Assembly: GCF_003074135.1 (NCBI RefSeq)
Contig: NZ_PPDK01000001.1
Location: forward strand, 310,001-374,000
DNA from: Euzebya tangerina
GTDB taxonomy: Bacteria > Actinomycetota > Nitriliruptoria > Euzebyales > Euzebyaceae
Length of the DNA stretch: 64,000 bases
Direction: 5' to 3'
Shown here: positions 1-64,000 of the stretch, piece by piece
How the letters are laid out: the number at the start of each line of letters is the position of its first letter
Numbering within the stretch: the stretch's first letter is position 1
The notes under the pieces: generated by a model
Seen by the model: only the letters and a program-made list of their open reading frames with translations
Database searches by the model: none
Told to the model about the DNA's origin: nothing
Made by a program: the position numbers and the translations under genes

Positions 1-95
1 ATCAGGTCGGTGCCGCCCGCCAGGAGGTGGGCGTCGGGCATGTCCTGGAGGGCGTCCAGGGCCTGGTCCAGGGTGGTGGGGCGGGCGATGGTCAC
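1..95 (-). CDS. FAD-binding subunit of a molybdopterin dehydrogenase (xanthine dehydrogenase type), N-terminal fragment
   Basis: Only the first 31 codons are inside the window; the gene runs off the left edge. The peptide starts VTIARPTTLDQAL and reaches LLAGGTDL, which is the FAD-binding GGTDL loop of the XdhB/CoxM family of medium subunits. These subunits pass electrons from the molybdenum subunit via FAD to NAD or another acceptor. The adjoining purine catabolism genes suggest hypoxanthine/xanthine oxidation to urate, the step just before the uricase encoded in this window. The GTG start is chosen because the family usually begins a few residues before a Pro-xx-hydrophobic stretch like this one; no clear ribosome binding site is seen. 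The substrate is inferred from context, because CO dehydrogenase and other family members share this motif. Confidence 0.7.
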   Translation of the reverse strand, partial: MTIARPTTLDQALDALQDMPDAHLLAGGTDL

Positions 96-251
96 AGCAG
101 CAGACGGTCCCGGTCGTCGGATCGTGGCGGGCGGGGTCAGCCTCCCATGATCTCATCAGATCGTGTCGGACGTGTGACATCGGGCCAGGGCCTGCTGCCG
201 CGCATCGCCGTGCATGCCCACCCCCGGGCTCGCGAGATCATCACGGGCGGG

Positions 252-1043
252 TCAGCTGAGCGTGGCGGGCACGTGACCGCGGTCGACGGGCAACTCGTCG
301 ACGACGGCCGTCACCTCGATCGCGACCAGCTCGGCCGAGCCGTCGTGAACCGAGAGGAACGCGGTGTCGGAGGCATCGCGGCCGGTGGCGATGCGCAGCA
401 TCGAGCCGCGCGGCGCCAGCCCGGTCGCGTCCACCACGCGCCACGAGCCGTCCACCCACGCCTCGGCGACCGCGTGGAAGTCCATCGGGGAGAGCCCCGG
501 CGCGTACACCGCAGCCAGCCGGGCCGGGATGTCGCGAGCCCGCAGCATCGAGATGACGACGTGGGCGTAGTCACGACACACCCCCTCGCCCAGCAGGAGG
601 CTGTCGACGGCGTCGTCGGTCGGACCGCTTGACCCGCTGCTGTAGGTCAGTCGCCGCTGGACCCAGTCGGCGACCGCGTTCACCGCGTCCCCGGGTTCGG
701 TGATGTGACCGAACTCCGCGGCCTCCAGCGCCAGGAACCGGTCAGAGGGGCAGTACCGGCTGGGACGGCGGTACAGCAGCGGGTCGTGCTCGCTGCCCGG
801 TGCGGTCAGCAGGCGGCCCTCCAACTGGGCGGTGTAGTCGACGATCAGCATGCCGGGCTCCGCATCGAGGAGGTGCATGCGGCCGTCGTGGGGGGCGGCG
901 ATCTCGCGGAGGAAGACGGGCTGGCCGTCGACCGACGCCAGCAACTGCTGCTGCCCCACGTGCGTCGCGATGGCGATCTGGAACGCGAGCAGCGCCTGTC
1001 GGGTGATGTCGACTTCGAGGTGGACCTGAACGCTGCGGTGCAT
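252..1043 (-). CDS. Transglutaminase-like domain protein
   Basis: A 263-residue protein. The N-terminal part (MHRSVQVHLEVD...) resembles the beta-rich domain found before many bacterial transglutaminase-core domains. The C-terminal half carries the papain-like triad: Cys in GVCRDYAH, His in DFHAVAEAWV and Asp in VVDAT. Proteins of this layout are predicted cysteine proteases or amidases, and their substrates are mostly unknown. There is no signal peptide, so it is likely cytoplasmic. The same frame stays open far upstream over the allantoinase gene, but similarity to the family stops at the ATG used here, so the extension is not real. It lies between the xanthine-dehydrogenase-type fragment and the purine genes but on the opposite strand to the latter. 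A link to purine catabolism is possible but unproven. Confidence 0.85.
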   Translation of the reverse strand: MHRSVQVHLEVDITRQALLAFQIAIATHVGQQQLLASVDGQPVFLREIAAPHDGRMHLLDAEPGMLIVDYTAQLEGRLLTAPGSEHDPLLYRRPSRYCPSDRFLALEAAEFGHITEPGDAVNAVADWVQRRLTYSSGSSGPTDDAVDSLLLGEGVCRDYAHVVISMLRARDIPARLAAVYAPGLSPMDFHAVAEAWVDGSWRVVDATGLAPRGSMLRIATGRDASDTAFLSVHDGSAELVAIEVTAVVDELPVDRGHVPATLS

Positions 1044-1160
1044 GGCCGTCCGTGGCTTGGGAACCGGGAGCCTACTGGTGCCGTGGCTCCGCCGTCGGTT
1101 GCCGGTGTCGTCGGGGACCTGTCTTGACCGCGGCATCGGCCGGTGCAACGGTGCACGGTC

Positions 1161-2540
1161 ATGCCGACCGCGCCTGTCGATCCATCCGAGTGGGCCCTGA
1201 CCAGCACGCGCGTCCTGCTCGACGGTGCGCTCGGGCCAGCCACCATCGTCGTCCGCGACGGGGTCATCGCTCGGATCGACCGGAACGGCAACGGAACGGT
1301 GGACACCGACGGCGTCTCGAAGGTGGCTGGCGTCGACGTGGCCGACCGGGTTGTGCTCCCCGGTCTGGTCGACAGCCACGTCCACGTCAACGAGCCCGGC
1401 CGGACCCACTGGGAGGGCTTCGAGACGGCCACGCGCGCCGCGGCGGCCGGCGGGGTCACGACCATGGTCGACATGCCGCTGAACTGCCTGCCCCCGACGA
1501 CGGACGTCCCAGCCCTGCAGGCCAAACGCCAGGTCGCTGGACCGAAGGCCCACGTCGACGTGGCCTTCTGGGGCGGGGCGGTCCCCGGCAACGACGACCA
1601 GTTGGCCGCCCTGCTGGACGCCGGCGTCCGCGGGTTCAAGACGTTCCTCTGCGACAGCGGCGTCCCCGAGTACGGCTGCGTGCACCCGAGCGACGTGACG
1701 CCCCTGCTCCGGCGGGTGGCCGAGCTCGACACCACCCTGATCGTCCACGCGGAGGACCCCGACGTCTGCGACGCCGCCGCGACCGCACAGCAAGGCGCCG
1801 ACCATCGCCGCTACACCACCTGGCTGGACAGCCGGCCGCCGCAGGCCGAGATGGCCGCCGTCACGGCTCTGGTCGAGGCATGCCGGACGACCGGCGCGCG
1901 GGTCCACGTGCTGCACCTCTCCGCCGCCGACGCCGGCGAGGTACTGGCCGACGCGAAGGCCGAGGGGCTTCCGATCACGGTCGAGACCTGCCCCCACTAC
2001 CTCACACTCAACGCCGAGGACGTGCCCGACGGGGCCACGCAGTTCAAGTGCGCCCCGCCGATCCGGGACGCCGCCAACGCCGACCGCCTGTGGTCCCTGC
2101 TCGGCGACGGGGTGATCGATGCGGTCGTGAGCGACCACTCGCCCTGCCCGCCCGGGGACAAGCAGCCCGAGACAGGTGACTTCGTGGCCGCCTGGGGCGG
2201 GATCGCCTCGCTCCAGCTGGGCCTGCCGCTGATCTGGACGGCGGCACGCGATCGAGGCCATGCCATCACCGAGGTGTGCGGTTGGATGTCCGCGGGACCT
2301 GCCCGGATCGCGGGGCTGGCCACGAAGGGCTCGATCGACGTCGGCTCCGACGCTGATCTCGTGGTGTTCGACCCGGACGGCCGGTGGATGGTCGACGGCG
2401 CCGCACTGGAGCACCGCCACCCCGTGACCCCCCATCACGGCCGTGAGGTGGTCGGACGGGTGGACAGCGTGTTCCTGGCCGGGCGGCAGATCGTCGCTGG
2501 AGGTCGCCCGGTCGGTGCACCCGCGGGTCGGCTGCTGTGA
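1161..2540 (+). CDS. allB: Allantoinase
   Basis: A cyclic amidohydrolase of 459 residues that opens allantoin to allantoate in the cytosol. The binuclear-metal site is complete: the HxH pair in DSHVHVNEP, the bridging lysine in RGFKTFLCDSGV, His in LIVHAEDP, His in HVLHLSAAD and Asp in VVSDHSPCP. The length fits allantoinase, and the NCLPPT stretch after VDMPL is typical of allantoinases rather than dihydroorotases or hydantoinases. An in-frame GTG at 1143 would add six residues; the ATG at 1161 is preferred because family similarity starts near it. It heads a plus-strand series of urate-degradation genes and supplies the allantoicase encoded 110 bases downstream. Confidence 0.93.
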   Translation: MPTAPVDPSEWALTSTRVLLDGALGPATIVVRDGVIARIDRNGNGTVDTDGVSKVAGVDVADRVVLPGLVDSHVHVNEPGRTHWEGFETATRAAAAGGVTTMVDMPLNCLPPTTDVPALQAKRQVAGPKAHVDVAFWGGAVPGNDDQLAALLDAGVRGFKTFLCDSGVPEYGCVHPSDVTPLLRRVAELDTTLIVHAEDPDVCDAAATAQQGADHRRYTTWLDSRPPQAEMAAVTALVEACRTTGARVHVLHLSAADAGEVLADAKAEGLPITVETCPHYLTLNAEDVPDGATQFKCAPPIRDAANADRLWSLLGDGVIDAVVSDHSPCPPGDKQPETGDFVAAWGGIASLQLGLPLIWTAARDRGHAITEVCGWMSAGPARIAGLATKGSIDVGSDADLVVFDPDGRWMVDGAALEHRHPVTPHHGREVVGRVDSVFLAGRQIVAGGRPVGAPAGRLL

Positions 2541-2651
2541 CGGTGGCCGCGGACGCTCACGGCCGCAGGCGATCTCCCGACGGAACACGAATCGGCCGGC
2601 TCGCGATGCGAGGATGGACGTCACCCAACCGACACATCGAAGGAGTAGACC

Positions 2652-4211
2652 GTGGTCGATGACGAACCCGACCTCGATGACGGTCACCAGGACCAGGGGA
2701 CCAACCCCGAGGGCGACGTGATCGCGCCGGCTGGTGCGGTCACCGGTCTGGTGGACCTGGCCGCCAAGCGGCTGGGTGGGATGATCCTGTCGGCCAGCGA
2801 CGAGTTCTTCGGGGCCAAGGAGAACCTGCTGGAGCCGCTGCCTCCGACCTACGACGTGACCGCCTACGCAGACCGGGGGAAGGTCATGGACGGCTGGGAG
2901 ACACGACGCCGACGCGGACCCGGACAGGACTGGGTGGTGATCCGTCTGGGCGTGACCGGTGTCGTCGAGGCCGTCGTGGTCGACACGTCCTTCTTCCGCG
3001 GCAACTTCCCGCAGGCCTTCGAGCTCTGGGGCACCGTCAGCCCTGACGGCCCGCCCACCGGCACCAGCGAGTGGACGCACCTGCTCTCTCACACCACCCT
3101 GCGAGGAGATCAGGTGCAGCGCTTCGAGATCGATCACCCGCAGCGCGTCACGCACGTCAAGTTCGTCATCCATCCCGATGGCGGCGTGGCCCGTCTGCGG
3201 GTGCTCGGTCGGCCACTGGTCGACGTCCGGGACGTCGCGGACCCCGGTGGCCGCCTGGACCTGGCGGCGCTGGTCAACGGCGGCCGCGCGGTGGCCTGCT
3301 CCGACGCGTTCTTCTCACCACCCTCCAACCTCATCATGGTCGGCGATGCACAGGACATGAGCGACGGCTGGGAGACAAAGCGGCGGCGCGGCCCCGGCCA
3401 CGACTGGGCCATCATCGAACTGGCGACGACTGCGATCCTGGAACGCATCGAGATCGACACCACCCACTTCAAGGGGAACTACCCGGACACCTGCAGCGTG
3501 CTCGTGCTCGATGCCCCCGGCGTCCCGGTCGAGAAGTTGCCCGAGGAGGGCTGGAGCGTGCTGGCCGCCGAGCGGCCCATGCAGCCCCACCACCGGCACG
3601 TGCTGGACGTCACCGAGGGGATCCCGGCCACACACCTGAAGCTGCTGGTCGTCCCCGATGGCGGCATCGCCCGCCTGCGGGCCTTCGGGCAGGTCACCGA
3701 GGAGGGGTGGCGGCGGGCGACGGTGCGGCTGCTGGACACCGGCACGACGTCCTGGGCCAGGCATGCACTGCTGGCCTGCTGCGGCTCGAGCGCCTGGGCC
3801 GAGCAGATGGTCGATGCGCGCCCCTTCGGCGAGCCCGAGGACCTGCTGCGCGCCGCCGAGGAGATCTGGTGGCGGCTGGGGCCGGACGACCACCTCGAGG
3901 CCTTCGAAGCGCACCCGCGGATCGGCGAGCGGTCGGCGTCTCGCTGGTCCTCGCGCGAGCAGTCGCAGGCGCAGTCGGGCGAGCAGACGACCAAGGACCG
4001 GATCGCAGCAGGCAACCTCGCCTACGAGGAGCGCTTCGGACACATCTTCCTCATCCGTGCCGCCGGCAGGTCGGCAGAGGAGATACTGGCCGCCCTGGAG
4101 GAACGGCTGGACAACGACGCCGAGACCGAACGGCGGATCGCCGCGGAGCAGCAGGCCCAGATCACCGCGCTCCGGCTGGATGCGCTGCTGCGGGAAGGAA
4201 CGACCGGATGA
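2652..4211 (+). CDS. Fused allantoicase / OHCU decarboxylase
   Basis: A 519-residue two-function protein. Residues ~25-350 are allantoicase, made of two similar jelly-roll repeats, each with a DGWETxRRRGPGxDW motif; this part splits allantoate into ureidoglycolate and urea. Residues ~355-515 are a UraD-like helical domain with the catalytic EAHPRIGER motif, which decarboxylates OHCU to S-allantoin. UraD acts before allantoinase and allantoicase acts after it, so one polypeptide covers two non-consecutive steps. The GTG start is supported by an AAGGAG site about 8 bases upstream. The 3' end overlaps the HIU hydrolase start by 4 bases (ATGA), so HIU hydrolase and OHCU decarboxylase are translationally coupled. 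The fusion itself is read directly from one continuous frame with no stop or shift. Confidence 0.92.
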   Translation: MVDDEPDLDDGHQDQGTNPEGDVIAPAGAVTGLVDLAAKRLGGMILSASDEFFGAKENLLEPLPPTYDVTAYADRGKVMDGWETRRRRGPGQDWVVIRLGVTGVVEAVVVDTSFFRGNFPQAFELWGTVSPDGPPTGTSEWTHLLSHTTLRGDQVQRFEIDHPQRVTHVKFVIHPDGGVARLRVLGRPLVDVRDVADPGGRLDLAALVNGGRAVACSDAFFSPPSNLIMVGDAQDMSDGWETKRRRGPGHDWAIIELATTAILERIEIDTTHFKGNYPDTCSVLVLDAPGVPVEKLPEEGWSVLAAERPMQPHHRHVLDVTEGIPATHLKLLVVPDGGIARLRAFGQVTEEGWRRATVRLLDTGTTSWARHALLACCGSSAWAEQMVDARPFGEPEDLLRAAEEIWWRLGPDDHLEAFEAHPRIGERSASRWSSREQSQAQSGEQTTKDRIAAGNLAYEERFGHIFLIRAAGRSAEEILAALEERLDNDAETERRIAAEQQAQITALRLDALLREGTTG

Positions 4212-4552
4212 GCCTGTCGACCCACGTCCTGGACACCGCCACGGGCCGGCCGGCATCGGGCATCGTCGTGCGGGCCGAGTTCGCCGCGGATCCGACCGCC
4301 GCCGACAGTTGGAGCGAGACCGGTACGGGCACCACCGACGCCGACGGCCGCATCGGCGACCTGCTGAGCGGTGACCTGCGTCCCGGAACCCACAGGGTGA
4401 CGTTCGCCACCGGACCATACTTCGCGGATCGGGGCGTGGAGGCCTTCTGGGGCGACGTGACCATCACCTTCCACGTCACCGATCCGGCCGATCACTACCA
4501 CGTGCCCTTGCTGCTCAGCCCCTATGGCTACAGCACCTACCGCGGATCCTGA
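4208..4552 (+). CDS. uraH: 5-hydroxyisourate hydrolase (transthyretin-like)
   Basis: A 114-residue protein of normal length for the family. It hydrolyses 5-hydroxyisourate, the product of urate oxidase, to OHCU. Diagnostic features are the N-terminal LSTHVLDTATG motif with the active-site His, a second His in DHYHVPLLLSPYGYSTY, and the C-terminal YRGS signature that separates HIU hydrolases from vertebrate transthyretin. It overlaps the allantoicase/UraD fusion by 4 bases. The urate oxidase frame follows directly, so the three steps from urate to allantoin are encoded together. Confidence 0.96.
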   Translation: MSLSTHVLDTATGRPASGIVVRAEFAADPTAADSWSETGTGTTDADGRIGDLLSGDLRPGTHRVTFATGPYFADRGVEAFWGDVTITFHVTDPADHYHVPLLLSPYGYSTYRGS

Positions 4553-4583
4553 CCACGACCCGACGATCGCGAGACATGCCTCC

Positions 4584-5468
4584 ATGAGCCACACCCTGGG
4601 CCCCAACCGCTACGGCAAGTCGGGCATCCGCCTGGCTGTCGTCGATCGGGCGCACACCGCACACGAGTTCACCGACCTCGACGTCCAGGTGCGACTGCAC
4701 GGTGACTTCGACGCCGCACACACCGCCGGGGACAACGCGGCCGTCCTGCCCACGGACACGATGCGGGGGACCTGCCATGCGCTGGCCAGAGACGGGGTGC
4801 CCTCCGTACCCGCCTACGGGATCCGCCTGGTCGAGCGCTTCCTCGAGGCCTCACCGGCCGTCGCCACGGCCGTGGTCGAGCTCACGGTGTTCCCCTGGGA
4901 GCGGGTGGTGGTGGAGGGGCAGCCGCACACCCACACCTTCCGTCCGGCGGCCGGGGGCCGGCCGACCTGGCGCGTGAGCCTGACCCGCGGCGGCGCGCCC
5001 GAGGTCAGCGGTGGTGTCAGCGGTGCACGGGTGGCCAAGACCACCGGCTCGGCGTTCAGCGGCTTCCTCCGGGACGAGTACACCACCCTTGGTGAGACCC
5101 GCGACCGGATCATGGCCACCACGATCGACGCCTGGTGGGGCCTGACCGACGGGTTGGTGGAGGCGGACGGCGGCGCTGACCGGCTCGGGACGGCCGTGCC
5201 GGCGACGATGCTGGCGGCGTTCGCCCGACACGACGACAGCGAGTCGGTGCAGCACACCATGCACGTGATGGGCTCGGCGGTGCTGGACGCGCACCCGGAG
5301 GTCACGTGGGTGCGGTTCCTCCTGCCGAACGAGCATCACATCCTCTCCGACCTCTCCCCCTACGACCTCGACAACCCGGGCATCGTGTACCTGGTGGCCG
5401 ACCGCCCGTTCGGCGTCATCGAGGGCGTGGTGGCGCGGGACGGCGTGGACGTTCCGGCGCCGTGGTGA
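4584..5468 (+). CDS. Urate oxidase (uricase)
   Basis: A cofactor-free oxidase of 294 residues that converts urate, O2 and water to 5-hydroxyisourate and H2O2. The catalytic Lys is visible in LGPNRYGKSGIRL (Lys12) and Thr in LPTDTMRGT (Thr57). The His of the triad lies in FLLPNEHHI near the C-terminus, followed by the conserved DNPGIVYLVADRPFG stretch. An in-frame ATG at 4524 would overlap uraH; the ATG at 4584 gives the normal N-terminus (MSHTLGPNRYGK) and is preferred. No peroxisomal or secretion signal is seen, and it is cytosolic. H2O2 made here needs a catalase, which is not in the window. Confidence 0.96.
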   Translation: MSHTLGPNRYGKSGIRLAVVDRAHTAHEFTDLDVQVRLHGDFDAAHTAGDNAAVLPTDTMRGTCHALARDGVPSVPAYGIRLVERFLEASPAVATAVVELTVFPWERVVVEGQPHTHTFRPAAGGRPTWRVSLTRGGAPEVSGGVSGARVAKTTGSAFSGFLRDEYTTLGETRDRIMATTIDAWWGLTDGLVEADGGADRLGTAVPATMLAAFARHDDSESVQHTMHVMGSAVLDAHPEVTWVRFLLPNEHHILSDLSPYDLDNPGIVYLVADRPFGVIEGVVARDGVDVPAPW

Positions 5469-5493
5469 CCGGCGGGACCGGACCGGTGATCCC

Positions 5494-6705
5494 ATGAGCG
5501 AGACCGTCGGACGACTGCCTGTCGACGTGGTCCAGCACCTGCTCGACGGCGTGGCCGATGCGGACCGGACGTACAGGGGTGCGTGGCCCGGCCGACCGGA
5601 TCGTCGCCAGCCGGTGCAGGTCCTCTACCTGCCCGCTCATACCGTCGAGGCTGGCACCCCCAGGTCGGCCGGCCGGCACGCGCTGGACTTGCTCGACCGG
5701 CACGACGGGGCTGGCTTCGCGGCGGCACTGGGCCTGGATCACCTGAGCGCGGCGGAGTTGGATCGGGTCGTCCAGCGGGTCCGGACCAAGCTCGAGCATG
5801 AGCCGGTCGAGGACCTGCGCGTCGACTTCGAGGACGGCTACGTCGGCCACGGGCCGGGGTCGGAGGACGCCGACAGCGTCTCCGCAGCCGTTGCGGTCGC
5901 GCGGATGATGGCCGACGGCAGCTGTCCGCCCTTCGTCGGTCTGCGGGTCAAGAGCTTCACCGACGGGCTGGCCGCCCGGAGCGTGGCGACGCTCGATCGG
6001 TTCGTCTCCACTCTGCTCGACGAGGCAGGGAGGCTGCCGGACGGCTTCGTGGTGACATTCCCCAAGATCATCTCCGTCGACCACGTGCACGCCTTCGTGG
6101 AGGTGCTGGCCGCGCTCGAACAGGCCAACGGCCTGCCGACGGGGACCCTCGGCTTCGAGGCCCAGATCGAGACGACCGCATCGGTCCTCGGGCCCGATGG
6201 CCGGGTGGCGCTGCGGGACATCCGCGCCGCCGGGGAGGGCCGACTGCGGGCGGTGCACTTCGGGGTGTTCGACTACACCGCCGCCCTGGGATTGCCGAGC
6301 ACCGAGCAACGCCTGGACCACCCGGCGTGCGACTTCGCCCGGCACCTGATGCAGGTCACCTTCGCCGGGACGGAGGTGCGGCTCTCCGACGGCTCGACCA
6401 ACGTCCGGCCGGCCGACGACACGACGGCCTCGGTCCACGCCGCGTGGCAGGTCCACGCCGCTCACGTCCGTCACTCCCTCGCCCACGGGTTCTGGCAGGG
6501 CTGGGACCTCCACCCCTCTCACCTGGTCAGCCGCTACACCACCGTGTTCGCCCACCTGCTGGACGGCATCGCTGCGGTCGAGGCCCGGGTGCGGGCCTGG
6601 GAGGAGGGCACGGCAGCCGGCGCGGTCATGGACGAGCCCGCCACGCTGGTGGTCCTCCGGCGCCGGCTCGACCTGGCCCGCTCGACGGGCGCCCTTCCGA
6701 GTTGA
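5494..6705 (+). CDS. DUF6986 / HpcH-CitE-like aldolase family protein
   Basis: A 403-residue protein with a TIM-barrel HpcH/CitE look. The metal-binding and phosphate-binding type motifs are [11 protein letters not shown] (~residues 108-118), VTFPKI and [13 protein letters not shown]. It starts 25 bases after uricase and ends 128 bases before urease, so it sits inside the purine-catabolism block. As I recall, DUF6986 proteins are often found next to urate genes in actinobacteria, and some databases label them phosphoenolpyruvate kinases or aldolases. No reaction is established to my knowledge. A plausible guess is handling of the C2 product of ureidoglycolate breakdown (glyoxylate), since CitE-like enzymes condense or release glyoxylate; this is inference only. 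Confidence 0.8.
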
Positions 6706-6759
6706 GGATGTGGGCTGGTCGGCGGCCGGGGCTGACCATCCCGACTCTCGGTCGCGGCT

Positions 6760-6775
6760 GTAACACCGCCGTCAC
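6760..6775 (+). promoter_or_regulatory. Possible GlnR-like box upstream of urease
   Basis: GTAAC, six bases, then GTCAC. This matches the first half of the GlnR consensus (GTnAC-n6-GAAAC) with 11-base spacing. It lies ~60 bases before the ureAB start. Nitrogen control of urease by GlnR is known in other actinobacteria. One degenerate site is weak evidence. Confidence 0.3.
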
Positions 6776-6833
6776 CGCCACCTCGCTATGGTCATCCCGC
6801 GAACGAAGCGCGAAGCGACCTGAAGGAGACGAC

Positions 6834-7497
6834 GTGCGCCTGACCCCGCACGAGCAGGAGCGGTTGATGGTCCACGTCGCGGCCACCGTGGCCCGAGAAC
6901 GCCAGGCCCGCGGCGTCAAGCTCAACCACCCCGAGGCGGTGGCCCTGCTGACCAGCTTCGTCATGGAGGGTGCACGGGACGGGCGAACCGTCGCCGATCT
7001 GATGGACGCCGGCCGTCACGTCCTGACCACGGCCGACGTGATGGACGGGGTCGCTGACCTGGTCGGAGAGGTGCAGGTCGAAGCCACCTTCCCCGACGGC
7101 ACCAAACTGGTGACGCTGCACGACCCGATACGCCCGGCCGACGGCGCGCCGGAGGAGGGTGATGCCCCCGGCGCTGTCCTCACCCCCGAGCAGATGATCG
7201 TGCTGAACCTCGGACGGGGCAGCGTTCAGATCACCGTCACCAACACCGGCGACCGACCGATCCAGGTGGGCTCGCACTACCACTTCGCCGAGGCCAACCC
7301 GGGCCTGCAGTTCGACCGCGACGAAGCGTACGGCCACCGCCTGGACATCCCCGCCGGCACCGCGATCCGCTTCGAACCAGGCGTGAACCGCACCGTCGAC
7401 CTGGTCCCCCTGGCCGGCACCCGCACCGTGTGGGGCCTGCGGGGCGAGGTCGCCGGACCGCTCGACGACGGCCCCACGACCGAACCGGAGCCCACCG

Positions 7498-7505
<8 letters not shown>
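6834..7505 (+). CDS. ureAB: Urease gamma-beta fusion subunit
   Basis: A 223-residue fusion of the two small urease subunits. Residues 1-100 are UreA, starting [10 protein letters not shown] and including the [12 protein letters not shown] motif. Residues ~115-210 are UreB, with the [18 protein letters not shown] motif and the [17 protein letters not shown] end. A short Asp/Glu-rich linker joins them. The GTG start is fixed by an AAGGAG site at 6823-6828. The reading frame continues open for ~500 bases upstream without similarity, so the longer version is rejected. The stop overlaps the ureC start by 8 bases. With UreC it forms the nickel urease that splits urea released by allantoicase. Confidence 0.95.
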
Positions 7506-9243
<1,738 letters not shown>

Positions 9244-9274
9244 TGATCTGCCTGCCCCGGACCCGCCGGCGCCG

Positions 9275-10120
9275 ATGGTCCGCCTTCCCGTGAGCGACGC
9301 CGCCGGCCGCACGGATGCATCGGCTGCCCTGCTGCTGCTGGCCGATGCCCGGCTGCCGACGGGGTCGCACGCACACTCCTTCGGGCTGGAGGCGGCCGTG
9401 GGTCACGGCCTGGTCGGCGATCTGGATGACCTGGTCTCCTGGGTCGAGGGGTGTGTGCACACCACGTGGTTCGCCGATGCGACCGCGACCGCCCTGGCCG
9501 CTCGCCTCGCGCTGCTGCCGACCGGCGACGATGATCCGGCGCCCACCTGGCAACTCCTGGACGAGGAGGTGACGGCTCGGATCGGCAGCACGCACGGCCG
9601 GACCGTCAGCCGCGCCCTGGGACGGCAGCTGCTGCGGACCGGTCGGGGGATCTGGACCCACCCGGCCATCGGCCATGCCGACGCCGTCCACCACGACGGG
9701 CCGACAGCACCCCTCGCCCTGGGTGCCGTGACCGCGGCGGCCGGTACCGACCCCCGGGAAGCTGCGCTGCTCAGCCTGCACCACGCCGTGCAGTCCGCCG
9801 GGACCGCGGCGATCCGTCTGCTGGGCCTGGATCCCTACGCCGTCGCCCGCCTCTCAGCGGTCCTCGGGCCCACGCTGACCGACCTGGCCACGACGGCGGC
9901 CGCCAGCACCCCCACCAGGCCCACCGCCGCGGTCAGGTTCCCCACGACCGCGGGGCCCGCCACCACGACCAGCACCGTGGATGCTCCAGCCACCACTGCG
10001 CCCGAGGCGCTCTGCCGGTTCCGCGACCTGGCCCGCTGTCTCCCCGCTGCCGGCGCGCCCATGGTCGACCTCCTACTCACCCACCATCAGCACGCGGAGG
10101 GTCGGCTGTTCGCCAGCTGA
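9275..10120 (+). CDS. ureF: Urease accessory protein UreF
   Basis: A helical accessory protein (281 residues) that works with UreG and UreD to load nickel and CO2 into urease. The UreF hallmarks are [19 protein letters not shown] near the N-terminus and a C-terminal [15 protein letters not shown]-like end. Residues ~205-248 are an unusual Ala/Thr/Pro-rich low-complexity stretch not expected in compact UreF proteins; the conserved C-terminus continues in frame after it, so it is an insert and not a frameshift. An in-frame GTG at 9290 is an alternative start. The gene order ureAB-C-F-G-D, with no ureE, is as in mycobacteria. Confidence 0.92.
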
Positions 10121-10148
10121 GCTGCGCCCGAGACCACGAGGACCACCA

Positions 10149-10844
10149 GTGCACACCGATCCGAGAACCATCGTCCAGGGCGGCCTGGCCTCACCGGCAG
10201 CGCCGGACACGACCCGCCGGACGCTGCGAGTCGGCGTCGGCGGTCCGGTCGGCACCGGCAAGACGGCCCTGGTCGCCGAGCTCTGCCGCCGGCTGGGCGG
10301 CACCGTGGACCTGGCGGTGGTGACCAACGACATCTTCACCACCGAGGACGCGGATGCGCTGAAGCGAGCCGGCGTGCTGGACCCCGCCCGGATCCGGGCG
10401 GTCGAGACGGGGTGCTGCCCGCACACCGCTATCCGGGACGACATCGCGGCCAACCTGGATGCGATCGAGCAGCTGGAGGCGACGTACCCGGATCTGGAAC
10501 TGGTCCTGGTCGAGTCCGGCGGCGACAACCTCACGGCGATCTTCTCCCAGGCGCTGGTCGACGTGCAGATCTTCGTGCTGGACGTGGCCGGGGGAGACAA
10601 GGTCCCGCGCAAGGGTGGTCCGGGTGTGACCACCGCTGATCTGCTGGTCGTCAACAAGACCGACCTGGCGCCACTGGTCGGGGCGAGCCTCGACGTCATG
10701 GACCGGGACGCACGGGCGCGTCGGGGCGAGCGGCCGACCGTGATGACCTCGCTGGTCGCCGAGGACGGCGCCCGGCCCGTCATCGAGTGGTTGGAGGGAT
10801 GTCTGGCCGACCGTGCCGATGTGGTCCGATCCGGCCCGGAGTGA
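10149..10844 (+). CDS. ureG: Urease accessory GTPase UreG
   Basis: A 231-residue SIMIBI-class GTPase that delivers nickel to the UreF-UreD-urease complex. It has the P-loop [12 protein letters not shown], the metal-binding CPH motif in [11 protein letters not shown], the VESGGDNL switch region and the base-recognition motif NKTD. It lacks the His-rich N-terminal tail seen in some homologs. The GTG start at 10149 has a GAGG upstream and gives the expected N-terminus; the same frame is open further upstream through ureF without similarity. It follows ureF by 28 bases. Confidence 0.96.
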
Positions 10845-10903
10845 GGCCCACCACCGTGAGCCCGACCAGCGTGAATCCGACCAGCGTGAGTGCGACCCCC
10901 GTG
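10844..10903 (+). repeat. Four tandem 15-bp units at the start of ureD
   Basis: Four 15-bp units of the form AGnCCGACCAGCGTG follow one another from the ureG stop into the start of ureD; units 2 and 3 differ at two positions. In the ureD frame they encode a Pro-Thr-Ser-Val-(Asn/Ser) repeat. Each unit ends in GTG, so the repeat also creates several in-frame alternative start codons. Confidence 0.85.
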
Positions 10904-11773
10904 GGTCGGGTCCCCTCGCAACCCTCGGAGCAGGCCCGCGCCGCCCGCTCCCGACCGATCGCCGGAGAACACCTGGCGAGCGGGCCGCGGGGGGTACGGG
11001 GACGCACCCGTGTGGTCATCGGGCGGGGCCGACGAAGCGGCGTGGCGCTGACCTCCCTGCAGGCCCAGCCGCCGCTCGGGGTCAGGCTGGCCGGCGGCGA
11101 GGTCCACCTGATGGGGACCGCCGGTGGGCCGCACGGGGGCGATCACCTGCACCTGGAGGTGGTCGTGTCGTCGGGCGTCCACGCCACCGTCCGCTCGGTC
11201 GCGGCCACCGTCGCCCTGCCCGGCGACGGCAGGCAGTCGGTGCTGACCACCGATGTCCGGGTGGAGGCGGGGGCGTCGCTGCGCTGGCTGGTCGAGCCGC
11301 TGGTGGTGGCGGCCGGCGCCGACCATCGGACGGTCACGACGGTCGAGGTGCACCCCGCCGCGCAACTGCTGTGGCGGGAGGAGGTGGTGCTGGGCCGGTG
11401 GGGTGAGCCCCCCGGTCGCCTGTCCGGCCACCTGCGCGTGCAGCGCGAAGGACGGCCGTTGCTCAACCAGGGCCTGGCCGTCGGCGCGCCCGGCTGGGAC
11501 GGCCCGGCGGTCACCGCCGGCGCCGGCACCGTGGGCCTGATCGCGAGGCTCGCCCCGATCAGGCCGACGGGCTCACCGGCCGACGGGGCACCCGCTGCCG
11601 GCACCCACGCCGTTGTCGCCCCGGCGCCGTCCGAGGTGCCGGGAGTCGTGGTGAACCGGCTCTCTCCCGACCTGATCGTGGTGAGCGGGACCGCACCCGA
11701 CTTCGCGACCTGGCGCGACCGGTGCGAGCTACTGACCCCCTCCCTCGACGCTGTGCCGGGCCGGTCCACCTGA
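10856..11773 (+). CDS. ureD: Urease accessory protein UreD
   Basis: A UreD/UreH family chaperone (305 residues from the GTG chosen) that docks on apo-urease with UreF and UreG. Family features are the LTSLQAQPPLGVRLAGG opening, ASLRWLVEPLVVAAGADH, the LLWREEVVLGRWGE motif and the C-terminal WRDRCELL end. The first ~45 residues contain a PTSV repeat and a Pro/Ser/Ala-rich stretch that is not typical. Several in-frame starts exist (10787, 10799, 10856); 10856 is chosen because it avoids long overlap with ureG. The stop overlaps the next gene's ATG (TGATG). Confidence 0.85.
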   Translation: MSPTSVNPTSVSATPVGRVPSQPSEQARAARSRPIAGEHLASGPRGVRGRTRVVIGRGRRSGVALTSLQAQPPLGVRLAGGEVHLMGTAGGPHGGDHLHLEVVVSSGVHATVRSVAATVALPGDGRQSVLTTDVRVEAGASLRWLVEPLVVAAGADHRTVTTVEVHPAAQLLWREEVVLGRWGEPPGRLSGHLRVQREGRPLLNQGLAVGAPGWDGPAVTAGAGTVGLIARLAPIRPTGSPADGAPAAGTHAVVAPAPSEVPGVVVNRLSPDLIVVSGTAPDFATWRDRCELLTPSLDAVPGRST

Positions 11774-12768
11774 TGGATCTGCGCGTCGGCACGTTCAACC
11801 TGAACAACCTGTTCTCGCGCTGGAACTTCACGGCCGTCGTCGACCAGCTGCCCGCCGACGAGCAGACCGTGGAGTACGTCTTCGAGGTGGACGCCGACGC
11901 GACCGACGACGACGGCGAGGCCGTCGTGCGCTTCCGGACGTTCGACGGCCGACTGGTCGGCGGCAAGGATCCGGAGGACACCAGGCGTGTGGCCGATCGG
12001 ATCCTCGCGATGGACCTGGACGTCCTGGCCGTGCAGGAGGTCGAGAACCTGCCCGCTCTCCAGGAGTTCAACGAGCGCGAGCTGGACGGTCTCTACGACA
12101 CCGTCGTGCTGATCGAGGGCAACGACCACCGGCTGATCGACGTCGCGCTGCTCGCCAAGCTCCCGCTCCGGCGCATCCAGAGCAACCAGACCGAGGTGCA
12201 CCCCGACGCGCCCGACCAGCGGGTGTTCAGCCGAGACCTGGTCGGCATCGAGGTGTGGGACCCGCGACGGACCCGGCGGCTGCTGACCGTCTACAACACG
12301 CACCTGAAGTCCAACTTCGTGCCGTACTGGGTCCGCGACGTCGACGCCGCCAGGCAGGCCAACGACGTCTTGCGGTTCCAGCAGACCCAGACCGTGGTCC
12401 GGGTGATCGAGCGGGAGGAGGACCTCGACCGGTACCTGGTGCTCGGCGACCTGAACCAGGAGCCGGACCACTTCAGCCTGACCCCGTTGACCCGTGGCCC
12501 GCTGGACCTCGTCGACGCCTTGGCCGACCTGACCGAGTCCCGGCCGCCCCCACCCGCCCGGAACCCCGAGGACGTGCCCCCGGGCCCGCGCTGGACGACC
12601 CGGCTGACCCAGGCCGGAGCCCCCGACCGCTACAACCTGTTCGACCAGATCTGGGCCTCGCCGGACCTGGCGGGCCGGATCCGTCAGGCCCAGGTCGAGC
12701 GCCGCCGCACCTGGACCACCTCGGGCAGCGACCACGACCCGGTGTGGGTCGAGCTCGCCGACCTGTAG
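11773..12768 (+). CDS. Endonuclease/exonuclease/phosphatase-fold hydrolase
   Basis: A 331-residue EEP-superfamily protein. It has the conserved Asn of VGTFNLNNLF, the metal-binding Glu of AVQEVENLP, THLKS, the GDLNQEPD motif and the terminal SDHDPVWVEL with catalytic Asp-His. EEP enzymes cut phosphodiester or phosphomonoester bonds in DNA, RNA, inositol phosphates or lipids; the substrate here cannot be told. No signal peptide is visible. Its start codon overlaps the ureD stop, so it may be co-transcribed with urease. I see no functional reason for that and regard it as a passenger at the end of the operon. Confidence 0.85.
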   Translation: MDLRVGTFNLNNLFSRWNFTAVVDQLPADEQTVEYVFEVDADATDDDGEAVVRFRTFDGRLVGGKDPEDTRRVADRILAMDLDVLAVQEVENLPALQEFNERELDGLYDTVVLIEGNDHRLIDVALLAKLPLRRIQSNQTEVHPDAPDQRVFSRDLVGIEVWDPRRTRRLLTVYNTHLKSNFVPYWVRDVDAARQANDVLRFQQTQTVVRVIEREEDLDRYLVLGDLNQEPDHFSLTPLTRGPLDLVDALADLTESRPPPPARNPEDVPPGPRWTTRLTQAGAPDRYNLFDQIWASPDLAGRIRQAQVERRRTWTTSGSDHDPVWVELADL

Positions 12769-12780
12769 CCGACCGGCCGC

Positions 12781-13869
12781 TCACCCTTCCGCGGCAAGCC
12801 GATCACCGTCGAGCAGGTCGAGCACGGCGACCACTGCCTCCCGCGCAGCCCGACTCGCACCGACGGTGCTGGCCGACGGCCCGTAGCCGAGCAGATGGAT
12901 GCGCGGATCGGCGGCGACCTGCGATCGGGACGCCAAGTTGTCGGCCATGACGATCCCACCGGATGCGGTGCGAAGGCCGAGAGGGGCGAGGTGGTCCAGT
13001 GCGTGCCGGAAGCCCGTGGCCCAGACGATGGTGTCCGCCGCCTGGGTCGACCCGTCGGCCCAGACCGCACCGGTGGGGGTGAGCCGCTGGAACATCTCCC
13101 GACGGACCAGCGCACCGTTGCGCCGTGCCTGCACCGCGTGCTGGGAGTTGGCGGGCAGGCCGGTGACGGAGACGACCGACGCCGGCCGGCGCCCTGACTC
13201 GACCCGGGCCGCCACCGCGGCGACCACCTGCCGGCCGCGTTCGGGGGTGAGCGGCCCCTCGAACCACTCCGGCGGCCGTCGCGTGACCCATGTGGTCTCC
13301 GCGACCTCGGAGATCTCGGCCAGGTGCTGCAACGCCGAGATCCCGCCACCCACCACGATGACGTGCTGCCCGGCGAAGGATGCCGGGCCGTCGTAGGTGG
13401 CCGAGTGCAACTGCCGACCCTCGAAGGTGTCGCGCCCCGGGTAGGCCGGCCAGAACGGACGGGTCCAGGTGCCGGTGGCGTTCAGCAGCGCGCGGGCGTG
13501 GACGGTCAGCGACGGACTGTCCAGCCGCAGCCACCTTCCCTCGTCGTGGACCTCGCGCACCCGCACCGGTCGCCGGACCGGCAAATCGAAGCGGTGCTCG
13601 TACTGGGTGAAGTACCCGGCGATGACGTCGCTGGCCCTGGCCGCCGGGTCCACGTCATCCAGTGCGAAGCCCGGCAGGTCGTGGATGCCATTGACCGTCG
13701 CCATCGTCAGCGTCGGCCAGCGGTGCTGCCAGGCGCCGCCGGCACCGTCGTTGCCATCCAGGATCACGAACCGACTGCTCGGCAGGTCCCGCTGGCGCAG
13801 CCAGTAGCCCGCCGCCAGCCCGGCCTGACCGGCGCCGATGACGGCGACCTCGACCTGCAGCCGCTCCAT
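12781..13869 (-). CDS. FAD/NAD(P)-dependent oxidoreductase (flavin monooxygenase-like)
   Basis: A 362-residue two-dinucleotide-binding-domain flavoprotein. It has the N-terminal FAD motif VIGAGQAGLAAGYWL, a second Rossmann motif VVGGGISALQHLAE for NADPH, and ATGFRHALDHL near the C-terminus. This layout is shared by CzcO-like proteins and small flavin monooxygenases. The FMO fingerprint FxGxxxHxxxY/F is only loosely present (FEGRQLHSATY). The ATG at 13869 is used; the open frame extends upstream without similarity. It is convergent with the EEP gene, 12 bases apart. Substrate unknown. Confidence 0.83.
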   Translation of the reverse strand: MERLQVEVAVIGAGQAGLAAGYWLRQRDLPSSRFVILDGNDGAGGAWQHRWPTLTMATVNGIHDLPGFALDDVDPAARASDVIAGYFTQYEHRFDLPVRRPVRVREVHDEGRWLRLDSPSLTVHARALLNATGTWTRPFWPAYPGRDTFEGRQLHSATYDGPASFAGQHVIVVGGGISALQHLAEISEVAETTWVTRRPPEWFEGPLTPERGRQVVAAVAARVESGRRPASVVSVTGLPANSQHAVQARRNGALVRREMFQRLTPTGAVWADGSTQAADTIVWATGFRHALDHLAPLGLRTASGGIVMADNLASRSQVAADPRIHLLGYGPSASTVGASRAAREAVVAVLDLLDGDRLAAEG

Positions 13870-14051
13870 GGTCACCCCAGCCTGCCGTCCCCCGCAACAT
13901 CGTCGCCGGCCGCCGGCTGACACGACACGTGGCCCCACGCCCCCGGGAGCCGGGGCAGCCAACGACGGGCCTGACCCGCTGTGGGAGGCGGTCGAGGACC
14001 AGGGACGATGCCGAGCAGAGGGCCGCGGACCTGCTGCTGTTCAGAAGACTC

Positions 14052-14978
14052 CTAGAGGCCCAGGTCCTCGATGATCTGATCCCGGATGTCCTGCCCGTTG
14101 CGCTGCAGGTCATCGGCGGTGGACTGGTCGTTCACGCCGTCGATGGGATACCCCGCGATGGCTGCCGCGCCGACGCCCGCGCCCAGTAGGCCGAGCAGCA
14201 GGCCGATCACCGCCAGAGCACGGCCGGTCACGTTGGGCTTGCGGGTGCTGACCAGGCCGACGATGCCGAGCAGCAGGGAGAGCAGGCCGAGCAGGACTGC
14301 CAGCGGTGTGAACGCGGGGGCCAGGGCAGCGATCACCGCGCCGAGGCCGAAGACCAGGGCCAGGGTCGCCGAGGTGCCGGTCACCGCATCGTCCGCCGTC
14401 ACGACACCGGTCGCCGTCGTCGCGTCGCGACGTTCCTCAGCGACGACGCCGTCGCCGTGATCGGCCCGGTCATGATCGTCGGGCCGATCCTGATGCGCGG
14501 GGCGATCCCCGTGCGCGCCATCGTCGTCGTGTGCCGGATGTGCCTCCATGGCGTGGGACCACGAGTCCGTCGGAGTCGTCGGGGTCGGCTGATCGGTTGC
14601 GACCTGCCCGTCGGAGCCGGCCTGCCGACTTGCCGCGGTGGGCTCGGTGGCGCGGTCGGTGTCCGTCGCCGTGGTGTCCTCCTGGTCACCGCGTGCGTCC
14701 TCGCGACGGCGCTCGGCCACGGGGTCGTCGTGGGTGCGTCGGACGGCACGGTCGACGGCCTCATCGTCGGCACGGGCGTCGTGCTCGTCCACGCCGACGG
14801 CTGGTGACGCGGGGACGGCGGCCTCGTCTCGGCTGCCGGTGTCAGACCGCTCGGCCAGTCGCTGATCGACGATCCGGGAGATCCGCGCCTCCAGATCGGC
14901 GTCCTCGACCCGGGTCGAGTTGGGCGACCCGGCGGGGTCGGCGGTGGACGGGTCGTGGTCGGCATTCGTGTTGGACAT
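14052..14978 (-). CDS. DUF4190-like membrane protein with long acidic/His-rich N-terminal tail
   Basis: A 308-residue protein. Residues 1-185 are predicted disordered, very rich in Asp, Glu, His, Arg and Thr. Residues ~190-280 hold about three hydrophobic helices (LALVFGLGAVIAALAPAF, LAVLLGLLSLLLGIVGLV, ALAVIGLLLGLLGAGVGA), with the TRKPNVTGRALAVIGLLLG pattern typical of DUF4190. A short C-terminal polar tail follows. The ATG start has an AGGGGAA site immediately upstream. The role is unknown; the tail probably faces the cytoplasm. It is a lone minus-strand gene between the oxidoreductase and the nucleoside transporter. Confidence 0.75.
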   Translation of the reverse strand: MSNTNADHDPSTADPAGSPNSTRVEDADLEARISRIVDQRLAERSDTGSRDEAAVPASPAVGVDEHDARADDEAVDRAVRRTHDDPVAERRREDARGDQEDTTATDTDRATEPTAASRQAGSDGQVATDQPTPTTPTDSWSHAMEAHPAHDDDGAHGDRPAHQDRPDDHDRADHGDGVVAEERRDATTATGVVTADDAVTGTSATLALVFGLGAVIAALAPAFTPLAVLLGLLSLLLGIVGLVSTRKPNVTGRALAVIGLLLGLLGAGVGAAAIAGYPIDGVNDQSTADDLQRNGQDIRDQIIEDLGL

Positions 14979-15146
14979 GGTTCCCCTGGCGTGAACGGCG
15001 GTGTACCTCCGACCTTCCCGCCATCGGGCGTCGCCGAACCGCCTGCCCACCCGTCGACCGGCGGCGACCAGCCAGCTCAGCGACCCTCTGGAGTCAGCGG
15101 ACCTGGATGATGCGCCCTCCGTGGCTTCCCCAAGCTCGATCCGCGG

Positions 15147-16091
15147 TCACGAGCCCGAGACGAACCGCTCCGCCAGGCCGCCGGGCGGGTCGTTGCGAAG
15201 CAGCCACCGCAGGGACGGTCGACGGTCTGACACCGACGCAAACGCCGGTCGCTGCACCACGACCAGGGTCAGGATCATCAGGGGGAACGGGATGATCGGC
15301 AGGATCTGCGCCACGCCCGGGAACGTCGGTTGCAGCCGCAGGGCCAGGATCTGCAAGGCGCCGAACACCCAGCAGCCGACCATCGCGCGGATCGGGTCCC
15401 AGCCACCGAAGATGACGATGGCCAACGCGATCCAGCCGAAGTTCGTCGTGTGCCCCTCCGACCAGCCGAACTTGACGTCGAGGGAGAACGCCGCACCGCC
15501 GATCCCGACCAGCGCCCCGCCCAGCAGGGTGTAGGCCATCCGGAGACGGTTGACGTCGATCCCACGCGCGAAGGCTGCCTCGGGTCGCTCACCGACGGCC
15601 TGGAGCTCCAGACCGGGCCGCGTGCGGTAGAGGAACCACCACGCCGCCATGGCGACGAGGATGCTCGCGTACACCGAGGCGTTGTGGTCGAAGAGGATCT
15701 CGCCGAGCACCGGGATCTGCGACAGACCGGGGATCGGCCAGGCCGGCACGGCCTCACCCGGGATGCGGACGAAGTCGCCGCCGAGGAAGCTCGAGAGCTC
15801 CGCGGCCAGGATCGTCAGGACGAAGCCGACCGCGATCTGGTTCAGGCCCAGACTGATCGAGGAGGCGGCCACGATCCCAGCGATCGTCGCACCGACCACC
15901 GCTGCCGCGGCGTACCCGACCAGCACGCTCCCGGTGGTCACGGCGCCCGCGAATCCGGCCAGCGCGCAGAGCAGGATCGAGCCGTCGAGCGAGAGGTTGA
16001 CCACCCCAACGCGCTCTGTCAGGGTCTCTCCGACGCTGGCGAAGACGAGCGGCGCTGCGGCCGCCACGATCGCGGCCAGGGTGATTGTCAC
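15147..16091 (-). CDS. Nucleoside ABC transporter permease (NupQ-like)
   Basis: A 314-residue inner-membrane permease with about eight to nine hydrophobic segments, of the BPD_transp_2 family. The signature VGETLTERVGVVNLSLDG near the N-terminus matches the second permease of BmpA-type nucleoside importers. A conserved GERPEAAFARGIDVNRLRMAYTLLGGALVGIGGA segment (~residues 185-220, described in part) is the cytoplasmic loop that contacts the ATPase. It is the last gene of a four-gene minus-strand operon and overlaps the upstream permease by 4 bases. Together they should import purine nucleosides or related compounds, in line with the nearby purine catabolic genes. Confidence 0.92.
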   Translation of the reverse strand: MTITLAAIVAAAAPLVFASVGETLTERVGVVNLSLDGSILLCALAGFAGAVTTGSVLVGYAAAAVVGATIAGIVAASSISLGLNQIAVGFVLTILAAELSSFLGGDFVRIPGEAVPAWPIPGLSQIPVLGEILFDHNASVYASILVAMAAWWFLYRTRPGLELQAVGERPEAAFARGIDVNRLRMAYTLLGGALVGIGGAAFSLDVKFGWSEGHTTNFGWIALAIVIFGGWDPIRAMVGCWVFGALQILALRLQPTFPGVAQILPIIPFPLMILTLVVVQRPAFASVSDRRPSLRWLLRNDPPGGLAERFVSGS

Positions 16092-17200
16092 GTGGTCACG
16101 TCCTCGAGCGGTGCCGTCACGGCTGGTGGGTCACGCTCCGGCGACCCCCGCCGACGATTGATCACATGGGCGACTCCGCCGCCCAACAGCACCAGCAGGA
16201 CGAGCAGTGCGGTGAAGACCCCCGCCAAGGCCGAGTCGAGGTCCAGCCGCAACTCCAACTGGGCGGCGCCCACACCGACCGCGGCGAAGAACAGCGCGAT
16301 CACCGCAGCCGGCAGCACCCGGTACGCCGTCAGCAGCACCAGCAGGATCGCCAGGAAGCCGTAGCCGCCGGAGATGGCCGGGACGAGCTTGTGGTGGAGC
16401 CCGTTGACCTGCATCGCACCGGCGAGCCCGGCCAGCCCGCCGCCGAGGGCGAACGCCGTCAGGGTCGTCCGTTCGACGGCAACGCCCAGTCGGGCGGCGG
16501 CTGTCGGGTTGGCGCCGATCGAGCGCAGCCGCAGCCCCAGGTGGGTGCCCCGCAGCACCACCCAGACGCCGACGACGCCCGCGATGGCGACGATCAGTGC
16601 GACGGGCGCGATGCGCAGGCCGGGCAGCGTCGGCAGGAACGCCTCCTCCCGGAAGAGCTCCGTCCCCGACGTCGATGCCACGCCGGGCCGCGCCCACGGG
16701 CCGATGATGAGGTAGATCGCCAGGCCGCTCGCCGCGAAGTTGAGTCCGACGCCGGCGAAGATCTCGTTGACCTTGCCACGGGTCTTCAGCAGGCCGGTGA
16801 GCACGCCCCACGCCACCCCGGCCACGAGGCCGCAGATGATCGCGGCAGCCAGGACCACCGGGGCCGGTCCGGGGACGATCCGCGACGCCCATGCGGCACC
16901 GATGCCGCCCAGGATGATCTGGCCTTCGACCCCGATGTTCCACAGTCCTGCGGTGAACGTCACCGACAGCGATGCCGCCGCGAGCACCAAGGGCACCCAC
17001 ACGACCAGCGTGTCCGCCACCTTGGGGGCCGAGCCGAGTGAGCCGGTGACCACCAGCCGCATCGCCTCCAGCGGTGGCGCGTCGACCAGCACCAGCAGCC
17101 CGGCGACAGCGGCCAGGGCCACGACGATCGGTACGCCCAGACGCGAGAGGGCGCCCGTCACGCCGGACGGCCGAGCATCCAGCGGGAGGGATCCCATCAC
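16088..17200 (-). CDS. Nucleoside ABC transporter permease (NupP-like)
   Basis: A 370-residue multi-spanning membrane protein of the BPD_transp_2 family. The family motif is TFTAGLWNIGVEGQIILGG, and the cytoplasmic coupling segment SIGANPTAAARLGVAVERTT is present. It is the partner of the downstream permease in a heterodimeric channel of the RbsC/NupP type. Both ends overlap neighbours by 4 bases (with the ATPase gene and the second permease), so stoichiometric translation is expected. Confidence 0.92.
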   Translation of the reverse strand: MMGSLPLDARPSGVTGALSRLGVPIVVALAAVAGLLVLVDAPPLEAMRLVVTGSLGSAPKVADTLVVWVPLVLAAASLSVTFTAGLWNIGVEGQIILGGIGAAWASRIVPGPAPVVLAAAIICGLVAGVAWGVLTGLLKTRGKVNEIFAGVGLNFAASGLAIYLIIGPWARPGVASTSGTELFREEAFLPTLPGLRIAPVALIVAIAGVVGVWVVLRGTHLGLRLRSIGANPTAAARLGVAVERTTLTAFALGGGLAGLAGAMQVNGLHHKLVPAISGGYGFLAILLVLLTAYRVLPAAVIALFFAAVGVGAAQLELRLDLDSALAGVFTALLVLLVLLGGGVAHVINRRRGSPERDPPAVTAPLEDVTT

Positions 17201-18726
17201 GCTGCGGTCCCCTCACCCGGCGGTGCGCTCCGACCACCGATGAGGTATCCGAGCGCGTCGGCAGACGTGCCGTCTGGATCGACCTCGGCAATCACGCGCC
17301 CGTCGAAGCACACCAGGATGCGGTCGGCCCGGGTCTGGAGCTCGTCGAGGTCGGAGGAGGCGAAGACGATGCCGGAGCCGCTCGCAGCCCGCCGTCCCAG
17401 CTGCTGCCAGACCCACTCGGCGCTCTCGATGTCCAGCCCTCGGGTGGGGTGCTCCATCATGATCAGACGGGCGTCGTCGTCGATGAGTGAGAGCAGGACA
17501 CGCTGCTGGTTGCCGCCGCTGAGCTGCTCCGGCGTTGACTCGGGCCGTGCCTTGATGCGGTACGTCGCGATCGACTCGGCGGCAACCGACCGTGCGGTGG
17601 CGGGATCGGTGAGCATGCGTCGCCAGCCGCGGCGTGGAGCGACCGCGCCCGCCAGCGTTGCATGTTCGGCCAGGGTCAAGCCGGGGATCAGTCCCTCCGC
17701 CAGTCGGTCAGCCGGCAGCCACTCGACACCCTCCGCCCGGCGCGCGGCGGCGGTGAGCGCCGCCACGTCGAGGGGCACGTCCGCGCGACCGGTCAGCTCG
17801 ACGGAGCCGGCCTGCGGCGTGACGGCCCCTGCCGCGGCCATCAGGATGGTCCGCTGCCCGGACCCCTCCATGCCGGCCAGCCCGATGACCTCCCCGGCCC
17901 GCACTGTCAGGTCGACATCGGACACGCGGACCGCGCCGTCCGTTGCGTCGACGCCGGTCATGCGCAGCAGGGCTGCACCGGTACTGGCCTGTGGTCGAGC
18001 GACGTGGGCTGGCGGCTCCCCGAACATCATCGCGACCAGCTCGGTGTCAGGGACGGGCAGTGTGGCGGTGCCCACGACGCGGCCGGCGCGCATCACCGTG
18101 ACGGTGTCACAGAGCTGATCGAGCTCCTCCAGCTTGTGGGTCACGTAGATGACGCTGAGGCCCTCAGCCGCCAGCCGCCGCAGGGCCGCGAACAACGCCA
18201 CGCGCTGATCGGCCGAGATCGCCGTGGTGGGCTCATCGAGGATGAGGACCCGCGCGCCGGCGTCCATGAGCCGCGCGATCTCGAGCTGCTGGCGCTCGCC
18301 GACGGTCAGGGTCCGGACGATGGCGTCGGGATCGAGTTCGAAGCCCAGCTGCTCGCACGCGTCGCGCAGGCGGCGGCGGCTGTCCCCTGCCCCCAGCCGC
18401 AGACCACCGGTCCCGCCCAGCTGGAAGTTCTCCAGCACCGTCAGCGGCCCGAACACCATCGGGTCCTGGTGGAGCAGTCCGATCCCCGCAGCCAGGCCGT
18501 CGCCAGGATCGCTCAGGCCCAGCACCCGACCGTCGAGGGCGATCGTGCCGGCGTCCGCGCGCCGACCCCCGGAGATGATGCCGACCACCGTCGACTTGCC
18601 TGCTCCGTTCTCACCGATGAGCCCGTGGAGGGACCCCGGCGCCACGGTGAAGCTGACCCCATCGTTGGCGACGACGGGGCCGTACCGCTTGCGTACACCC
18701 TGGACGACCAGCCCGTCGGTGCTCAC
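17197..18726 (-). CDS. Nucleoside ABC transporter ATP-binding protein (dual NBD)
   Basis: A 509-residue protein with two fused ATPase domains, as in RbsA/NupO. NBD1 (residues 1-235) has Walker A GENGAGKST, the ABC signature LTVGERQQLEIARLM and Walker B VLILDEPTTAIS. NBD2 (~260-500) has the altered Walker A GMEGSGQRT, without the usual Lys, a normal LSGGNQQRVLLSLI signature and LIMMEHPTRGLD in place of a DEPT motif. One degenerate site is common in this family. It drives import through the two permeases encoded next. It starts 29 bases after the substrate-binding protein gene. Confidence 0.93.
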   Translation of the reverse strand: MSTDGLVVQGVRKRYGPVVANDGVSFTVAPGSLHGLIGENGAGKSTVVGIISGGRRADAGTIALDGRVLGLSDPGDGLAAGIGLLHQDPMVFGPLTVLENFQLGGTGGLRLGAGDSRRRLRDACEQLGFELDPDAIVRTLTVGERQQLEIARLMDAGARVLILDEPTTAISADQRVALFAALRRLAAEGLSVIYVTHKLEELDQLCDTVTVMRAGRVVGTATLPVPDTELVAMMFGEPPAHVARPQASTGAALLRMTGVDATDGAVRVSDVDLTVRAGEVIGLAGMEGSGQRTILMAAAGAVTPQAGSVELTGRADVPLDVAALTAAARRAEGVEWLPADRLAEGLIPGLTLAEHATLAGAVAPRRGWRRMLTDPATARSVAAESIATYRIKARPESTPEQLSGGNQQRVLLSLIDDDARLIMMEHPTRGLDIESAEWVWQQLGRRAASGSGIVFASSDLDELQTRADRILVCFDGRVIAEVDPDGTSADALGYLIGGRSAPPGEGTAA

Positions 18727-18755
18727 CGCCGGCTCACCTCAGCACCGCGGGCAGC

Positions 18756-20066
18756 TCACTCCTGGGTCTCGGCCACGCCGTCGATCCCCTCGAGCAGGTC
18801 CGGGAAGTACCACACCTGCTCATCGGTGGCGACCTCGCCCTCCGCGATGTAGGTGGTCCCGTCGGCCAGGACCAACGGACCCTCGAAGAGCTCGATCGAG
18901 CCGTCCAGGAGACCGGCGGTCAACGCATCGACGGCCGCCTCCGCGTCCTCCCCCAGCCCGTCGCCCTTGATGAAGCCGATGATGCTCGAGTCCAGATCGT
19001 TGATGTCGTCCTCGTCGGGCCCGAGCCAGCGCCACTCGGCGTCGAAGCTGTCGTCGACCACCGCCTGCGCCGTCTCCAGGTACGAGGGACCCCAGTTGAA
19101 GTAGGGAACACCGAGGCAGACGGCGGGCGCTTCGTCACAGGCGCCGATGAAGTCGTAGGGCACCGCAGTGACGGCCTCACCGGACTCGGCCAGCTGGCCG
19201 GTCCTGACGATGGCCTCCGTGGTGTCGATGCCGGACACCACGACGTCGGCTCCGCCGGCGTAGAAGTCATTGACGACCTGGGTCGGGTCGAGGGTCACAC
19301 CGGGGATGTTGAACCAGAATCCGATGTATGTCACCTCGAAGGTCAGGTCGGCCGGGTCCTCGCCACGGTTCTCCGTCCAGCAGTGCTGGGCCCCCAGGTA
19401 GGCCGAGTTGACCAGACGGATGGTCTCGGCGTTCACCAGCGGCCCGAGGTAGGCGATGTGGCCGGCGTCGCTGTGCATCGCGGCGGCGCAGCCGGCGATG
19501 GCCTTGCCGACCTCCATGCGGCCCATGATGTTGCCCAGGTTCTCGAGCTCCGGCATGTAGGCCCGGCCCTCCTCCCACGCGGAGTCGCCGGAGCTCCAGA
19601 TCATCGGCACGTCCGGGTGTTCGGCGGCCGCGGCCAGGATCCCGTCGCGCATGTCGTCGGAGGTCGCGAAGATCAGCTGTGCCCCCTGGTCGATCATGTC
19701 GGTCGCAACGGACTCCACGCTGAGCTCCGGGTTGTCGGCGGGGTTCACCGAGTCGATCGCGATCATCTCCGAGCCCGGCAGGTTCTCCTCGATGTACTCA
19801 CCCCCCTCGAAGTGCGCTTGGGACCAACCCCGATCGTCGCGGGGTCCGACCAGGATCATGCCGAACGTGATCCCCTCTCCGTCGCCCGCAGCCGCGGCCT
19901 CGTCGTCTGCCGTCGCCTCGGCGTCGTCGTCCGCCGTCGTGGTCTCCTCCGTCGTCTCGCTCTCGTCTGCGATGTCCTCGTCACCGGTCTCGCCGCCACA
20001 GGCGGTCAGGAGGATCAGCAGGGTCGCACTGAGTGCCAGGAAGCGGCGCAGTGAGTTGGCGGGCAT
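18756..20066 (-). CDS. BMP-family substrate-binding lipoprotein
   Basis: A 436-residue lipoprotein with a signal peptide RFLALSATLLILLTACGG and lipobox LTAC. An extremely acidic Asp/Glu/Thr linker (~residues 25-65) follows, then the BMP/PnrA ligand-binding fold with GMILVGPRDDRGWSQAHFEGG, ATSDDMRDGI and VVSGIDTTEAIV. BMP proteins bind purine nucleosides such as guanosine and inosine. The ATG at 20066 gives a perfect signal peptide; the frame is open further upstream but that part has no signal. It is the first gene of the importer operon. Neighbouring purine catabolism supports a purine ligand, but the exact ligand is not known. Confidence 0.92.
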   Translation of the reverse strand: MPANSLRRFLALSATLLILLTACGGETGDEDIADESETTEETTTADDDAEATADDEAAAAGDGEGITFGMILVGPRDDRGWSQAHFEGGEYIEENLPGSEMIAIDSVNPADNPELSVESVATDMIDQGAQLIFATSDDMRDGILAAAAEHPDVPMIWSSGDSAWEEGRAYMPELENLGNIMGRMEVGKAIAGCAAAMHSDAGHIAYLGPLVNAETIRLVNSAYLGAQHCWTENRGEDPADLTFEVTYIGFWFNIPGVTLDPTQVVNDFYAGGADVVVSGIDTTEAIVRTGQLAESGEAVTAVPYDFIGACDEAPAVCLGVPYFNWGPSYLETAQAVVDDSFDAEWRWLGPDEDDINDLDSSIIGFIKGDGLGEDAEAAVDALTAGLLDGSIELFEGPLVLADGTTYIAEGEVATDEQVWYFPDLLEGIDGVAETQE

Positions 20067-20196
20067 GAGGGCTCCAGTCAGACGGGTTCGTTCGAATTGG
20101 CCGCCATGCAACCACCAGCTTGCTACAGACAGGTTTCGGCTGATGACGTCGCTACATTTGGACTCCCCGAGGTGATGAGAGGGCCGACGAGCAGCC

Positions 20197-20685
20197 ATGG
20201 TGAACTTCGATGAGACCAAGCTCCCCGGTGTCGGGGTGCGCCACGACTTCCTGACCGAGGACGGTCGGCGTGTCGGGGTCATCACGCATCTGAGCGGCCG
20301 GAAGGAGCTGCTGGTCTACTCCTCCGATGACCCCGATGCCTGTTCCGAGGTCGTCTCGCTGGAAGCCAACGAGAGCGCTGGTCTCACGGAACTGCTGGGT
20401 GGCTCCCAGGTGCACGCGACGCTCGACGAGCTGCAGCAGGATGTCGAGGGCCTGGCCATCGACTGGCTGCACGTCACGGACAGCTGGTGGTGCGCCGGAC
20501 GGACGATCACCGAGACCCACCTGCGACGGAGGACGGGCGTGTCCATCGTGGCCGTGATCGCCGGCGAGAAGACCGTGCCCTCCCCCGAACCCAACGAGCC
20601 GTTGGCGGCTGACAGCACCCTGGTGGTCGTCGGCACGCCAGAGGGGATCACGCGGGCCATAGACCTGCTGCGCGACGGCCCATGA
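20197..20685 (+). CDS. TrkA-C domain regulatory protein (KhtT-like)
   Basis: A 162-residue cytosolic protein. The C-terminal half (~residues 75-160) is a TrkA_C/RCK_C domain ending TLVVVGTPEGITRAIDLL. The N-terminal half resembles the KhtT N-domain. It overlaps the antiporter gene downstream by 4 bases (ATGA). In Bacillus, KhtT gates the KhtU K+/H+ antiporter and binds cyclic di-AMP; the same two-gene layout suggests the same job here, but nucleotide binding is inferred only. It is divergent from the nucleoside importer, with a 130-base intergenic region in which I find no clear operator. Confidence 0.85.
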   Translation: MVNFDETKLPGVGVRHDFLTEDGRRVGVITHLSGRKELLVYSSDDPDACSEVVSLEANESAGLTELLGGSQVHATLDELQQDVEGLAIDWLHVTDSWWCAGRTITETHLRRRTGVSIVAVIAGEKTVPSPEPNEPLAADSTLVVVGTPEGITRAIDLLRDGP

Positions 20686-21878
20686 TCCTGGCGGCCGCCG
20701 CGGGTGAGGGAGCCGCGCAGGCTGCCCTCATCTACCTCGAACTCGGCGCGGTCTTCGTCGGCCTGGCCCTGCTGGCGAGGCTCGCCCATCGGCTGTCGAT
20801 CTCGCCCATCCCGTTCTACCTCCTGGCGGGTTTGGCGTTCGGCGAGGGCGGCCTTGCCCCGCTGGATCTGAGTGAGGAGTTCACCGCGCTCGGGGCCGAG
20901 ATCGGCGTCCTGCTGTTGCTGTTCATGCTGGGACTCGAGTACACCCCCGCGGAGCTGGGGCGCAGTGTCCGCACCCAGGCCCTCGCGGGGCTGGTCGATC
21001 TGGTCGCCAACGGCCTGCCCGGTGTCGCGCTGGCGCTGATCCTCGGATGGGGTTGGCCCGCGGCCGTGCTCCTGGGTGGTGTGACCTACATCTCCTCCTC
21101 AGGTGTCATTTCCAAGGTGCTGTCGGATCTGGGTCGGATGGGGAACCGGGAGACCCCGGTGGTCCTCGGACTGCTGGTCATCGAGGATCTGGTCATGGCC
21201 CTGTACCTGCCGATCGTGGCCGTGGTGTTCCTCGGCGGGTCAGGAGGCATGACCAGTCTGGCCATCGCGGCCGGGGTCCTCGCGATCGTGCTGGTGCTGC
21301 TGCTCCGCTTCGACACGGCCCTGTCCAGCGCCGTCGGAACCGGCTCGTCGGAGGCGCTCCTGCTCATGGTGTTCGGGTTGGTCCTGGTGGTCTCGGGGCT
21401 GGCCCAGCAGATCGAGATCTCCAGTGCGGTCGGTGCCTTCCTGGTGGGGATCGCCCTGTCGGGAGAGGTGGCCGAACGGGCTCGCGAGCAGCTCACCCCG
21501 CTGCGGGACATCTTCGCCGCCACCTTCTTCCTGTTCTTCGCACTGGGCGTGGACCCGGCTGACATCCCAGCGGTCGCGCTGCCCGCGATCGGGCTCGCCG
21601 TCGTCACCGCCCTCACCAAGTACGCCACGGGCTGGTGGGCGGCGGGTCGAGCAGGCATCGCCGGTCCTGGTCGCATCCGCGCCGGTGCCACGTTGATCGC
21701 GCGCGGCGAGTTCTCGATCGTCATCGCGGGCCTCGCCGTCTCTGGTGGAATCGAGCCCGAGATCGGGCCGCTGGCCGCGACCTACGTCCTGCTGCTGGCC
21801 GTCGGAGGCTCGGTGTTGGCGCGGTTCGCCGACGACCTGCGGCGGTGGGCGACGACACGGTCAGCAGCGACCACCTGA
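20682..21878 (+). CDS. CPA2 cation:proton antiporter (KhtU-like)
   Basis: A 398-residue membrane protein with about 12 hydrophobic helices, of the Na_H_Exchanger (CPA2) family. It has FMLGLEYTPAELG in the third segment, the conserved VIEDLVMALYLPI with Glu-Asp in the ion-binding helix and ARGEFSIVIAGLA near the C-terminus. It has no attached TrkA-N or TrkA-C domain; that role is supplied by the small gene just upstream. It likely exchanges K+ (or Na+) for H+ during osmotic or pH stress. Confidence 0.9.
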   Translation: MILAAAAGEGAAQAALIYLELGAVFVGLALLARLAHRLSISPIPFYLLAGLAFGEGGLAPLDLSEEFTALGAEIGVLLLLFMLGLEYTPAELGRSVRTQALAGLVDLVANGLPGVALALILGWGWPAAVLLGGVTYISSSGVISKVLSDLGRMGNRETPVVLGLLVIEDLVMALYLPIVAVVFLGGSGGMTSLAIAAGVLAIVLVLLLRFDTALSSAVGTGSSEALLLMVFGLVLVVSGLAQQIEISSAVGAFLVGIALSGEVAERAREQLTPLRDIFAATFFLFFALGVDPADIPAVALPAIGLAVVTALTKYATGWWAAGRAGIAGPGRIRAGATLIARGEFSIVIAGLAVSGGIEPEIGPLAATYVLLLAVGGSVLARFADDLRRWATTRSAATT

Positions 21879-21923
21879 CTCGGGGCAGAGACTGGTCGGA
21901 CGTTCAGATTCTCTTCGGTGAAT

Positions 21924-21947
21924 TTACCAAACGGGACTGTATGGTAA
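21924..21947 (+). promoter_or_regulatory. Inverted repeat operator at the TetR gene start
   Basis: TTACCA and TGGTAA form a perfect inverted repeat separated by 12 bases. The right arm overlaps the ATG of the TetR gene. This geometry and the A/T-rich arms in a G/C-rich genome suggest an autoregulatory TetR operator. If so, translation may really start at the in-frame GTG at 21953. Confidence 0.55.
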
Positions 21948-22531
21948 GTGTTGTGACTGCCCCAACGACCACCCGACGTGGCAGGCCCCGCGATCCCGCC
22001 GCCGATCGCGCGATCCTCGCCGCAGCCCGCGACGTGATCGGACGTCGTGGCTTCACGGGTGCCTCGATGGAGGAGATCGCCCGAACCGCTGGCGTCGGCA
22101 AAGACACGCTGTACCGCCGCTGGAGTTCGAAGTTCGAGCTCGCTCGCGCCCTGCTGTCCCACATCGCCAGCACCGACGTGCCGATCCCCGCCGATGACGA
22201 TCCCTCATTCGCCCTCTTCGTCTTCCTGCAGGACGTCGTCCGCGTGAACCGGCACTCCGACTTCGGGAGCCTTGTCGCTGGCGTGATCGGTGAGGCCGCT
22301 CGCAACGCCGAACTGGCGGCTGCCTTCGCCGACTTCTGGGCCGAGCGCCGACAGGTCGCCGGCGGACTGGTGCGCGATGTCGTCGGTCCCGAGCCGGATG
22401 ACCGTGAGATCGACCGACTTCTGGACCATCTTCTGGGCCCCGTCTACTACCGCCTCTTGCTCACCGGCGCGCCCGTGTCCGACCAGTACCTCTGGGACCT
22501 CGTCCTGAGCCTCCCACGACACCAGTCATGA
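21941..22531 (+). CDS. TetR-family transcriptional regulator
   Basis: A 196-residue repressor. Residues ~10-60 are the DNA-binding domain (GRPRDPAADRAILAAARDVI, GFTGASMEEIARTAGVGKDTLYRRW). The C-terminal ligand domain resembles the TetR_C_11/16 types, with FADFWAERRQV and LLDHLLGPVYYRLLLTG. Ligand unknown. It lies 62 bases after the antiporter gene and 44 bases before a UspA-like gene, so it may control either, most simply itself and the UspA-like gene. A perfect inverted repeat overlaps its start codon. Confidence 0.9.
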   Translation: MVSVVTAPTTTRRGRPRDPAADRAILAAARDVIGRRGFTGASMEEIARTAGVGKDTLYRRWSSKFELARALLSHIASTDVPIPADDDPSFALFVFLQDVVRVNRHSDFGSLVAGVIGEAARNAELAAAFADFWAERRQVAGGLVRDVVGPEPDDREIDRLLDHLLGPVYYRLLLTGAPVSDQYLWDLVLSLPRHQS

Positions 22532-22575
22532 AGCACGTGAACCAGCCCACCACACCTCAGAGGAGGAACACCGCA

Positions 22576-22995
22576 ATGGAACCACGAGACCACATCCTTG
22601 CCGTCGTCGACACGATGGAGGACTACGAGTCAACGCTGGGCCTGGCCAAGGACGCCATCGACCACGGCGGCCGTGCGACCGTCCTGGTGCACCTCGGCGA
22701 CAGCGACCGCGCACACATCCGGCAGTACGCCGCGTCGGAGGAGCTTGCGCTCCACGAGGCGGAGACCACCTACATCAACGCGACCCTCGATCGTGTCCGA
22801 GCCTTCATCGGCGCTGATCACGCGGCGGCATCCGTGACCGATCAGGTCCCGGACGGACGTGCGGTCATCGAGTCTGCGGTTGCCTCGGAGGCAACCGCGA
22901 TCACCGTCCCGAGCCGTCTTGTCGGCCGTCGCAGCTGGCGCCGCGCCATGGCACGGACGCCACTCAACGTCATCGTGACCCCCGTCGCCGCCTGA
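22576..22995 (+). CDS. Universal stress protein-like
   Basis: A 139-residue single-domain protein of the UspA fold. The N-terminal beta strand is HILAVVDTMEDYESTLGLAKDAI, and the C-terminal segment AITVPSRLVGRRSWRRAMARTPLNVIVTP replaces the usual GxxGxxxxxxGS ATP loop with Gly-Arg-Arg-Ser, so ATP binding is uncertain. The ATG is preceded by a strong AGGAGG site; an in-frame ATG at 22528 lacks one. It follows the TetR gene and is convergent with the DNA ligase gene across a terminator-like palindrome. Confidence 0.75.
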   Translation: MEPRDHILAVVDTMEDYESTLGLAKDAIDHGGRATVLVHLGDSDRAHIRQYAASEELALHEAETTYINATLDRVRAFIGADHAAASVTDQVPDGRAVIESAVASEATAITVPSRLVGRRSWRRAMARTPLNVIVTPVAA

Positions 22996-23008
22996 GGCGG
23001 GCCCGCCT
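22995..23008. terminator. Palindrome followed by T run between convergent genes
   Basis: AGGCGGGCCCGCCT is a perfect 14-bp palindrome followed by TTT, placed at the stop of the UspA-like gene and just before the end of the convergent DNA ligase gene. The stem has almost no loop, so as RNA it would form a smaller hairpin. A weak intrinsic terminator is plausible. Confidence 0.4.
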
Positions 23009-23016
23009 TTCAGCCC

Positions 23017-24102
23017 CTACGCGCGGAGCACCCGCTCGAGGGGCACGAACTCGGGTTCCGCCAACTGCTCCGCCAGACAGGACTCGGGATCTCGATCAGG
23101 ACGCCAGCGGACCATCTTGGTCGTCCCGCGGAAGCGACCCGACGTCGCCCAGTTGTACCGGACCTCCGCGACCCGCTCGGGCCGGAGCGGCACCCAGGAG
23201 TGATCGCGTCCGTTGGCGCCTGACCAGCGGTTCGGCGCACCCGGCATCGAGCCGTCCTCGTGCGCCTCGGCCTCCATCCACGACGCCCAGGGATGGTCCG
23301 CGATGTCGTCCAGGACCAACGGGGCCACCTCGTCCATCAGCTCCGCCCGGCGCTTGGCCGTGAAGCTGGCGGCCACGCCGACGTGCCACAGCGCGCCGTC
23401 ATCGGCAAAGAGTCCCAGGATCAGCGAGCCGACACCATCACCACTCTTGTGCATCCGGTACCCGGCCACCACGCAGTCGGCGGTCCGGACGTGCTTGAGC
23501 TTGAACTGGCTGCGCTTGTCGAAGGCGTAGGGGGCATCGACCGGCTTGAGGATCAGGCCATCCAGCCCGGCACCCTCGAACGCCTCGAACCACTCCATGG
23601 CGCGAGCGCGATCCCGGGTCGCGGGGGCCAGCAACACCCGTGGGGCGTGATCCCGGTCGGCGAACCCCTCGGCCATCCCCTCCAGCACCTGACGGCGGTC
23701 CGCGAAGGGTCGTTGGGTCAAGTCGTCATCACCGAGGGCGAGGACGTCGAAGAGGATCAGGTCCGCTGGGGTCTGCTCGGCGAGCATCGTCGTCCGCGAC
23801 TCGGCCGGGTGGATGCGTTGGCCCAACGCATCGAAGTCGAGCTTGTCGTCGACGGCCACGATCAACTCGCCATCGACCACACACCGCGGCGGCAGGCTGG
23901 CCTTGAGCGGGCCGGCCATCTCGGGGAAGTAGCGATCCAACGGCTTGGTGTTGCGGGAACCCATCAGGATCTCGTCGCCGTCACGGAAGACGATGCAGCG
24001 GAACCCGTCCCACTTCGGCTCGTAGGACAACTCCCCCTCTGGCAGCGTCTTGGCCAGCTTGGCCAACATCGGCTTGACGGGCGGCATCACGGGCAGGTCC
24101 AC
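23017..24102 (-). CDS. ATP-dependent DNA ligase (LigC type)
   Basis: A 361-residue ligase. The adenylation motif I is YEPKWDGFRCIV (Lys is the AMP acceptor). Other motifs are GSRNTKPLDRYFPE (III region), VVDGELIV, EGLDGLILK-like GAGLDGLILKPVD and FKLKHVRTADCVVAGY (motif V). The OB-fold domain follows to the end. Size and order match actinobacterial LigC, a repair or end-joining ligase separate from the replicative NAD-dependent enzyme. No Ku or polymerase domain gene is nearby in the window. The GTG at 24102 (VDLPVMPPVKPMLA) gives the usual N-terminus. It is divergent from the toxin-antitoxin pair. Confidence 0.92.
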   Translation of the reverse strand: MDLPVMPPVKPMLAKLAKTLPEGELSYEPKWDGFRCIVFRDGDEILMGSRNTKPLDRYFPEMAGPLKASLPPRCVVDGELIVAVDDKLDFDALGQRIHPAESRTTMLAEQTPADLILFDVLALGDDDLTQRPFADRRQVLEGMAEGFADRDHAPRVLLAPATRDRARAMEWFEAFEGAGLDGLILKPVDAPYAFDKRSQFKLKHVRTADCVVAGYRMHKSGDGVGSLILGLFADDGALWHVGVAASFTAKRRAELMDEVAPLVLDDIADHPWASWMEAEAHEDGSMPGAPNRWSGANGRDHSWVPLRPERVAEVRYNWATSGRFRGTTKMVRWRPDRDPESCLAEQLAEPEFVPLERVLRA

Positions 24103-24181
24103 GGCCGCGATCCTAGTTGTTCCTCCCCCCGAGGTCGCCATCACCGCCGACGCCAGACCGCTTCAGCGCGCTGCACAGAGG

Positions 24182-24187
24182 TACAAT
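24182..24187 (+). promoter_or_regulatory. Putative -10 element for the toxin-antitoxin operon
   Basis: TACAAT, a good -10 hexamer in a G/C-rich region, is 8 bases before the antitoxin ATG and implies a nearly leaderless transcript. The start region TACAATGTGCTACATGT is partly palindromic, as expected for antitoxin autoregulation. No convincing -35 is seen. Confidence 0.35.
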
Positions 24188-24194
24188 GTGCTAC

Positions 24195-24614
24195 ATGTCA
24201 AGAAGCACCTCGTACAGGTTGAGCCAGGCCACTCGTGACCGCCTCGCCCGCCAGGCCGGACGCGAAGGCATCAGCGCGACCGCATTGCTGGATCGGTTCA
24301 TACACGAGGGAATCGACACGATCGACTACCCCGGCATCGTTCATACCGGCCCTCCGCACGACCGCCGCGCGGCGCTCGCCGGTGGACCTGATGTGTGGGA
24401 GATCGTTGCGCGACTCCGGCAACTCGAGGGTGTTGAGGAGGCCCGCATCCGACTGCTGGCAGCGGAGACGGGACTGCACCCGCGGAACATTCGAGCGGCA
24501 CTCGCGTACGGCGCAGCCAACCCGGCGGCCATCACCGCGCGGATCGAAGCGAACGAGACGGCGATCCGTGACGCCCAAGCCGCAACGGAGGCCCGCCGGT
24601 CGCTTCTCGCGTGA
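24195..24614 (+). CDS. Antitoxin-like protein (ribbon-helix-helix plus DUF433-like; VapB45 type)
   Basis: A 139-residue protein. Residues 1-40 (SYRLSQATRDRLARQAGREG) look like a ribbon-helix-helix or short DNA-binding segment. The C-terminal part, with LLAAETGLHPRNIRAALAYGA, matches the DUF433 pattern of VapB45-type antitoxins. It overlaps the downstream toxin-like gene by 4 bases (GTGA), the normal antitoxin-first order. An ATG three codons upstream (24186) is an alternative start. It should neutralise the toxin and repress the operon. Confidence 0.75.
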   Translation: MSRSTSYRLSQATRDRLARQAGREGISATALLDRFIHEGIDTIDYPGIVHTGPPHDRRAALAGGPDVWEIVARLRQLEGVEEARIRLLAAETGLHPRNIRAALAYGAANPAAITARIEANETAIRDAQAATEARRSLLA

Positions 24615-24937
24615 AGATCCTCCTGGACGAGATGTTCCCTCCGACAGCCGCCAACCTCCTCCGGGACGACCGCGGTCACGACGCTGCCCATGTCAACGAG
24701 GTGGGCCTTCGAGGGGCACCCGACAGCGACGTGGCGCAGTTCGCCCGAGCAAACGGCTACGCAGTCGTCACCGAGAATGTCGCTGACTACGTCAACGAAC
24801 GCGACATCGTCCTCCTGTTCGTGCTCAAACGGAACCTCCGACCCGGAGGCGCACAGGCAGACGACCTCGCCACGATCCTCGCCTCATGGGCCGATGCCAA
24901 CCCCGATCCATACCTCGGACCGCATTGGCCACACTGA
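24611..24937 (+). CDS. PIN-like toxin (DUF5615; VapC45 type)
   Basis: A 108-residue single-domain protein of the Mut7-C/DUF5615 PIN-like family. The conserved acidic and polar residues are visible in KILLDEMFPP (Asp and Glu), GHDAAHVNEVGLRGAPDSDV, VVTENVADY (Thr-Glu-Asn and Asp) and a hydrophobic end. PIN toxins are Mg-dependent RNases; VapC45 in mycobacteria pairs with a DUF433 antitoxin in the same arrangement. The GTG start overlaps the antitoxin stop. Activity is inferred from family and pairing. Confidence 0.8.
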   Translation: MKILLDEMFPPTAANLLRDDRGHDAAHVNEVGLRGAPDSDVAQFARANGYAVVTENVADYVNERDIVLLFVLKRNLRPGGAQADDLATILASWADANPDPYLGPHWPH

Positions 24938-24993
24938 GCCTTGTCCGCAACGTCATGGGGCAGAAACCTCGTGCGCGGCCGTTCGCCCGGCCC

Positions 24994-26916
24994 TCAGCCC
25001 GTCGGCTCGGTGCACCCGTCCCGGTTGGACGCCTCCACCAGGGCCTGCAGGGACTCCTCGGTCACGGCATCGGTCCCACCGATCGCGATGACGTCCAGGC
25101 CGAGCCCGCACGTCGCCGCATCGACATCGAAGGTCAGGATCTCACCCGTCTCACCCTCGAGCGGCAGGAACAAGCCGCCGAAGCCGGCGAACGTGGTGGC
25201 GGCCAACGCCCAGGCGTAAGCGCCGTCGTTGCGCAGGTTGATGGCGTAGGCCGCGACGAGGGGCGCGTCGCCGAGCTCCTCGGTGAAGATCCGCTCCTTC
25301 TCCTGCAGGATCGACACCGCCGTCTCGGTCCGGGTCAGGCCGCCCAGCCGGGTCACCGTGCCGCCACCGATGAGACCCTGGATCTGCCCGGCAACGCCGT
25401 CCGAGACGGCCAGTTCGCCGCCGACGACGTACACGGTGCTGGGCTGCAGGTCGATCAGGAAGTCAGCCGTCGGCTGGGACAGCTGATCGGTGTCCGTCAG
25501 GAGCACGGGCCAGGCGAACTCACCACTGAGCTGGCCGATGGTGAGCGCATCGGCCCAGTCGTCGGCGCGAGCCACGGCCACGGCGTCGAGGAAGGGCCGG
25601 CCATCATCGCCGAACTGGTCAAGAGCCGCCTGGGCGACCGCCGCGGCCGTTGCGGTCCGCTCAGGGCCGTCCAAGCGGATCGGTTCGAGGCCGGCCTCCC
25701 GCAGCTCAGCGTCCACCGTGGCGGGGATGGCGTCGACGCCGCCGAGGACGTAGACGGGCGTTGGCGGAGTGTCGGTGCCGGTGTCCGCCGGTGGCGCGCC
25801 GGCCACGATCGCGTCGATGGTGCTCTGGGCAAGCGCCCGATCCTGGTCGACGTAGAAGGTCGGGAAGGTGCCGCCCAGCGCCGTCCCGCCGAGGGCATCG
25901 GCGAACTCGTCGGAGCGCGCCAGCATCGCCGCCTCGAAGAAGAAGAACGAGGAGAGCTCCTCTGCGAGCGCCACCGAGTCGGTCGGCGTGTCCGGGGCGA
26001 AGCGGTCCCCCCGGGCGGGCGGCGGGGGCGGAGGCGGGTTGTCGGGGTCCTCGGCGCCGTCCCCACCAGCCAGGACGCCCGTGACCCAACCCAGGTACTG
26101 GTCCAGCTCGGTGTAGACGCCGGCAAACTCGACGCCGCAGAACTGCCCACCGAAGGAGACGATGCCGTACTGCTCCGCCGTCCCGGCGTTGTCGCGGATC
26201 AGCGGACCACCCGAGTCTCCGGCACAGGAGTCGTTCCCGGGGGCAGCGGGGTCGTCGGTCGGGTCCCCGGTGCAGAGGTGGCGGAGGGGGTCGATGAACT
26301 GCTCCGCACAGGCGGGTGCATCGTCGGCGACGAACGGCGTGGTCACCTTGAGCAGTTGCGGCGAGGCGACGGTTCCCTCGGCGTTGGTGGTGCCCCATCC
26401 GGCCACGACGAAGTCACCCGGGGCATCGCTGAGCGCCGCGTCGCTGGCCAATGGCTGCGCGGGCAGGTCGGTCGGCTGAGCCAACCGGAGCAGGGCCACG
26501 TCGTTGACGAAGGCGTTGGGGTCCCAGTTCGGGTGCCTGATGATCGCCTCGACATCGAGCAGGGGCGTCGGGGAGGTCTCGTAGTTGAGGGTCCCGGCCA
26601 TGACCTTCACGGTCTCTTCGGTGTCGAAGTCGAAGCAGTGGGCCGCTGAGAGCACGTAGGTCGGAGCCACCACCGTGCCGCCGCACCCCTGCTGGAACTC
26701 CCCGTCGACCTCGAAGAAGACCGCCACGATTGAGGGGAACTCGCCCTCGGTCGCCGGCTCACCGTTGATGATGGTGAACCCGTCGTCATCGTCCTGCCCC
26801 ACGTTCCAGGGCCGATCCGGTGGGCCGAGCGCCGTCCGCTGGGCTGCGCCTGCGGGGAGCGCGACAGCGATCAGCAGCGAGACTGCCGCGGCCGCGAGAA
26901 TTCGCCTGCGGGTCAT
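24994..26916 (-). CDS. Secreted trypsin-like serine protease with cell-wall-binding type 2 modules
   Basis: A 640-residue exported protein. It has an N-terminal signal peptide (RRRILAAAAVSLLIAVALPAGA) and a trypsin domain at ~residues 48-285 with catalytic His in SAAHCF, Asp in NDVALLRL and Ser in CAGDSGGPL. A Pro-rich linker (PPPPPPP) leads to a C-terminal half (~310-640) with cell-wall-binding repeat 2 features such as YVLGGVDAIP, VARADDWADALTIGQL, VYVVGGELAVSD and VIAIGGTDAVTE. These modules anchor proteins to the wall in Gram-positives. It probably degrades extracellular protein at the cell surface. It is divergent from the microcompartment operon across a 208-base regulatory region. Confidence 0.95.
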   Translation of the reverse strand: MTRRRILAAAAVSLLIAVALPAGAAQRTALGPPDRPWNVGQDDDDGFTIINGEPATEGEFPSIVAVFFEVDGEFQQGCGGTVVAPTYVLSAAHCFDFDTEETVKVMAGTLNYETSPTPLLDVEAIIRHPNWDPNAFVNDVALLRLAQPTDLPAQPLASDAALSDAPGDFVVAGWGTTNAEGTVASPQLLKVTTPFVADDAPACAEQFIDPLRHLCTGDPTDDPAAPGNDSCAGDSGGPLIRDNAGTAEQYGIVSFGGQFCGVEFAGVYTELDQYLGWVTGVLAGGDGAEDPDNPPPPPPPARGDRFAPDTPTDSVALAEELSSFFFFEAAMLARSDEFADALGGTALGGTFPTFYVDQDRALAQSTIDAIVAGAPPADTGTDTPPTPVYVLGGVDAIPATVDAELREAGLEPIRLDGPERTATAAAVAQAALDQFGDDGRPFLDAVAVARADDWADALTIGQLSGEFAWPVLLTDTDQLSQPTADFLIDLQPSTVYVVGGELAVSDGVAGQIQGLIGGGTVTRLGGLTRTETAVSILQEKERIFTEELGDAPLVAAYAINLRNDGAYAWALAATTFAGFGGLFLPLEGETGEILTFDVDAATCGLGLDVIAIGGTDAVTEESLQALVEASNRDGCTEPTG

Positions 26917-27019
26917 GATCTGGTCCTCCTCGTCGTGCCGGAGTCAGCCCGCCCCCCTTGTCATCGGCCGGGTGACCACGCCAGAGGTCTATCACGGACT
27001 GTCCGACAATCCCACCGTG

Positions 27020-27069
27020 GTGTTGTGGCCGTTTGGGTGTTGTAGCCGTTCGGGTGTGTGGCCGTCCGG
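27020..27069 (+). repeat. Three tandem ~17-bp direct repeats upstream of the microcompartment operon
   Basis: Units GTGTTGTGGCCGTTTGG (27020-27036), GTGTTGTAGCCGTTCGG (27037-27053) and GTGTGTGGCCGTCCGG (27054-27069) follow head to tail. They lie 55-105 bases before the dioxygenase ATG, in a pocket that is less GC-rich than its surroundings. Units 1 and 2 differ at two positions. They look like repeated binding sites for a regulator. The period is not a whole number of 10.5-bp helical turns. Confidence 0.7.
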
Positions 27070-27080
27070 CATAGCCGGAC
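27064..27080. promoter_or_regulatory. Perfect inverted repeat before the microcompartment operon
   Basis: GTCCGGC-ATA-GCCGGAC has 7-bp perfect arms with a 3-base centre. It overlaps the end of the third direct repeat and lies ~45 bases before the first ATG. It could be an operator or a leader hairpin; no T run follows, so a terminator for the minus-strand neighbour is less likely. Confidence 0.5.
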
Positions 27081-27124
27081 ACCTCTCGTGACGTTTGCCG
27101 CTTCTTGCCGTTTCCTGACGTGTG

Positions 27125-28093
27125 ATGTCCCACGTCTTCCGCCTTCCGGTGCTCGCTGGTCGCGTGGAGGCGGACGTGCCTGTCGCGGCCGACCACGGCC
27201 GTGGTGGCGACGGTCCCGGCATCGTCGCGGGATACCTCGCCCCACACCCGCCACACCTGGTGTACGCGGAGAACCCGCCACAGAACGAGCCGCGGTCCAC
27301 CGGCGGTTGGGAGACCCTCCGCTGGGCCTACGAGGAGGTCCGTCGGCGGATCCGGGAGGTGCATCGGCCGGACGTGATCATCGTCCACGCGCCGCACTGG
27401 ATCACGATGGTGGGCCACCACGTCAACTGCGTGCCGCACGTCCGAGGCCGCTCGGTCGAGCCCATCTTCCCCCACCTCTTCCGGTACGACTACGCCTTCG
27501 ACACCGACGTGGAGCTGGCGGAGGCCATCGCGGACACCGCTGCCGACATGGGCCTGGTCACCTCCAAGATGCGCGTGCCGGGCGTGCGGGTCGACTACGC
27601 CACCATCGGGGCACTCCATCTGTTGAACCCCGAGTGGGACATCCCCGTCGTCAGCCTCTCGGCCAACAACAACCCGTACTACTACGCCGCGGCCGGACTG
27701 GAGCAGATGGAGACGCTCGGCGAGGCCACTCGCATCGCGATCGAGCAGACCGGCCGCCGGGCGGTGCTGGCAGGGTCAAATTCGCTGTCGCACCTGCACT
27801 GGGACACCGAACCCGACCTGCCGGAGGACATGGCCGCCGAGCACGCCTGGTCCCACAAGCAGTACGCGGCGGACATGGTGCTGCTGGAAGCGATTCGGGC
27901 CGGCCGCACCGCCGACCTGCGGTCGCACCTGATCGACGAGCACATCGCAGCAACCGAGTCCGAGACCAAAGCGGGCAGCCTGTCGTGGCTGCTGTCGGCC
28001 ATGGATTGGCCCGAGGTTCCCGGCGACGTCCTGGCCTACGGCACGATCATCGGGACGGGCAACGCCGTGATCGAGTGGGAGCCCACGCCGTGA
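27125..28093 (+). CDS. 2-aminophenol 1,6-dioxygenase beta-like subunit (LigB-type extradiol dioxygenase)
   Basis: A 322-residue LigB-superfamily, iron(II)-dependent ring-cleaving subunit. It aligns by eye with the catalytic AmnB subunit: GYLAPHPPHLVYAENPPQNE, GGWETLRWAYE, HAPHWITMVGHH, SANNNPYYY and the IIGTGNAVIEW end. Likely iron ligands are His41, His91 and Glu280, at the same spacing as AmnB His13, His62 and Glu251. About 30 extra N-terminal residues precede the conserved start and end in a Gly/Asp-rich linker. The ATG at 27125 is used because G/C-rich third positions begin there, but a GTG at 27176 has a better site (GGAGG, 5 bases) and would leave 16 extra residues. It leads the microcompartment operon and overlaps the alpha-like gene (GTGA). 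The substrate (aminophenol or a catechol) is inferred. Confidence 0.88.
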   Translation: MSHVFRLPVLAGRVEADVPVAADHGRGGDGPGIVAGYLAPHPPHLVYAENPPQNEPRSTGGWETLRWAYEEVRRRIREVHRPDVIIVHAPHWITMVGHHVNCVPHVRGRSVEPIFPHLFRYDYAFDTDVELAEAIADTAADMGLVTSKMRVPGVRVDYATIGALHLLNPEWDIPVVSLSANNNPYYYAAAGLEQMETLGEATRIAIEQTGRRAVLAGSNSLSHLHWDTEPDLPEDMAAEHAWSHKQYAADMVLLEAIRAGRTADLRSHLIDEHIAATESETKAGSLSWLLSAMDWPEVPGDVLAYGTIIGTGNAVIEWEPTP

Positions 28094-28119
28094 CTGAGGG
28101 GGCCGTGACTGAGGGGCAC
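28090..28119 (+). repeat. 15-bp tandem duplication at the alpha-like subunit start
   Basis: GTGACTGAGGGGGCC is followed at once by GTGACTGAGGGGCAC. The duplication repeats the start codon and the next three codons, so translation could start at either copy. Confidence 0.8.
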
Positions 28120-28938
28120 ATCGTCGGGGCCGCATACCTGCCCGGGATGCCACACCTGCTGGCCGAGGGTTCGGATGCCTCCCCGGGGTGGGTCGAACTC
28201 CGCAGGGCCGTCGAAGAGGTCGGTCAGCGGTTGGCGGCAGCGAAGCCCGACGTCGTCCTGACCCTCTCCACGCAGTGGTTCACGGTGCTCGGCCACCAGG
28301 TCCAACTGGACCCGAACCCGACGGGCCACCACGTCGACGAGAACTGGTACGACTACGACTTCGGCCACCTCGACTACGACCTGCCCATGGACGTCGAGTT
28401 GGCCACCGCCTGGGCCGACGAGATCGACGACGCCGGACTTCAGGCTCGACGGACTCGCTATGAGGGGTTCCCCATCGACGTCGGCACCATCGTCGCGCGC
28501 AACTTGGCCGACCCCGACAGTCGGCTGCCAGGCGCCCAGGTGTCCTGCAATCTCTACGCACCCGCCGAGGTGATGGGCCAACTGGCCTCCCTCGGTGTCC
28601 GTGCCGCGGGGGCGCAGGGCAAGCGGGTGGCACTGGTCGTGGTCTCCGGCCTCTCCGCGGGGCTGATCCAGCAGTGGATCACGCCGGAACAGGATCACAT
28701 CCTGTCCCCGGACCACGACCGGTGGAACCGACGGGTGCTCGACCTCTTGGTGCAAGGTCGAGGATCAGACGTGATGGCCGTCCGGGAGGCGTGGGCTCGT
28801 GAAGCCGTCGCCGACTCCCAGGGTCGCGGGCTGGCCTTCCTGGCAGGGACCGGGATCCTCGACACACCGGCCGACCTGCTCGCCTACGCACCCGTGTGGG
28901 GCACCGGCGGCGCCGTCCTGCACTGGGGGCTGCCATGA
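28090..28938 (+). CDS. 2-aminophenol 1,6-dioxygenase alpha-like subunit (non-catalytic LigB paralog)
   Basis: A 282-residue LigB-fold protein matching AmnA, the structural partner of AmnB. Shared features are KPDVVLTLSTQWFTVLGHQ, HHVDENWYDYDFG, YEGFPIDVGTIVA, HDRWNRRVLDLL and a GTGGAVLHW end. The metal site is degraded: the first ligand His is replaced (YLPGMPHLL) and the second His position is Gln in STQW, so it should not bind iron itself. AmnA-type subunits are needed for a stable heterotetramer. The GTG start overlaps the beta stop; the first 15 bases are tandemly duplicated, giving a second possible GTG at 28105. Confidence 0.87.
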   Translation: MTEGAVTEGHIVGAAYLPGMPHLLAEGSDASPGWVELRRAVEEVGQRLAAAKPDVVLTLSTQWFTVLGHQVQLDPNPTGHHVDENWYDYDFGHLDYDLPMDVELATAWADEIDDAGLQARRTRYEGFPIDVGTIVARNLADPDSRLPGAQVSCNLYAPAEVMGQLASLGVRAAGAQGKRVALVVVSGLSAGLIQQWITPEQDHILSPDHDRWNRRVLDLLVQGRGSDVMAVREAWAREAVADSQGRGLAFLAGTGILDTPADLLAYAPVWGTGGAVLHWGLP

Positions 28939-28941
28939 CGG

Positions 28942-28975
28942 TCAGGTTCCCCAACGCCGAGGTCAGGTTCCCCAC
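28942..28975 (+). repeat. Two direct repeats in the dioxygenase-shell gene gap
   Basis: GGTCAGGTTCCCCA occurs at 28942 and again at 28960, an 18-base period. They fill the 75-base gap between the alpha-like dioxygenase gene and the first shell gene. The second copy extends to GGTCAGGTTCCCCAC, which also occurs once inside ureF (from 9939). Confidence 0.6.
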
Positions 28976-29013
28976 CACGTGTTCCACCACCCGACCAGTA
29001 GACAGGACCAGCC

Positions 29014-29307
29014 ATGAGCAACCAGTCCGTCGGATTCCTCGAAGCTGAGGGGTTCGTCCCGATCTTCGACGCCGTCGACGCCATGACCAAGGCCACCGAC
29101 GTCACCGTCACCGGCGTCATGCGCCTGGGCGGCGGCATCGTCTCCGTCGCGCTTCGCAGCGATCTGGCCACGGTCGAGGAGGCCGTCGAGATCGGTGTCC
29201 AGACCGCTCGCGCGGTCGGCGGAGGAACGGTCAAGTCGATCATCTTCGCCTCACCCGCCGACCCCGTCGCCGCGATCGCGGCCAACACGTCGATCATCGA
29301 CGGATAA
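29014..29307 (+). CDS. Bacterial microcompartment shell protein, BMC-H (1)
   Basis: A 97-residue single BMC domain (Pfam 00936 type). It matches the fold across its length: SVGFLEAEGFVPIFDAVDAM, then DVTVTGVMRLGGGIVSVALRSD, then EIGVQTARAVGG. Hexamers of such proteins tile the flat faces of a shell. The pore loop is RLGGGI (residues 37-42) rather than the common KxGSGL, so the central pore is lined by three glycines and should be fairly open. The C-terminus is short, without an extension. An AGGA site precedes the ATG. It is one of three shell genes in a row. Confidence 0.95.
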   Translation: MSNQSVGFLEAEGFVPIFDAVDAMTKATDVTVTGVMRLGGGIVSVALRSDLATVEEAVEIGVQTARAVGGGTVKSIIFASPADPVAAIAANTSIIDG

Positions 29308-29316
29308 GGAGCACCC

Positions 29317-29664
29317 ATGTCTGCCAGTCCAGCAACCGAACAACGCACCGTCTACGCGGGCGCCATCGGCCTGATCGAGACCCGGGGCATCGTGCCGCTC
29401 ACCGCCGGCATCGAGGCGATGATGAAGACCGCCGACGTCACCTGCATCGGCGTCGAGCGGGTCTCCAGCGGCTACTTCGCCGCCGCCGTGCAGGGCGAGG
29501 TCGCCGCCGTCCGCCAGGCACTGGCCGCCGGCTCGGCCGCCGTCGAGCAGTACGGCGACCTCCGATCGAGCCAGATCTATCCCAAACCACATGACGACGC
29601 GGCAGGGCTCCTGGACAATGGCAGCCGGGAACTCCTGGACGCCGGTGAGGCCAGCGGCTCATGA
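29317..29664 (+). CDS. Bacterial microcompartment shell protein, BMC-H (2)
   Basis: A 115-residue BMC-domain protein, with AGAIGLIETRGIVPLTAGIEAM, DVTCIGVERVSSGYFAAAVQG and IYPKPHDD as recognisable landmarks. The pore loop is RVSSGY (residues 48-53), which places Ser and Tyr at the pore and differs from the Gly pore of its neighbour. This implies two kinds of pore in one shell. A ~20-residue polar C-terminal tail follows the domain. A strong AAGGAG site lies 6 bases before the ATG. The stop overlaps the vertex-protein start (ATGA), so the two are translationally coupled. Confidence 0.95.
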   Translation: MSASPATEQRTVYAGAIGLIETRGIVPLTAGIEAMMKTADVTCIGVERVSSGYFAAAVQGEVAAVRQALAAGSAAVEQYGDLRSSQIYPKPHDDAAGLLDNGSRELLDAGEASGS

Positions 29665-29918
29665 TCCTGGGCCGAGTGACCGGACGAGTCTGGGCCGACC
29701 GGCAGCTCGGTCAGCTCGACGGTCGTCGGATGGTGGCCATCGAGTCCGCCGATGGGGGACAACTCGTGGCGACGGACACCATCGACGTGGCGACCGGGGA
29801 CCTGGTGCTGGTGGTGACCGATGACGCCGCGATCACGCTCGCTGGGTTCGCGGTCGACGCGCTGGTCGTGGCCCGGGTTGCCGACACCGACGACGACGTC
29901 CGCAGACCGACGACATGA
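29661..29918 (+). CDS. Microcompartment vertex protein, EutN/CcmL family (BMC-P)
   Basis: An 85-residue beta-barrel protein of the EutN/CcmL/BMC-P family. It has MILGRVTGRVWADRQLGQLDG, then VAIESADGG, then DTIDVATGDLVLVVTDDAA and a final AVDALVVARV strand. Pentamers close the twelve vertices of the shell, so its presence means a closed polyhedral compartment is likely and not just sheets. It overlaps genes on both sides by 4 bases, coupling shell synthesis to the phosphotransferase subunit encoded next. There is no BMC-T gene in the window, so the shell appears minimal. Confidence 0.93.
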   Translation: MILGRVTGRVWADRQLGQLDGRRMVAIESADGGQLVATDTIDVATGDLVLVVTDDAAITLAGFAVDALVVARVADTDDDVRRPTT

Positions 29919-31027
29919 CCGGGCCCACAACGGGAGACGCTGGCATCATCCGCTGGTTGGATGAGGCCACCTCCGCCCCATCCGCGGAGGAGGTGGGCGG
30001 GAAGGGTGCGGGCCTGGCATTCCTCGCGGGCTGTGCGACCGACACCGGGGCCACCGTGCCACGTGCCTTCGCGGTGACGACCGCCGCGTTCGAGACCGCG
30101 GTGGGCCCCGACGTCCTCGGCCGGATCGCGGACCTCGTCGCTGAGGCCGACGCCTCGCCCAGTGGCCTCGAGGCGGCGGCAGCCCAGGCCCGTGCGGTCA
30201 TCACCGGCCTCGATCTGCCGGCTCACATCGAGACGGCGATCCGAGCGGCGTACGCCGCCCTGGGTGAGAGCGACGGTGACCAGCCCCGCGAACCGGTACC
30301 GGTCGCCGTCCGGTCCAGCGCCGCCGGCGAGGACTCCGCCGAGGCGAGCTTCGCGGGCGAGCACGACTCCTTCCTCTGGGTCAGTGGTGCTGACGCAGTG
30401 GTGAGCCGGGTCCGTGACTGCTGGGCCTCGCTGTGGACATCCCGGGCCGTGGCCTATCGGGCCAACTCGGTCCAGCCGGTCACGCCGATGGGGGTGGTGG
30501 TCCAGCACATGGTCCCAGCCACCGCAGCCGGGGTCTTCATGACCTTGAACCCGGTCAACGGCGACCGCTCCAAGATCGTGGTCGAAGCCGTCTGGGGGCT
30601 CGGTGAGCCACTGGTCAGCGGCACCGCTGATCCGGACCGCTGGGTGGTGGACAAGATCACCGGCGATGTCGCGACCAGCAGCATCGCGACCAAGCCGGAG
30701 CGGCTGGTCCAGGACCTGACCACCGGTCAGGGCACGGTCAGCGAAGCGGTCGAGGAGTCGGCGCGAACCCGGCCGTGCCTGACATCGGACCAGATCAGCC
30801 AGCTCGTCGCCGTGGCCCGCGTGATCGAGCGCGAGGCCGGCACCCCACAAGACGGTGAGTTCGCCGTCGCGCCCGGCCCCGACGGAACCCCGAGCATCCA
30901 CCTGCTGCAGGCCCGACCTGAGACGATCTGGGCGAACAAGCCCCGCGAGAGCATCACCGGCGGCAAGAGCGCCCTCGGCTCGATCGTGGACACCCTCTCC
31001 AGAGGCAGCGGCTGGACCACGACCTGA
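29915..31027 (+). CDS. PEP-synthase N-domain-like ATP-binding subunit (phenylphosphate synthase protein 2-like), shell locus
   Basis: A 370-residue (~40 kDa) protein equal to the N-terminal PEP/pyruvate-binding (ATP-grasp) domain of PEP synthase, standing alone. Motifs are EVGGKGAGLA (Lys30), VAVRSSAAGEDSAEASFAGE (Arg133), VFMTLNPVNGD, VWGLGEPLVSGTADPDRW and the LLQARPET end. In phenylphosphate synthase a 40-kDa subunit like this uses ATP to phosphorylate the His of a 70-kDa partner, making AMP and phosphate. That partner type is the next gene. In canonical enzymes all domains are in one chain with a TIM barrel, which is absent here. It is coupled to the vertex protein by ATGA, which suggests it belongs to the compartment. 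The acceptor substrate is inferred to be a phenolic. Confidence 0.85.
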   Translation: MTGPTTGDAGIIRWLDEATSAPSAEEVGGKGAGLAFLAGCATDTGATVPRAFAVTTAAFETAVGPDVLGRIADLVAEADASPSGLEAAAAQARAVITGLDLPAHIETAIRAAYAALGESDGDQPREPVPVAVRSSAAGEDSAEASFAGEHDSFLWVSGADAVVSRVRDCWASLWTSRAVAYRANSVQPVTPMGVVVQHMVPATAAGVFMTLNPVNGDRSKIVVEAVWGLGEPLVSGTADPDRWVVDKITGDVATSSIATKPERLVQDLTTGQGTVSEAVEESARTRPCLTSDQISQLVAVARVIEREAGTPQDGEFAVAPGPDGTPSIHLLQARPETIWANKPRESITGGKSALGSIVDTLSRGSGWTTT

Positions 31028-31083
31028 GACCGTCACCCCGAACACCAGCCTTCCCCGAGCATCAGCCCACGACAGGAGCACCA

Positions 31084-32907
31084 ATGGCCCAGCGATTCCC
31101 CGACCCCTTCGACGTCCCCACCCCCGACGGCGCGGACGGGTGGGAGGACATGTTCAGCTACTACCACCTCTTCGGCGAGGAGCGCCGCGAAGCCGACACC
31201 CAGACCTTCTGGTTCCAGGACCGCCTCCACCATCCTGGCGCGCTGTATCCCTACGACGAGATCCAGTGCGAGTGCTGGTGGCAGGCGCTCGGTGCCTTCA
31301 ACACCCGGATCTTCTCGATGCCGCCAGCCTTCGGCGTCGACCAGCGGGTCCTGAACGGCTACCTCTACGTCAGCCCGGTGCCCGCGCCACCTGACCAGAT
31401 CGAGGCTCGCGCCGAGGAGTTCGGCAAGCGCGCCTCCCACTACTACGAGAACTGGGACGAGATCTACGAGGAGTGGAAGACCAAGGTCACCGATCGTCTG
31501 GAGACCATCCGCGGGCTGGACTTCTCGGTGCTGCCCGAGCTCGAGGACGAGAGCGTCGTCACCTCCCACCGCGGGACGTCCAGCGGTTACCAGATGATCG
31601 AGAACTTCTCGACGCTCATCACCACGATGTACGAGACCTACCAGTTCCACTTCGAGCTGCTCAACATCGGGTACGCCGCCTACCTGACCTTCTTCGGCTT
31701 CTGCAAAGAGGCCTTTCCCGACATCCCCGACCAGACGATCAGCCGCATGGTCGGTGGGCTGCACGTCGACCTGTACCGGCCCGACGACGAGCTGAAGCGA
31801 CTGGCCAAGGAGGCCGTCCGGCTGAACCTGACCGCCGTGCTCGCCGACCACGCCGGAGATCCCGAGGCGCTGTTCAGCGCCTTGAACGACTCGGAGGCCG
31901 GGCAGGAGTGGGCTGCCGACTACCGCCGGACGGAGGACCCGTGGTTCCTGTTCAACACCGACCCCGGCCACCCCGGCGGGTACCACACCTACCCGACCTG
32001 GCAGGACGACCCGCGACTGCCACTGTCCGCCATCCGGGACTACGTCACTCGGATCGAGGCCGGCGACGACCTCGATCGACCCACCGAGCACGTGCTCGCG
32101 GAGCGCGACCGGATCACCGGGGAGTACCGCGAGCTGCTGGCGGCCGACGACCAGGGGGCGTTCGACGAGATGGTGGCGCTGGCCCGCAAGGTGTTCGTCT
32201 ACATCGAGGAGCACGTCCTCTACATCGAGCACTGGATGTGGGCGACGTTCTGGGCCAAGTCCAAGGAGGTCGGCGCCACGCTGGCCGCCATGGGCGGTCT
32301 GGACGAGGCCGAGGACATGTTCTACCTGCGCCGGACCGAGGTCGCCGACCTGATCTACGACGTGGTGGCGGCCTGGTCGGTCGGCGCTGCGTCGAGGGGC
32401 GCAGCGTACTGGCGGCCGATCGTCGCCCGACGCCGCGAGATCTGGCAGGCCCTCGACGCCTACGACGCCCCTGAGGCACTCGGACCACCCCCGGCCGAGG
32501 TGACCGAGCCGTTCACGGTCATGCTCTGGGGGATCACCACCGACACGGTGGCCGAGTGGCTGGCCGACGACGAGGGCGACGAGCAGGTGCTGCGCGGGAT
32601 CGCGGGCTCACCCGGCGTGGTGGAAGGCCGGGCCAGGGTCGTCAAGCGGGTCGAGGAGCTCGACGCCGTGGAGGAGGGCGAGGTCCTGATCTGCCCCGCC
32701 ACCTCCCCCTCGTGGTCGACGATCTTCTCCCAGGTCTCCGCCACCGTGTCCGACGTCGGCGGCATCATGAGCCACGCGGCCATCGTGTGCCGCGAGTACG
32801 GACTGCCGGCCGTGGTGGGGACCGGGAAGGCGGTGTCGACCATCCAGACCGGTCAGCTGGTCCGGGTCGATGGCGACAACGGGACGGTGACGGTGTTGGA
32901 TGGCTGA
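31084..32907 (+). CDS. Phospho-histidine transferase subunit (phenylphosphate synthase protein 1-like), shell locus
   Basis: A 607-residue (~68 kDa) protein. The last ~95 residues are a PEP-utilising mobile (swivelling) domain, with GIAGSPGVVEGRARVV, CPATSPSW and the phospho-His motif GGIMSHAAIVCREYG, in which the acceptor is His564. Phenylphosphate synthase protein 1 of Thauera uses His569, a near match in position and size. The first ~480 residues have no PEP synthase counterpart; they are rich in Trp, Tyr and Phe (e.g. FFGFCKEAFP, EEHVLYIEHWMW) and presumably bind the acceptor. The PEP/pyruvate TIM barrel is missing, so pyruvate is not the acceptor. An AGGAG site fixes the start. A 40% or so similar copy is encoded at 51.1-52.9 kb (by-eye estimate). 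Confidence 0.85.
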   Translation: MAQRFPDPFDVPTPDGADGWEDMFSYYHLFGEERREADTQTFWFQDRLHHPGALYPYDEIQCECWWQALGAFNTRIFSMPPAFGVDQRVLNGYLYVSPVPAPPDQIEARAEEFGKRASHYYENWDEIYEEWKTKVTDRLETIRGLDFSVLPELEDESVVTSHRGTSSGYQMIENFSTLITTMYETYQFHFELLNIGYAAYLTFFGFCKEAFPDIPDQTISRMVGGLHVDLYRPDDELKRLAKEAVRLNLTAVLADHAGDPEALFSALNDSEAGQEWAADYRRTEDPWFLFNTDPGHPGGYHTYPTWQDDPRLPLSAIRDYVTRIEAGDDLDRPTEHVLAERDRITGEYRELLAADDQGAFDEMVALARKVFVYIEEHVLYIEHWMWATFWAKSKEVGATLAAMGGLDEAEDMFYLRRTEVADLIYDVVAAWSVGAASRGAAYWRPIVARRREIWQALDAYDAPEALGPPPAEVTEPFTVMLWGITTDTVAEWLADDEGDEQVLRGIAGSPGVVEGRARVVKRVEELDAVEEGEVLICPATSPSWSTIFSQVSATVSDVGGIMSHAAIVCREYGLPAVVGTGKAVSTIQTGQLVRVDGDNGTVTVLDG

Positions 32908-33676
32908 TCCCGGCTGTGCCTGTGCGGTCGACGCCGGTGCGGGTGCGCCGGCGCGCCGCCCGGAGCACTGGGAGACCGGTCGGCTCAAGGGCGTGCGTGA
33001 TCGTGCGCGGGCCCGTCGCCGCGGGACCCCGGCGACGCCGCCGGTGCTGCTACTCGACATGGGTGGTGTGGTGATCCCGACCCTGTTCGAGAGCGTGGCG
33101 GTGCCGGGGTTCCCCGGCGGCCCGTTCGAGGCGGAGGAGGCCTACGCCACCGTCGAGCGCGGCGAGCGCCAGGAGCGCGAGTACTGGGCCGATCTGACGG
33201 TCAGACGGCCGGACCTGGACCTCGGCGAGCTGTGGCGAACCTGCTCGCGGGTGCGGCCACAGCTCGCGGGTGTTCTCCCACGGCTGGCGTCCGTGGCCCG
33301 GGTGGTGGCCTTCACCAACGACATGGCCCACTGGTTCGGGGACGAGTGGCCGACCGCGTTTCCTGAGCTGGCCTGGTTCGACCGGGTGCTCGAGGCCGCC
33401 AAGATGGGCGAGCTGAAGCCGGCCGTGTCGTCGTTCCGGCGAGCGGCGGAGGCCATCGGCGTCACGCCGAAGGAGTGCCTCTTCGTCGATGACCTGCAGT
33501 CCAACCTGGACGGCGCTCGCCGTGCGGGGATGCAGACGCTGCTGTTCGACGTGACGGATCCAGCAGGCTCGATCGCGGAGGTCTGTCGGCAGGTGGGGAC
33601 CTCTCCGCCTCAGCCAACGGGTGCCCACCGCCCGTCGGCCTCGCGGGTCTTCGCCGTCCCACGAGCCCTCCTCTGA
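32900..33676 (+). CDS. HAD-superfamily hydrolase, shell locus
   Basis: A 258-residue protein of HAD subfamily IA. Motif I is LLDMGGVVI (nucleophile Asp53; the usual second Asp is Gly), motif II AFTNDMAH, motif III Lys in GELKPAVSSF and motif IV FVDDLQSN. The Gly at the second position is seen in some HAD-IA phosphatases and dehalogenase-like proteins, so activity cannot be excluded. It overlaps the transferase gene by 8 bases. A phosphatase here could remove a phosphate installed by the upstream pair, as CreD does in p-cresol breakdown. The first ~47 residues (Arg/Ala-rich) lack similarity; an internal GTG (33044) may be the true start. Confidence 0.8.
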   Translation: MADPGCACAVDAGAGAPARRPEHWETGRLKGVRDRARARRRGTPATPPVLLLDMGGVVIPTLFESVAVPGFPGGPFEAEEAYATVERGERQEREYWADLTVRRPDLDLGELWRTCSRVRPQLAGVLPRLASVARVVAFTNDMAHWFGDEWPTAFPELAWFDRVLEAAKMGELKPAVSSFRRAAEAIGVTPKECLFVDDLQSNLDGARRAGMQTLLFDVTDPAGSIAEVCRQVGTSPPQPTGAHRPSASRVFAVPRALL

Positions 33677-33689
33677 CCCCGCCATTCGA

Positions 33690-33699
33690 CACGATCGTG
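33690..33699. promoter_or_regulatory. CACGATCGTG palindrome before the RidA gene
   Basis: A perfect 10-bp palindrome in the 93-base gap between the HAD and RidA genes. CGATCGTG occurs again at 33730-33737. They may be paired half-sites of a regulator; the evidence is weak. Confidence 0.25.
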
Positions 33700-33769
33700 C
33701 AGATTGCTCCACCTATGTGGGTTAGCCCCCGATCGTGCCCCCTCCCCCACCGCCACGAGAGGACCCACG

Positions 33770-34246
33770 ATGAGCGCTGAAGCCCGGCTGAGAGAGCTCG
33801 GCATCCACCTTCCGGACGCCAGGCCCGCCGCCGGCAACTACATACCGTTCCGCCGGCACGGCGACCTGCTGTTCCTCGCCGGGCAGGGCGCCGACGGTCA
33901 CGTCGGCCGGGTCGGCGACACGATGACCCTGGAGGAGGGGCAGGCAGCGGCCCGGGCCGCCGGACTGAACCTGCTCACCCAGACCCGCGCCGCACTCGGG
34001 ACCCTCGATGCGGTGGAGGAGGTGGTCCGAGTCCACGGCTGGGTCAGCTGTGCCGACGGCTTCACCCAGATCCCGGCCGTCGTCAACGGCGCGAGCGACC
34101 TCTTCGTCGAGGTGTTCGGTGACGCGGGCCGGCACGCCCGCACCGCCGTTGGCGTCTGGATGCTCCCCCTCGGGTTCGCGGTGGAGGTCGAGATGATCGT
34201 CGCCGTCCGGGACGGCGCAGGCGGCGCGTACCGGCACGCGCTGTGA
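33770..34246 (+). CDS. RidA/YjgF-family protein (possible 2-aminomuconate deaminase)
   Basis: A 158-residue Rid-superfamily protein: RELGIHLPDARPAAGNYIPF, FLAGQGADG, AARAAGLNLLTQTRAALG, VNGASDLFVEVFGDAGRHARTAVGV and a VEVEMIVAV end. It belongs to the longer LGIxLP subgroup and not the classic enamine deaminase RidA. The 2-aminomuconate deaminases of aminophenol pathways are Rid-family proteins, so following an AmnBA-like pair it could release ammonia from 2-aminomuconate; this is inference. A GAGAGGA site precedes the ATG. A 93-base gap separates it from the HAD gene, so it may be the operon's last member or have its own promoter. Confidence 0.8.
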   Translation: MSAEARLRELGIHLPDARPAAGNYIPFRRHGDLLFLAGQGADGHVGRVGDTMTLEEGQAAARAAGLNLLTQTRAALGTLDAVEEVVRVHGWVSCADGFTQIPAVVNGASDLFVEVFGDAGRHARTAVGVWMLPLGFAVEVEMIVAVRDGAGGAYRHAL

Positions 34247-34298
34247 GGGCGCGCCGTGGACGCGCACGGCGCTCTGGTCTTCGGGACACACTGGGGGC

Positions 34299-35390
34299 AT
34301 GGCCCGAGCTGTGACCCGGCGCCGGTCCGACCGGCAGGGCGACGACCGGCGGGTGAACCGCACCCTCGGCATCCTGTTGATCCTGGCGGTGGCCACCGGA
34401 CTGACGGCCAACACCCAAGGCACCGAGGTCGGGCGATGGGTGGTGATCGGCCACGGCGTCGTGGGCTGTGCCCTGGTCGTCCTGGCTCGTGCGAAGACCC
34501 GCATCGCTGGTCGCTCGTTGCGGCGGCCACGGTGGCGCCGCGGGTCGTGGCTGTCGCTGACCCTGGCCGCCCTGGTGGTCGTCACGCTGGCCAGCGGCTT
34601 TGCCAGCGCCGCAGGGTTCACCGGGCGACTGCTGGGCCTGACGATCATGCAGATCCACATCGGCGCGGCCGCGCTGGCGACCGTGCCGGCCATCCTGCAC
34701 TACCGGAGCCGTCCGACCGGCCACGCGGCGCCGGGCCCGACAGCGACCCCGGCCACCGGTTTCAAGGGCACCTCCACGTCCCAGTCCACCGACCGGCGTG
34801 ACCTGCTCCGCACTGGCGCGCTGACCGCGTTGGCGGCGACCGGCTGGTTCGGCTGGGAGCGGGCCCTGGAGGCGACCGGCGCGCCCGGCGGCGAACGCCG
34901 CTGGACCGGGTCGCACGAGGTGTCCTCCGGCGACCCGGACGGGCTGCCCGTGACGCAGTGGCTCGACGACCCCGTCCAGCGGATCGACGCCGCCGCGTGG
35001 CGGCTGACGGTCGGTGAGGTGGAGTGGTCCCTGGACGACCTGCGTGCGCTGCCGCAGGAGGAGATCACCGCCGTTCTCGACTGCACCAGCCTGTGGTGGT
35101 CGGAACAGGCCTGGTCCGGTGTGCGGCTCAGTCGGATCGTCCCGCCGGGAGAGGCCCGGAGCATCTGGGTGACGTCCACCTCCGGCTACGGGCTTCGCTT
35201 CCCGGTCCGCGATCTGGATCAGCTCTGGTTGGCGCTGGACCTTGGTGGCGAACCGCTCACGGCCGGCCACGGCTTCCCAGCACGCATCGTTGCGCCCGGT
35301 CGGCGCGGCTTCTGGTGGGTGAAGTGGGTCGAGCGGATCGAACGGTCGCCGCTGCCCTGGTGGGTGCAGCCGCCCTACCCCCTCACCTGA
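34299..35390 (+). CDS. Membrane-anchored molybdopterin-dependent oxidoreductase with cytochrome-b-like N-domain
   Basis: A 363-residue fusion. Residues ~22-135 form four hydrophobic helices with His52 (VIGHGVVG), His120 (MQIHIGAAA) and His134, positioned like haem-b ligands. A twin-arginine-like segment, DRRDLLRTGALTALAATGWFG (~165-185), then leads into a sulfite-oxidase-fold domain. Its Mo-coordinating cysteine is Cys262 in AVLDCTSLWW, and the C-terminus has GFPARIVAPGRRGFWWVKWVERIE. This resembles YedY (MsrP) and YedZ joined in one chain, without the usual two-gene split. It likely faces the outside and takes electrons from the quinone pool. Substrate unknown. It ends 8 bases into the convergent UvrA-like gene. 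Confidence 0.8.
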   Translation: MARAVTRRRSDRQGDDRRVNRTLGILLILAVATGLTANTQGTEVGRWVVIGHGVVGCALVVLARAKTRIAGRSLRRPRWRRGSWLSLTLAALVVVTLASGFASAAGFTGRLLGLTIMQIHIGAAALATVPAILHYRSRPTGHAAPGPTATPATGFKGTSTSQSTDRRDLLRTGALTALAATGWFGWERALEATGAPGGERRWTGSHEVSSGDPDGLPVTQWLDDPVQRIDAAAWRLTVGEVEWSLDDLRALPQEEITAVLDCTSLWWSEQAWSGVRLSRIVPPGEARSIWVTSTSGYGLRFPVRDLDQLWLALDLGGEPLTAGHGFPARIVAPGRRGFWWVKWVERIERSPLPWWVQPPYPLT

Positions 35391-37641
35391 CCGACGTCCG
35401 CGCCACCCGGCCAGCCGCCAGGTGGCGGCCGGTCAACGACCCCTCCACCGTGGCCAGCTCGGCAGGTGGTCCCTGGAACACGACCCGACCGCCGTCGTGC
35501 CCGGCACCCGGTCCCAGGTCGATGACCCAGTCGGCCCTGGCGATGATGTCGGTGTTGTGCTCGATGACCAGGACAGTCCGGCCCTGATCGACCAGATCGT
35601 CCAGGAGCTCCACCAAGTGGGCGACGTCGGCCATGTGCAGGCCGGTCGACGGCTCGTCCAGGACGTAGGTGTCGGCGTCGCCGGCCATCTCGATGGCCAG
35701 CCGCAGGCGCTGCCGCTCACCGCCGGACAACGTCGTGAGCGCCTGCCCCAGGGCGATGTAGCCGATCCGCACGCGATCAAGCGAGGTCAGCATCCGCAGC
35801 ACCGGCTTCTCGGTGAAGAACTCCCGCGCCTGTGAGATCGGCATCGCCAGCACGTCGGCGATGGTCTGACCCCGAAGTTCGTAGGTCAGCACCTCGTCGG
35901 TGAACCGCCGCCCCTCGCAGGTCTCGCAGACCGTCGCGACGTCCGCCATGGTGGCCAGGTCGGTGTACACCAGCCCGATCCCCCTGCAGTCCGGACAGGC
36001 GCCGTCGGAGTTGGCGCTGAACAGCGACGCCTTCACATCGTTTGCCTTCGCGAACGCCTTCCTGATGTGGTCCAGCATCCCGGTGTAGGTCGCCGGATTC
36101 GACCGCCTCGACCCCCGGATCGGGGACTGGTCGACGAACACGATGGAGTCGCTCCGCGGCAGACAGCCGTGGATCAACGAGCTCTTGCCAGAGCCGGCCA
36201 CCCCGCTGACGACGACGAACACGCCGGTCGGGATCTCCACGGTGACGTCCTGCAGGTTGTGCAGGTTGGCCCCCTCGATCCTGACGGCTCCCGTCGGTTC
36301 CCGGACCTCGGTCTTGATCGGCTGGCGAGTGTCCAGATGTTGACCGGTCCGGGTGTCGGAGGACCGCAGATCGGTGACCGAGCCCTCGAAGACCACCGAC
36401 CCGCCATCGACTCCGGCCCCGGGTCCCATGTCCACGATGTGATCCGCCGCCAGGATCACATCCGCCTCGTGCTCGACGACCAGCACGCTGTTGCCCTTGT
36501 CCCGCAGGCGTTGGAGCAGATCGACCATCCGCTCGACGTCGTGGGCGTGGAGACCGACGGTCGGCTCGTCGAAGACGTAGGTCAGGTCGGTGAGGGAGGA
36601 GTCCAGATGGCGGACCATCTTGACGCGCTGGGCCTCGCCACCCGACAGCGTCCCGGACTCTCGGTCCAGGGAGAGGTAGCCCAGGCCGATGGCGACCAGG
36701 TTGTCGAGGGTCGCTGTCAACGTCGCCAGGATCGGAGCCACGTCGGGGATGTCCAACCGGCGGATCACCTCCGCCAGATCGCTGACCTGCATGGCGGCGC
36801 ACGCTCCGATCGTGTGTCCGCCGACGGTGACGGATCGGGGAGCCTCGCCCAGCCGGGTCCCATCGCAGGCCGGACAGGTGTCGAAGGTCACCACGCGCTC
36901 GACCGCCCGGCGCATGTGGGGCTGCAGCGCATCGACGTCCTTGGACAGCACCGACTGGTCGAGCTTGTCGAGCAGACCCATGTAGGTGAGGTTGATCCCG
37001 CTGCTCTTGACCTTGGTCTCCTCCCCACGCAGGAAGCGCTCCATGGTCGCATCGTCCCACTGCGCCAGGGGGAGATCGTTGTCGAAGAAGCCCGAGTCGG
37101 CGTACAGCCGCCAGGCCCACGAGTCCACCTTGTACCCGGGCCACAGGATCGCCCCATCGTTGAGGGACTTCGAGCGGTCGAGCAGCGCATCGAGGTCGAT
37201 CGAGGAGGCTCGGCCCAGTCCCTCGCACTCCGGGCAGGCGCCACGCGGGTCGTTGAAGCTGAACAGCGAGGCCGGACCGATGGCAGGGCTCCCGGCCCGG
37301 GAGAACAGGATCCGCAGGTAGGTGAACGCATCGGTGGCCGTCCCGAGCGTCGAACGCGTGTTGGCTCCCAAACGCTCCTGGTCGATCACGATGGCCGCGG
37401 AGAGGTTCCGCAGGCTGTCGACGTCCGGTCTTGGTGGGCTGGCCATGAAGCCCTGCAGGAAGGCGGAGTAGGTCTCGTTGATCAGCCGCTGGGACTCTGC
37501 GGCTATGGTGCCGAAGACCAGCGAGGACTTCCCCGACCCCGACACGCCGGTGAACACGACCAGCTTTCGCTTCGGGACGTCGACGTCCACGCCGGTCAGG
37601 TTGTTCTCGCGGGCCCCGCGGACCTCGATGTGATCGAACAT
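35383..37641 (-). CDS. UvrA-like ABC ATPase (UvrA2/DrrC type)
   Basis: A 752-residue duplicated ABC ATPase. It has Walker A GVSGSGKSSLVFG and GVAGSGKSSLIHG, signatures LSGGEAQRVKMVRHL and LSGGERQRLRLAIEMA, and Walker B regions FDEPTVGLH and LDEPSTGLH. Zinc cysteines are seen in CPECEGLG, CPACDGTR and CPDCRGIG. At 752 residues it is ~200 shorter than true UvrA, as in UvrA2 and antibiotic-resistance homologs, which lack most of the UvrB-binding domain. It may protect DNA against intercalating compounds, as DrrC does, rather than act in nucleotide excision repair. It stands alone and not near uvrB or uvrC. Confidence 0.92.
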   Translation of the reverse strand: MFDHIEVRGARENNLTGVDVDVPKRKLVVFTGVSGSGKSSLVFGTIAAESQRLINETYSAFLQGFMASPPRPDVDSLRNLSAAIVIDQERLGANTRSTLGTATDAFTYLRILFSRAGSPAIGPASLFSFNDPRGACPECEGLGRASSIDLDALLDRSKSLNDGAILWPGYKVDSWAWRLYADSGFFDNDLPLAQWDDATMERFLRGEETKVKSSGINLTYMGLLDKLDQSVLSKDVDALQPHMRRAVERVVTFDTCPACDGTRLGEAPRSVTVGGHTIGACAAMQVSDLAEVIRRLDIPDVAPILATLTATLDNLVAIGLGYLSLDRESGTLSGGEAQRVKMVRHLDSSLTDLTYVFDEPTVGLHAHDVERMVDLLQRLRDKGNSVLVVEHEADVILAADHIVDMGPGAGVDGGSVVFEGSVTDLRSSDTRTGQHLDTRQPIKTEVREPTGAVRIEGANLHNLQDVTVEIPTGVFVVVSGVAGSGKSSLIHGCLPRSDSIVFVDQSPIRGSRRSNPATYTGMLDHIRKAFAKANDVKASLFSANSDGACPDCRGIGLVYTDLATMADVATVCETCEGRRFTDEVLTYELRGQTIADVLAMPISQAREFFTEKPVLRMLTSLDRVRIGYIALGQALTTLSGGERQRLRLAIEMAGDADTYVLDEPSTGLHMADVAHLVELLDDLVDQGRTVLVIEHNTDIIARADWVIDLGPGAGHDGGRVVFQGPPAELATVEGSLTGRHLAAGRVARTSVR

Positions 37642-37692
37642 GGGCGGCAGTCTCGCACGTCCCGCGGAACGGAGATCATGACAGCCGTGGCG

Positions 37693-38106
37693 TCAGAGGT
37701 CGGCGGTCACGGGTCGTGTGACGATCAACTCCTGGCAGAGCAGGCCGGCTTCGCGGTGGCGGGTCATCGCGACGTAGTCCCCGTGGCCCAGGGACCCCAT
37801 GAACGCGGCGCGGCTGGGGAAGTGCATCACCAGGACCGCGTCCCAGTCGCCCGCGCCGATGAAGAAGCGCTCGACGTTGCTGTGGAGCAGACAGATCCCG
37901 CCCACCTCTGCCGCCGCGATCGTGAAGGCATCGACGTAGCGCTGGTAGGCGGCCGCACCGGACTCGTCGGCGCCGTACTCCGGGTCGCCGGGTGCGTAGG
38001 CGGCGCGCACTCGATACTTGAGCAGGTTCACCTGCGCGATCGGGCCGTCGTGCGGGTCGTCGCGGAAGCTGCGGAACTGGTCCGCGGTGGGTTGGAGTGC
38101 GGGCAT
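37693..38106 (-). CDS. DUF1330-family protein
   Basis: A 137-residue protein of the dimeric alpha/beta-barrel (ferredoxin-like) class. It has GPIAQVNLLKYR, AYQRYVDAFTIAAAE, FIGAGDWDAVLVMHFPSRAAFMG and a C-terminal SVTRP-like tail. DUF1330 proteins are small, soluble and of unknown function; some are related to monooxygenase-like barrels. It lies 14 bases downstream of an alpha/beta hydrolase on the same strand, so the two are probably co-transcribed and controlled by the divergent TetR. Confidence 0.85.
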   Translation of the reverse strand: MPALQPTADQFRSFRDDPHDGPIAQVNLLKYRVRAAYAPGDPEYGADESGAAAYQRYVDAFTIAAAEVGGICLLHSNVERFFIGAGDWDAVLVMHFPSRAAFMGSLGHGDYVAMTRHREAGLLCQELIVTRPVTADL

Positions 38107-38120
38107 GGCATCGTGTCTTC

Positions 38121-39086
38121 CTACTCGGGCGGTCGGCCGGCGAACCCCCGACCGGTCTCAGCTCTGAACGTCCCTCCGCCTGGCCCGCCGGCCTGGCCCA
38201 AGAAGTCAGCGACGCGGGGGGCGATCTGGTCGGCATGGTGGATCCAGGGTGCGTGGCCACCGTCCACGATGTGGAGCTCGGCGTTCGGCATGGCGTCCGC
38301 CATACGGCGACCGACGGCCGGTCCCCCCATCGGGTCATCCCTGGCGAAGACGAGCAACGTGGGCGTGTGGATGGCGGCGAGTTGTTCGGCACGCAGCGCT
38401 CGGTCAGGCCGGCCCCCACGCAGTCGGATGAGTCGGTTGAGTGTCGCGAGGAAGGTGTCTTCGAAGTGCTCCAGCCGCTCGGTGGCGAGGATCACGTCCG
38501 CGATCTCGGGCGGGAGAGGATGCTCGCCGACCATCGTCGAGAGCTGCGCGACCTGACGGGCTGAGGGCGGCTGCACGCGCATCAGCAGCCGACCCAGCAG
38601 TGGAACGGACAGCAGCCGCATCGGTAGGGGTGCCGAGGTGTCCAACACGATGGCGGGACAGCCGACGTGCGCGATGGCGGCGACGCGCTCAGGATGTCGT
38701 TGGACCAGCCAACTCGTCCACAGCGACCCCAGTGAGTTGGCGAGGATGGCGGGGCGGTCGAGGCGCAGGGCGTCGAGGACGTCCAGCAGGAACGCGACCG
38801 CATTGGTTCGCAGATCAGCGGCGAAGTTGGTCGTCGTGTCGGTCAACCCGTATCCCGGAAGATCCACGGCGTACAGGGTGGAGCCGTCGAGGTGCGCCAT
38901 CAGCGGCGCCAGCATGGCGGCGGGGACGCCGATGCCGTTGAGGAGCACGATGGGTGGTCCCGCGCCGGCAACGAGTACGTGGGCCTGCCCATCGATGCTC
39001 GGGACCGGTACCCACCGCTCGTCGGCATCGATCCCGTACCGTTCGAGCACCGCCGCCTGTGCGATCGAGAAGTCCTCGTCCTGCAT
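38121..39086 (-). CDS. Alpha/beta hydrolase
   Basis: A 321-residue alpha/beta hydrolase. The oxyanion region is IVLLNGIGVPAAM; the nucleophile is Ser in ILANSLGSLW, a variant of GxSxG with Ala-Asn-Ser-Leu-Gly. The acid is Asp in LVFARDDPMG and the base His in VDGGHAPWIHHAD. The layout resembles C-C hydrolases and esterases; substrate unknown. Meta-cleavage C-C hydrolases share this look, and the aromatic loci nearby make that possible but unproven. It is divergent from a TetR gene, with a clear operator between them. Confidence 0.87.
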   Translation of the reverse strand: MQDEDFSIAQAAVLERYGIDADERWVPVPSIDGQAHVLVAGAGPPIVLLNGIGVPAAMLAPLMAHLDGSTLYAVDLPGYGLTDTTTNFAADLRTNAVAFLLDVLDALRLDRPAILANSLGSLWTSWLVQRHPERVAAIAHVGCPAIVLDTSAPLPMRLLSVPLLGRLLMRVQPPSARQVAQLSTMVGEHPLPPEIADVILATERLEHFEDTFLATLNRLIRLRGGRPDRALRAEQLAAIHTPTLLVFARDDPMGGPAVGRRMADAMPNAELHIVDGGHAPWIHHADQIAPRVADFLGQAGGPGGGTFRAETGRGFAGRPPE

Positions 39087-39104
39087 GGCCGCCTCCTCTC
39101 TGAC

Positions 39105-39119
39105 TTTACATTGTGTAAA
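39105..39119. promoter_or_regulatory. TetR operator TTTACA-TTG-TGTAAA
   Basis: Perfect 6-bp inverted repeat with a 3-base centre, 19 bases from the hydrolase ATG and 27 from the TetR ATG. It is A/T-rich in a G/C-rich region and lies in a divergent TetR promoter, so it is very likely the TetR binding site. Confidence 0.7.
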
Positions 39120-39138
39120 CCCGACGATACAGGGCAGC

Positions 39139-39153
39139 TTTACGTCATGTCAA
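39139..39153. promoter_or_regulatory. Second degenerate copy of the TetR operator
   Basis: TTTACG-TCA-TGTCAA matches the first operator at ten of the 12 arm positions and overlaps the TetR start codon. Binding here would block TetR's own expression. Confidence 0.45.
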
Positions 39154-39743
39154 CCAGTGATCGCTACGGCGCTCCGGATACCCGAACGCGAATCCTCACA
39201 GCCGCGTGGGACGCACTCCTCGACCAGGGACCCCACGTCACGTTGGCCGACGTTGCCGCGCGAGCCTCGGTGTCCCGGCAAGCGCTCTACCTCCACTTCG
39301 GCGATCGAGCCGGCCTGCTCGTCGCGGTCGTCAACCACATGGATGAGTCCCTCGACCTGGCGGAGTCACTCGCCCGCGTCCAAGGTGCGCCCGACGGGGC
39401 TGCCCTCATCGAGGCTGCAGTCCGTCTCAACACCACCTTCTGGGCCCAGGTCCATCCGGTGGCCCAGGTCCTGGAAGCGGGCCGGCACGACGACGAGGCG
39501 CTGGGCAGCGCCTGGCGCGACCGGATGCGGTTCCGGCAGGCCGCCTTCCGCGAGATGGTCGGGGCGCTGGCTGATCGTGGGGAACTGTCCGAGGAATGGA
39601 CCGTCGACGATGCGGCCGCGACCCTGTATGCCGTCGCGCACTACGACACCTGGCGTGAGCTCATCATCGAGCTGGGCTGGACGGACGATCGCTACGTCGA
39701 GTCGATGGCCCGCCTGCTTCGGCGTTCGCTGCTCAGCGGGTGA
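39147..39743 (+). CDS. TetR-family transcriptional regulator
   Basis: A 198-residue repressor. The N-terminal helix-turn-helix is TRTRILTAAWDALLDQGPHVTLADVAARASVSRQALYLHF (~residues 10-50, quoted in full only to mark its extent loosely: key parts are LADVAARASVSRQALYLHF). The C-terminal ligand-binding domain includes RLNTTFWAQVHPVAQVLEAG. It is divergent from the alpha/beta hydrolase gene and shares a 60-base promoter region with two palindromes. It probably represses the hydrolase/DUF1330 pair and itself. Its stop overlaps the convergent IclR gene by 11 bases. Confidence 0.9.
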   Translation: MSTSDRYGAPDTRTRILTAAWDALLDQGPHVTLADVAARASVSRQALYLHFGDRAGLLVAVVNHMDESLDLAESLARVQGAPDGAALIEAAVRLNTTFWAQVHPVAQVLEAGRHDDEALGSAWRDRMRFRQAAFREMVGALADRGELSEEWTVDDAAATLYAVAHYDTWRELIIELGWTDDRYVESMARLLRRSLLSG

Positions 39744-40515
39744 TCGGCTGCTTGGTGAGGACCTCCGAGACGGCCTGTGCGGCCGTTCGGACGCGGTCAG
39801 CGGCTCGTGTCGCGTCGCCGTCGGAGAAGTTCTCGTTGGGGCCCGCAAGCGAGATCCCGCCGACCACACGGCCGGCAGCCGAGATGGGGGCTGCAACGGA
39901 CCGGCGGCCCCGTTGGAACCCGGTGTTGATGACGAAGCCGCGCTCCTTCGCCTTCGTCAGGTCCGCTCGCAGGCCGGCCGCATCGACCGGCCGGAGGCCC
40001 TCCTGCGCGACCACGTCTGCGACGCGGGCGACGGCTTCCTCGGGGGCGAGCAGCGAGAGCGCGGCCTTGCCGCACCCGCTGACGTGCGCCGGAGCACGAA
40101 GGCCGACCCGGTTGCGCATGGCTGGGAGCGGCGGTCGCGCGGCCCGGTCGAGGTAGACGATCCAGCCGCCGACCAGCTGGCCCAGGTGCGCCTCCAACCC
40201 CGGTCGGTGCGGGAGCGTGTCGAGGATTCCCTCGGCGGCTGCCACCATGCCGGTCCGGTCGATGACCTGACCGCCGAGCCCGACCAGGGCCGGCCCCAAG
40301 CGGTACCCGCCACCTTCGACCAGCTCCAGGAGGTCGACGGCACAGAGGCTGGTGCAGATCCCGTGGGCGGTTGACCGTGGCAGGCCACTTCGCTCGGCGA
40401 TCTGGCGAACGCTCATCTGTGGGACGGCAGCCGAGAAGAGCGAGAGCACCATCCCCGCCTTCTCGACGGCTGCGACGCCGGCCATCATCTGCCCCCAGCA
40501 CGTGACATGGTGCAT
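39733..40515 (-). CDS. IclR-family transcriptional regulator
   Basis: A 260-residue regulator. The winged helix lies at ~residues 12-75 (VEKAGMVLSLFSAAVPQMSV, IAERSGLPRSTAHGICTSL), and the IclR effector domain follows with HVSGCGKAALSLL, GFVINTGFQRGRRSVAAPI and GGISLAGP. IclR proteins often control aromatic and purine catabolism and bind small acids. Which locus it controls is not shown, but the two aromatic operons on either side are candidates. The ATG at 40515 is used; internal ATGs at 40488 and 40485 are alternatives. A perfect palindrome lies 26 bases upstream. Confidence 0.88.
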   Translation of the reverse strand: MHHVTCWGQMMAGVAAVEKAGMVLSLFSAAVPQMSVRQIAERSGLPRSTAHGICTSLCAVDLLELVEGGGYRLGPALVGLGGQVIDRTGMVAAAEGILDTLPHRPGLEAHLGQLVGGWIVYLDRAARPPLPAMRNRVGLRAPAHVSGCGKAALSLLAPEEAVARVADVVAQEGLRPVDAAGLRADLTKAKERGFVINTGFQRGRRSVAAPISAAGRVVGGISLAGPNENFSDGDATRAADRVRTAAQAVSEVLTKQPITR

Positions 40516-40540
40516 CGGGGCCTCGCAGCGCGAGCGTCGT

Positions 40541-40552
40541 GCAACATGTTGC
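40541..40552. promoter_or_regulatory. GCAACATGTTGC palindrome upstream of the IclR gene
   Basis: A perfect 12-bp palindrome, 26 bases before the IclR ATG. One mismatch away it extends to GTGCAACATGTTGCTCAC. It is a candidate autoregulatory operator. Confidence 0.5.
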
Positions 40553-40564
40553 TCACGGGCTGCG

Positions 40565-41005
40565 CTAGGCCAACTCGCCCACGTGCTTGAGCGGCTCGAC
40601 GCTGCACGAGATGTCTCGGCCCTCCTCCGCTGCCACGTAGTGCTCGATCTTGCGGTCCAGCACCGCCACGGCCTCCGTCAGCTCCTCGATCGCTGCGATC
40701 ACGGTCTCCCGGTGCTCCTCGAGGTGTCGGCGCCGGTCGGCGATCGTCCCCTCCCCGGCGCGCACCATGGCGGTGTACTCCTCGATCCGCTGCATCGACA
40801 TCCCGGTGGCCCGGAGACGGCGGACGAAGGTGATCCAGCCCAGGTCGTCGCTGCTGTACTGCCGCCGCCCGCCGGCGTCCCGTCGGACCGGCGGCATGAT
40901 GCCGGCCTTCTCGTAGTAGCGCAGGGTGTCGGCGGACACCCCGGTTCGGGCGCCAGCCTCGGAGATCGTGTAGGTCGCAGGGGTGTCGGCGAGGAGTTGT
41001 CCCAT
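40565..41005 (-). CDS. MerR-family transcriptional regulator
   Basis: A 146-residue regulator. The MerR winged helix is TYTISEAGARTGVSADTLRYY, followed by EKAGIMPPVRRDAGGRRQY; a coiled coil lies at ~residues 85-125. A single Cys (DISCSVEP) is present, so it is not a typical metal sensor. The open frame continues upstream into the reductase gene, but the ATG at 41005 gives the proper N-terminus. It is divergent from an aldo/keto reductase, a pairing seen often in actinobacteria, with a MerR-type long-spacer promoter between them. Confidence 0.92.
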   Translation of the reverse strand: MGQLLADTPATYTISEAGARTGVSADTLRYYEKAGIMPPVRRDAGGRRQYSSDDLGWITFVRRLRATGMSMQRIEEYTAMVRAGEGTIADRRRHLEEHRETVIAAIEELTEAVAVLDRKIEHYVAAEEGRDISCSVEPLKHVGELA

Positions 41006-41021
41006 GGGGTCACGATACCGG

Positions 41022-41052
41022 TTGACCTGGAGCGCACTCCAACATGTAGACG
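41022..41052 (+). promoter_or_regulatory. MerR-type promoter with 19-bp spacer and dyad
   Basis: TTGACC (-35, 41022-41027) and TAGACG (-10-like, 41047-41052) are 19 bases apart. The spacer holds TGGAG-CGCA-CTCCA, an inverted repeat. A long spacer with a central dyad is the hallmark of MerR-activated promoters. The aldo/keto reductase ATG follows the -10 by 7 bases, so the mRNA may be leaderless. Confidence 0.65.
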
Positions 41053-41059
41053 TTGGGCT

Positions 41060-42112
41060 ATGACCGAACCAACGCCAACCGCACCCATGCCCACCGCCCC
41101 CCTCGGGACCAGCGGAACGACGGCCTCCCGACTGGCCCTGGGGGCCATGACCTTCGGCGCCGAGACCGACCAGTCCGGCGCGTTCGACCAACTGGACGCG
41201 TTCCTCGCCGCCGGGGGGACACTCATCGACACGGCCGATGTCTACGCCGACGGTGAGTCCGAACGGATCATCGGCCGCTGGCTGGCCGACCGACGGCCCG
41301 CGGACACCATCATCGCCACCAAGGGACGGTTCGCGCCGCCGCCCGGGTCGGCCGGGGCCTCGCGTCGGTCCCTGGTGCGATCCGTCGATGCCAGCCTGAA
41401 CCGGCTCGGTGTGGACGCGATCGACCTCTACTTCGTCCACGGGTGGGATCAGCAGACCCCCGTCGTCGAGACCTTGGACACCCTCAGCGGGCTGGTTCGG
41501 GCGGGCAAGATCCACGCACTGGGCTGGTCCAACGTGACGGGCTGGCAGCTCTCGCGGATCATGACCGAGGCGCGCCGGGGCGGTCACGTCAGGCCCGCGG
41601 TGCTGCAGCCGCAGTACAACCTCCTCGACCGCGGCATCGAGACCGAGGTACTCCCCTGTTGCCTGGAGGAGGAGCTCGCGGTCACCCCGTGGTCACCGCT
41701 GGGCGGGGGCTGGCTGACCGGGAAGTACCGCCGCGACGACCGCCCCACCGGTGCCACCCGGCTGGGTGAGGACCCCGACCGCGGCGTCGAGGCCTACGAC
41801 ACCCGCAACACCGACCGGACCTGGGACATCATCGAGACGCTCGAGCAGGTCGCCGAGCGACACGGACGGCCGATGGCGCAGGTTGCGATCGCCTGGCTGC
41901 TCCGACGACCGGGAGTTGCGTCGGTCCTCCTCGGTGCACGAACGGTCGAGCAGCTGAACGGAACCCTCCCAAGCATCGAGATCGACCTCAGCGAGCAGGA
42001 CATGGCCGACCTGACAGCCGTGTCCGCACCCGGACTTCCGCCCTATCCGTACGAGATGATCGAGGACTTCTGCGATGTGCCGTTCTGGCGGGACCTCGGC
42101 ACCGCCAGCTGA
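41060..42112 (+). CDS. Aldo/keto reductase
   Basis: A 350-residue NADPH-dependent oxidoreductase of the AKR family. It has GAMTFG near the N-terminus, the catalytic set with Asp and Tyr in IDTADVYADGESE, Lys in IIATKGRF and His in YFVHGWDQ, and the C-terminal cofactor site SVLLGARTVEQLN. It reduces aldehydes or ketones; the substrate is not evident. It is divergent from MerR, which probably activates it from a long-spacer promoter. Confidence 0.92.
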   Translation: MTEPTPTAPMPTAPLGTSGTTASRLALGAMTFGAETDQSGAFDQLDAFLAAGGTLIDTADVYADGESERIIGRWLADRRPADTIIATKGRFAPPPGSAGASRRSLVRSVDASLNRLGVDAIDLYFVHGWDQQTPVVETLDTLSGLVRAGKIHALGWSNVTGWQLSRIMTEARRGGHVRPAVLQPQYNLLDRGIETEVLPCCLEEELAVTPWSPLGGGWLTGKYRRDDRPTGATRLGEDPDRGVEAYDTRNTDRTWDIIETLEQVAERHGRPMAQVAIAWLLRRPGVASVLLGARTVEQLNGTLPSIEIDLSEQDMADLTAVSAPGLPPYPYEMIEDFCDVPFWRDLGTAS

Positions 42113-42172
42113 AGGACCGTGGTCGAGCCGCGCGCATGGCCGACCCGACGGTTCCGAGCGGGTCGGCGAGGC

Positions 42173-43672
42173 TCAGCGCGTGGCCAACGTCCGTCGGAGG
42201 AGCCCCGCGACGTTCGAGGCGATGAGCCGACCGGCCGCCGTCGTGATCGGCAGGATGCTCGAGGTGACCGACGCCTTGGCCACGTCGAGATCAGGCTCCT
42301 CGTCCGGGGCTGCCTCCTCCACGGCATCGAACAGCGCCGTGAGCACCTGATCATCCAGCCCGAGAGCGATCGCAGCGCGCCGCTCGAGCCAGATCGTTGC
42401 GCATGCCCAGCCCAACAGGAAGTCGTTGCGCCGAAGCCGCTGGTCGAAGAAGCCGCCGAAGTCCCCCAGCAACTCGCCGGCCAGCAGCTGCGTGGTGTTC
42501 GCGTCCGGGTCCAGCAGGCGCGGGCTGATCACCTCACAGCTGACGGGCTTCTTGCCGTGCACCCCGGTCAACGCGGCCAGGACGGCCGTCAGATCTGCGT
42601 CGTCGTCGAGTCGGTCATCGGACCTCGACGACGGCTCTCCCGAGGTGTCGTTGACGATGTCGATCAACGCGCCGAGCAGCTCGGTGTCGACGCTGTCAGC
42701 CAGAGCGTCGGCAACCTGTCGCACAGCATCGATGCGGGCGTTGTACTTGGTGATCCGCCGAAGGTCGTCGCTGATCGCCTCCGCCGGGAGCAAGCCCGCG
42801 GTCCGCTTGAGGCCCGCCATCCAGGACGGCACGTCATCTGCCCCGGTGAAGGCCTGGTCGGTCGGACCCTCCGACCGTGGGTCCAGGACCAGGGCGAGCG
42901 ACCCTGACCGCTCGTCACCGTCGATCACCCGCTCAGCGGCGTCGATGACCCTGCCCACAGGTTCGCGACATAGCGGCCCGCCGTCGCTGTACCAGAACAC
43001 GCCGTCGTCGGGGAAGGAGGTGATGCCGTTCTCGCGGTAGTGGTCGCGGTGGTTGGATCGGTCCAAGCGGTGAGGCGCGAAGCCCCCGGGGTTGGCGGCG
43101 GAGGCGAACACCGCCTCCATGGGAGAGCTCCCCTCCGGCTCCCACAACTGGTGGCTGCCGGACCCCGGTTGCAGGACGAACTGCGACCAGTCATCGAAGG
43201 TCGAGCCCTGACCATCACCCTCGACGGCCAGGTCGAAGGTCAATCCGTGGAGGTTCAGCAGCCCCACGTGCAGCCCGAGCGGTGACGATGCTCGGGGGAC
43301 GCGGTGAACGTCCCGCCCCTCCTCCTGCGGATTGAGGATTCGGTCGATCCGGTCAGCCAATCGGTCGAAGGACAACGGAGCCGAGCCCGCTCGCGCGCGG
43401 AGCAGGTCGACGGAGAGCCGCTCCACCCAGGCTTCGTTCATCAGCCATACGGGCTCGATGCCCTCCAGCCAGGCGTGTGCGGCGAGGATGCTCGCGAAGG
43501 CCCCGGCCGAGGTCCCTCCCACGGCATCAAGTCGGACGGCGTCCTCGTGGGACGCGGCTCGAAGACCGGTCAGGAGTGCGCTCAGGGCTCCACCGTGAAA
43601 GGCCCCGAGCGCGGCACCGCCCGACAGGGTGATCGTGACCGACAGCGGCGCGGCGGACGAGGGGGCGCTCAC
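42173..43672 (-). CDS. Patatin-like phospholipase domain protein
   Basis: A 499-residue protein with a bacterial patatin domain. The oxyanion loop is [14 protein letters not shown], the nucleophile Ser55 in VGGTSAGAF, and the catalytic Asp in WYSDGGPL. Around 120 C-terminal residues extend past the usual patatin domain, with an acidic stretch ([13 protein letters not shown]). There is no signal peptide. Patatin hydrolases cleave acyl chains from lipids; the exact substrate is unknown. It overlaps the ACC deaminase gene by 4 bases (ATGA), so it is co-translated. Confidence 0.87.
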
Positions 43673-44724
43673 GCCTCCACATCCCCACCGAGCCGCCCCA
43701 GCCCGGGCGCGCCGGCGTAGGCCGGGAGGGCGGCCTGACCCCCGAGATGGCAGTACATGACCCGGCTGCCCGGTGCGATCTCCCCCGACCTGATCATGCC
43801 GATCAGGCCGGCAAGCGACTTCCCCTCGTAGACGGGGTCGGTCAGCATGCCCTCCGTCCGCGCGGCCAGATGGATGGCCTCGATCGTCTGGGCGTCCGGC
43901 ACGCCGTAGGCCGGACCCTCGTAGCCGACCACGACGGTGATCTCGTCATCGCGCAGCGGTCGGGCGACACCGATGCGTTCGGCGGTCTGGGTGGCGATCC
44001 GGGTGACCTGGTCGACCGTCTTGTCCAACGTGGCGGAGGCGTCCACGCCGATCACGCGCCGCGGGCGTGGCAGTGAGTCGACGTCCTCCAGCGCGAACCC
44101 CGCGATCATGCCGGCGTGGCTCGAGCCCGTCACCGTGCACACGATGATGTGGTCGAAGAACACCTCGTGCTGTGCCTCCTGCTCGGCCAGCTCGACGGCC
44201 CAGTTGGCGAACCCCAACCCGCCGAGCGGATGATCGGACGCTCCGGCCGGAATGGCGTAGGGCGTCCCACCTGCCTCCTCCACCGACGTCAGCGCCGCCT
44301 TCCAGCTGTCCCGAATGCCGATGTCGAAGCCGGCCGGATCGATCCGGATGTCGCCGCCCATGATCCGCGTCAGCTGGATGTTGCCGACCGTGTCGTAGTT
44401 CATGTCGGGCCAGTCGACCCAGCCCTCCTGCACGGTCACACAGCCCAGGCCGAGATGCCGGGCCACGCCGGTCACCTGGCGGGTGTGGTTGGACTGGATC
44501 CCCCCGATCGACACGAGCGTGTCGCACCCCTGGGCGAGGGCGTCGGCCACCAGGTACTCGAGCTTGCGGACCTTGTTGCCGCCGAAGGCGATGCCCGAGT
44601 TGCAGTCCTCCCGCTTGGCCCAGATCTCGACCTCACCGCCGAGCGCCTCGGACAGTCGCGGGAGGGGGTGGACCGGTGAGGGCCCGAAGAGCAGTGGGTG
44701 ACGTGGGTGATCGGCGAGGGTCAT
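43669..44724 (-). CDS. acdS: 1-aminocyclopropane-1-carboxylate deaminase
   Basis: A 351-residue PLP enzyme matching AcdS closely. It has [37 protein letters not shown] with the PLP Lys exactly at residue 51, [41 protein letters not shown] and [12 protein letters not shown]. The Glu in YEGKS is the residue expected in ACC deaminase and differs in D-cysteine desulfhydrases. The enzyme opens ACC, the plant ethylene precursor, to 2-oxobutanoate and ammonia. It could therefore serve nitrogen scavenging near plants or algae. The gene starts on the opposite strand 76 bases from the transketolase-like gene. Confidence 0.93.
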
Positions 44725-44800
44725 GGCCTCATCATCGCGCAGAGAACTCGGGGCTGCGCAGCAGTCGACGGCCGCCCGCCGGATCCGCGATGATGCCGCC

Positions 44801-47176
44801 ATGAGCCATCTGGAGTCCGCCACCCGGCCTGACATCGATCTCGACGTGCTGGCCGAGGTCGAGCAGCGCGTGCTGTGGTTGGCCACCCGGATCGTCGACC
44901 ACGCCAACCGGCGGGGGGACGCCGGCGTCAAGGTCGGTGGCCACCAGGCCTCGTCCGCCTCGATCACCTCGATCATGACCGCGCTGTGGTTCGGCCACAT
45001 CGGCGGCCGTGACAGGGTGGCCGTCAAGCCGCACGCCTCGCCCGTCTACCACGCGATCAAGTACTTGACGGGTGAGCTGGACCGGTCCTACCTGACCACG
45101 CTGCGCCAGCGAGGAGGCTTGCAGGCCTACCCCTCGCGGACCAAGGACCCCGATGTGGCCGACTTCTCGACCGGCTCGGTGGGGCTCGGGGCCGTTGCGC
45201 CGTTGTTCTCCGCGCTGACCCGCCGGTATCTGGACAGCCACGTCGGGGCCGCCGACCCGGCACGCTTCATCGCCCTCGTCGGGGACGCCGAGCTGGACGA
45301 GGGCAACGTGTGGGAGGCCGTGGCCGACCCGGCCACCGCCGGCCTGGGCGCGTTCACGATGATCATCGACCTGAACCGCCAGTCCCTCGACCGGGTCATC
45401 CCCGACATCGCGGCGACCCGCATCAAGCAGTTCTTCGCCAACGCCGGCTGGCACGTCGCGGAGGCCAAGTACGGCCGAAGGCTGGCGAAGGCGTTCACCG
45501 AGCCGGGTGGGGATGCGCTCGAGGCGCACATCGACGAGATGCCCAACGAGGCCTACCAGGAGCTGTTCGGACTGGCTCCCGCGTCGGCGCGGGCAGCCTT
45601 CCTGGCTGGGGCCGATCCCGCCGTCTTGCGGCTGGCCGACGAGTATGACGACGAGGCACTCAAGGCACTGGTCACCGATCTGGGTGGGCATGACCTCGGG
45701 CTGCTGCTGGACACCTACCGGGCGTGCGATGCCGAGCAGGAGCGACCCTCGGTGGTGTTCGCCTACACGATCAAGGGCCACGGGCTGCCGATGGCCGGCG
45801 ACCCGCTGAACCACGCTGCCCTGCTGGATCAGGCACAGGTCGAGGCGTTCCGCGACGAGCTCGGGCTGACCGCCGAGTCGGAGTGGGACCGCTTCGACCC
45901 CGACTCCGCCGCCGGCCGACTCTGCGCTCAGGTCGGTGGGGCCATCAACAACCCTCCCCCGACGCCCAGACCGCAGCTGCCCGTCCCGGCATCCGCCCGC
46001 CGGCTCACGACCAGCGGGAGCGTCTCGACACAGGACGCCTTCGGTCGGGTGCTGTCCAGCCTGGCTGACGTCGACGGCGTCGGTGAGCGGATCGTGACGA
46101 CGGCGCCGGACGTCTCGATCTCGACCAACCTCGGCGGGTTCATCAACAAGTGCGGCGTCTATCACCACACCGAGCGCGCCGACCACGGCGGTGCGGACCG
46201 ACTGCTCAAGTGGGCCCCCGGCCCGACCGGCCAGCACATCGAGCTCGGCATCAGCGAGATGAACCTCTTCATGCTGCTCGGCCAACTCGGGCTGGCGCAC
46301 GACCATCATGGGCATCACCTGCTGCCCATCGGGACGGTCTACGACCCGTTCGTGCTGCGCGGGCTGGATGCCTTCATCTACGGCCTGTACAACGACGCCC
46401 GCTTCGTCGTCATCGGCACCCCGGCTGGGGTGACGCTGGCCCCGGAGGGCGGTGCGCACCAGTCGACGATCACCGCCTCCGTCGGTGCGGAGCTGCCCAA
46501 CCTGACCACCTACGAGCCGGCCTACGCCAGCGAGGTCGACTGGCTGCTGTGCCACGCCTTGGCCGAGCTCGGTCACCCGGACGGGACCAGCAGCTACCTC
46601 CGACTGTCGACCCGGCCGCTGGACCAGTCGCCGTTCGCCGAGGCGCTCGAGCGCATGGGCGAGAAGCAGCTGCGCCGCCAGGTCATCGGCGGCGGGTACG
46701 TCCTCCAGCCCGCACCAACGGACGGGCAGCCCGGTGTCACCCTGATCACGACCGGCGTGATGGCGCCGGAGGCGCTGGCAGCCGCCGAGACCCTGGCCAT
46801 CGAGGGGGTGCAGTCGAGCGTGGTGCACCTGACCAGTCCCGAGCGAATCTACGACGACTGGCGGGCCGGATTGACCACGGCGACGCGGTCAGCTCGGATC
46901 GAGCGACGGGCCAGCCTGCTCGAGCAGTTGGTCCCCGTCGAGCAGCGGGACTGGCCCGTGGTCAGCGTCCACGACGCCGCCAGCCACAGCCTGGCCTGGA
47001 TCGGCTCTGCGCTGGGCACCCGACAGCACACGCTGGGCGTCGACAGCTTCGGTCAGTCGGGCACCATCGCCGACCTCCACGACATCATGGCGATCAACGC
47101 CGGAAGCATCACCAACGCTGCGCTGTACGCGCTGTCGCAACTCGACGAGCCGGTGCGGGAGCGCTCGGCGCGGTAG
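44801..47176 (+). CDS. Transketolase-like / pyruvate dehydrogenase E1-like thiamine enzyme
   Basis: A 791-residue ThDP enzyme of the transketolase/AceE superfamily. The thiamine-binding motif is [19 protein letters not shown], with Asn in [10 protein letters not shown]. Other landmarks are [15 protein letters not shown], the pyrimidine domain [18 protein letters not shown] with its catalytic Glu, and [12 protein letters not shown]. It is shorter than AceE (~890) and longer than transketolase (~660), and the C-terminal domain ends [14 protein letters not shown]. The ATG at 44801 gives the normal start; the frame is open upstream without similarity. Its substrate (a 2-oxo acid or ketose) is unclear. 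It is convergent with the aldehyde dehydrogenase. Confidence 0.85.
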
Positions 47177-47195
47177 GGCTGCGCCGGGGAGAGAC

Positions 47196-48623
47196 TCAGG
47201 GCTCGATGATCACGGCCTTCGGCTCGGTGAAGAACTCGCGGCTGTAGGCGCCGCCCTCCCGCCCGATGCCGGAGTCGCCATACCCGCCGAACGGGGCTCG
47301 CAGGTCGCGAACGAAGAAGCAGTTGATCCACACGCTGCCGGCCCGCAGGAGGCCAGCGACCCGGTGCGCGCGTCGGAGGTTCTCGGTGAACAGCATCGCG
47401 TTCAGGCCGTAGGGGGTGTCGTTGGCGAGTGCGATGCCCTCCTCCTCGGTGTCGAAGGGCTGGATGACGACCACCGGGCCGAAGATCTCCTCGCACGCCA
47501 CTCGGCCTGCGGGGTCGATGTCGGTGATGACCGTCGGTCTGACCGTCCACCCCGCCCCCACACCGCCGGTCAGGATCTTCCCGCCCTCCTCGGGGACGAG
47601 GTCCAGGTAGGAGGAGACCTTGCCGAAGTGCTCCTCGCTGGCCAGCGGGCCGATCTGCGTCGCCTCGTCGGACGGGTCGCCGACCACCATGGCCTCGGCC
47701 GCTTCGACGAAGCGGGCGACGAACTCCTCGTACACGGCGCGCTGGACGTACAGCCGCGATCCGGCCAGGCAGACCTGCCCGGCATTGGTGTAGATGGCCT
47801 TGATCGACCACTCGACGGCCGCCTCGAGGTCACAGTCCTCGAAGACGAGGTTGGCACCCTTCCCGCCGAGCTCGAAGCTGACCGGGGTGAGGTTGCGCAT
47901 CGCGGCCTGACCGATCGCGCGACCGGTGTTCGACTCGCCGGTGAACGTGATGCGGTCGACACGCCGGTCGGAGGTCAGCCACTCTCCGACGTCATCGGGA
48001 CCGAAGCCGAGGACGACGTTGAGGACACCTGGTGGCAGGCCGGCCTCCTCGGCGATCTCGGCGAACCGGGCGGCGGATGCGGGGGTCTGCTCGGCCGGCT
48101 TCAACACGACGGTGTTGCCGAACGCGAGCGCGGGGGCGATCTTCCACGAGGCCAGCATCAGCGGGAAGTTCCACGGTGAGATCGCGACTGTCACCCCGGC
48201 CGGGTCATGGGTGGTGTAGGCGTGGTGACCGGTCGTCATCGGCAGGCGCTCATCGGTGGCCATGGCGGCGTAGTCGGCGAAGAAGCGCAGGTTGTCAGCA
48301 ACGCGCGGGATGTCCTTGGCGCGAGCGGCGGCGATCGGCTTGCCCATGTCACGGGAGTCGAGTTGGGCGAGCTCCTCGAGGTGCCCCGTGACGGCATCGG
48401 CGACGGCGTGGAGGATCTCCTGCCGCTCCCCGGGGGACATGCGCGGCCACGGTCCATCGTCGAACGCGCGGCGAGCGGCGGCGATGGCGTCATCGACGTC
48501 GGACCGGGTGGCGTGGGCGACGGTGGCCCAGACGGCCTGGGAGTGCGGGTTGACGGTCTCGAAGGTCCCGCCGTCCTCGGCGGGCCGGGACTGACCGTCG
48601 ATGTGGAGCTGGATGGTGTCCAT
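47196..48623 (-). CDS. 2-hydroxymuconic/2-aminomuconic semialdehyde dehydrogenase-like
   Basis: A 475-residue NAD-dependent aldehyde dehydrogenase. Catalytic residues are Glu251 (SFELGGKGA) and Cys285 (NAGQVCLAG). The end, INCFFVRDLRAPFGG, then SGIGREGG and EFFTEPK, is diagnostic of the 2-hydroxymuconic and 2-aminomuconic semialdehyde dehydrogenases (DmpC, XylG, AmnC, HpaE). It oxidises the semialdehyde made by extradiol ring cleavage. It is the last gene of the second aromatic operon. The substrate matches both the catechol 2,3-dioxygenases in this operon and the AmnBA-like enzyme at 27-29 kb. Confidence 0.9.
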   Translation of the reverse strand: MDTIQLHIDGQSRPAEDGGTFETVNPHSQAVWATVAHATRSDVDDAIAAARRAFDDGPWPRMSPGERQEILHAVADAVTGHLEELAQLDSRDMGKPIAAARAKDIPRVADNLRFFADYAAMATDERLPMTTGHHAYTTHDPAGVTVAISPWNFPLMLASWKIAPALAFGNTVVLKPAEQTPASAARFAEIAEEAGLPPGVLNVVLGFGPDDVGEWLTSDRRVDRITFTGESNTGRAIGQAAMRNLTPVSFELGGKGANLVFEDCDLEAAVEWSIKAIYTNAGQVCLAGSRLYVQRAVYEEFVARFVEAAEAMVVGDPSDEATQIGPLASEEHFGKVSSYLDLVPEEGGKILTGGVGAGWTVRPTVITDIDPAGRVACEEIFGPVVVIQPFDTEEEGIALANDTPYGLNAMLFTENLRRAHRVAGLLRAGSVWINCFFVRDLRAPFGGYGDSGIGREGGAYSREFFTEPKAVIIEP

Positions 48624-48635
48624 GGTGGAGTCCTT

Positions 48636-48675
48636 ACCTCTGGGATGTGATCGTGACCTCTGGGATGTGATCGTG
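48636..48675. repeat. Perfect 20-bp tandem duplication upstream of the aldehyde dehydrogenase gene
   Basis: A 20-bp unit (48636-48655) is repeated exactly (48656-48675). It fills almost all of the 60-base gap between the HAD gene and the aldehyde dehydrogenase gene and lies just before the latter's ribosome binding site. Confidence 0.9.
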
Positions 48676-48683
48676 GTGGGTGG

Positions 48684-49352
48684 TCAGTCTGGTGGGTGGA
48701 CTTCCCCTCCGGAGGAGGAGGGAAGTCCACCCGCAGGTGCCAGGGCGCGGCGAAGTTGGCCCACGGACCCGGCGATGTCCGTCGGGTCGCACCGGACCGA
48801 TCTGATGCCGCAGGCCTGCGCCCCCTCGACGTTCTGCGGCTGGTCGTCGAAGAAGACGACCTGGCTGGCATCGACGTCCAGCACCTTCAGCGTGTACTCG
48901 AAGGCCTCCGCGGCCGGCTTCAGGAACCCGGCATGGGAGAGGTCGATGAGCGGGTCGAAGCGGCGGATGACGGTCATCCGCTCGATCCACTCGGGTGGGT
49001 GGAAGGCCGCGAGGTCGTTGGTCAGCCCGGCCGTCCGGATGCCTCGGCGGTCCAACTCGTCGAGCAGCGCCACGATCTCCGGACGGACGATCCGCGCCTC
49101 GTCCGTGTCGTACAGCTCGCGCATGAACGCAAAGGTCGGGTCCTCCGCATCCGGGTGGAATTCACTGGCACGGCGGTGCCAGTACTCCCGTTCGGTGATC
49201 TCCTCGCTGACCGCCTGCTGCCAGAGCAGGTCGGCCTCGGGGTCGAAGGGGCCCCGCCACTCGGTGTCGAGCAGCTCGAAGGGGGTCTTGATCACGACCC
49301 CGCCGAAGTCGAACAGCGCGACATCCGCGGCGCTCGTGCCGTCAGTCGTCAT
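48684..49352 (-). CDS. HAD-superfamily hydrolase, catechol operon
   Basis: A 222-residue HAD-IA protein and paralog of the one in the shell operon. Motif I is LFDFGGVVI (nucleophile Asp15, second Asp replaced by Gly17), motif II GLTNDLAAF, motif III Lys in GFLKPAAEAF and motif IV VFFDDQPQN. Both copies share the TND and xGG motif variants and both accompany a phosphotransferase pair. I infer phosphatase activity on an aryl phosphate or phosphorylated intermediate. The gene start overlaps the zinc-ribbon gene by 11 bases. An 11-bp hairpin falls in its last codons. Confidence 0.82.
   Translation of the reverse strand: MTTDGTSAADVALFDFGGVVIKTPFELLDTEWRGPFDPEADLLWQQAVSEEITEREYWHRRASEFHPDAEDPTFAFMRELYDTDEARIVRPEIVALLDELDRRGIRTAGLTNDLAAFHPPEWIERMTVIRRFDPLIDLSHAGFLKPAAEAFEYTLKVLDVDASQVVFFDDQPQNVEGAQACGIRSVRCDPTDIAGSVGQLRRALAPAGGLPSSSGGEVHPPD
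48696..48730. other. Strong hairpin at the end of the HAD gene
   Basis: GTGGACTTCCC (48696-48706) and GGGAAGTCCAC (48720-48730) are perfect 11-bp arms with a 13-base loop that can itself pair CTCC with GGAG. No T run follows on the transcribed strand, so it may act as an mRNA-stability or partial-termination element before the aldehyde dehydrogenase gene. Confidence 0.6.
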
Positions 49353-49677
49353 GGGGAGGCTCGATCCCGATCATGCGCTCGATGGGCGTGATGTCGCCCG
49401 TCCAGTCGCAGCGGTCGCAGCGGGTGTGGAAGGTGCGGTTCTCGCCCTGCCAGTACTCGATCGCGATCGACCCGGGTCCGTCGAGAGCACCGCCGCAGGT
49501 CGGACAGAACCGGGGCTGATCAGCGGCGTGGGCGAGGCGGTCCGGGTCCCACCAGTGAGCCCCCGTCAGCCGACGGTCCGCGACGGGCGCAGGGATCTCC
49601 TGGTGGTTGGACCAGGCCGGCTCCTTGCGGTAGACCTGCCCAGGTTGTGGCGGCTGAGGATCCGGCAGCGTGGTCAC
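49342..49677 (-). CDS. Small zinc-ribbon protein of unknown function
   Basis: A 111-residue protein. The N-terminal half is Pro-rich, with no fold that I recognise. The C-terminal half has two CxxC knuckles, RFCPTCGGALDG and TRCDRCDWTGD, 25-30 residues apart, which should bind one zinc. It is 4 bases overlapped with the Rieske gene upstream and 11 bases with the HAD gene downstream, so it is firmly part of the operon. It could be an assembly factor or a small subunit of the Rieske or phosphotransferase enzyme; nothing in the sequence decides this. Confidence 0.7.
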   Translation of the reverse strand: MTTLPDPQPPQPGQVYRKEPAWSNHQEIPAPVADRRLTGAHWWDPDRLAHAADQPRFCPTCGGALDGPGSIAIEYWQGENRTFHTRCDRCDWTGDITPIERMIGIEPPHDD

Positions 49678-51050
49678 CGCTCCTCTCGAGGGCCAGAGCG
49701 GGCCGGCCCGGTGGCCAATCGCTTCCGCCGGGCGACCTCGGAGGCCGACTGCGCGATGAACTCATCGGCTCGCGCCACCGACCACGAGGAGTCACCGCGA
49801 GCGGTCGCCGCCTCGATGTACAGCTTCTTCATCTGGTCCATGGCCGGTGAGTAGCGCATGGAGCCGCCGCTCAGCCACGACATCGCGAACTCGGTGTAGT
49901 CCACGCCGAACTTGTCCTTCTCGCAGGGCAGACCGATCCGGTCGTGCGCCTCGTACGTGGTGCCGACCGTCGGACGGCCACCCTCGGCGACCAGCGCCAT
50001 CTGCTCGCGGAACATCCGCCGCAGCATGATCACGCCGACATCGGACTTGCCGAGGTGCTCTCCGGTGCGGTCGTTGATGTCGCCCTGGGTGACCCAGGCC
50101 ATGATGTCCTGCCCCTCGATGTAGTCGACGATGTGCTCGCCCCGCTCGTCGAGCCAGGGGAACTCGTAATCGACCGGGTAGACCTGCTCGGGGAAGTCGC
50201 TGAACCCCGGCGGCTGGTGGGAGGAGTAGAACAACGTCCAGGTGTGGGTGTCGTCGATCGGCACGCGGATCTGCATCTGCTCGATCCCGGCCCCGCCGAC
50301 GCGCATGCAGTAGGGGAACACCAGCGGGTGGCCGACGGCCCAGTCGTCGGCATCCTCGGTGTTGCCCTCCAGCACACGCCGCTTGAGGATCCCCCACTCC
50401 ATCTCGTCGAAGCCGACCTTGACGTGCTTCTTCTGGAACCCGGGAGGCGCCAGGAAGCCCTGCTGCTCGCCGAGGAACTTGAAGTACCGACCGTGCAGCC
50501 ACTCCACGTGGTGCGGGTCCACGGAGTTCTCCATGATCTGCAGCCAGTTGCACGGCAGCACGGTGTGCCCGACGTCCTTGAAGCCCTCGTCGACGTAGAC
50601 ATCGAACTTGGGCAGCTCGGGGGCTGGGTTGTCCTCGGTGTCGGGACCGATGTAGACCCACACCATCCCGCCGAGCTCCTCCGCCTTGCCGGCCTGGGCG
50701 GTGATGCGGTCGCTGAACGTCGAGTCGGCAGGCTCGGCCGGCTGGTCCAGGCAGGAGCCGGTCTCGTCGAACAGCCACCCGTGGTAGCCACAGCGCAGCC
50801 CCTCCTCCTCGACGACCCCGTAGACCAGGGACGCACGGCGGTGCGGGCACAGTTCCTGCATGATCCCGTAGCCGCCGTCCGCACGCTTCCACAGGGCGAA
50901 GTTCTCCGCCAGCAGACGGACCTTCTTGATCGGCCACTCGTCCAACTCGCGGACGAACGCGACCGGGTACCAGTAGTGACGCAGCAGGTCGCCCATGGGG
51001 GTCCCGGGGCCGACCTGGGTCAGCTGCTCGTTCAGTTCCTGCTTCAGCAT
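49674..51050 (-). CDS. Rieske non-haem iron oxygenase, alpha subunit (phthalate-dioxygenase/LigX-like)
   Basis: A 458-residue oxygenase. The Rieske cluster ligands are Cys68, His70 (ELCPHRRASL) and Cys87, His90 (LRCGYHGW). The mononuclear iron site is ENSVDPHHVEWLHG, with bridging Asp178 and His181/His186. The start, ELNEQLTQVGPGTPMGDLLRHYW, resembles the phthalate dioxygenase and aromatic O-demethylase (LigX) group, which are single-component alpha hexamers or trimers. Such enzymes hydroxylate or demethylate aromatic rings. No reductase or ferredoxin gene is nearby in the window, so electrons must come from a partner encoded elsewhere. It follows the phosphotransferase after a 60-base gap with a strong hairpin. 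Confidence 0.9.
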   Translation of the reverse strand: MLKQELNEQLTQVGPGTPMGDLLRHYWYPVAFVRELDEWPIKKVRLLAENFALWKRADGGYGIMQELCPHRRASLVYGVVEEEGLRCGYHGWLFDETGSCLDQPAEPADSTFSDRITAQAGKAEELGGMVWVYIGPDTEDNPAPELPKFDVYVDEGFKDVGHTVLPCNWLQIMENSVDPHHVEWLHGRYFKFLGEQQGFLAPPGFQKKHVKVGFDEMEWGILKRRVLEGNTEDADDWAVGHPLVFPYCMRVGGAGIEQMQIRVPIDDTHTWTLFYSSHQPPGFSDFPEQVYPVDYEFPWLDERGEHIVDYIEGQDIMAWVTQGDINDRTGEHLGKSDVGVIMLRRMFREQMALVAEGGRPTVGTTYEAHDRIGLPCEKDKFGVDYTEFAMSWLSGGSMRYSPAMDQMKKLYIEAATARGDSSWSVARADEFIAQSASEVARRKRLATGPARSGPREER

Positions 51051-51073
51051 GGTGAGCTCCTTTGGAGCGGTGG

Positions 51074-51104
51074 TGACCGGGCCCCCTGAAGGCGGGCCCG
51101 GTCA
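51074..51104. other. Perfect 11-bp stem-loop between the phosphotransferase and Rieske genes
   Basis: TGACCGGGCCC and GGGCCCGGTCA flank a 9-base loop. The stem is nearly all G-C, so it would be very stable in RNA. There is no U run. It lies 6 bases after the transferase stop and 24 before the Rieske start, so it could tune relative expression by partial termination or by protecting upstream mRNA. Confidence 0.75.
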
Positions 51105-51110
51105 GGCCTG

Positions 51111-52919
51111 CTAGATCTTCGTCACTTTCCCGGTGTTGCCGTCGACCCGGATCATGTCGCCGGTCTGGATGGCCGTGGTGGCGTCGCCCGTCCCGGTCAC
51201 GGCGGGCACGCCGTACTCGCGGCAGACGATGGCTGCGTGGCTCATGAGCCCGCCGATGTCGGTGACCGTGGCCTTGATCTTGGAGAAGACCGGCGCCCAC
51301 GACGGTGCGGTGATGGGGGCGACGAGGATCTCCCCCTCCTGGACCTGGCCGATGTCATCGGCGCTCTGCACGATGCGGGCTGGACCTTCGGCCGTGCCGG
51401 GAGAGGCGGCCATGCCGGAGACGCTGCCGTCGTCGCTGTCGGTCGAGAGCCACCCGTCGATGGAGTCCTCGGTGATGCCCCACAGCATGATCGTGAAGGG
51501 CTCGGTGACGACCGCCGGTGGCGGGCCGAGGGCGTTCGGCTGCTTCGACGCCTCCAGCGCGTCCACGATCTTGCGACGCTTGGCGATGATCGGCGGCCAG
51601 TGGTGTGGCCCGGCTGGGTTGGCCCCGACCGCCCACGCGGTGTAGAGGTCGAACAGCAGGGTGTCCATCTCCTCGCGACGGACGAAGTAGATGTCGTCAG
51701 GCTCGACGAAGAAGCCCTCCTTGACGAGCATCGAGCCCAACTCCCGCGACTTCTTCCAGAACACCGACATGGACCAGTGCTCGATGTAGAAGTTGTGGTT
51801 CTCCACGTAGGGGAACACGGTGCGGGCCAGGCCGAGCTTGCCCTGGAAGGCCTCACGATCCTCGTCGGAGGCCAGGAACTCGGAGTACTCCTCCACGATC
51901 CGGTCACGCTCGGCCCGGATGGCCTCCATGGGCCGGGAGATGTCCTCGCCGGCCTGCAGCTTGGTGATGTAGTCGTGGACGAAGGAGTACGGCACCGACC
52001 GGTCCTGCATCCAGGTCTTGTCGTAGTAGTAGAAGCCGGTGCCCGAGGAGAAGTTGAACCACGGCTCCGCCACCTCCTCCCAGGCGGCCAGCCACTGCTG
52101 TCCGGCCTCACCGGACAGCGCCGCATGGACGGCATCGACGTCGTCGTGCTTGGCGAACGCATCAGCCACACCCAGGTCGATGGCCTTCTGCGCCAGCTTC
52201 TTGAGCTCCTCGTTGGGGCGGAACAGATCCACCTCGATGCCCGCCACCATCTTTGCGACCGCGAGGTCGGGGATCGAGGGGAACGCCTCCTTGCAGAAGC
52301 CGAAGAAGTCCAGATAGGCGGCGTAGCCGAGGTTCAGGAACTCGAAGTGGTACTGCCAGATCTTCTGGGCGAGGTCCTGGAAGCGGTGGTACTCCGCCTG
52401 CAGATCCCAGCCCGAGCCGACGCCGCGGCCGGAGGTGATGACCTCCATGTCCTCGGTCTCGGGCAGCGGCGAGAAGTCGATGGACTCGAGCGCCGCGATG
52501 TTCTCCTTGACCTTGTCGAGCCAGCTCTCGTACAAGTCGTCCCAGTTGGCGAAGTAGTGGCCCGCCCGTTCCATGAACTGCGGAGCCCGGGCCTCGATGG
52601 TGGCACCGTCGTCGATCGTCACCGGCGAGAAGTACGGGTAGCCGTTGAGGATGCGGAAGTCGATGCCGTTGGCGGGCGGGATGAGGTAGTGCCGGGAGTT
52701 GTACTGGGACAGACTCGCGATGGCGTACATCAGGTGATCGGCGTCCCAGGGCGACATCGCCCAGCCCCAGTGCATCGAGTCCATGAACCAGAACGTCGAG
52801 TCCTCGTACTCACGACGCCCCTCGGAGAACAGGACGGAGTAGGGGTACAGCTCCTCCCAGCCCTCAGCCCCCTCGGGGGTCTCGATCTCGAACGGGCTGG
52901 GGAATCGCTTGTCGGTCAT
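51111..52919 (-). CDS. Phospho-histidine transferase subunit (phenylphosphate synthase protein 1-like), catechol operon
   Basis: A 602-residue paralog of the shell-locus transferase. The C-terminal swivelling domain has GMAASPGTAEGPARIV, APITAPSWAPVF and GGLMSHAAIVCREYG, with phospho-acceptor His561. The first ~480 residues again form a distinct domain shared with the other copy (FFGFCKEAFP, EALGPPP-like NALGPPPAVVTEPFTIMLWGI). The PEP/pyruvate TIM barrel is absent. It is expected to take phosphate from the ATP-binding partner encoded just upstream and pass it to a phenolic hydroxyl. An AAGGAG site precedes the ATG. Confidence 0.85.
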   Translation of the reverse strand: MTDKRFPSPFEIETPEGAEGWEELYPYSVLFSEGRREYEDSTFWFMDSMHWGWAMSPWDADHLMYAIASLSQYNSRHYLIPPANGIDFRILNGYPYFSPVTIDDGATIEARAPQFMERAGHYFANWDDLYESWLDKVKENIAALESIDFSPLPETEDMEVITSGRGVGSGWDLQAEYHRFQDLAQKIWQYHFEFLNLGYAAYLDFFGFCKEAFPSIPDLAVAKMVAGIEVDLFRPNEELKKLAQKAIDLGVADAFAKHDDVDAVHAALSGEAGQQWLAAWEEVAEPWFNFSSGTGFYYYDKTWMQDRSVPYSFVHDYITKLQAGEDISRPMEAIRAERDRIVEEYSEFLASDEDREAFQGKLGLARTVFPYVENHNFYIEHWSMSVFWKKSRELGSMLVKEGFFVEPDDIYFVRREEMDTLLFDLYTAWAVGANPAGPHHWPPIIAKRRKIVDALEASKQPNALGPPPAVVTEPFTIMLWGITEDSIDGWLSTDSDDGSVSGMAASPGTAEGPARIVQSADDIGQVQEGEILVAPITAPSWAPVFSKIKATVTDIGGLMSHAAIVCREYGVPAVTGTGDATTAIQTGDMIRVDGNTGKVTKI

Positions 52920-52995
52920 CGGCTCGTGCTCCTTGCTCGTGGTTGTGGTGTCCCGCGCTGTGTGTGGGTGTGGATGGGGTGGTGGGCGTGCGTGG

Positions 52996-54084
52996 TCAGT
53001 TCGCCTTCTCGGCCTTCAGGGGGGCGGTCAGGGTCGACACGATCGACCCCAGCGGGTCGTAGGTGCCGCGACTGACCGAGGTTCGTGCCTTCTGCGACCA
53101 GACCGTCTCGGGACGGGCCTGCAGCAGCACGATGTTCTCCCCGTCCGGCAGGTGGCGGTCGAGGGCCCACTCGACGTCCTGGGGGCAGCCGTAGTGCTTC
53201 TCGGCACGGCGGGCCATGGCGGCGACATCACAGATCTCGGCGTCCGTGATGCACTGGCTGGTGCGGCGCTCCGCCTCCACCTCGAGCGTCTCCACACCGG
53301 AGTCGGTCCGGCGGATCTCGATGTGCTTGTCGGAGATGACCCGCTCCACCACCTCGCGGAGCACCTTGTCGACCAGGTAGTTGTCCGGGGTGACCTCGCC
53401 CGAGACCACCGCCTCGCCGAGCCCCCAGGAGGCATCGATGGCCACCTGGGTCCGGTCGCCGGTCAGGGGGTTCAGCGTGAATGCCACGCCGGAGGCGCGG
53501 GGGTCGACCATCTTCTGGATGCCGACCGACATCGCGATGGCCTGATCGTCGAAGCCCATCTCGTGGCGGTAGGCCAAGGCCCGGTCGGTGAACATCGACG
53601 ACCAGCACTTCGCGACGTGGGCCAGCACGTTCTCGGCCCCGTGCACCCACAGGTAGGTGTCCTGCTGGCCGGCGAAGGAGGCGTCCGGGAGGTCCTCCGC
53701 CGTGGCCGAGGAGCGAACGGCGACACCGACGTCGGAGACCCCGCAGCGGCGGCAGAGCTGCTCGTAGGCGGTGAAGACCGCCTCCTCGATCTCGCCGGGG
53801 ACCGCCAACTTCTCGATCTCGCTGCGGATCCGACGGGACACGGCCTGCAGACCCGTCGGGATGTCGAAGTCGATCTCCCCGATCAGATCGTTGATGAGGA
53901 CCGTGAGGTCGTCGTGGCTGCGGAGGGTGTCGTAGGCGTTCGTCGTCACCGCGAAGCCCGGTGGGACGGGTAGGCCAGCGCCCATCATGGTTCCAAGGCT
54001 CGCGTTCTTGCCGCCGACGCGGTGACGGTCACGCTCCTCGTCGTACTCGTCGTACCAGACCACGTACTCGCTGGAGCCGGTCAT
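52996..54084 (-). CDS. PEP-synthase N-domain-like ATP-binding subunit (phenylphosphate synthase protein 2-like), catechol operon
   Basis: A 362-residue free-standing ATP-grasp subunit. Motifs are RVGGKNASLGTM (Lys26), VAVRSSATAEDLPDASFAGQ, VAFTLNPLTGDRTQVAIDASWGLGE (core part SWGLGEAVVSGE) and LLQARPETVW. It has the normal CPQDVEWALD motif, where the shell copy has a changed TPQDGEFAV. Using ATP it should phosphorylate the His of the 602-residue partner, giving AMP and phosphate. The ATG at 54084 is used because the upstream extension has no similarity. Order and sizes (40 plus 68 kDa) match phenylphosphate synthase. Confidence 0.85.
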   Translation of the reverse strand: MTGSSEYVVWYDEYDEERDRHRVGGKNASLGTMMGAGLPVPPGFAVTTNAYDTLRSHDDLTVLINDLIGEIDFDIPTGLQAVSRRIRSEIEKLAVPGEIEEAVFTAYEQLCRRCGVSDVGVAVRSSATAEDLPDASFAGQQDTYLWVHGAENVLAHVAKCWSSMFTDRALAYRHEMGFDDQAIAMSVGIQKMVDPRASGVAFTLNPLTGDRTQVAIDASWGLGEAVVSGEVTPDNYLVDKVLREVVERVISDKHIEIRRTDSGVETLEVEAERRTSQCITDAEICDVAAMARRAEKHYGCPQDVEWALDRHLPDGENIVLLQARPETVWSQKARTSVSRGTYDPLGSIVSTLTAPLKAEKAN

Positions 54085-54216
54085 GCGCCGAACCTCTGGG
54101 ACGGCACGAGTAGCCGGGCGGGACGTCCACGCCGACTCCGCAACGGTCGGACAAGCCCTGCACATCCGCTGGTTCCTCTCATCTGTCGTTCGGCTCCTTC
54201 TCGCCCGCGGACGGTC

Positions 54217-55326
54217 TTAGCTGGCTTCAGCCGTGGGGGGCACCCACTGCTCGCCCTGTTGCCAGGTCGGCAGTTGGTCGATCTGGGGGACGTGGATCTC
54301 CTGCACCCGGTTGCGGTAGGAGACCAGCGCCTCGGTGCCCCCCTCGAAGACCTTCACGCGGACGTGCTCGGTGTTGTAGGGCTCGCCAGGGTCGTAGCCC
54401 AGCGCCGCGATGGCGAAGGCGCGGATGGGCCCCGAGTGGGTGCACACCATCATCCGTGATCCGGGATGCTCTGATGCCAGCCGGTGGATGCCCTGCCAGA
54501 ACCGCCGCACACACATGGCCGGTGGCTCGAAGTGGAACATGGGGATCTGCAGCCAGTGCTGGATCGGGTCGGCGCCGCCCTGCTGGGTCCGCCAGAACCG
54601 GTCGATCTCGACCAGCCACATCGGGCGGTCCCCGAGCGCGGTCCGCTCGAACTCCTCGAGGGTCGTGTAGTACTGCCGGAAGGCTCCCGTCACATCGCGG
54701 ATGCCATCGGGCGTGGCGACCCCGAAGTTGCGGAACTCCGGCATCGGCGCGGTGTCGACGACCGTGACGTCCTTCTCGAACATCTGCAGGCCGTCGTGCA
54801 GTCCACGGGCCAGGTTCTGAGCGGTCTCCCGTGCCCGGTTGGTGTCGGCGTTGCGGATCACGACCGTCTCGCCGTCCGAGACCCGCTTGGCGATGGTGTG
54901 CCCGTAGGTGTGGGCCTGCCAGTTCCCGGCCGGCGTGAGCCCGGACTCGGTGGAGTATCCCTGGGTCTCACCGTGCCGGATCAGGTAGACGTCGGCGAGG
55001 ATCTGCTTCTTGGCCCGTGGTGGAGCGGAGATCTCCTTGGTCCGGTTATCCTCGGACATGGCCTGCTGCATGCCGAGGCCCACGCGCTCGTGCAAGGGCG
55101 GGAGGGCCTGGGTGACGGGGCCGGTGTCCTGCGCCTGCTTGTCCCGGAAGCGCCGCAGGTACAGCGGGGTGGTGTCATCGCCTGCCTCGTCGCTCGACGG
55201 CGCCGTGGTCTGCCCGTTGCGCCCGGCCCGCTGTCGGGCGTTGTAGTCCGAGAGGTACTTCGGCGGATCGACGCGCTGGGTCGTGGGCCGGGAGGCCGGC
55301 TGCTCGTTCGTGACGTCGCTGCTCAT
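54217..55326 (-). CDS. Histidine phosphatase (phosphoglycerate-mutase-like) with long N-terminal tail
   Basis: A 369-residue protein. Residues ~108-345 are a histidine phosphatase domain, with the phospho-acceptor His in VYLIRHGETQG, the second catalytic His in MVCTHSGPIRAF and Arg in NTNRARETAQ-like ADTNRARETA. The first ~105 residues are polar and charged (Gln, Asp, Arg, Thr) and predicted disordered, an unusual extension for this family. It sits between the ring-cleavage dioxygenases and the phosphotransferase subunits, in step with removal of phosphate from an aryl or aliphatic phosphate. The true substrate is unknown. A 132-base gap separates it from the phosphotransferase gene. Confidence 0.83.
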   Translation of the reverse strand: MSSDVTNEQPASRPTTQRVDPPKYLSDYNARQRAGRNGQTTAPSSDEAGDDTTPLYLRRFRDKQAQDTGPVTQALPPLHERVGLGMQQAMSEDNRTKEISAPPRAKKQILADVYLIRHGETQGYSTESGLTPAGNWQAHTYGHTIAKRVSDGETVVIRNADTNRARETAQNLARGLHDGLQMFEKDVTVVDTAPMPEFRNFGVATPDGIRDVTGAFRQYYTTLEEFERTALGDRPMWLVEIDRFWRTQQGGADPIQHWLQIPMFHFEPPAMCVRRFWQGIHRLASEHPGSRMMVCTHSGPIRAFAIAALGYDPGEPYNTEHVRVKVFEGGTEALVSYRNRVQEIHVPQIDQLPTWQQGEQWVPPTAEAS

Positions 55327-55339
55327 GCCTGCACCGCCC

Positions 55340-56251
55340 TCATGAGTGCACCGTCAGGAAGTTCTGATCGACGACGCCCTCGTAGTAGAAGATCGCCCGA
55401 CCCATCTCCGCCTCGGTCCAGGTGATCGGTTCGCGCTCCGGGTCGGCGAAGTAGCCGCCGGTGTAGACCTCGTTGCGATTGCCGGCCGGGTCGAAGAAGT
55501 ACAGCCCCCAGCCGCGCGTGGCGCCGTGACGCGTCGGACCGGCGTCGATCGTCACGCCGTGGTAGGCGCAGATGTCGGCGGCCCGGCGCAGGTCGTTCCA
55601 GTCATCGACCCAGTAGGCCATGTGGTGGAACCCGCCGTCCGGGCCGGTGACGAAGGCGATGTCGTGGGGCGTGTAGGTCCGCTCGAGGAACGTGGCCAGT
55701 TGGTGGCCGTCGTCGGCCAGGATCTGCTCGGTCAGGCGGAAGCCCAGCACGTCGGTGTAGAACTCGGAGACGCCGTCGACGTCCTCGCACATCAGGAAGA
55801 TGTGGTCCAGGCGAGGCGGGTGGATGCCGGTCAGGCCCTGCGGCTCGGGCGGCGGGTTGTGCAGGGGCAGGGCGTTGCCGATCTGCTCCATCCCGTGGAC
55901 CAGTTCGGTCACATGACCCGAGGGTCCGGTGAACCGGATCGTGGTCCCGCTGCCGGGGCCGAGCTCGCCCTTCTCGAACCGCTTCACGGCGATTCCGGCC
56001 GCCTCGATCTTCGCCCCGAGCTCATCCAGATCCTCCGCGTCCTGGACCTTGAACCCCATGAGCTCGAGGCCGTAGGTCGGCGCGTAGCGGAGGATGAGCG
56101 AGTGGTGCTGCTGCTCGTCCCAGCCCTTCAGGTAGACCGCGTCGTCCTCGCTGGCCGTCTCGATCAGACCCATGACCTCGGTGTAATAGGCCGTCGAGAG
56201 TTCCAGGTCGGGAACACGAACCTCCACGTGGGAGAGTCGAAGGATGCCCAT
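55340..56251 (-). CDS. Catechol 2,3-dioxygenase-like extradiol dioxygenase (second copy)
   Basis: A 303-residue type I extradiol dioxygenase of the VOC superfamily with two tandem VOC modules. It resembles XylE along its whole length: YYTEVMGLIET, YLKGWDEQQHHSLILR, GFKVQDAEDL, HDIAFVTGPDGG, WNDLRRAADI, IDAGPTRHG and IFYYEGVVDQNFLTV. The iron ligands are His150, His210 and Glu261 (GNRNEVYTGG). It cleaves catechol-type rings next to a hydroxyl to give 2-hydroxymuconic semialdehydes. It follows a close paralog by 17 bases. Confidence 0.9.
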   Translation of the reverse strand: MGILRLSHVEVRVPDLELSTAYYTEVMGLIETASEDDAVYLKGWDEQQHHSLILRYAPTYGLELMGFKVQDAEDLDELGAKIEAAGIAVKRFEKGELGPGSGTTIRFTGPSGHVTELVHGMEQIGNALPLHNPPPEPQGLTGIHPPRLDHIFLMCEDVDGVSEFYTDVLGFRLTEQILADDGHQLATFLERTYTPHDIAFVTGPDGGFHHMAYWVDDWNDLRRAADICAYHGVTIDAGPTRHGATRGWGLYFFDPAGNRNEVYTGGYFADPEREPITWTEAEMGRAIFYYEGVVDQNFLTVHS

Positions 56252-56268
56252 GGTGCTATCTCTCCTGC

Positions 56269-57174
56269 CTAGGTGTGGACCGTGACGAAGCGTTCGTTCA
56301 CTTCGCCCTCGTAGTAGAAGACGGCCTGGCCGATGTTGTCCTCGGTCCAGGTGATGGTCGGGAAGTCGGGGTCGGGCCGGTAGCCGCCGGTGAAGACCTC
56401 GTTCCGCGTACCCATCGGGTCGAAGAAGTAGATCGTGTTGCCCCGGGTCACGCCGTGACGGGTCGGCCCGACGTCCACGGCGATGGCGTTGTAGGCCAGG
56501 ATGTCCGCGGCACTCCGGACGTGGTCCCAGTCGTCCAGCCAGAAGGCGAAGTGATGGAGTCCGCCGTTGGTGCCGTTGACCACTGCCAGGTCGTGCGGGG
56601 AGTGCGAGCGCTCCATCCACACGCCGATCTGGTGGCCGTCGCCGCCGACCAGCTGCTCGGTCATCCGGAAGCCGAGGACGTCCATGTAGAACTTCGCTGA
56701 CTCACCCACCTCTTCGGCGTTGATCAGGAGGTGATCCATGCGGGGGGGCGCGATGCCCTGCAGGTTGATCGGGATCTGCGGGTTCACCTTGCCGACACGG
56801 CCGCCGACCTTCTCGACGTCGTGCACCAACTCCATCTCGTGGCCGGACGGGGTCTGGAAGCGGATGGACTCGCCCTGCCCGACCTCCTCCCCCTTGCTGA
56901 CCCGGTCGACGTGGAAGCCGAAGGTCTCGACCGCCCGCTCGAGGTCGTCGAGGTCGTCTTCGCGCTCGACCTTGAAGGAGAACCGGTCCATGCCGACGCG
57001 GGGGTCATACCGGACCGCGAGGGAGTGGTGATCCTCCTCGTCCCAGCACTTGAAGAAGACACGGTCACCGTCCTCCTCGCTGATGTCCATTCCCATGACG
57101 CCGGTGTAGTAGGCCCGGGCGAGGTCAAGGTCCGGGACGGTGATGTCCACGTGGCTCAGTCGGAGGATTCCCAT
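56269..57174 (-). CDS. Catechol 2,3-dioxygenase-like extradiol dioxygenase (first copy)
   Basis: A 301-residue XylE-like dioxygenase, first gene of the operon. Landmarks are FFKCWDEEDHHSLAVR, GFRMTEQLVGGDGHQ, HDLAVVNGTNGGLHHFAFWL, VDVGPTRHGVTRGNTIYFFD and VFYYEGEVNERFVTVHT. Iron ligands are His148, His208 and Glu259. Two adjacent XylE-type enzymes suggest different substrate ranges or a heteromer. Its N-terminal module is more divergent from XylE than that of its neighbour (e.g. FKCW versus YLKGW). The ATG at 57174 aligns with the paralog's start (both MGILRLSHV). A dyad-symmetric site lies upstream. Confidence 0.9.
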   Translation of the reverse strand: MGILRLSHVDITVPDLDLARAYYTGVMGMDISEEDGDRVFFKCWDEEDHHSLAVRYDPRVGMDRFSFKVEREDDLDDLERAVETFGFHVDRVSKGEEVGQGESIRFQTPSGHEMELVHDVEKVGGRVGKVNPQIPINLQGIAPPRMDHLLINAEEVGESAKFYMDVLGFRMTEQLVGGDGHQIGVWMERSHSPHDLAVVNGTNGGLHHFAFWLDDWDHVRSAADILAYNAIAVDVGPTRHGVTRGNTIYFFDPMGTRNEVFTGGYRPDPDFPTITWTEDNIGQAVFYYEGEVNERFVTVHT

Positions 57175-57216
57175 TGGCGTGACGCTATTCGCATGGTTGA
57201 GGCGCACGGAAGGACT

Positions 57217-57238
57217 GTCCCATCTAGCGGGATGGAAT
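57217..57238. promoter_or_regulatory. Dyad CCATC-n6-GATGG upstream of the catechol operon
   Basis: CCATC and GATGG with a TAGCGG centre form an imperfect dyad of about 20 bp (TnCCATC...GATGGnA), 43 bases before the dioxygenase start and 32 before the GNAT start on the other strand. The G/C-containing centre and length resemble operators of IclR-type regulators; an IclR gene is in the window. Confidence 0.45.
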
Positions 57239-57269
57239 TGGCTGGCTCGATAGTCGTACGGTGACCGGC

Positions 57270-57701
57270 ATGGACGAGGTGCGAGAGCTACAGCCCGACG
57301 AGTTCGACCTTGCCGCGCCGGTCTTGTTCGACCTGCGGCCCCAGTTGGGTTCCGAGGACGCGCTGCGGGCTGTGCTTCGGGCTCAGTCGGCCGATGGCTA
57401 TCGCCTCGTGGTCGCCTTGGCGGATGGGACTGCTTATACGGTTGCTGGCTTTCGCATGGGCACGAACCTCGCGTGGGGTCGCTACTGCTATGTCGACGAC
57501 TTCAACACGCTGCCCTCGGTTCGGGGGCGGGGTGGCGGCACGGCCGTCCTGAGCCATGTCATCCAGTTGGCTCGAGACAGGGGGTGTGATGCTCTACACC
57601 TGGACTCGGGTGCCGGTCCTGCCAGGCACGATGCCCACGCGCTCTACCACCGCGTGGGCCTGCGGATCACGTCCCACCACTTCGGGCTCGTCCTGAGCTA
57701 A
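57270..57701 (+). CDS. GNAT-family N-acetyltransferase
   Basis: A 143-residue acetyltransferase of the Gcn5 fold. The acetyl-CoA loop is PSVRGRGGGTAVLSHVIQLA (R-G-R-G-G-G-T), with YVDDFNTLP before it and ALYHRVGLRIT near the end. It is divergent from the catechol operon. The ATG at 57270 is used; a GTG at 57261 is possible. The 3' end overlaps the convergent hydrolase gene by 35 bases. Substrate unknown. Confidence 0.87.
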   Translation: MDEVRELQPDEFDLAAPVLFDLRPQLGSEDALRAVLRAQSADGYRLVVALADGTAYTVAGFRMGTNLAWGRYCYVDDFNTLPSVRGRGGGTAVLSHVIQLARDRGCDALHLDSGAGPARHDAHALYHRVGLRITSHHFGLVLS

Positions 57702-58677
57702 CTGTGGACGACAGACCGGCCAGGAAGTCGGCGGTCTCTGCCGCGATCTGCTGCTGCGCGTTGTCCCGGTTCACGGTCGGTTCGCCGTCGCCGGGCTGCT
57801 CCCCGTAGTCGCCGAAGTAGGCATGCGTGGCACCGGCGACCTCGACGAACACGGCGTCATCGGGCAGGTCGGCCGCGCTGGCCTCGATGTCCTCCGGGGT
57901 GCTGAGGCCGTCCTGCTCGCCGGAGATCGAGATGGTGGGCAGGTCGGCGGTGAACTCGCCGGCAGGGAAGGAAGCCCAGAACACCAGCCCGTCCACGCCG
58001 ACGTCCACGCCCTGGGCGAACTGCGCCGCGGCGACCCCGCCAAGCGAGTGGCCGCCGACGGCCCAGGTATCGATCTCCGGGTGGCTCTGGATGACGGCCG
58101 CCGGCGCACCGATGGCGGTGAACCCGATGGCGAGGGGCTGCTGCACGATCACGACCAGGTGCCCCTCGGCAGCGACCCGGCTGAGGAGCGGGACATATGC
58201 CCGAGCGTCCACCCGTGCGCCGGGCTGGAAGATGAAGCCGGTCTGGGGTTCGCGTTCCTGCGGGGTGAGCGTAATACGGCTGGTGGTCGCCTCGACGCCC
58301 ACCCCGGCCCGGGCGCCCAGATCGAGGAGGTCCGCCGCGGTGGAGGGGAAGGGTCGCAGCCAGATGGTTGCGCCCAGGACGATGACCGAGACCACGACGG
58401 CAGCGGCGACCCGGAGCCAGTGGCCAATCGTTCGTGTGGCGGGGATGGCCCGTTGGCGCGCGCCTCGCCAGACCAGGATCACGCCTACCACGGCCACGAG
58501 GGTCGTGAGCACGAGCAGGGCCGGGTGCGTGGCCGTGAGCACCTCGAACCGCGTCGTAGCGACCACCACCGCGGCCAGGATCCAGACGCCCCCCAGGACG
58601 ACGCCGACCCACGCACGGCCGGTCGGTTCGGCGACCGTGTTCATTGGAGGGTCGGCGTCCAGCTCCATCAGGGCCAT
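57667..58677 (-). CDS. Membrane-anchored alpha/beta hydrolase
   Basis: A 336-residue protein. Three hydrophobic segments (~residues 22-41, 52-69 and 88-106) are followed by an alpha/beta hydrolase domain. The nucleophile is Ser in AVGGHSLGGVAA, the acid probably Asp in SGEQDGLST and the base His in AGATHAYFGDYG. PGARVDARAY is the conserved N-terminal part of the DUF/YdeN-like hydrolase group. It is probably extracytoplasmic. Substrate unknown. An internal ATG at 58644 is an alternative start. Confidence 0.82.
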   Translation of the reverse strand: MALMELDADPPMNTVAEPTGRAWVGVVLGGVWILAAVVVATTRFEVLTATHPALLVLTTLVAVVGVILVWRGARQRAIPATRTIGHWLRVAAAVVVSVIVLGATIWLRPFPSTAADLLDLGARAGVGVEATTSRITLTPQEREPQTGFIFQPGARVDARAYVPLLSRVAAEGHLVVIVQQPLAIGFTAIGAPAAVIQSHPEIDTWAVGGHSLGGVAAAQFAQGVDVGVDGLVFWASFPAGEFTADLPTISISGEQDGLSTPEDIEASAADLPDDAVFVEVAGATHAYFGDYGEQPGDGEPTVNRDNAQQQIAAETADFLAGLSSTVSSGRARSGGT

Positions 58678-58723
58678 CCTCGCAGGCCGTCGGCTGGCCT
58701 ACGCGAGGTGTCGCCCTGGCCGG

Positions 58724-59548
58724 TCAATCGCCTGCCCCCATCCCCAGACGGTCCGCGAACGCCGTGACCGCGTCGACGACCATCGGCCCCGCCACGAGCG
58801 CCGCGTCGTTGTGGCCCGCCCCGTCGACCTCGACGAACTGCGTGGGGCCACCGGCGGCGTCGTGGACCTGACGACTCTGGCCGCGTGGGACGATCCGGTC
58901 GTCGGTGCCCGCGATGACCAGGACCGGTGCCTCGACCGACGGGACGCGCTCCAGGTTGGCAAAGCGATCACGCAGCAGGAGGCCAGTCGGGAGGAAGGGA
59001 AAGTGGACGGCGGCGACATCAGCCAGCGAGGTGAACGGGGAGCGGAGGACCAACGCTGCCGGTGGGTGATCGACCGCCAGGCCGATGGCAACTGCGGCCC
59101 CGAGCGACTCGCCGAAGTAGATGAGACGGTCGGTGTCGACGTCGTGCCGCGACCGCAGGAAGTCATGGGCCGCGAGCGCATCCAGGGCGAGTCCCGCCTC
59201 GCTGGGCGTGCCCGGATTGCCGCCGTACCCCCGGTAGTCGGTGAGCAGCACCCCGAACCCCTCTCGGGCAAGCGCCCGCCCCAGCGCCAGCCGGTTCGCG
59301 CGGTTGCCGGCGTTGCCGTTGAAGATCGCGACCGTTGCGACTGGACCTGCCCCGTCTGCGGGCAGGAACCACGCGTCCAGTGAGAGACCATCCGTGGTGG
59401 TCAGCTCAACCGCTTCGACGAGGTCTGGTGTTGCCGGGACCGCGCGGTCCGGGAGGAAGATGAGTCGTCGCTGGGCCAGCCAGAGGACAGCAGCGACCGC
59501 GATCACCACCCCGAGCACGATCAGGCCGAGACGAAGAAGCCGGTCCAT
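58724..59548 (-). CDS. BEM46-like alpha/beta hydrolase with N-terminal membrane anchor
   Basis: A 274-residue protein. Residues 5-25 are a single transmembrane anchor (LGLIVLGVVIAVAAVLWLAQRR), and the rest is a hydrolase of the BEM46/Abhd13 type. Landmarks are IFNGNAGNRANRL, LLTDYRGYGGNPGTPSE, the nucleophile in FGESLGAAVAI, Asp in VIAGTDDRIVP and His in DGAGHND. Homologs are lipases or thioesterases of unclear physiological role. The ATG at 59548 (MDRLL) is used; an in-frame GTG at 59566 is possible. It is divergent from the MarR-GNAT gene. Confidence 0.85.
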   Translation of the reverse strand: MDRLLRLGLIVLGVVIAVAAVLWLAQRRLIFLPDRAVPATPDLVEAVELTTTDGLSLDAWFLPADGAGPVATVAIFNGNAGNRANRLALGRALAREGFGVLLTDYRGYGGNPGTPSEAGLALDALAAHDFLRSRHDVDTDRLIYFGESLGAAVAIGLAVDHPPAALVLRSPFTSLADVAAVHFPFLPTGLLLRDRFANLERVPSVEAPVLVIAGTDDRIVPRGQSRQVHDAAGGPTQFVEVDGAGHNDAALVAGPMVVDAVTAFADRLGMGAGD

Positions 59549-59578
59549 CAGCGACGATGAAACCACATCGCCGTTCTC

Positions 59579-59590
59579 TGACCTACGTCA
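59579..59590. promoter_or_regulatory. TGAC-CTAC-GTCA inverted repeat before the MarR-GNAT gene
   Basis: Perfect 4-bp arms around CTAC, 15 bases before the MarR-GNAT start and 31 before the hydrolase start on the other strand. It is a short candidate MarR site. Confidence 0.35.
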
Positions 59591-59604
59591 GCTATCTTGA
59601 TGGT

Positions 59605-63548
<3,944 letters not shown>

Positions 63549-63564
63549 GGAGGGGCGAGCGGGA

Positions 63565-63987
63565 TCAGCTGCCCGGCGCCCAGTCCCACTCCTCCGGTGG
63601 GATGTCCTTGACCCGCTGGGAGAACATCCAGTGGTGGCCCTCGACATCGCTGGCGCGGTACGTCAGGTCGCCGTAGAAGGTGTCCTCGATCTCGGCCATG
63701 ATCGTGGCCCCGGCCTCGCGTGTGCGGGCGAAGTGGGCCTGGATGTCGTCGACGTAGGCCACCAGCATCAAGGTCGTGCCGCCGTGGGTTCTCGGGCTCG
63801 ACCGATCGCTGAACGGTGGGCCCAGCATGATCAGGCCGCGCTCACCCACCTCGATCTCGGCGTGATAGGTCACGCCCTCGTGGGCCACTCTGGCAGAGAC
63901 CCGCTCGCGGAAGCCGAAGGTGTCGCACAGCCAGGTGATGGCGGCGTCGACATCGTCGTAGGTAAGCGACGCGATCACCTGCGGCAT
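63565..63987 (-). CDS. VOC-superfamily protein (PhnB/glyoxalase-like)
   Basis: A 140-residue single VOC domain. It has VIASLTYDDVDAAITWLCDTFGF at the start, GGTTLMLVAYVDDIQAHF in the middle and SDVEGHHWMFSQRV at the end. The last motif, with G-H-x-W-x-F, is common in PhnB-like and glyoxalase/bleomycin-resistance proteins. Function cannot be assigned; it is unlike the XylE-type proteins in the window in size. Thirteen bases upstream of the start reach the window edge. Confidence 0.8.
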   Translation of the reverse strand: MPQVIASLTYDDVDAAITWLCDTFGFRERVSARVAHEGVTYHAEIEVGERGLIMLGPPFSDRSSPRTHGGTTLMLVAYVDDIQAHFARTREAGATIMAEIEDTFYGDLTYRASDVEGHHWMFSQRVKDIPPEEWDWAPGS

Positions 63988-64000
63988 GTCAGCAGGCGGG

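What the first reader, a model, noticed from the sequence alone, without database searches (positions are those of the whole stretch)
27020..34246. A microcompartment operon that joins aminophenol-type ring cleavage to a split arene phosphotransferase
One plus-strand operon contains AmnBA-like dioxygenase subunits, two BMC-H proteins, one BMC-P vertex protein, an ATP-grasp subunit plus a phospho-His subunit matching phenylphosphate synthase, a HAD hydrolase and RidA. The 4-bp overlaps (28090, 29661, 29915) couple dioxygenase subunits to each other and shell to phosphotransferase. Seen: gene content, motifs, couplings. Known: AmnBA cleaves 2-aminophenol; phenylphosphate synthase phosphorylates phenol with ATP; EutN proteins close shells. 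Inferred: a protein organelle that channels an aryl phosphate and/or a reactive ring-cleavage aldehyde. Aromatic-degrading BMC loci have been proposed from genome surveys. I cannot check whether one with this phosphotransferase has been described.
Basis: partly seen in the sequence, partly recalled or inferred. Interest (0 to 1): 0.93.

Follow-up and report, generated by a model that had tools for sequence, protein, structure and literature searches.

The report
Aromatic-degrading microcompartment with its own phenol kinase
This bacterium carries the known 'ARO' protein organelle for breaking aromatic rings, and its operon also encodes a two-part enzyme of the kind that attaches phosphate to phenols and a phosphatase that appears to bear the organelle's address tag, which suggests that the organelle is fed with phosphate-masked aromatic molecules.

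Summary
The operon is real and is more than a chance grouping. Its shell (two BMC-H, one BMC-P) and ring-cleaving dioxygenase belong to the published ARO microcompartment (Sutter 2021; Doron 2023). The main text of those papers does not mention the rest: a two-component phenolic kinase (HpeHI/CreHI/PpsAB type) and a HAD phosphatase.

I found a close homologue of the kinase in 23 of 24 ARO genomes, from at least three actinobacterial lineages. In 392 Pseudonocardiaceae genomes it occurs in 18 of 19 with the ARO dioxygenase and in 1 of 373 without (p = 7e-29). That one has a different BMC locus with the same kinase and HAD. The close HAD homologue occurs in the same 19 genomes.

[quoted passage not shown] An unrelated shell-adjacent enzyme in the kinase-free ARO locus starts MPKVFHAP.

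I infer that the kinase masks a phenol as an aryl phosphate in the cytosol, and that a lumenal phosphatase unmasks it beside the dioxygenase. The gene linkage is strong. The tag is well supported by sequence. Substrate and mechanism are untested. I rate it a new variant of a known kind.

The parts
27125..28093 (+). ARO dioxygenase beta subunit (AmnB-like, catalytic LigB fold), with ARO-specific N-terminal extension starting MSHVFRLP (putative encapsulation tag)
   Evidence: Pfam LigB; best PDB match 7txy_B, M. rosaria ARO dioxygenase beta, E 3.7e-149, aligned from residue 1; non-BMC homologues align only from residue 33
28090..28938 (+). ARO dioxygenase alpha subunit (AmnA-like)
   Evidence: Pfam LigB; 55-62% to AmnA of most other ARO loci, 36% in L048
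29014..29307 (+). BMC-H1, corresponding to H_lipstickred (no P(R/K)PH motif)
   Evidence: Pfam BMC 56 bits; 62-75% to other ARO BMC-H1
29317..29664 (+). BMC-H2, corresponding to H_cerulean (YPKPH)
   Evidence: Pfam BMC 72 bits; alignment A2
29661..29918 (+). BMC-P vertex protein (EutN/CcmL)
   Evidence: Pfam EutN_CcmL 43.7 bits
29915..31027 (+). Small (ATP-grasp) subunit of two-component phenolic dikinase (HpeI/CreI/PpsB type)
   Evidence: Pfam PPDK_N E 9e-80; best PDB match 9goj, a 387-aa stand-alone ATP-grasp chain
31084..32907 (+). Large (substrate-binding + swivel phospho-His) subunit of two-component phenolic dikinase (HpeH/CreH/PpsA type)
   Evidence: PRK08296 family and PEP-utilizers domain; motif SDVGGIMSHAA; fold matches rifampin phosphotransferase; ARO-specific clade
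32900..33676 (+). HAD phosphatase (soluble epoxide hydrolase N-domain / YihX type) with Arg-rich N-terminal extension and C-terminal tag SRVFAVP, both outside the folded core
   Evidence: Pfam/NCBIfam HAD-IA; YihX and sEH phosphatase nearest in sequence and fold; model with disordered tails 1-34 and 241-258; tails aligned over 23 loci
33770..34246 (+). Rid-family protein, candidate 2-aminomuconate deaminase
   Evidence: Pfam YjgF_endoribonc; Rid genes adjoin amnBA in Ensifer and Pseudomonas veronii; 53-62% to the RidA of other ARO loci
47196..48623 (-). Aldehyde dehydrogenase, candidate ARO 2-aminomuconate-semialdehyde dehydrogenase, not in the operon
   Evidence: 44% to the amn-cluster semialdehyde dehydrogenase of Ensifer; about 45-67% to AldDH beside other ARO loci
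39733..40515 (-). IclR regulator, candidate ARO regulator displaced from the operon
   Evidence: 47-58% to the IclR genes divergent from AmnB in other ARO loci

Best explanation
This is a kinase-equipped variant of the ARO bacterial microcompartment. I propose that the two-component dikinase (29915-32907) works in the cytosol. It phosphorylates the phenolic hydroxyl of the organelle's substrate, which would be 2-aminophenol, catechol or an immediate precursor, by the ATP / phospho-His swivel mechanism of HpeHI, CreHI and PpsAB. The anionic aryl phosphate cannot leak out of the cell or auto-oxidise, and it enters the shell. The HAD phosphatase (32900-33676) is held in the lumen by the R-V-F-x-P tag that it shares with the ring-cleaving dioxygenase, and it releases the free phenol there. 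The dioxygenase (27125-28938) opens the ring, and the semialdehyde is oxidised and deaminated by the AldDH and the Rid protein. Shown by sequence: gene content, conserved linkage, the kinase subfamily, the HAD fold, and the tag on two or three unrelated proteins. Inferred: the identity of the substrate, the cytosol/lumen split, function of the tag, and the direction of flux.
For: Linkage: a close kinase (at least 61% identity) occurs in 18 of 19 Pseudonocardiaceae genomes with ARO dioxygenase and in 1 of 373 without (Fisher p 7e-29). It also occurs in all five ARO genomes outside that set. HAD homologues above 150 bits occur in the same 19 Pseudonocardiaceae genomes as the kinase and all other hits are at or below about 75 bits. 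The kinase, HAD and BMC-H genes also travel together in a non-ARO BMC locus without dioxygenase (L135). Kinase type: ARO kinases plus L135 form one side of a branch with SH-aLRT 100, apart from a kinase beside phenylphosphate carboxylase genes, P450-linked and biotin-carboxylase-linked kinases. The swivel motif SD(V/I)GG(I/V)MSH is conserved. The fold is RPH-like along most of its length. A kinase-then-HAD pair has a published precedent in HpeHI/HpeD (PMC9618137). Tag: HAD C-termini carry V(F/W/Y)x(x)P in 19 of 22 loci, against 0.47 expected in shuffles. ARO AmnB starts M(S/A/G)(R/H/Y)VF(H/R/Q) in nearly all complete rows, including the crystallised M. rosaria protein (MSRVFRVP), whose first 29 residues are disordered and were proposed as an encapsulation determinant. 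An unrelated metallo-beta-lactamase-fold protein next to the shell genes of the kinase-free locus starts MPKVFHAP. Control loci gave 2 chance hits in 1071 ORFs. No kinase subunit has the tag. Shell charge: the published model has H_lipstickred positive on its concave face and negative on its convex face, and the convex face is lumenal (PMC11157265). This fits anion entry and a basic HAD extension binding inside.
Against: No enzyme of this set has been assayed with any substrate. The HAD lacks the second Asp of the canonical DxD motif (it reads D-x-G-G-V; from memory, YihX also has DxG). The tag is absent from the HAD and AmnB of L048 and from the HAD of L047. Phosphorylating and then dephosphorylating the same molecule costs ATP with no net chemistry, so masking of a different upstream precursor is also plausible. 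Published Micromonospora ARO loci are described without a kinase (HyuAB instead), so the kinase may not be needed by every ARO BMC. Many of the 23 loci come from one family, so they are not independent.
Confidence: 0.5

Rival explanations
1. Masked upper pathway. The kinase phosphorylates a phenolic precursor, other enzymes (oxygenase, carboxylase or decarboxylase) act on the aryl phosphate, and the HAD (or the histidine phosphatase found near many ARO loci) unmasks the product to give 2-aminophenol or catechol, as in the Cre and Hpe pathways. The phosphate serves upstream chemistry, not delivery into the shell.
For: The Hpe pathway works this way and CreHI likewise starts 4-cresol catabolism. 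The ARO upper pathway is unknown and the authors found no enzymes for it. A second kinase pair with a histidine-phosphatase-family gene, Rieske oxygenase and extradiol dioxygenases lies at 49.7-57.2 kb. Histidine phosphatase genes adjoin or lie near many Pseudonocardiaceae ARO kinases.
Against: No conserved third enzyme sits between kinase and HAD in the operon across lineages. The HAD, not a modifying enzyme, bears the dioxygenase's tag.
Confidence: 0.3
2. The kinase and HAD are both lumenal or shell-associated and act on a ring-cleavage product (an enol such as 2-hydroxymuconate) or recycle a dead-end product, rather than on the aromatic substrate.
For: PEP synthase relatives phosphorylate an enol (established knowledge). 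All genes are in one operon.
Against: The large subunit is the phenolic/RPH type without the PEP-binding domain. No tag on the kinase subunits. The module also occurs without a ring-cleavage enzyme in L135.
Confidence: 0.08
3. Passenger linkage. The cassette spreads by horizontal transfer as a block, and the kinase and HAD have no functional tie to the organelle; the tag resemblance is coincidence.
For: The distribution is patchy: 19 of 392 Pseudonocardiaceae genomes and 1 of 299 in the class of L048.
Against: Linkage persists at 61-74% protein identity. It persists after rearrangement (L051, kinase on the other side of IclR) and with the dioxygenase absent (L135). The tag occurs on non-homologous proteins.
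Confidence: 0.1

Closest known systems
ARO bacterial microcompartment (Sutter et al. 2021, PMC8217296; Doron et al. 2023, PMC10470539)
   Same: One BMC-P and two BMC-H of the ARO types; AmnBA-type dioxygenase with the ARO-specific N-terminal extension; candidate AldDH, IclR regulator and satellite lower-pathway genes
   Different: A two-component phenolic kinase and a tagged HAD phosphatase are in the operon. The terms searched for them do not occur in the main text of the papers, and Doron et al. report no upper-pathway enzyme except HyuAB.
HpeHI / CreHI / PpsAB two-component phenolic dikinases (PMC12167813, PMC9618137)
   Same: Separate ATP-grasp and swivel/substrate subunits; (T/S)xxGGxMSH phospho-His motif; RPH-like fold; kinase-HAD pairing as in Hpe
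   Different: A separate clade, linked to microcompartment shells, with no carboxylase or P450 partner in the operon
Rifampin phosphotransferase (RPH)
   Same: Fold of the large subunit over most of its length
   Different: RPH is a single chain that acts on an antibiotic
Canonical BMC encapsulation peptides (PduP/PduD type)
   Same: Short terminal extension on cargo enzymes, outside the folded domain
   Different: The ARO tag is a short R-V-F/W-x-P motif rather than a 15-20 residue amphipathic helix; the HAD also has an Arg-rich N-terminal extension

Membership tests
[quoted passage not shown]
   Only two BMC domains in the whole genome, both single-domain; BMC-P adjacent; YPKPH in BMC-H2 and not in BMC-H1
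ARO BMC | ARO dioxygenase with 30-35 residue N-terminal extension on the beta subunit | tested here: met
   Aligns with 7txy_B from residue 1; non-BMC homologues align from residue 33
ARO BMC | Aldehyde dehydrogenase of the aminomuconate-semialdehyde type in the locus | tested here: inconclusive
   Candidate present at 47196-48623, 44% to the amn-cluster enzyme, but about 13 kb from the operon on the other strand
ARO BMC | IclR-type regulator close to the shell genes | tested here: inconclusive
   IclR related to ARO-locus IclRs at 39733-40515, about 12 kb from AmnB
ARO BMC | Lower meta-cleavage genes in the locus or in a satellite | tested here: met
   Acetaldehyde dehydrogenase, DmpG aldolase and three hydratase/decarboxylase-family genes about 15-20 kb beyond the window end
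ARO BMC | Assembled organelle with the dioxygenase inside | not testable with these tools
   Needs electron microscopy and proteomics
Two-component phenolic dikinase (HpeHI/CreHI/PpsAB) | Stand-alone ATP-grasp subunit plus substrate/swivel subunit | tested here: met
   PPDK_N alone (370 aa) and PEP-utilizers domain alone (607 aa)
Two-component phenolic dikinase (HpeHI/CreHI/PpsAB) | T/SxxGGxxxH with Met in place of the regulatory Thr | tested here: met
   SDVGGIMSH; the pattern is conserved in all ARO kinases with a complete C-terminus; rule from PMC12167813
Two-component phenolic dikinase (HpeHI/CreHI/PpsAB) | Homology to RPH along the large subunit, PEP synthase/PPDK homology limited to the swivel domain | tested here: met
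   Foldseek; phmmer
Two-component phenolic dikinase (HpeHI/CreHI/PpsAB) | ATP-dependent phosphorylation of a phenolic hydroxyl | not testable with these tools
   Needs an enzyme assay
Phenylphosphate synthase (Pps of anaerobic phenol degraders) | Groups with PpsA and adjoins a CBS-domain protein and phenylphosphate carboxylase | tested here: not met
   Separate clade; Azoarcus neighbours are a CBS protein and ppcB/D/A, none of which is in this operon
PEP synthase / PPDK | C-terminal PEP/pyruvate-binding barrel domain | tested here: not met
   Only PPDK_N and PEP-utilizers domains found; PPDK matches limited to about 120 residues
HAD phosphatase | Motif I DxD, motif II T/S, motif III K, motif IV DD | tested here: inconclusive
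   D53, T139, K173 and D197/D198 are invariant, but motif I reads D-x-G-G
Canonical BMC encapsulation peptide | 15-20 residue amphipathic alpha helix at a terminus | tested here: not met
   The HAD C-terminal tag is disordered in the model; only a short Arg-rich helix 29-38 at the N-terminal side

The most novel reading that the evidence does not exclude
The ARO organelle is the first microcompartment fed by a phosphate-masked substrate: a cytosolic two-component arene kinase makes an aryl phosphate, the shell admits it as an anion, and a lumenal HAD phosphatase releases the toxic phenol only next to the ring-cleaving enzyme. Both cargo enzymes are sorted by a new minimal encapsulation tag (R-V-F/W-x-P) that differs from the known BMC encapsulation peptides.
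Probability: 0.35. Interest if true: 0.88.

Novelty: new variant of a known kind. Interest (0 to 1): 0.74.

Why it matters
The published ARO work ends on two open questions: what the organelle's upper pathway is, and how its enzymes are encapsulated without a classical encapsulation peptide. This locus and its relatives give direct candidates for both. One is a conserved kinase-phosphatase pair in nearly every ARO locus I could find. The other is a short motif shared by non-homologous cargo enzymes. Both can be tested with a few recombinant proteins. If phosphate masking is right, it would be a new way of loading a bacterial organelle with a toxic substrate, and the tag would be a small new tool for targeting cargo to simple three-protein shells.

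Tried and rejected
PEP synthase identity of the pair: rejected by domain content, motif and fold. Identity with phenylphosphate synthase: rejected as membership, kept as mechanism. A tag at the termini of the kinase subunits, AmnA, AldDH or RidA: looked for and not found. BMC-P shows RVW in its first strand, which I take to be a fold feature of the EutN/CcmL family. Direct sequence proof that the Rid protein is AmnD: not obtained; solved Rid relatives are uncharacterised proteins or Rid proteins named only by family, and similarity to proteobacterial amn-cluster Rids is weak. Promoter and terminator scan: nothing above chance. A sample of the class of L048 and an even draw of the class of Kibdelosporangium gave only one ARO genome each, so most of the survey rests on Pseudonocardiaceae. 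The genome-contig scan used only two narrow peptide patterns and returned no Micromonospora, so I could not test whether Micromonospora ARO loci lack the kinase. Supplementary tables of the two ARO papers could not be read, so the kinase may be drawn there unnamed.
Full report
Observation. AmnB most likely starts at ATG 27125 and the Rid gene at ATG 33770. The whole genome has only two BMC-H domains, both here, so this is the only shell locus found in the organism.

What the shell and dioxygenase are. They are an ARO microcompartment. The beta subunit's best solved relative is 7txy_B, the Micromonospora rosaria ARO dioxygenase (E 3.7e-149). The match begins at residue 1 and includes the N-terminal extension of about 30 residues, whereas non-BMC aminophenol dioxygenases align only from residue 33. 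One BMC-H has the YPKPH motif of H_cerulean and the other lacks it, as in H_lipstickred. A candidate AldDH lies at 47196-48623 and an ARO-like IclR at 39733-40515. A satellite with acetaldehyde dehydrogenase, DmpG aldolase and three hydratase/decarboxylase-family genes lies about 15-20 kb beyond the window. The Rid gene is a candidate 2-aminomuconate deaminase because Rid genes adjoin amnBA in proteobacterial clusters, but sequence similarity alone does not prove it. ARO loci are described in PMC8217296 and PMC10470539, so this half of the finding is known.

What is not in those papers' main text. [quoted passage not shown] No held paper contains both 'phenylphosphate synthase' and 'microcompartment', and a search for ARO BMC papers since 2022 gave only Doron 2023.

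The kinase. The small subunit is a stand-alone ATP-grasp domain; its best solved relative is 9goj, a 387-residue chain of the same kind. The large subunit carries SDVGGIMSHAA. In PMC12167813 this pattern, with Met at the regulatory Thr position, marks the phenolic kinases, and Ser before His is found in CreH and phenylphosphate synthase. The predicted fold (moderate confidence, mean pLDDT 71) matches rifampin phosphotransferase over 487-577 columns and PPDK over about 120, the same pattern as reported for HpeH. In a tree of 46 sequences, 23 ARO kinases plus one from a non-ARO BMC locus stand apart from all others with SH-aLRT 100. The others include a kinase beside phenylphosphate carboxylase genes, P450-linked Rhodococcus kinases, a biotin-carboxylase-linked kinase, and this window's own second kinase.

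Linkage. A scan for the ARO BMC-H gave eight named loci, in Pseudonocardia, Kibdelosporangium, Amycolatopsis and actinobacterial MAGs, two of them titled Thermoleophilaceae and Solirubrobacter. The kinase lies in or beside the shell operon wherever the contig is long enough, except in Amycolatopsis jejuensis; in a MAG of the host's own order it lies at the start of another contig with the same downstream order. In 392 Pseudonocardiaceae genomes the ARO dioxygenase occurs in 19 and the close kinase in 18 of those. It also occurs in one of the other 373 (Fisher p 7e-29). Close HAD homologues occur in the same 19 genomes as the kinase. The exception, G783, has BMC-H genes, the kinase and the HAD in a tryptophan-synthase-containing, natural-product-like cluster without the dioxygenase. 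Over all genomes seen, 23 of 24 with the ARO dioxygenase have the kinase. The gene order is nearly constant. These loci are related by descent, so the Fisher value overstates independence. Retention at 61-74% protein identity, after rearrangement in P. spinosispora, and without the dioxygenase in G783 argues for function.

The phosphatase and the tag. The HAD is nearest to YihX and the soluble epoxide hydrolase phosphatase domain, in sequence and in fold. Its catalytic Asp, Thr, Lys and Asp-Asp are invariant, but motif I is D-x-G-G. The model has a well-folded core (45-236) and two disordered tails. The N-terminal tail is Arg-rich in every ARO locus (D-P-x-x-W-x-x-R-R-R-R-x-(L/V)-R-R in many), and the C-terminal tail carries (R/S/T)-V-(F/W/Y)-x-(x)-P in 19 of 22 loci, against 0.47 expected in shuffled tails and none in 187 other windows of the same proteins. 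The ARO AmnB N-terminus is M-(S/A/G)-(R/H/Y)-V-F-(H/R/Q)-(L/V) in nearly all complete rows, and the M. rosaria protein begins MSRVFRVP. Doron et al. proposed this disordered, non-helical extension as an encapsulation determinant. In the one kinase-free ARO locus, a metallo-beta-lactamase-fold protein beside the shell genes begins MPKVFHAPVGD, against MSRVFHPSPGD for AmnB of the same locus. Among ORFs of ARO and L135 loci, 41 of 44 terminal matches are AmnB, HAD or this protein; control loci gave 2 matches in 1071 ORFs. L048 lacks the motif in both AmnB and HAD. I conclude that the motif is probably an ARO sorting tag; its function is untested.

Mechanism. The kinase subunits have no tag, while HAD and dioxygenase do. 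Published modelling gives H_lipstickred a positive concave and a negative convex face, and convex faces the lumen. The simplest reading is that an aryl phosphate made in the cytosol is drawn to the pore and hydrolysed inside by a HAD whose basic extension and C-terminal tag hold it there. PMC9618137 suggests that phosphorylation of phenols may prevent diffusive loss or detoxify them, and HpeHI-HpeD is a kinase-HAD precedent. The main rival is a masked upper pathway in which chemistry happens on the aryl phosphate before the HAD acts.

Verdict. The microcompartment is known; the conserved kinase-phosphatase module and the shared tag appear not to have been described in the texts I could read. 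Supplementary tables were out of reach, so priority is not certain.

Noticed in passing
window 49674-58677 (-): Second, divergent two-component kinase pair (PEP-mobile 51111-52919, ATP-grasp 52996-54165) with a histidine-phosphatase-family gene, two glyoxalase-type extradiol dioxygenases, a Rieske (LigXa/VanA-like) oxygenase and an alpha/beta hydrolase: looks like a separate aryl-phosphate catabolic cluster.
   Followed up: partly
L135 (G783:C506:4000-23000): Three BMC-H genes with the ARO-clade kinase and a tagged HAD inside a cluster with TrpA, two TrpB-like PALP genes, ornithine cyclodeaminase, DUF1611, an enolase-superfamily gene and an adenylation-domain-like gene. No dioxygenase and no BMC-P were seen. 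Possibly an undescribed BMC type tied to a natural-product pathway.
   Followed up: partly
L134 10602-11807 (Amycolatopsis jejuensis): Metallo-beta-lactamase-fold protein beside ARO shell genes that begins with the same MxxVFHxP tag as the dioxygenase.
   Followed up: partly
window 27013-27052: Two 17-bp direct repeats (88% alike) between the upstream protease gene and AmnB, plus an imperfect 14-bp inverted repeat (27000-27081): possible operator.
   Followed up: no
window 34299-35390: Molybdopterin oxidoreductase domain with an N-terminal membrane-like region, directly after the Rid gene.
   Followed up: no
window 4524-20285: Uricase, DUF6986, urease alpha, UreF and a BPD_transp_2 permease with neighbouring transporter-like genes: a likely purine/urate utilisation region.
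   Followed up: no
window 44723-47176 (+): Transketolase / pyruvate dehydrogenase E1-like protein of 817 aa beside a PALP enzyme and the AldDH.
   Followed up: no
window 24994-26916 (-): Putative secreted trypsin-like protease with what look like cell-wall-binding repeats, upstream of the operon (by eye from the translation).
   Followed up: no
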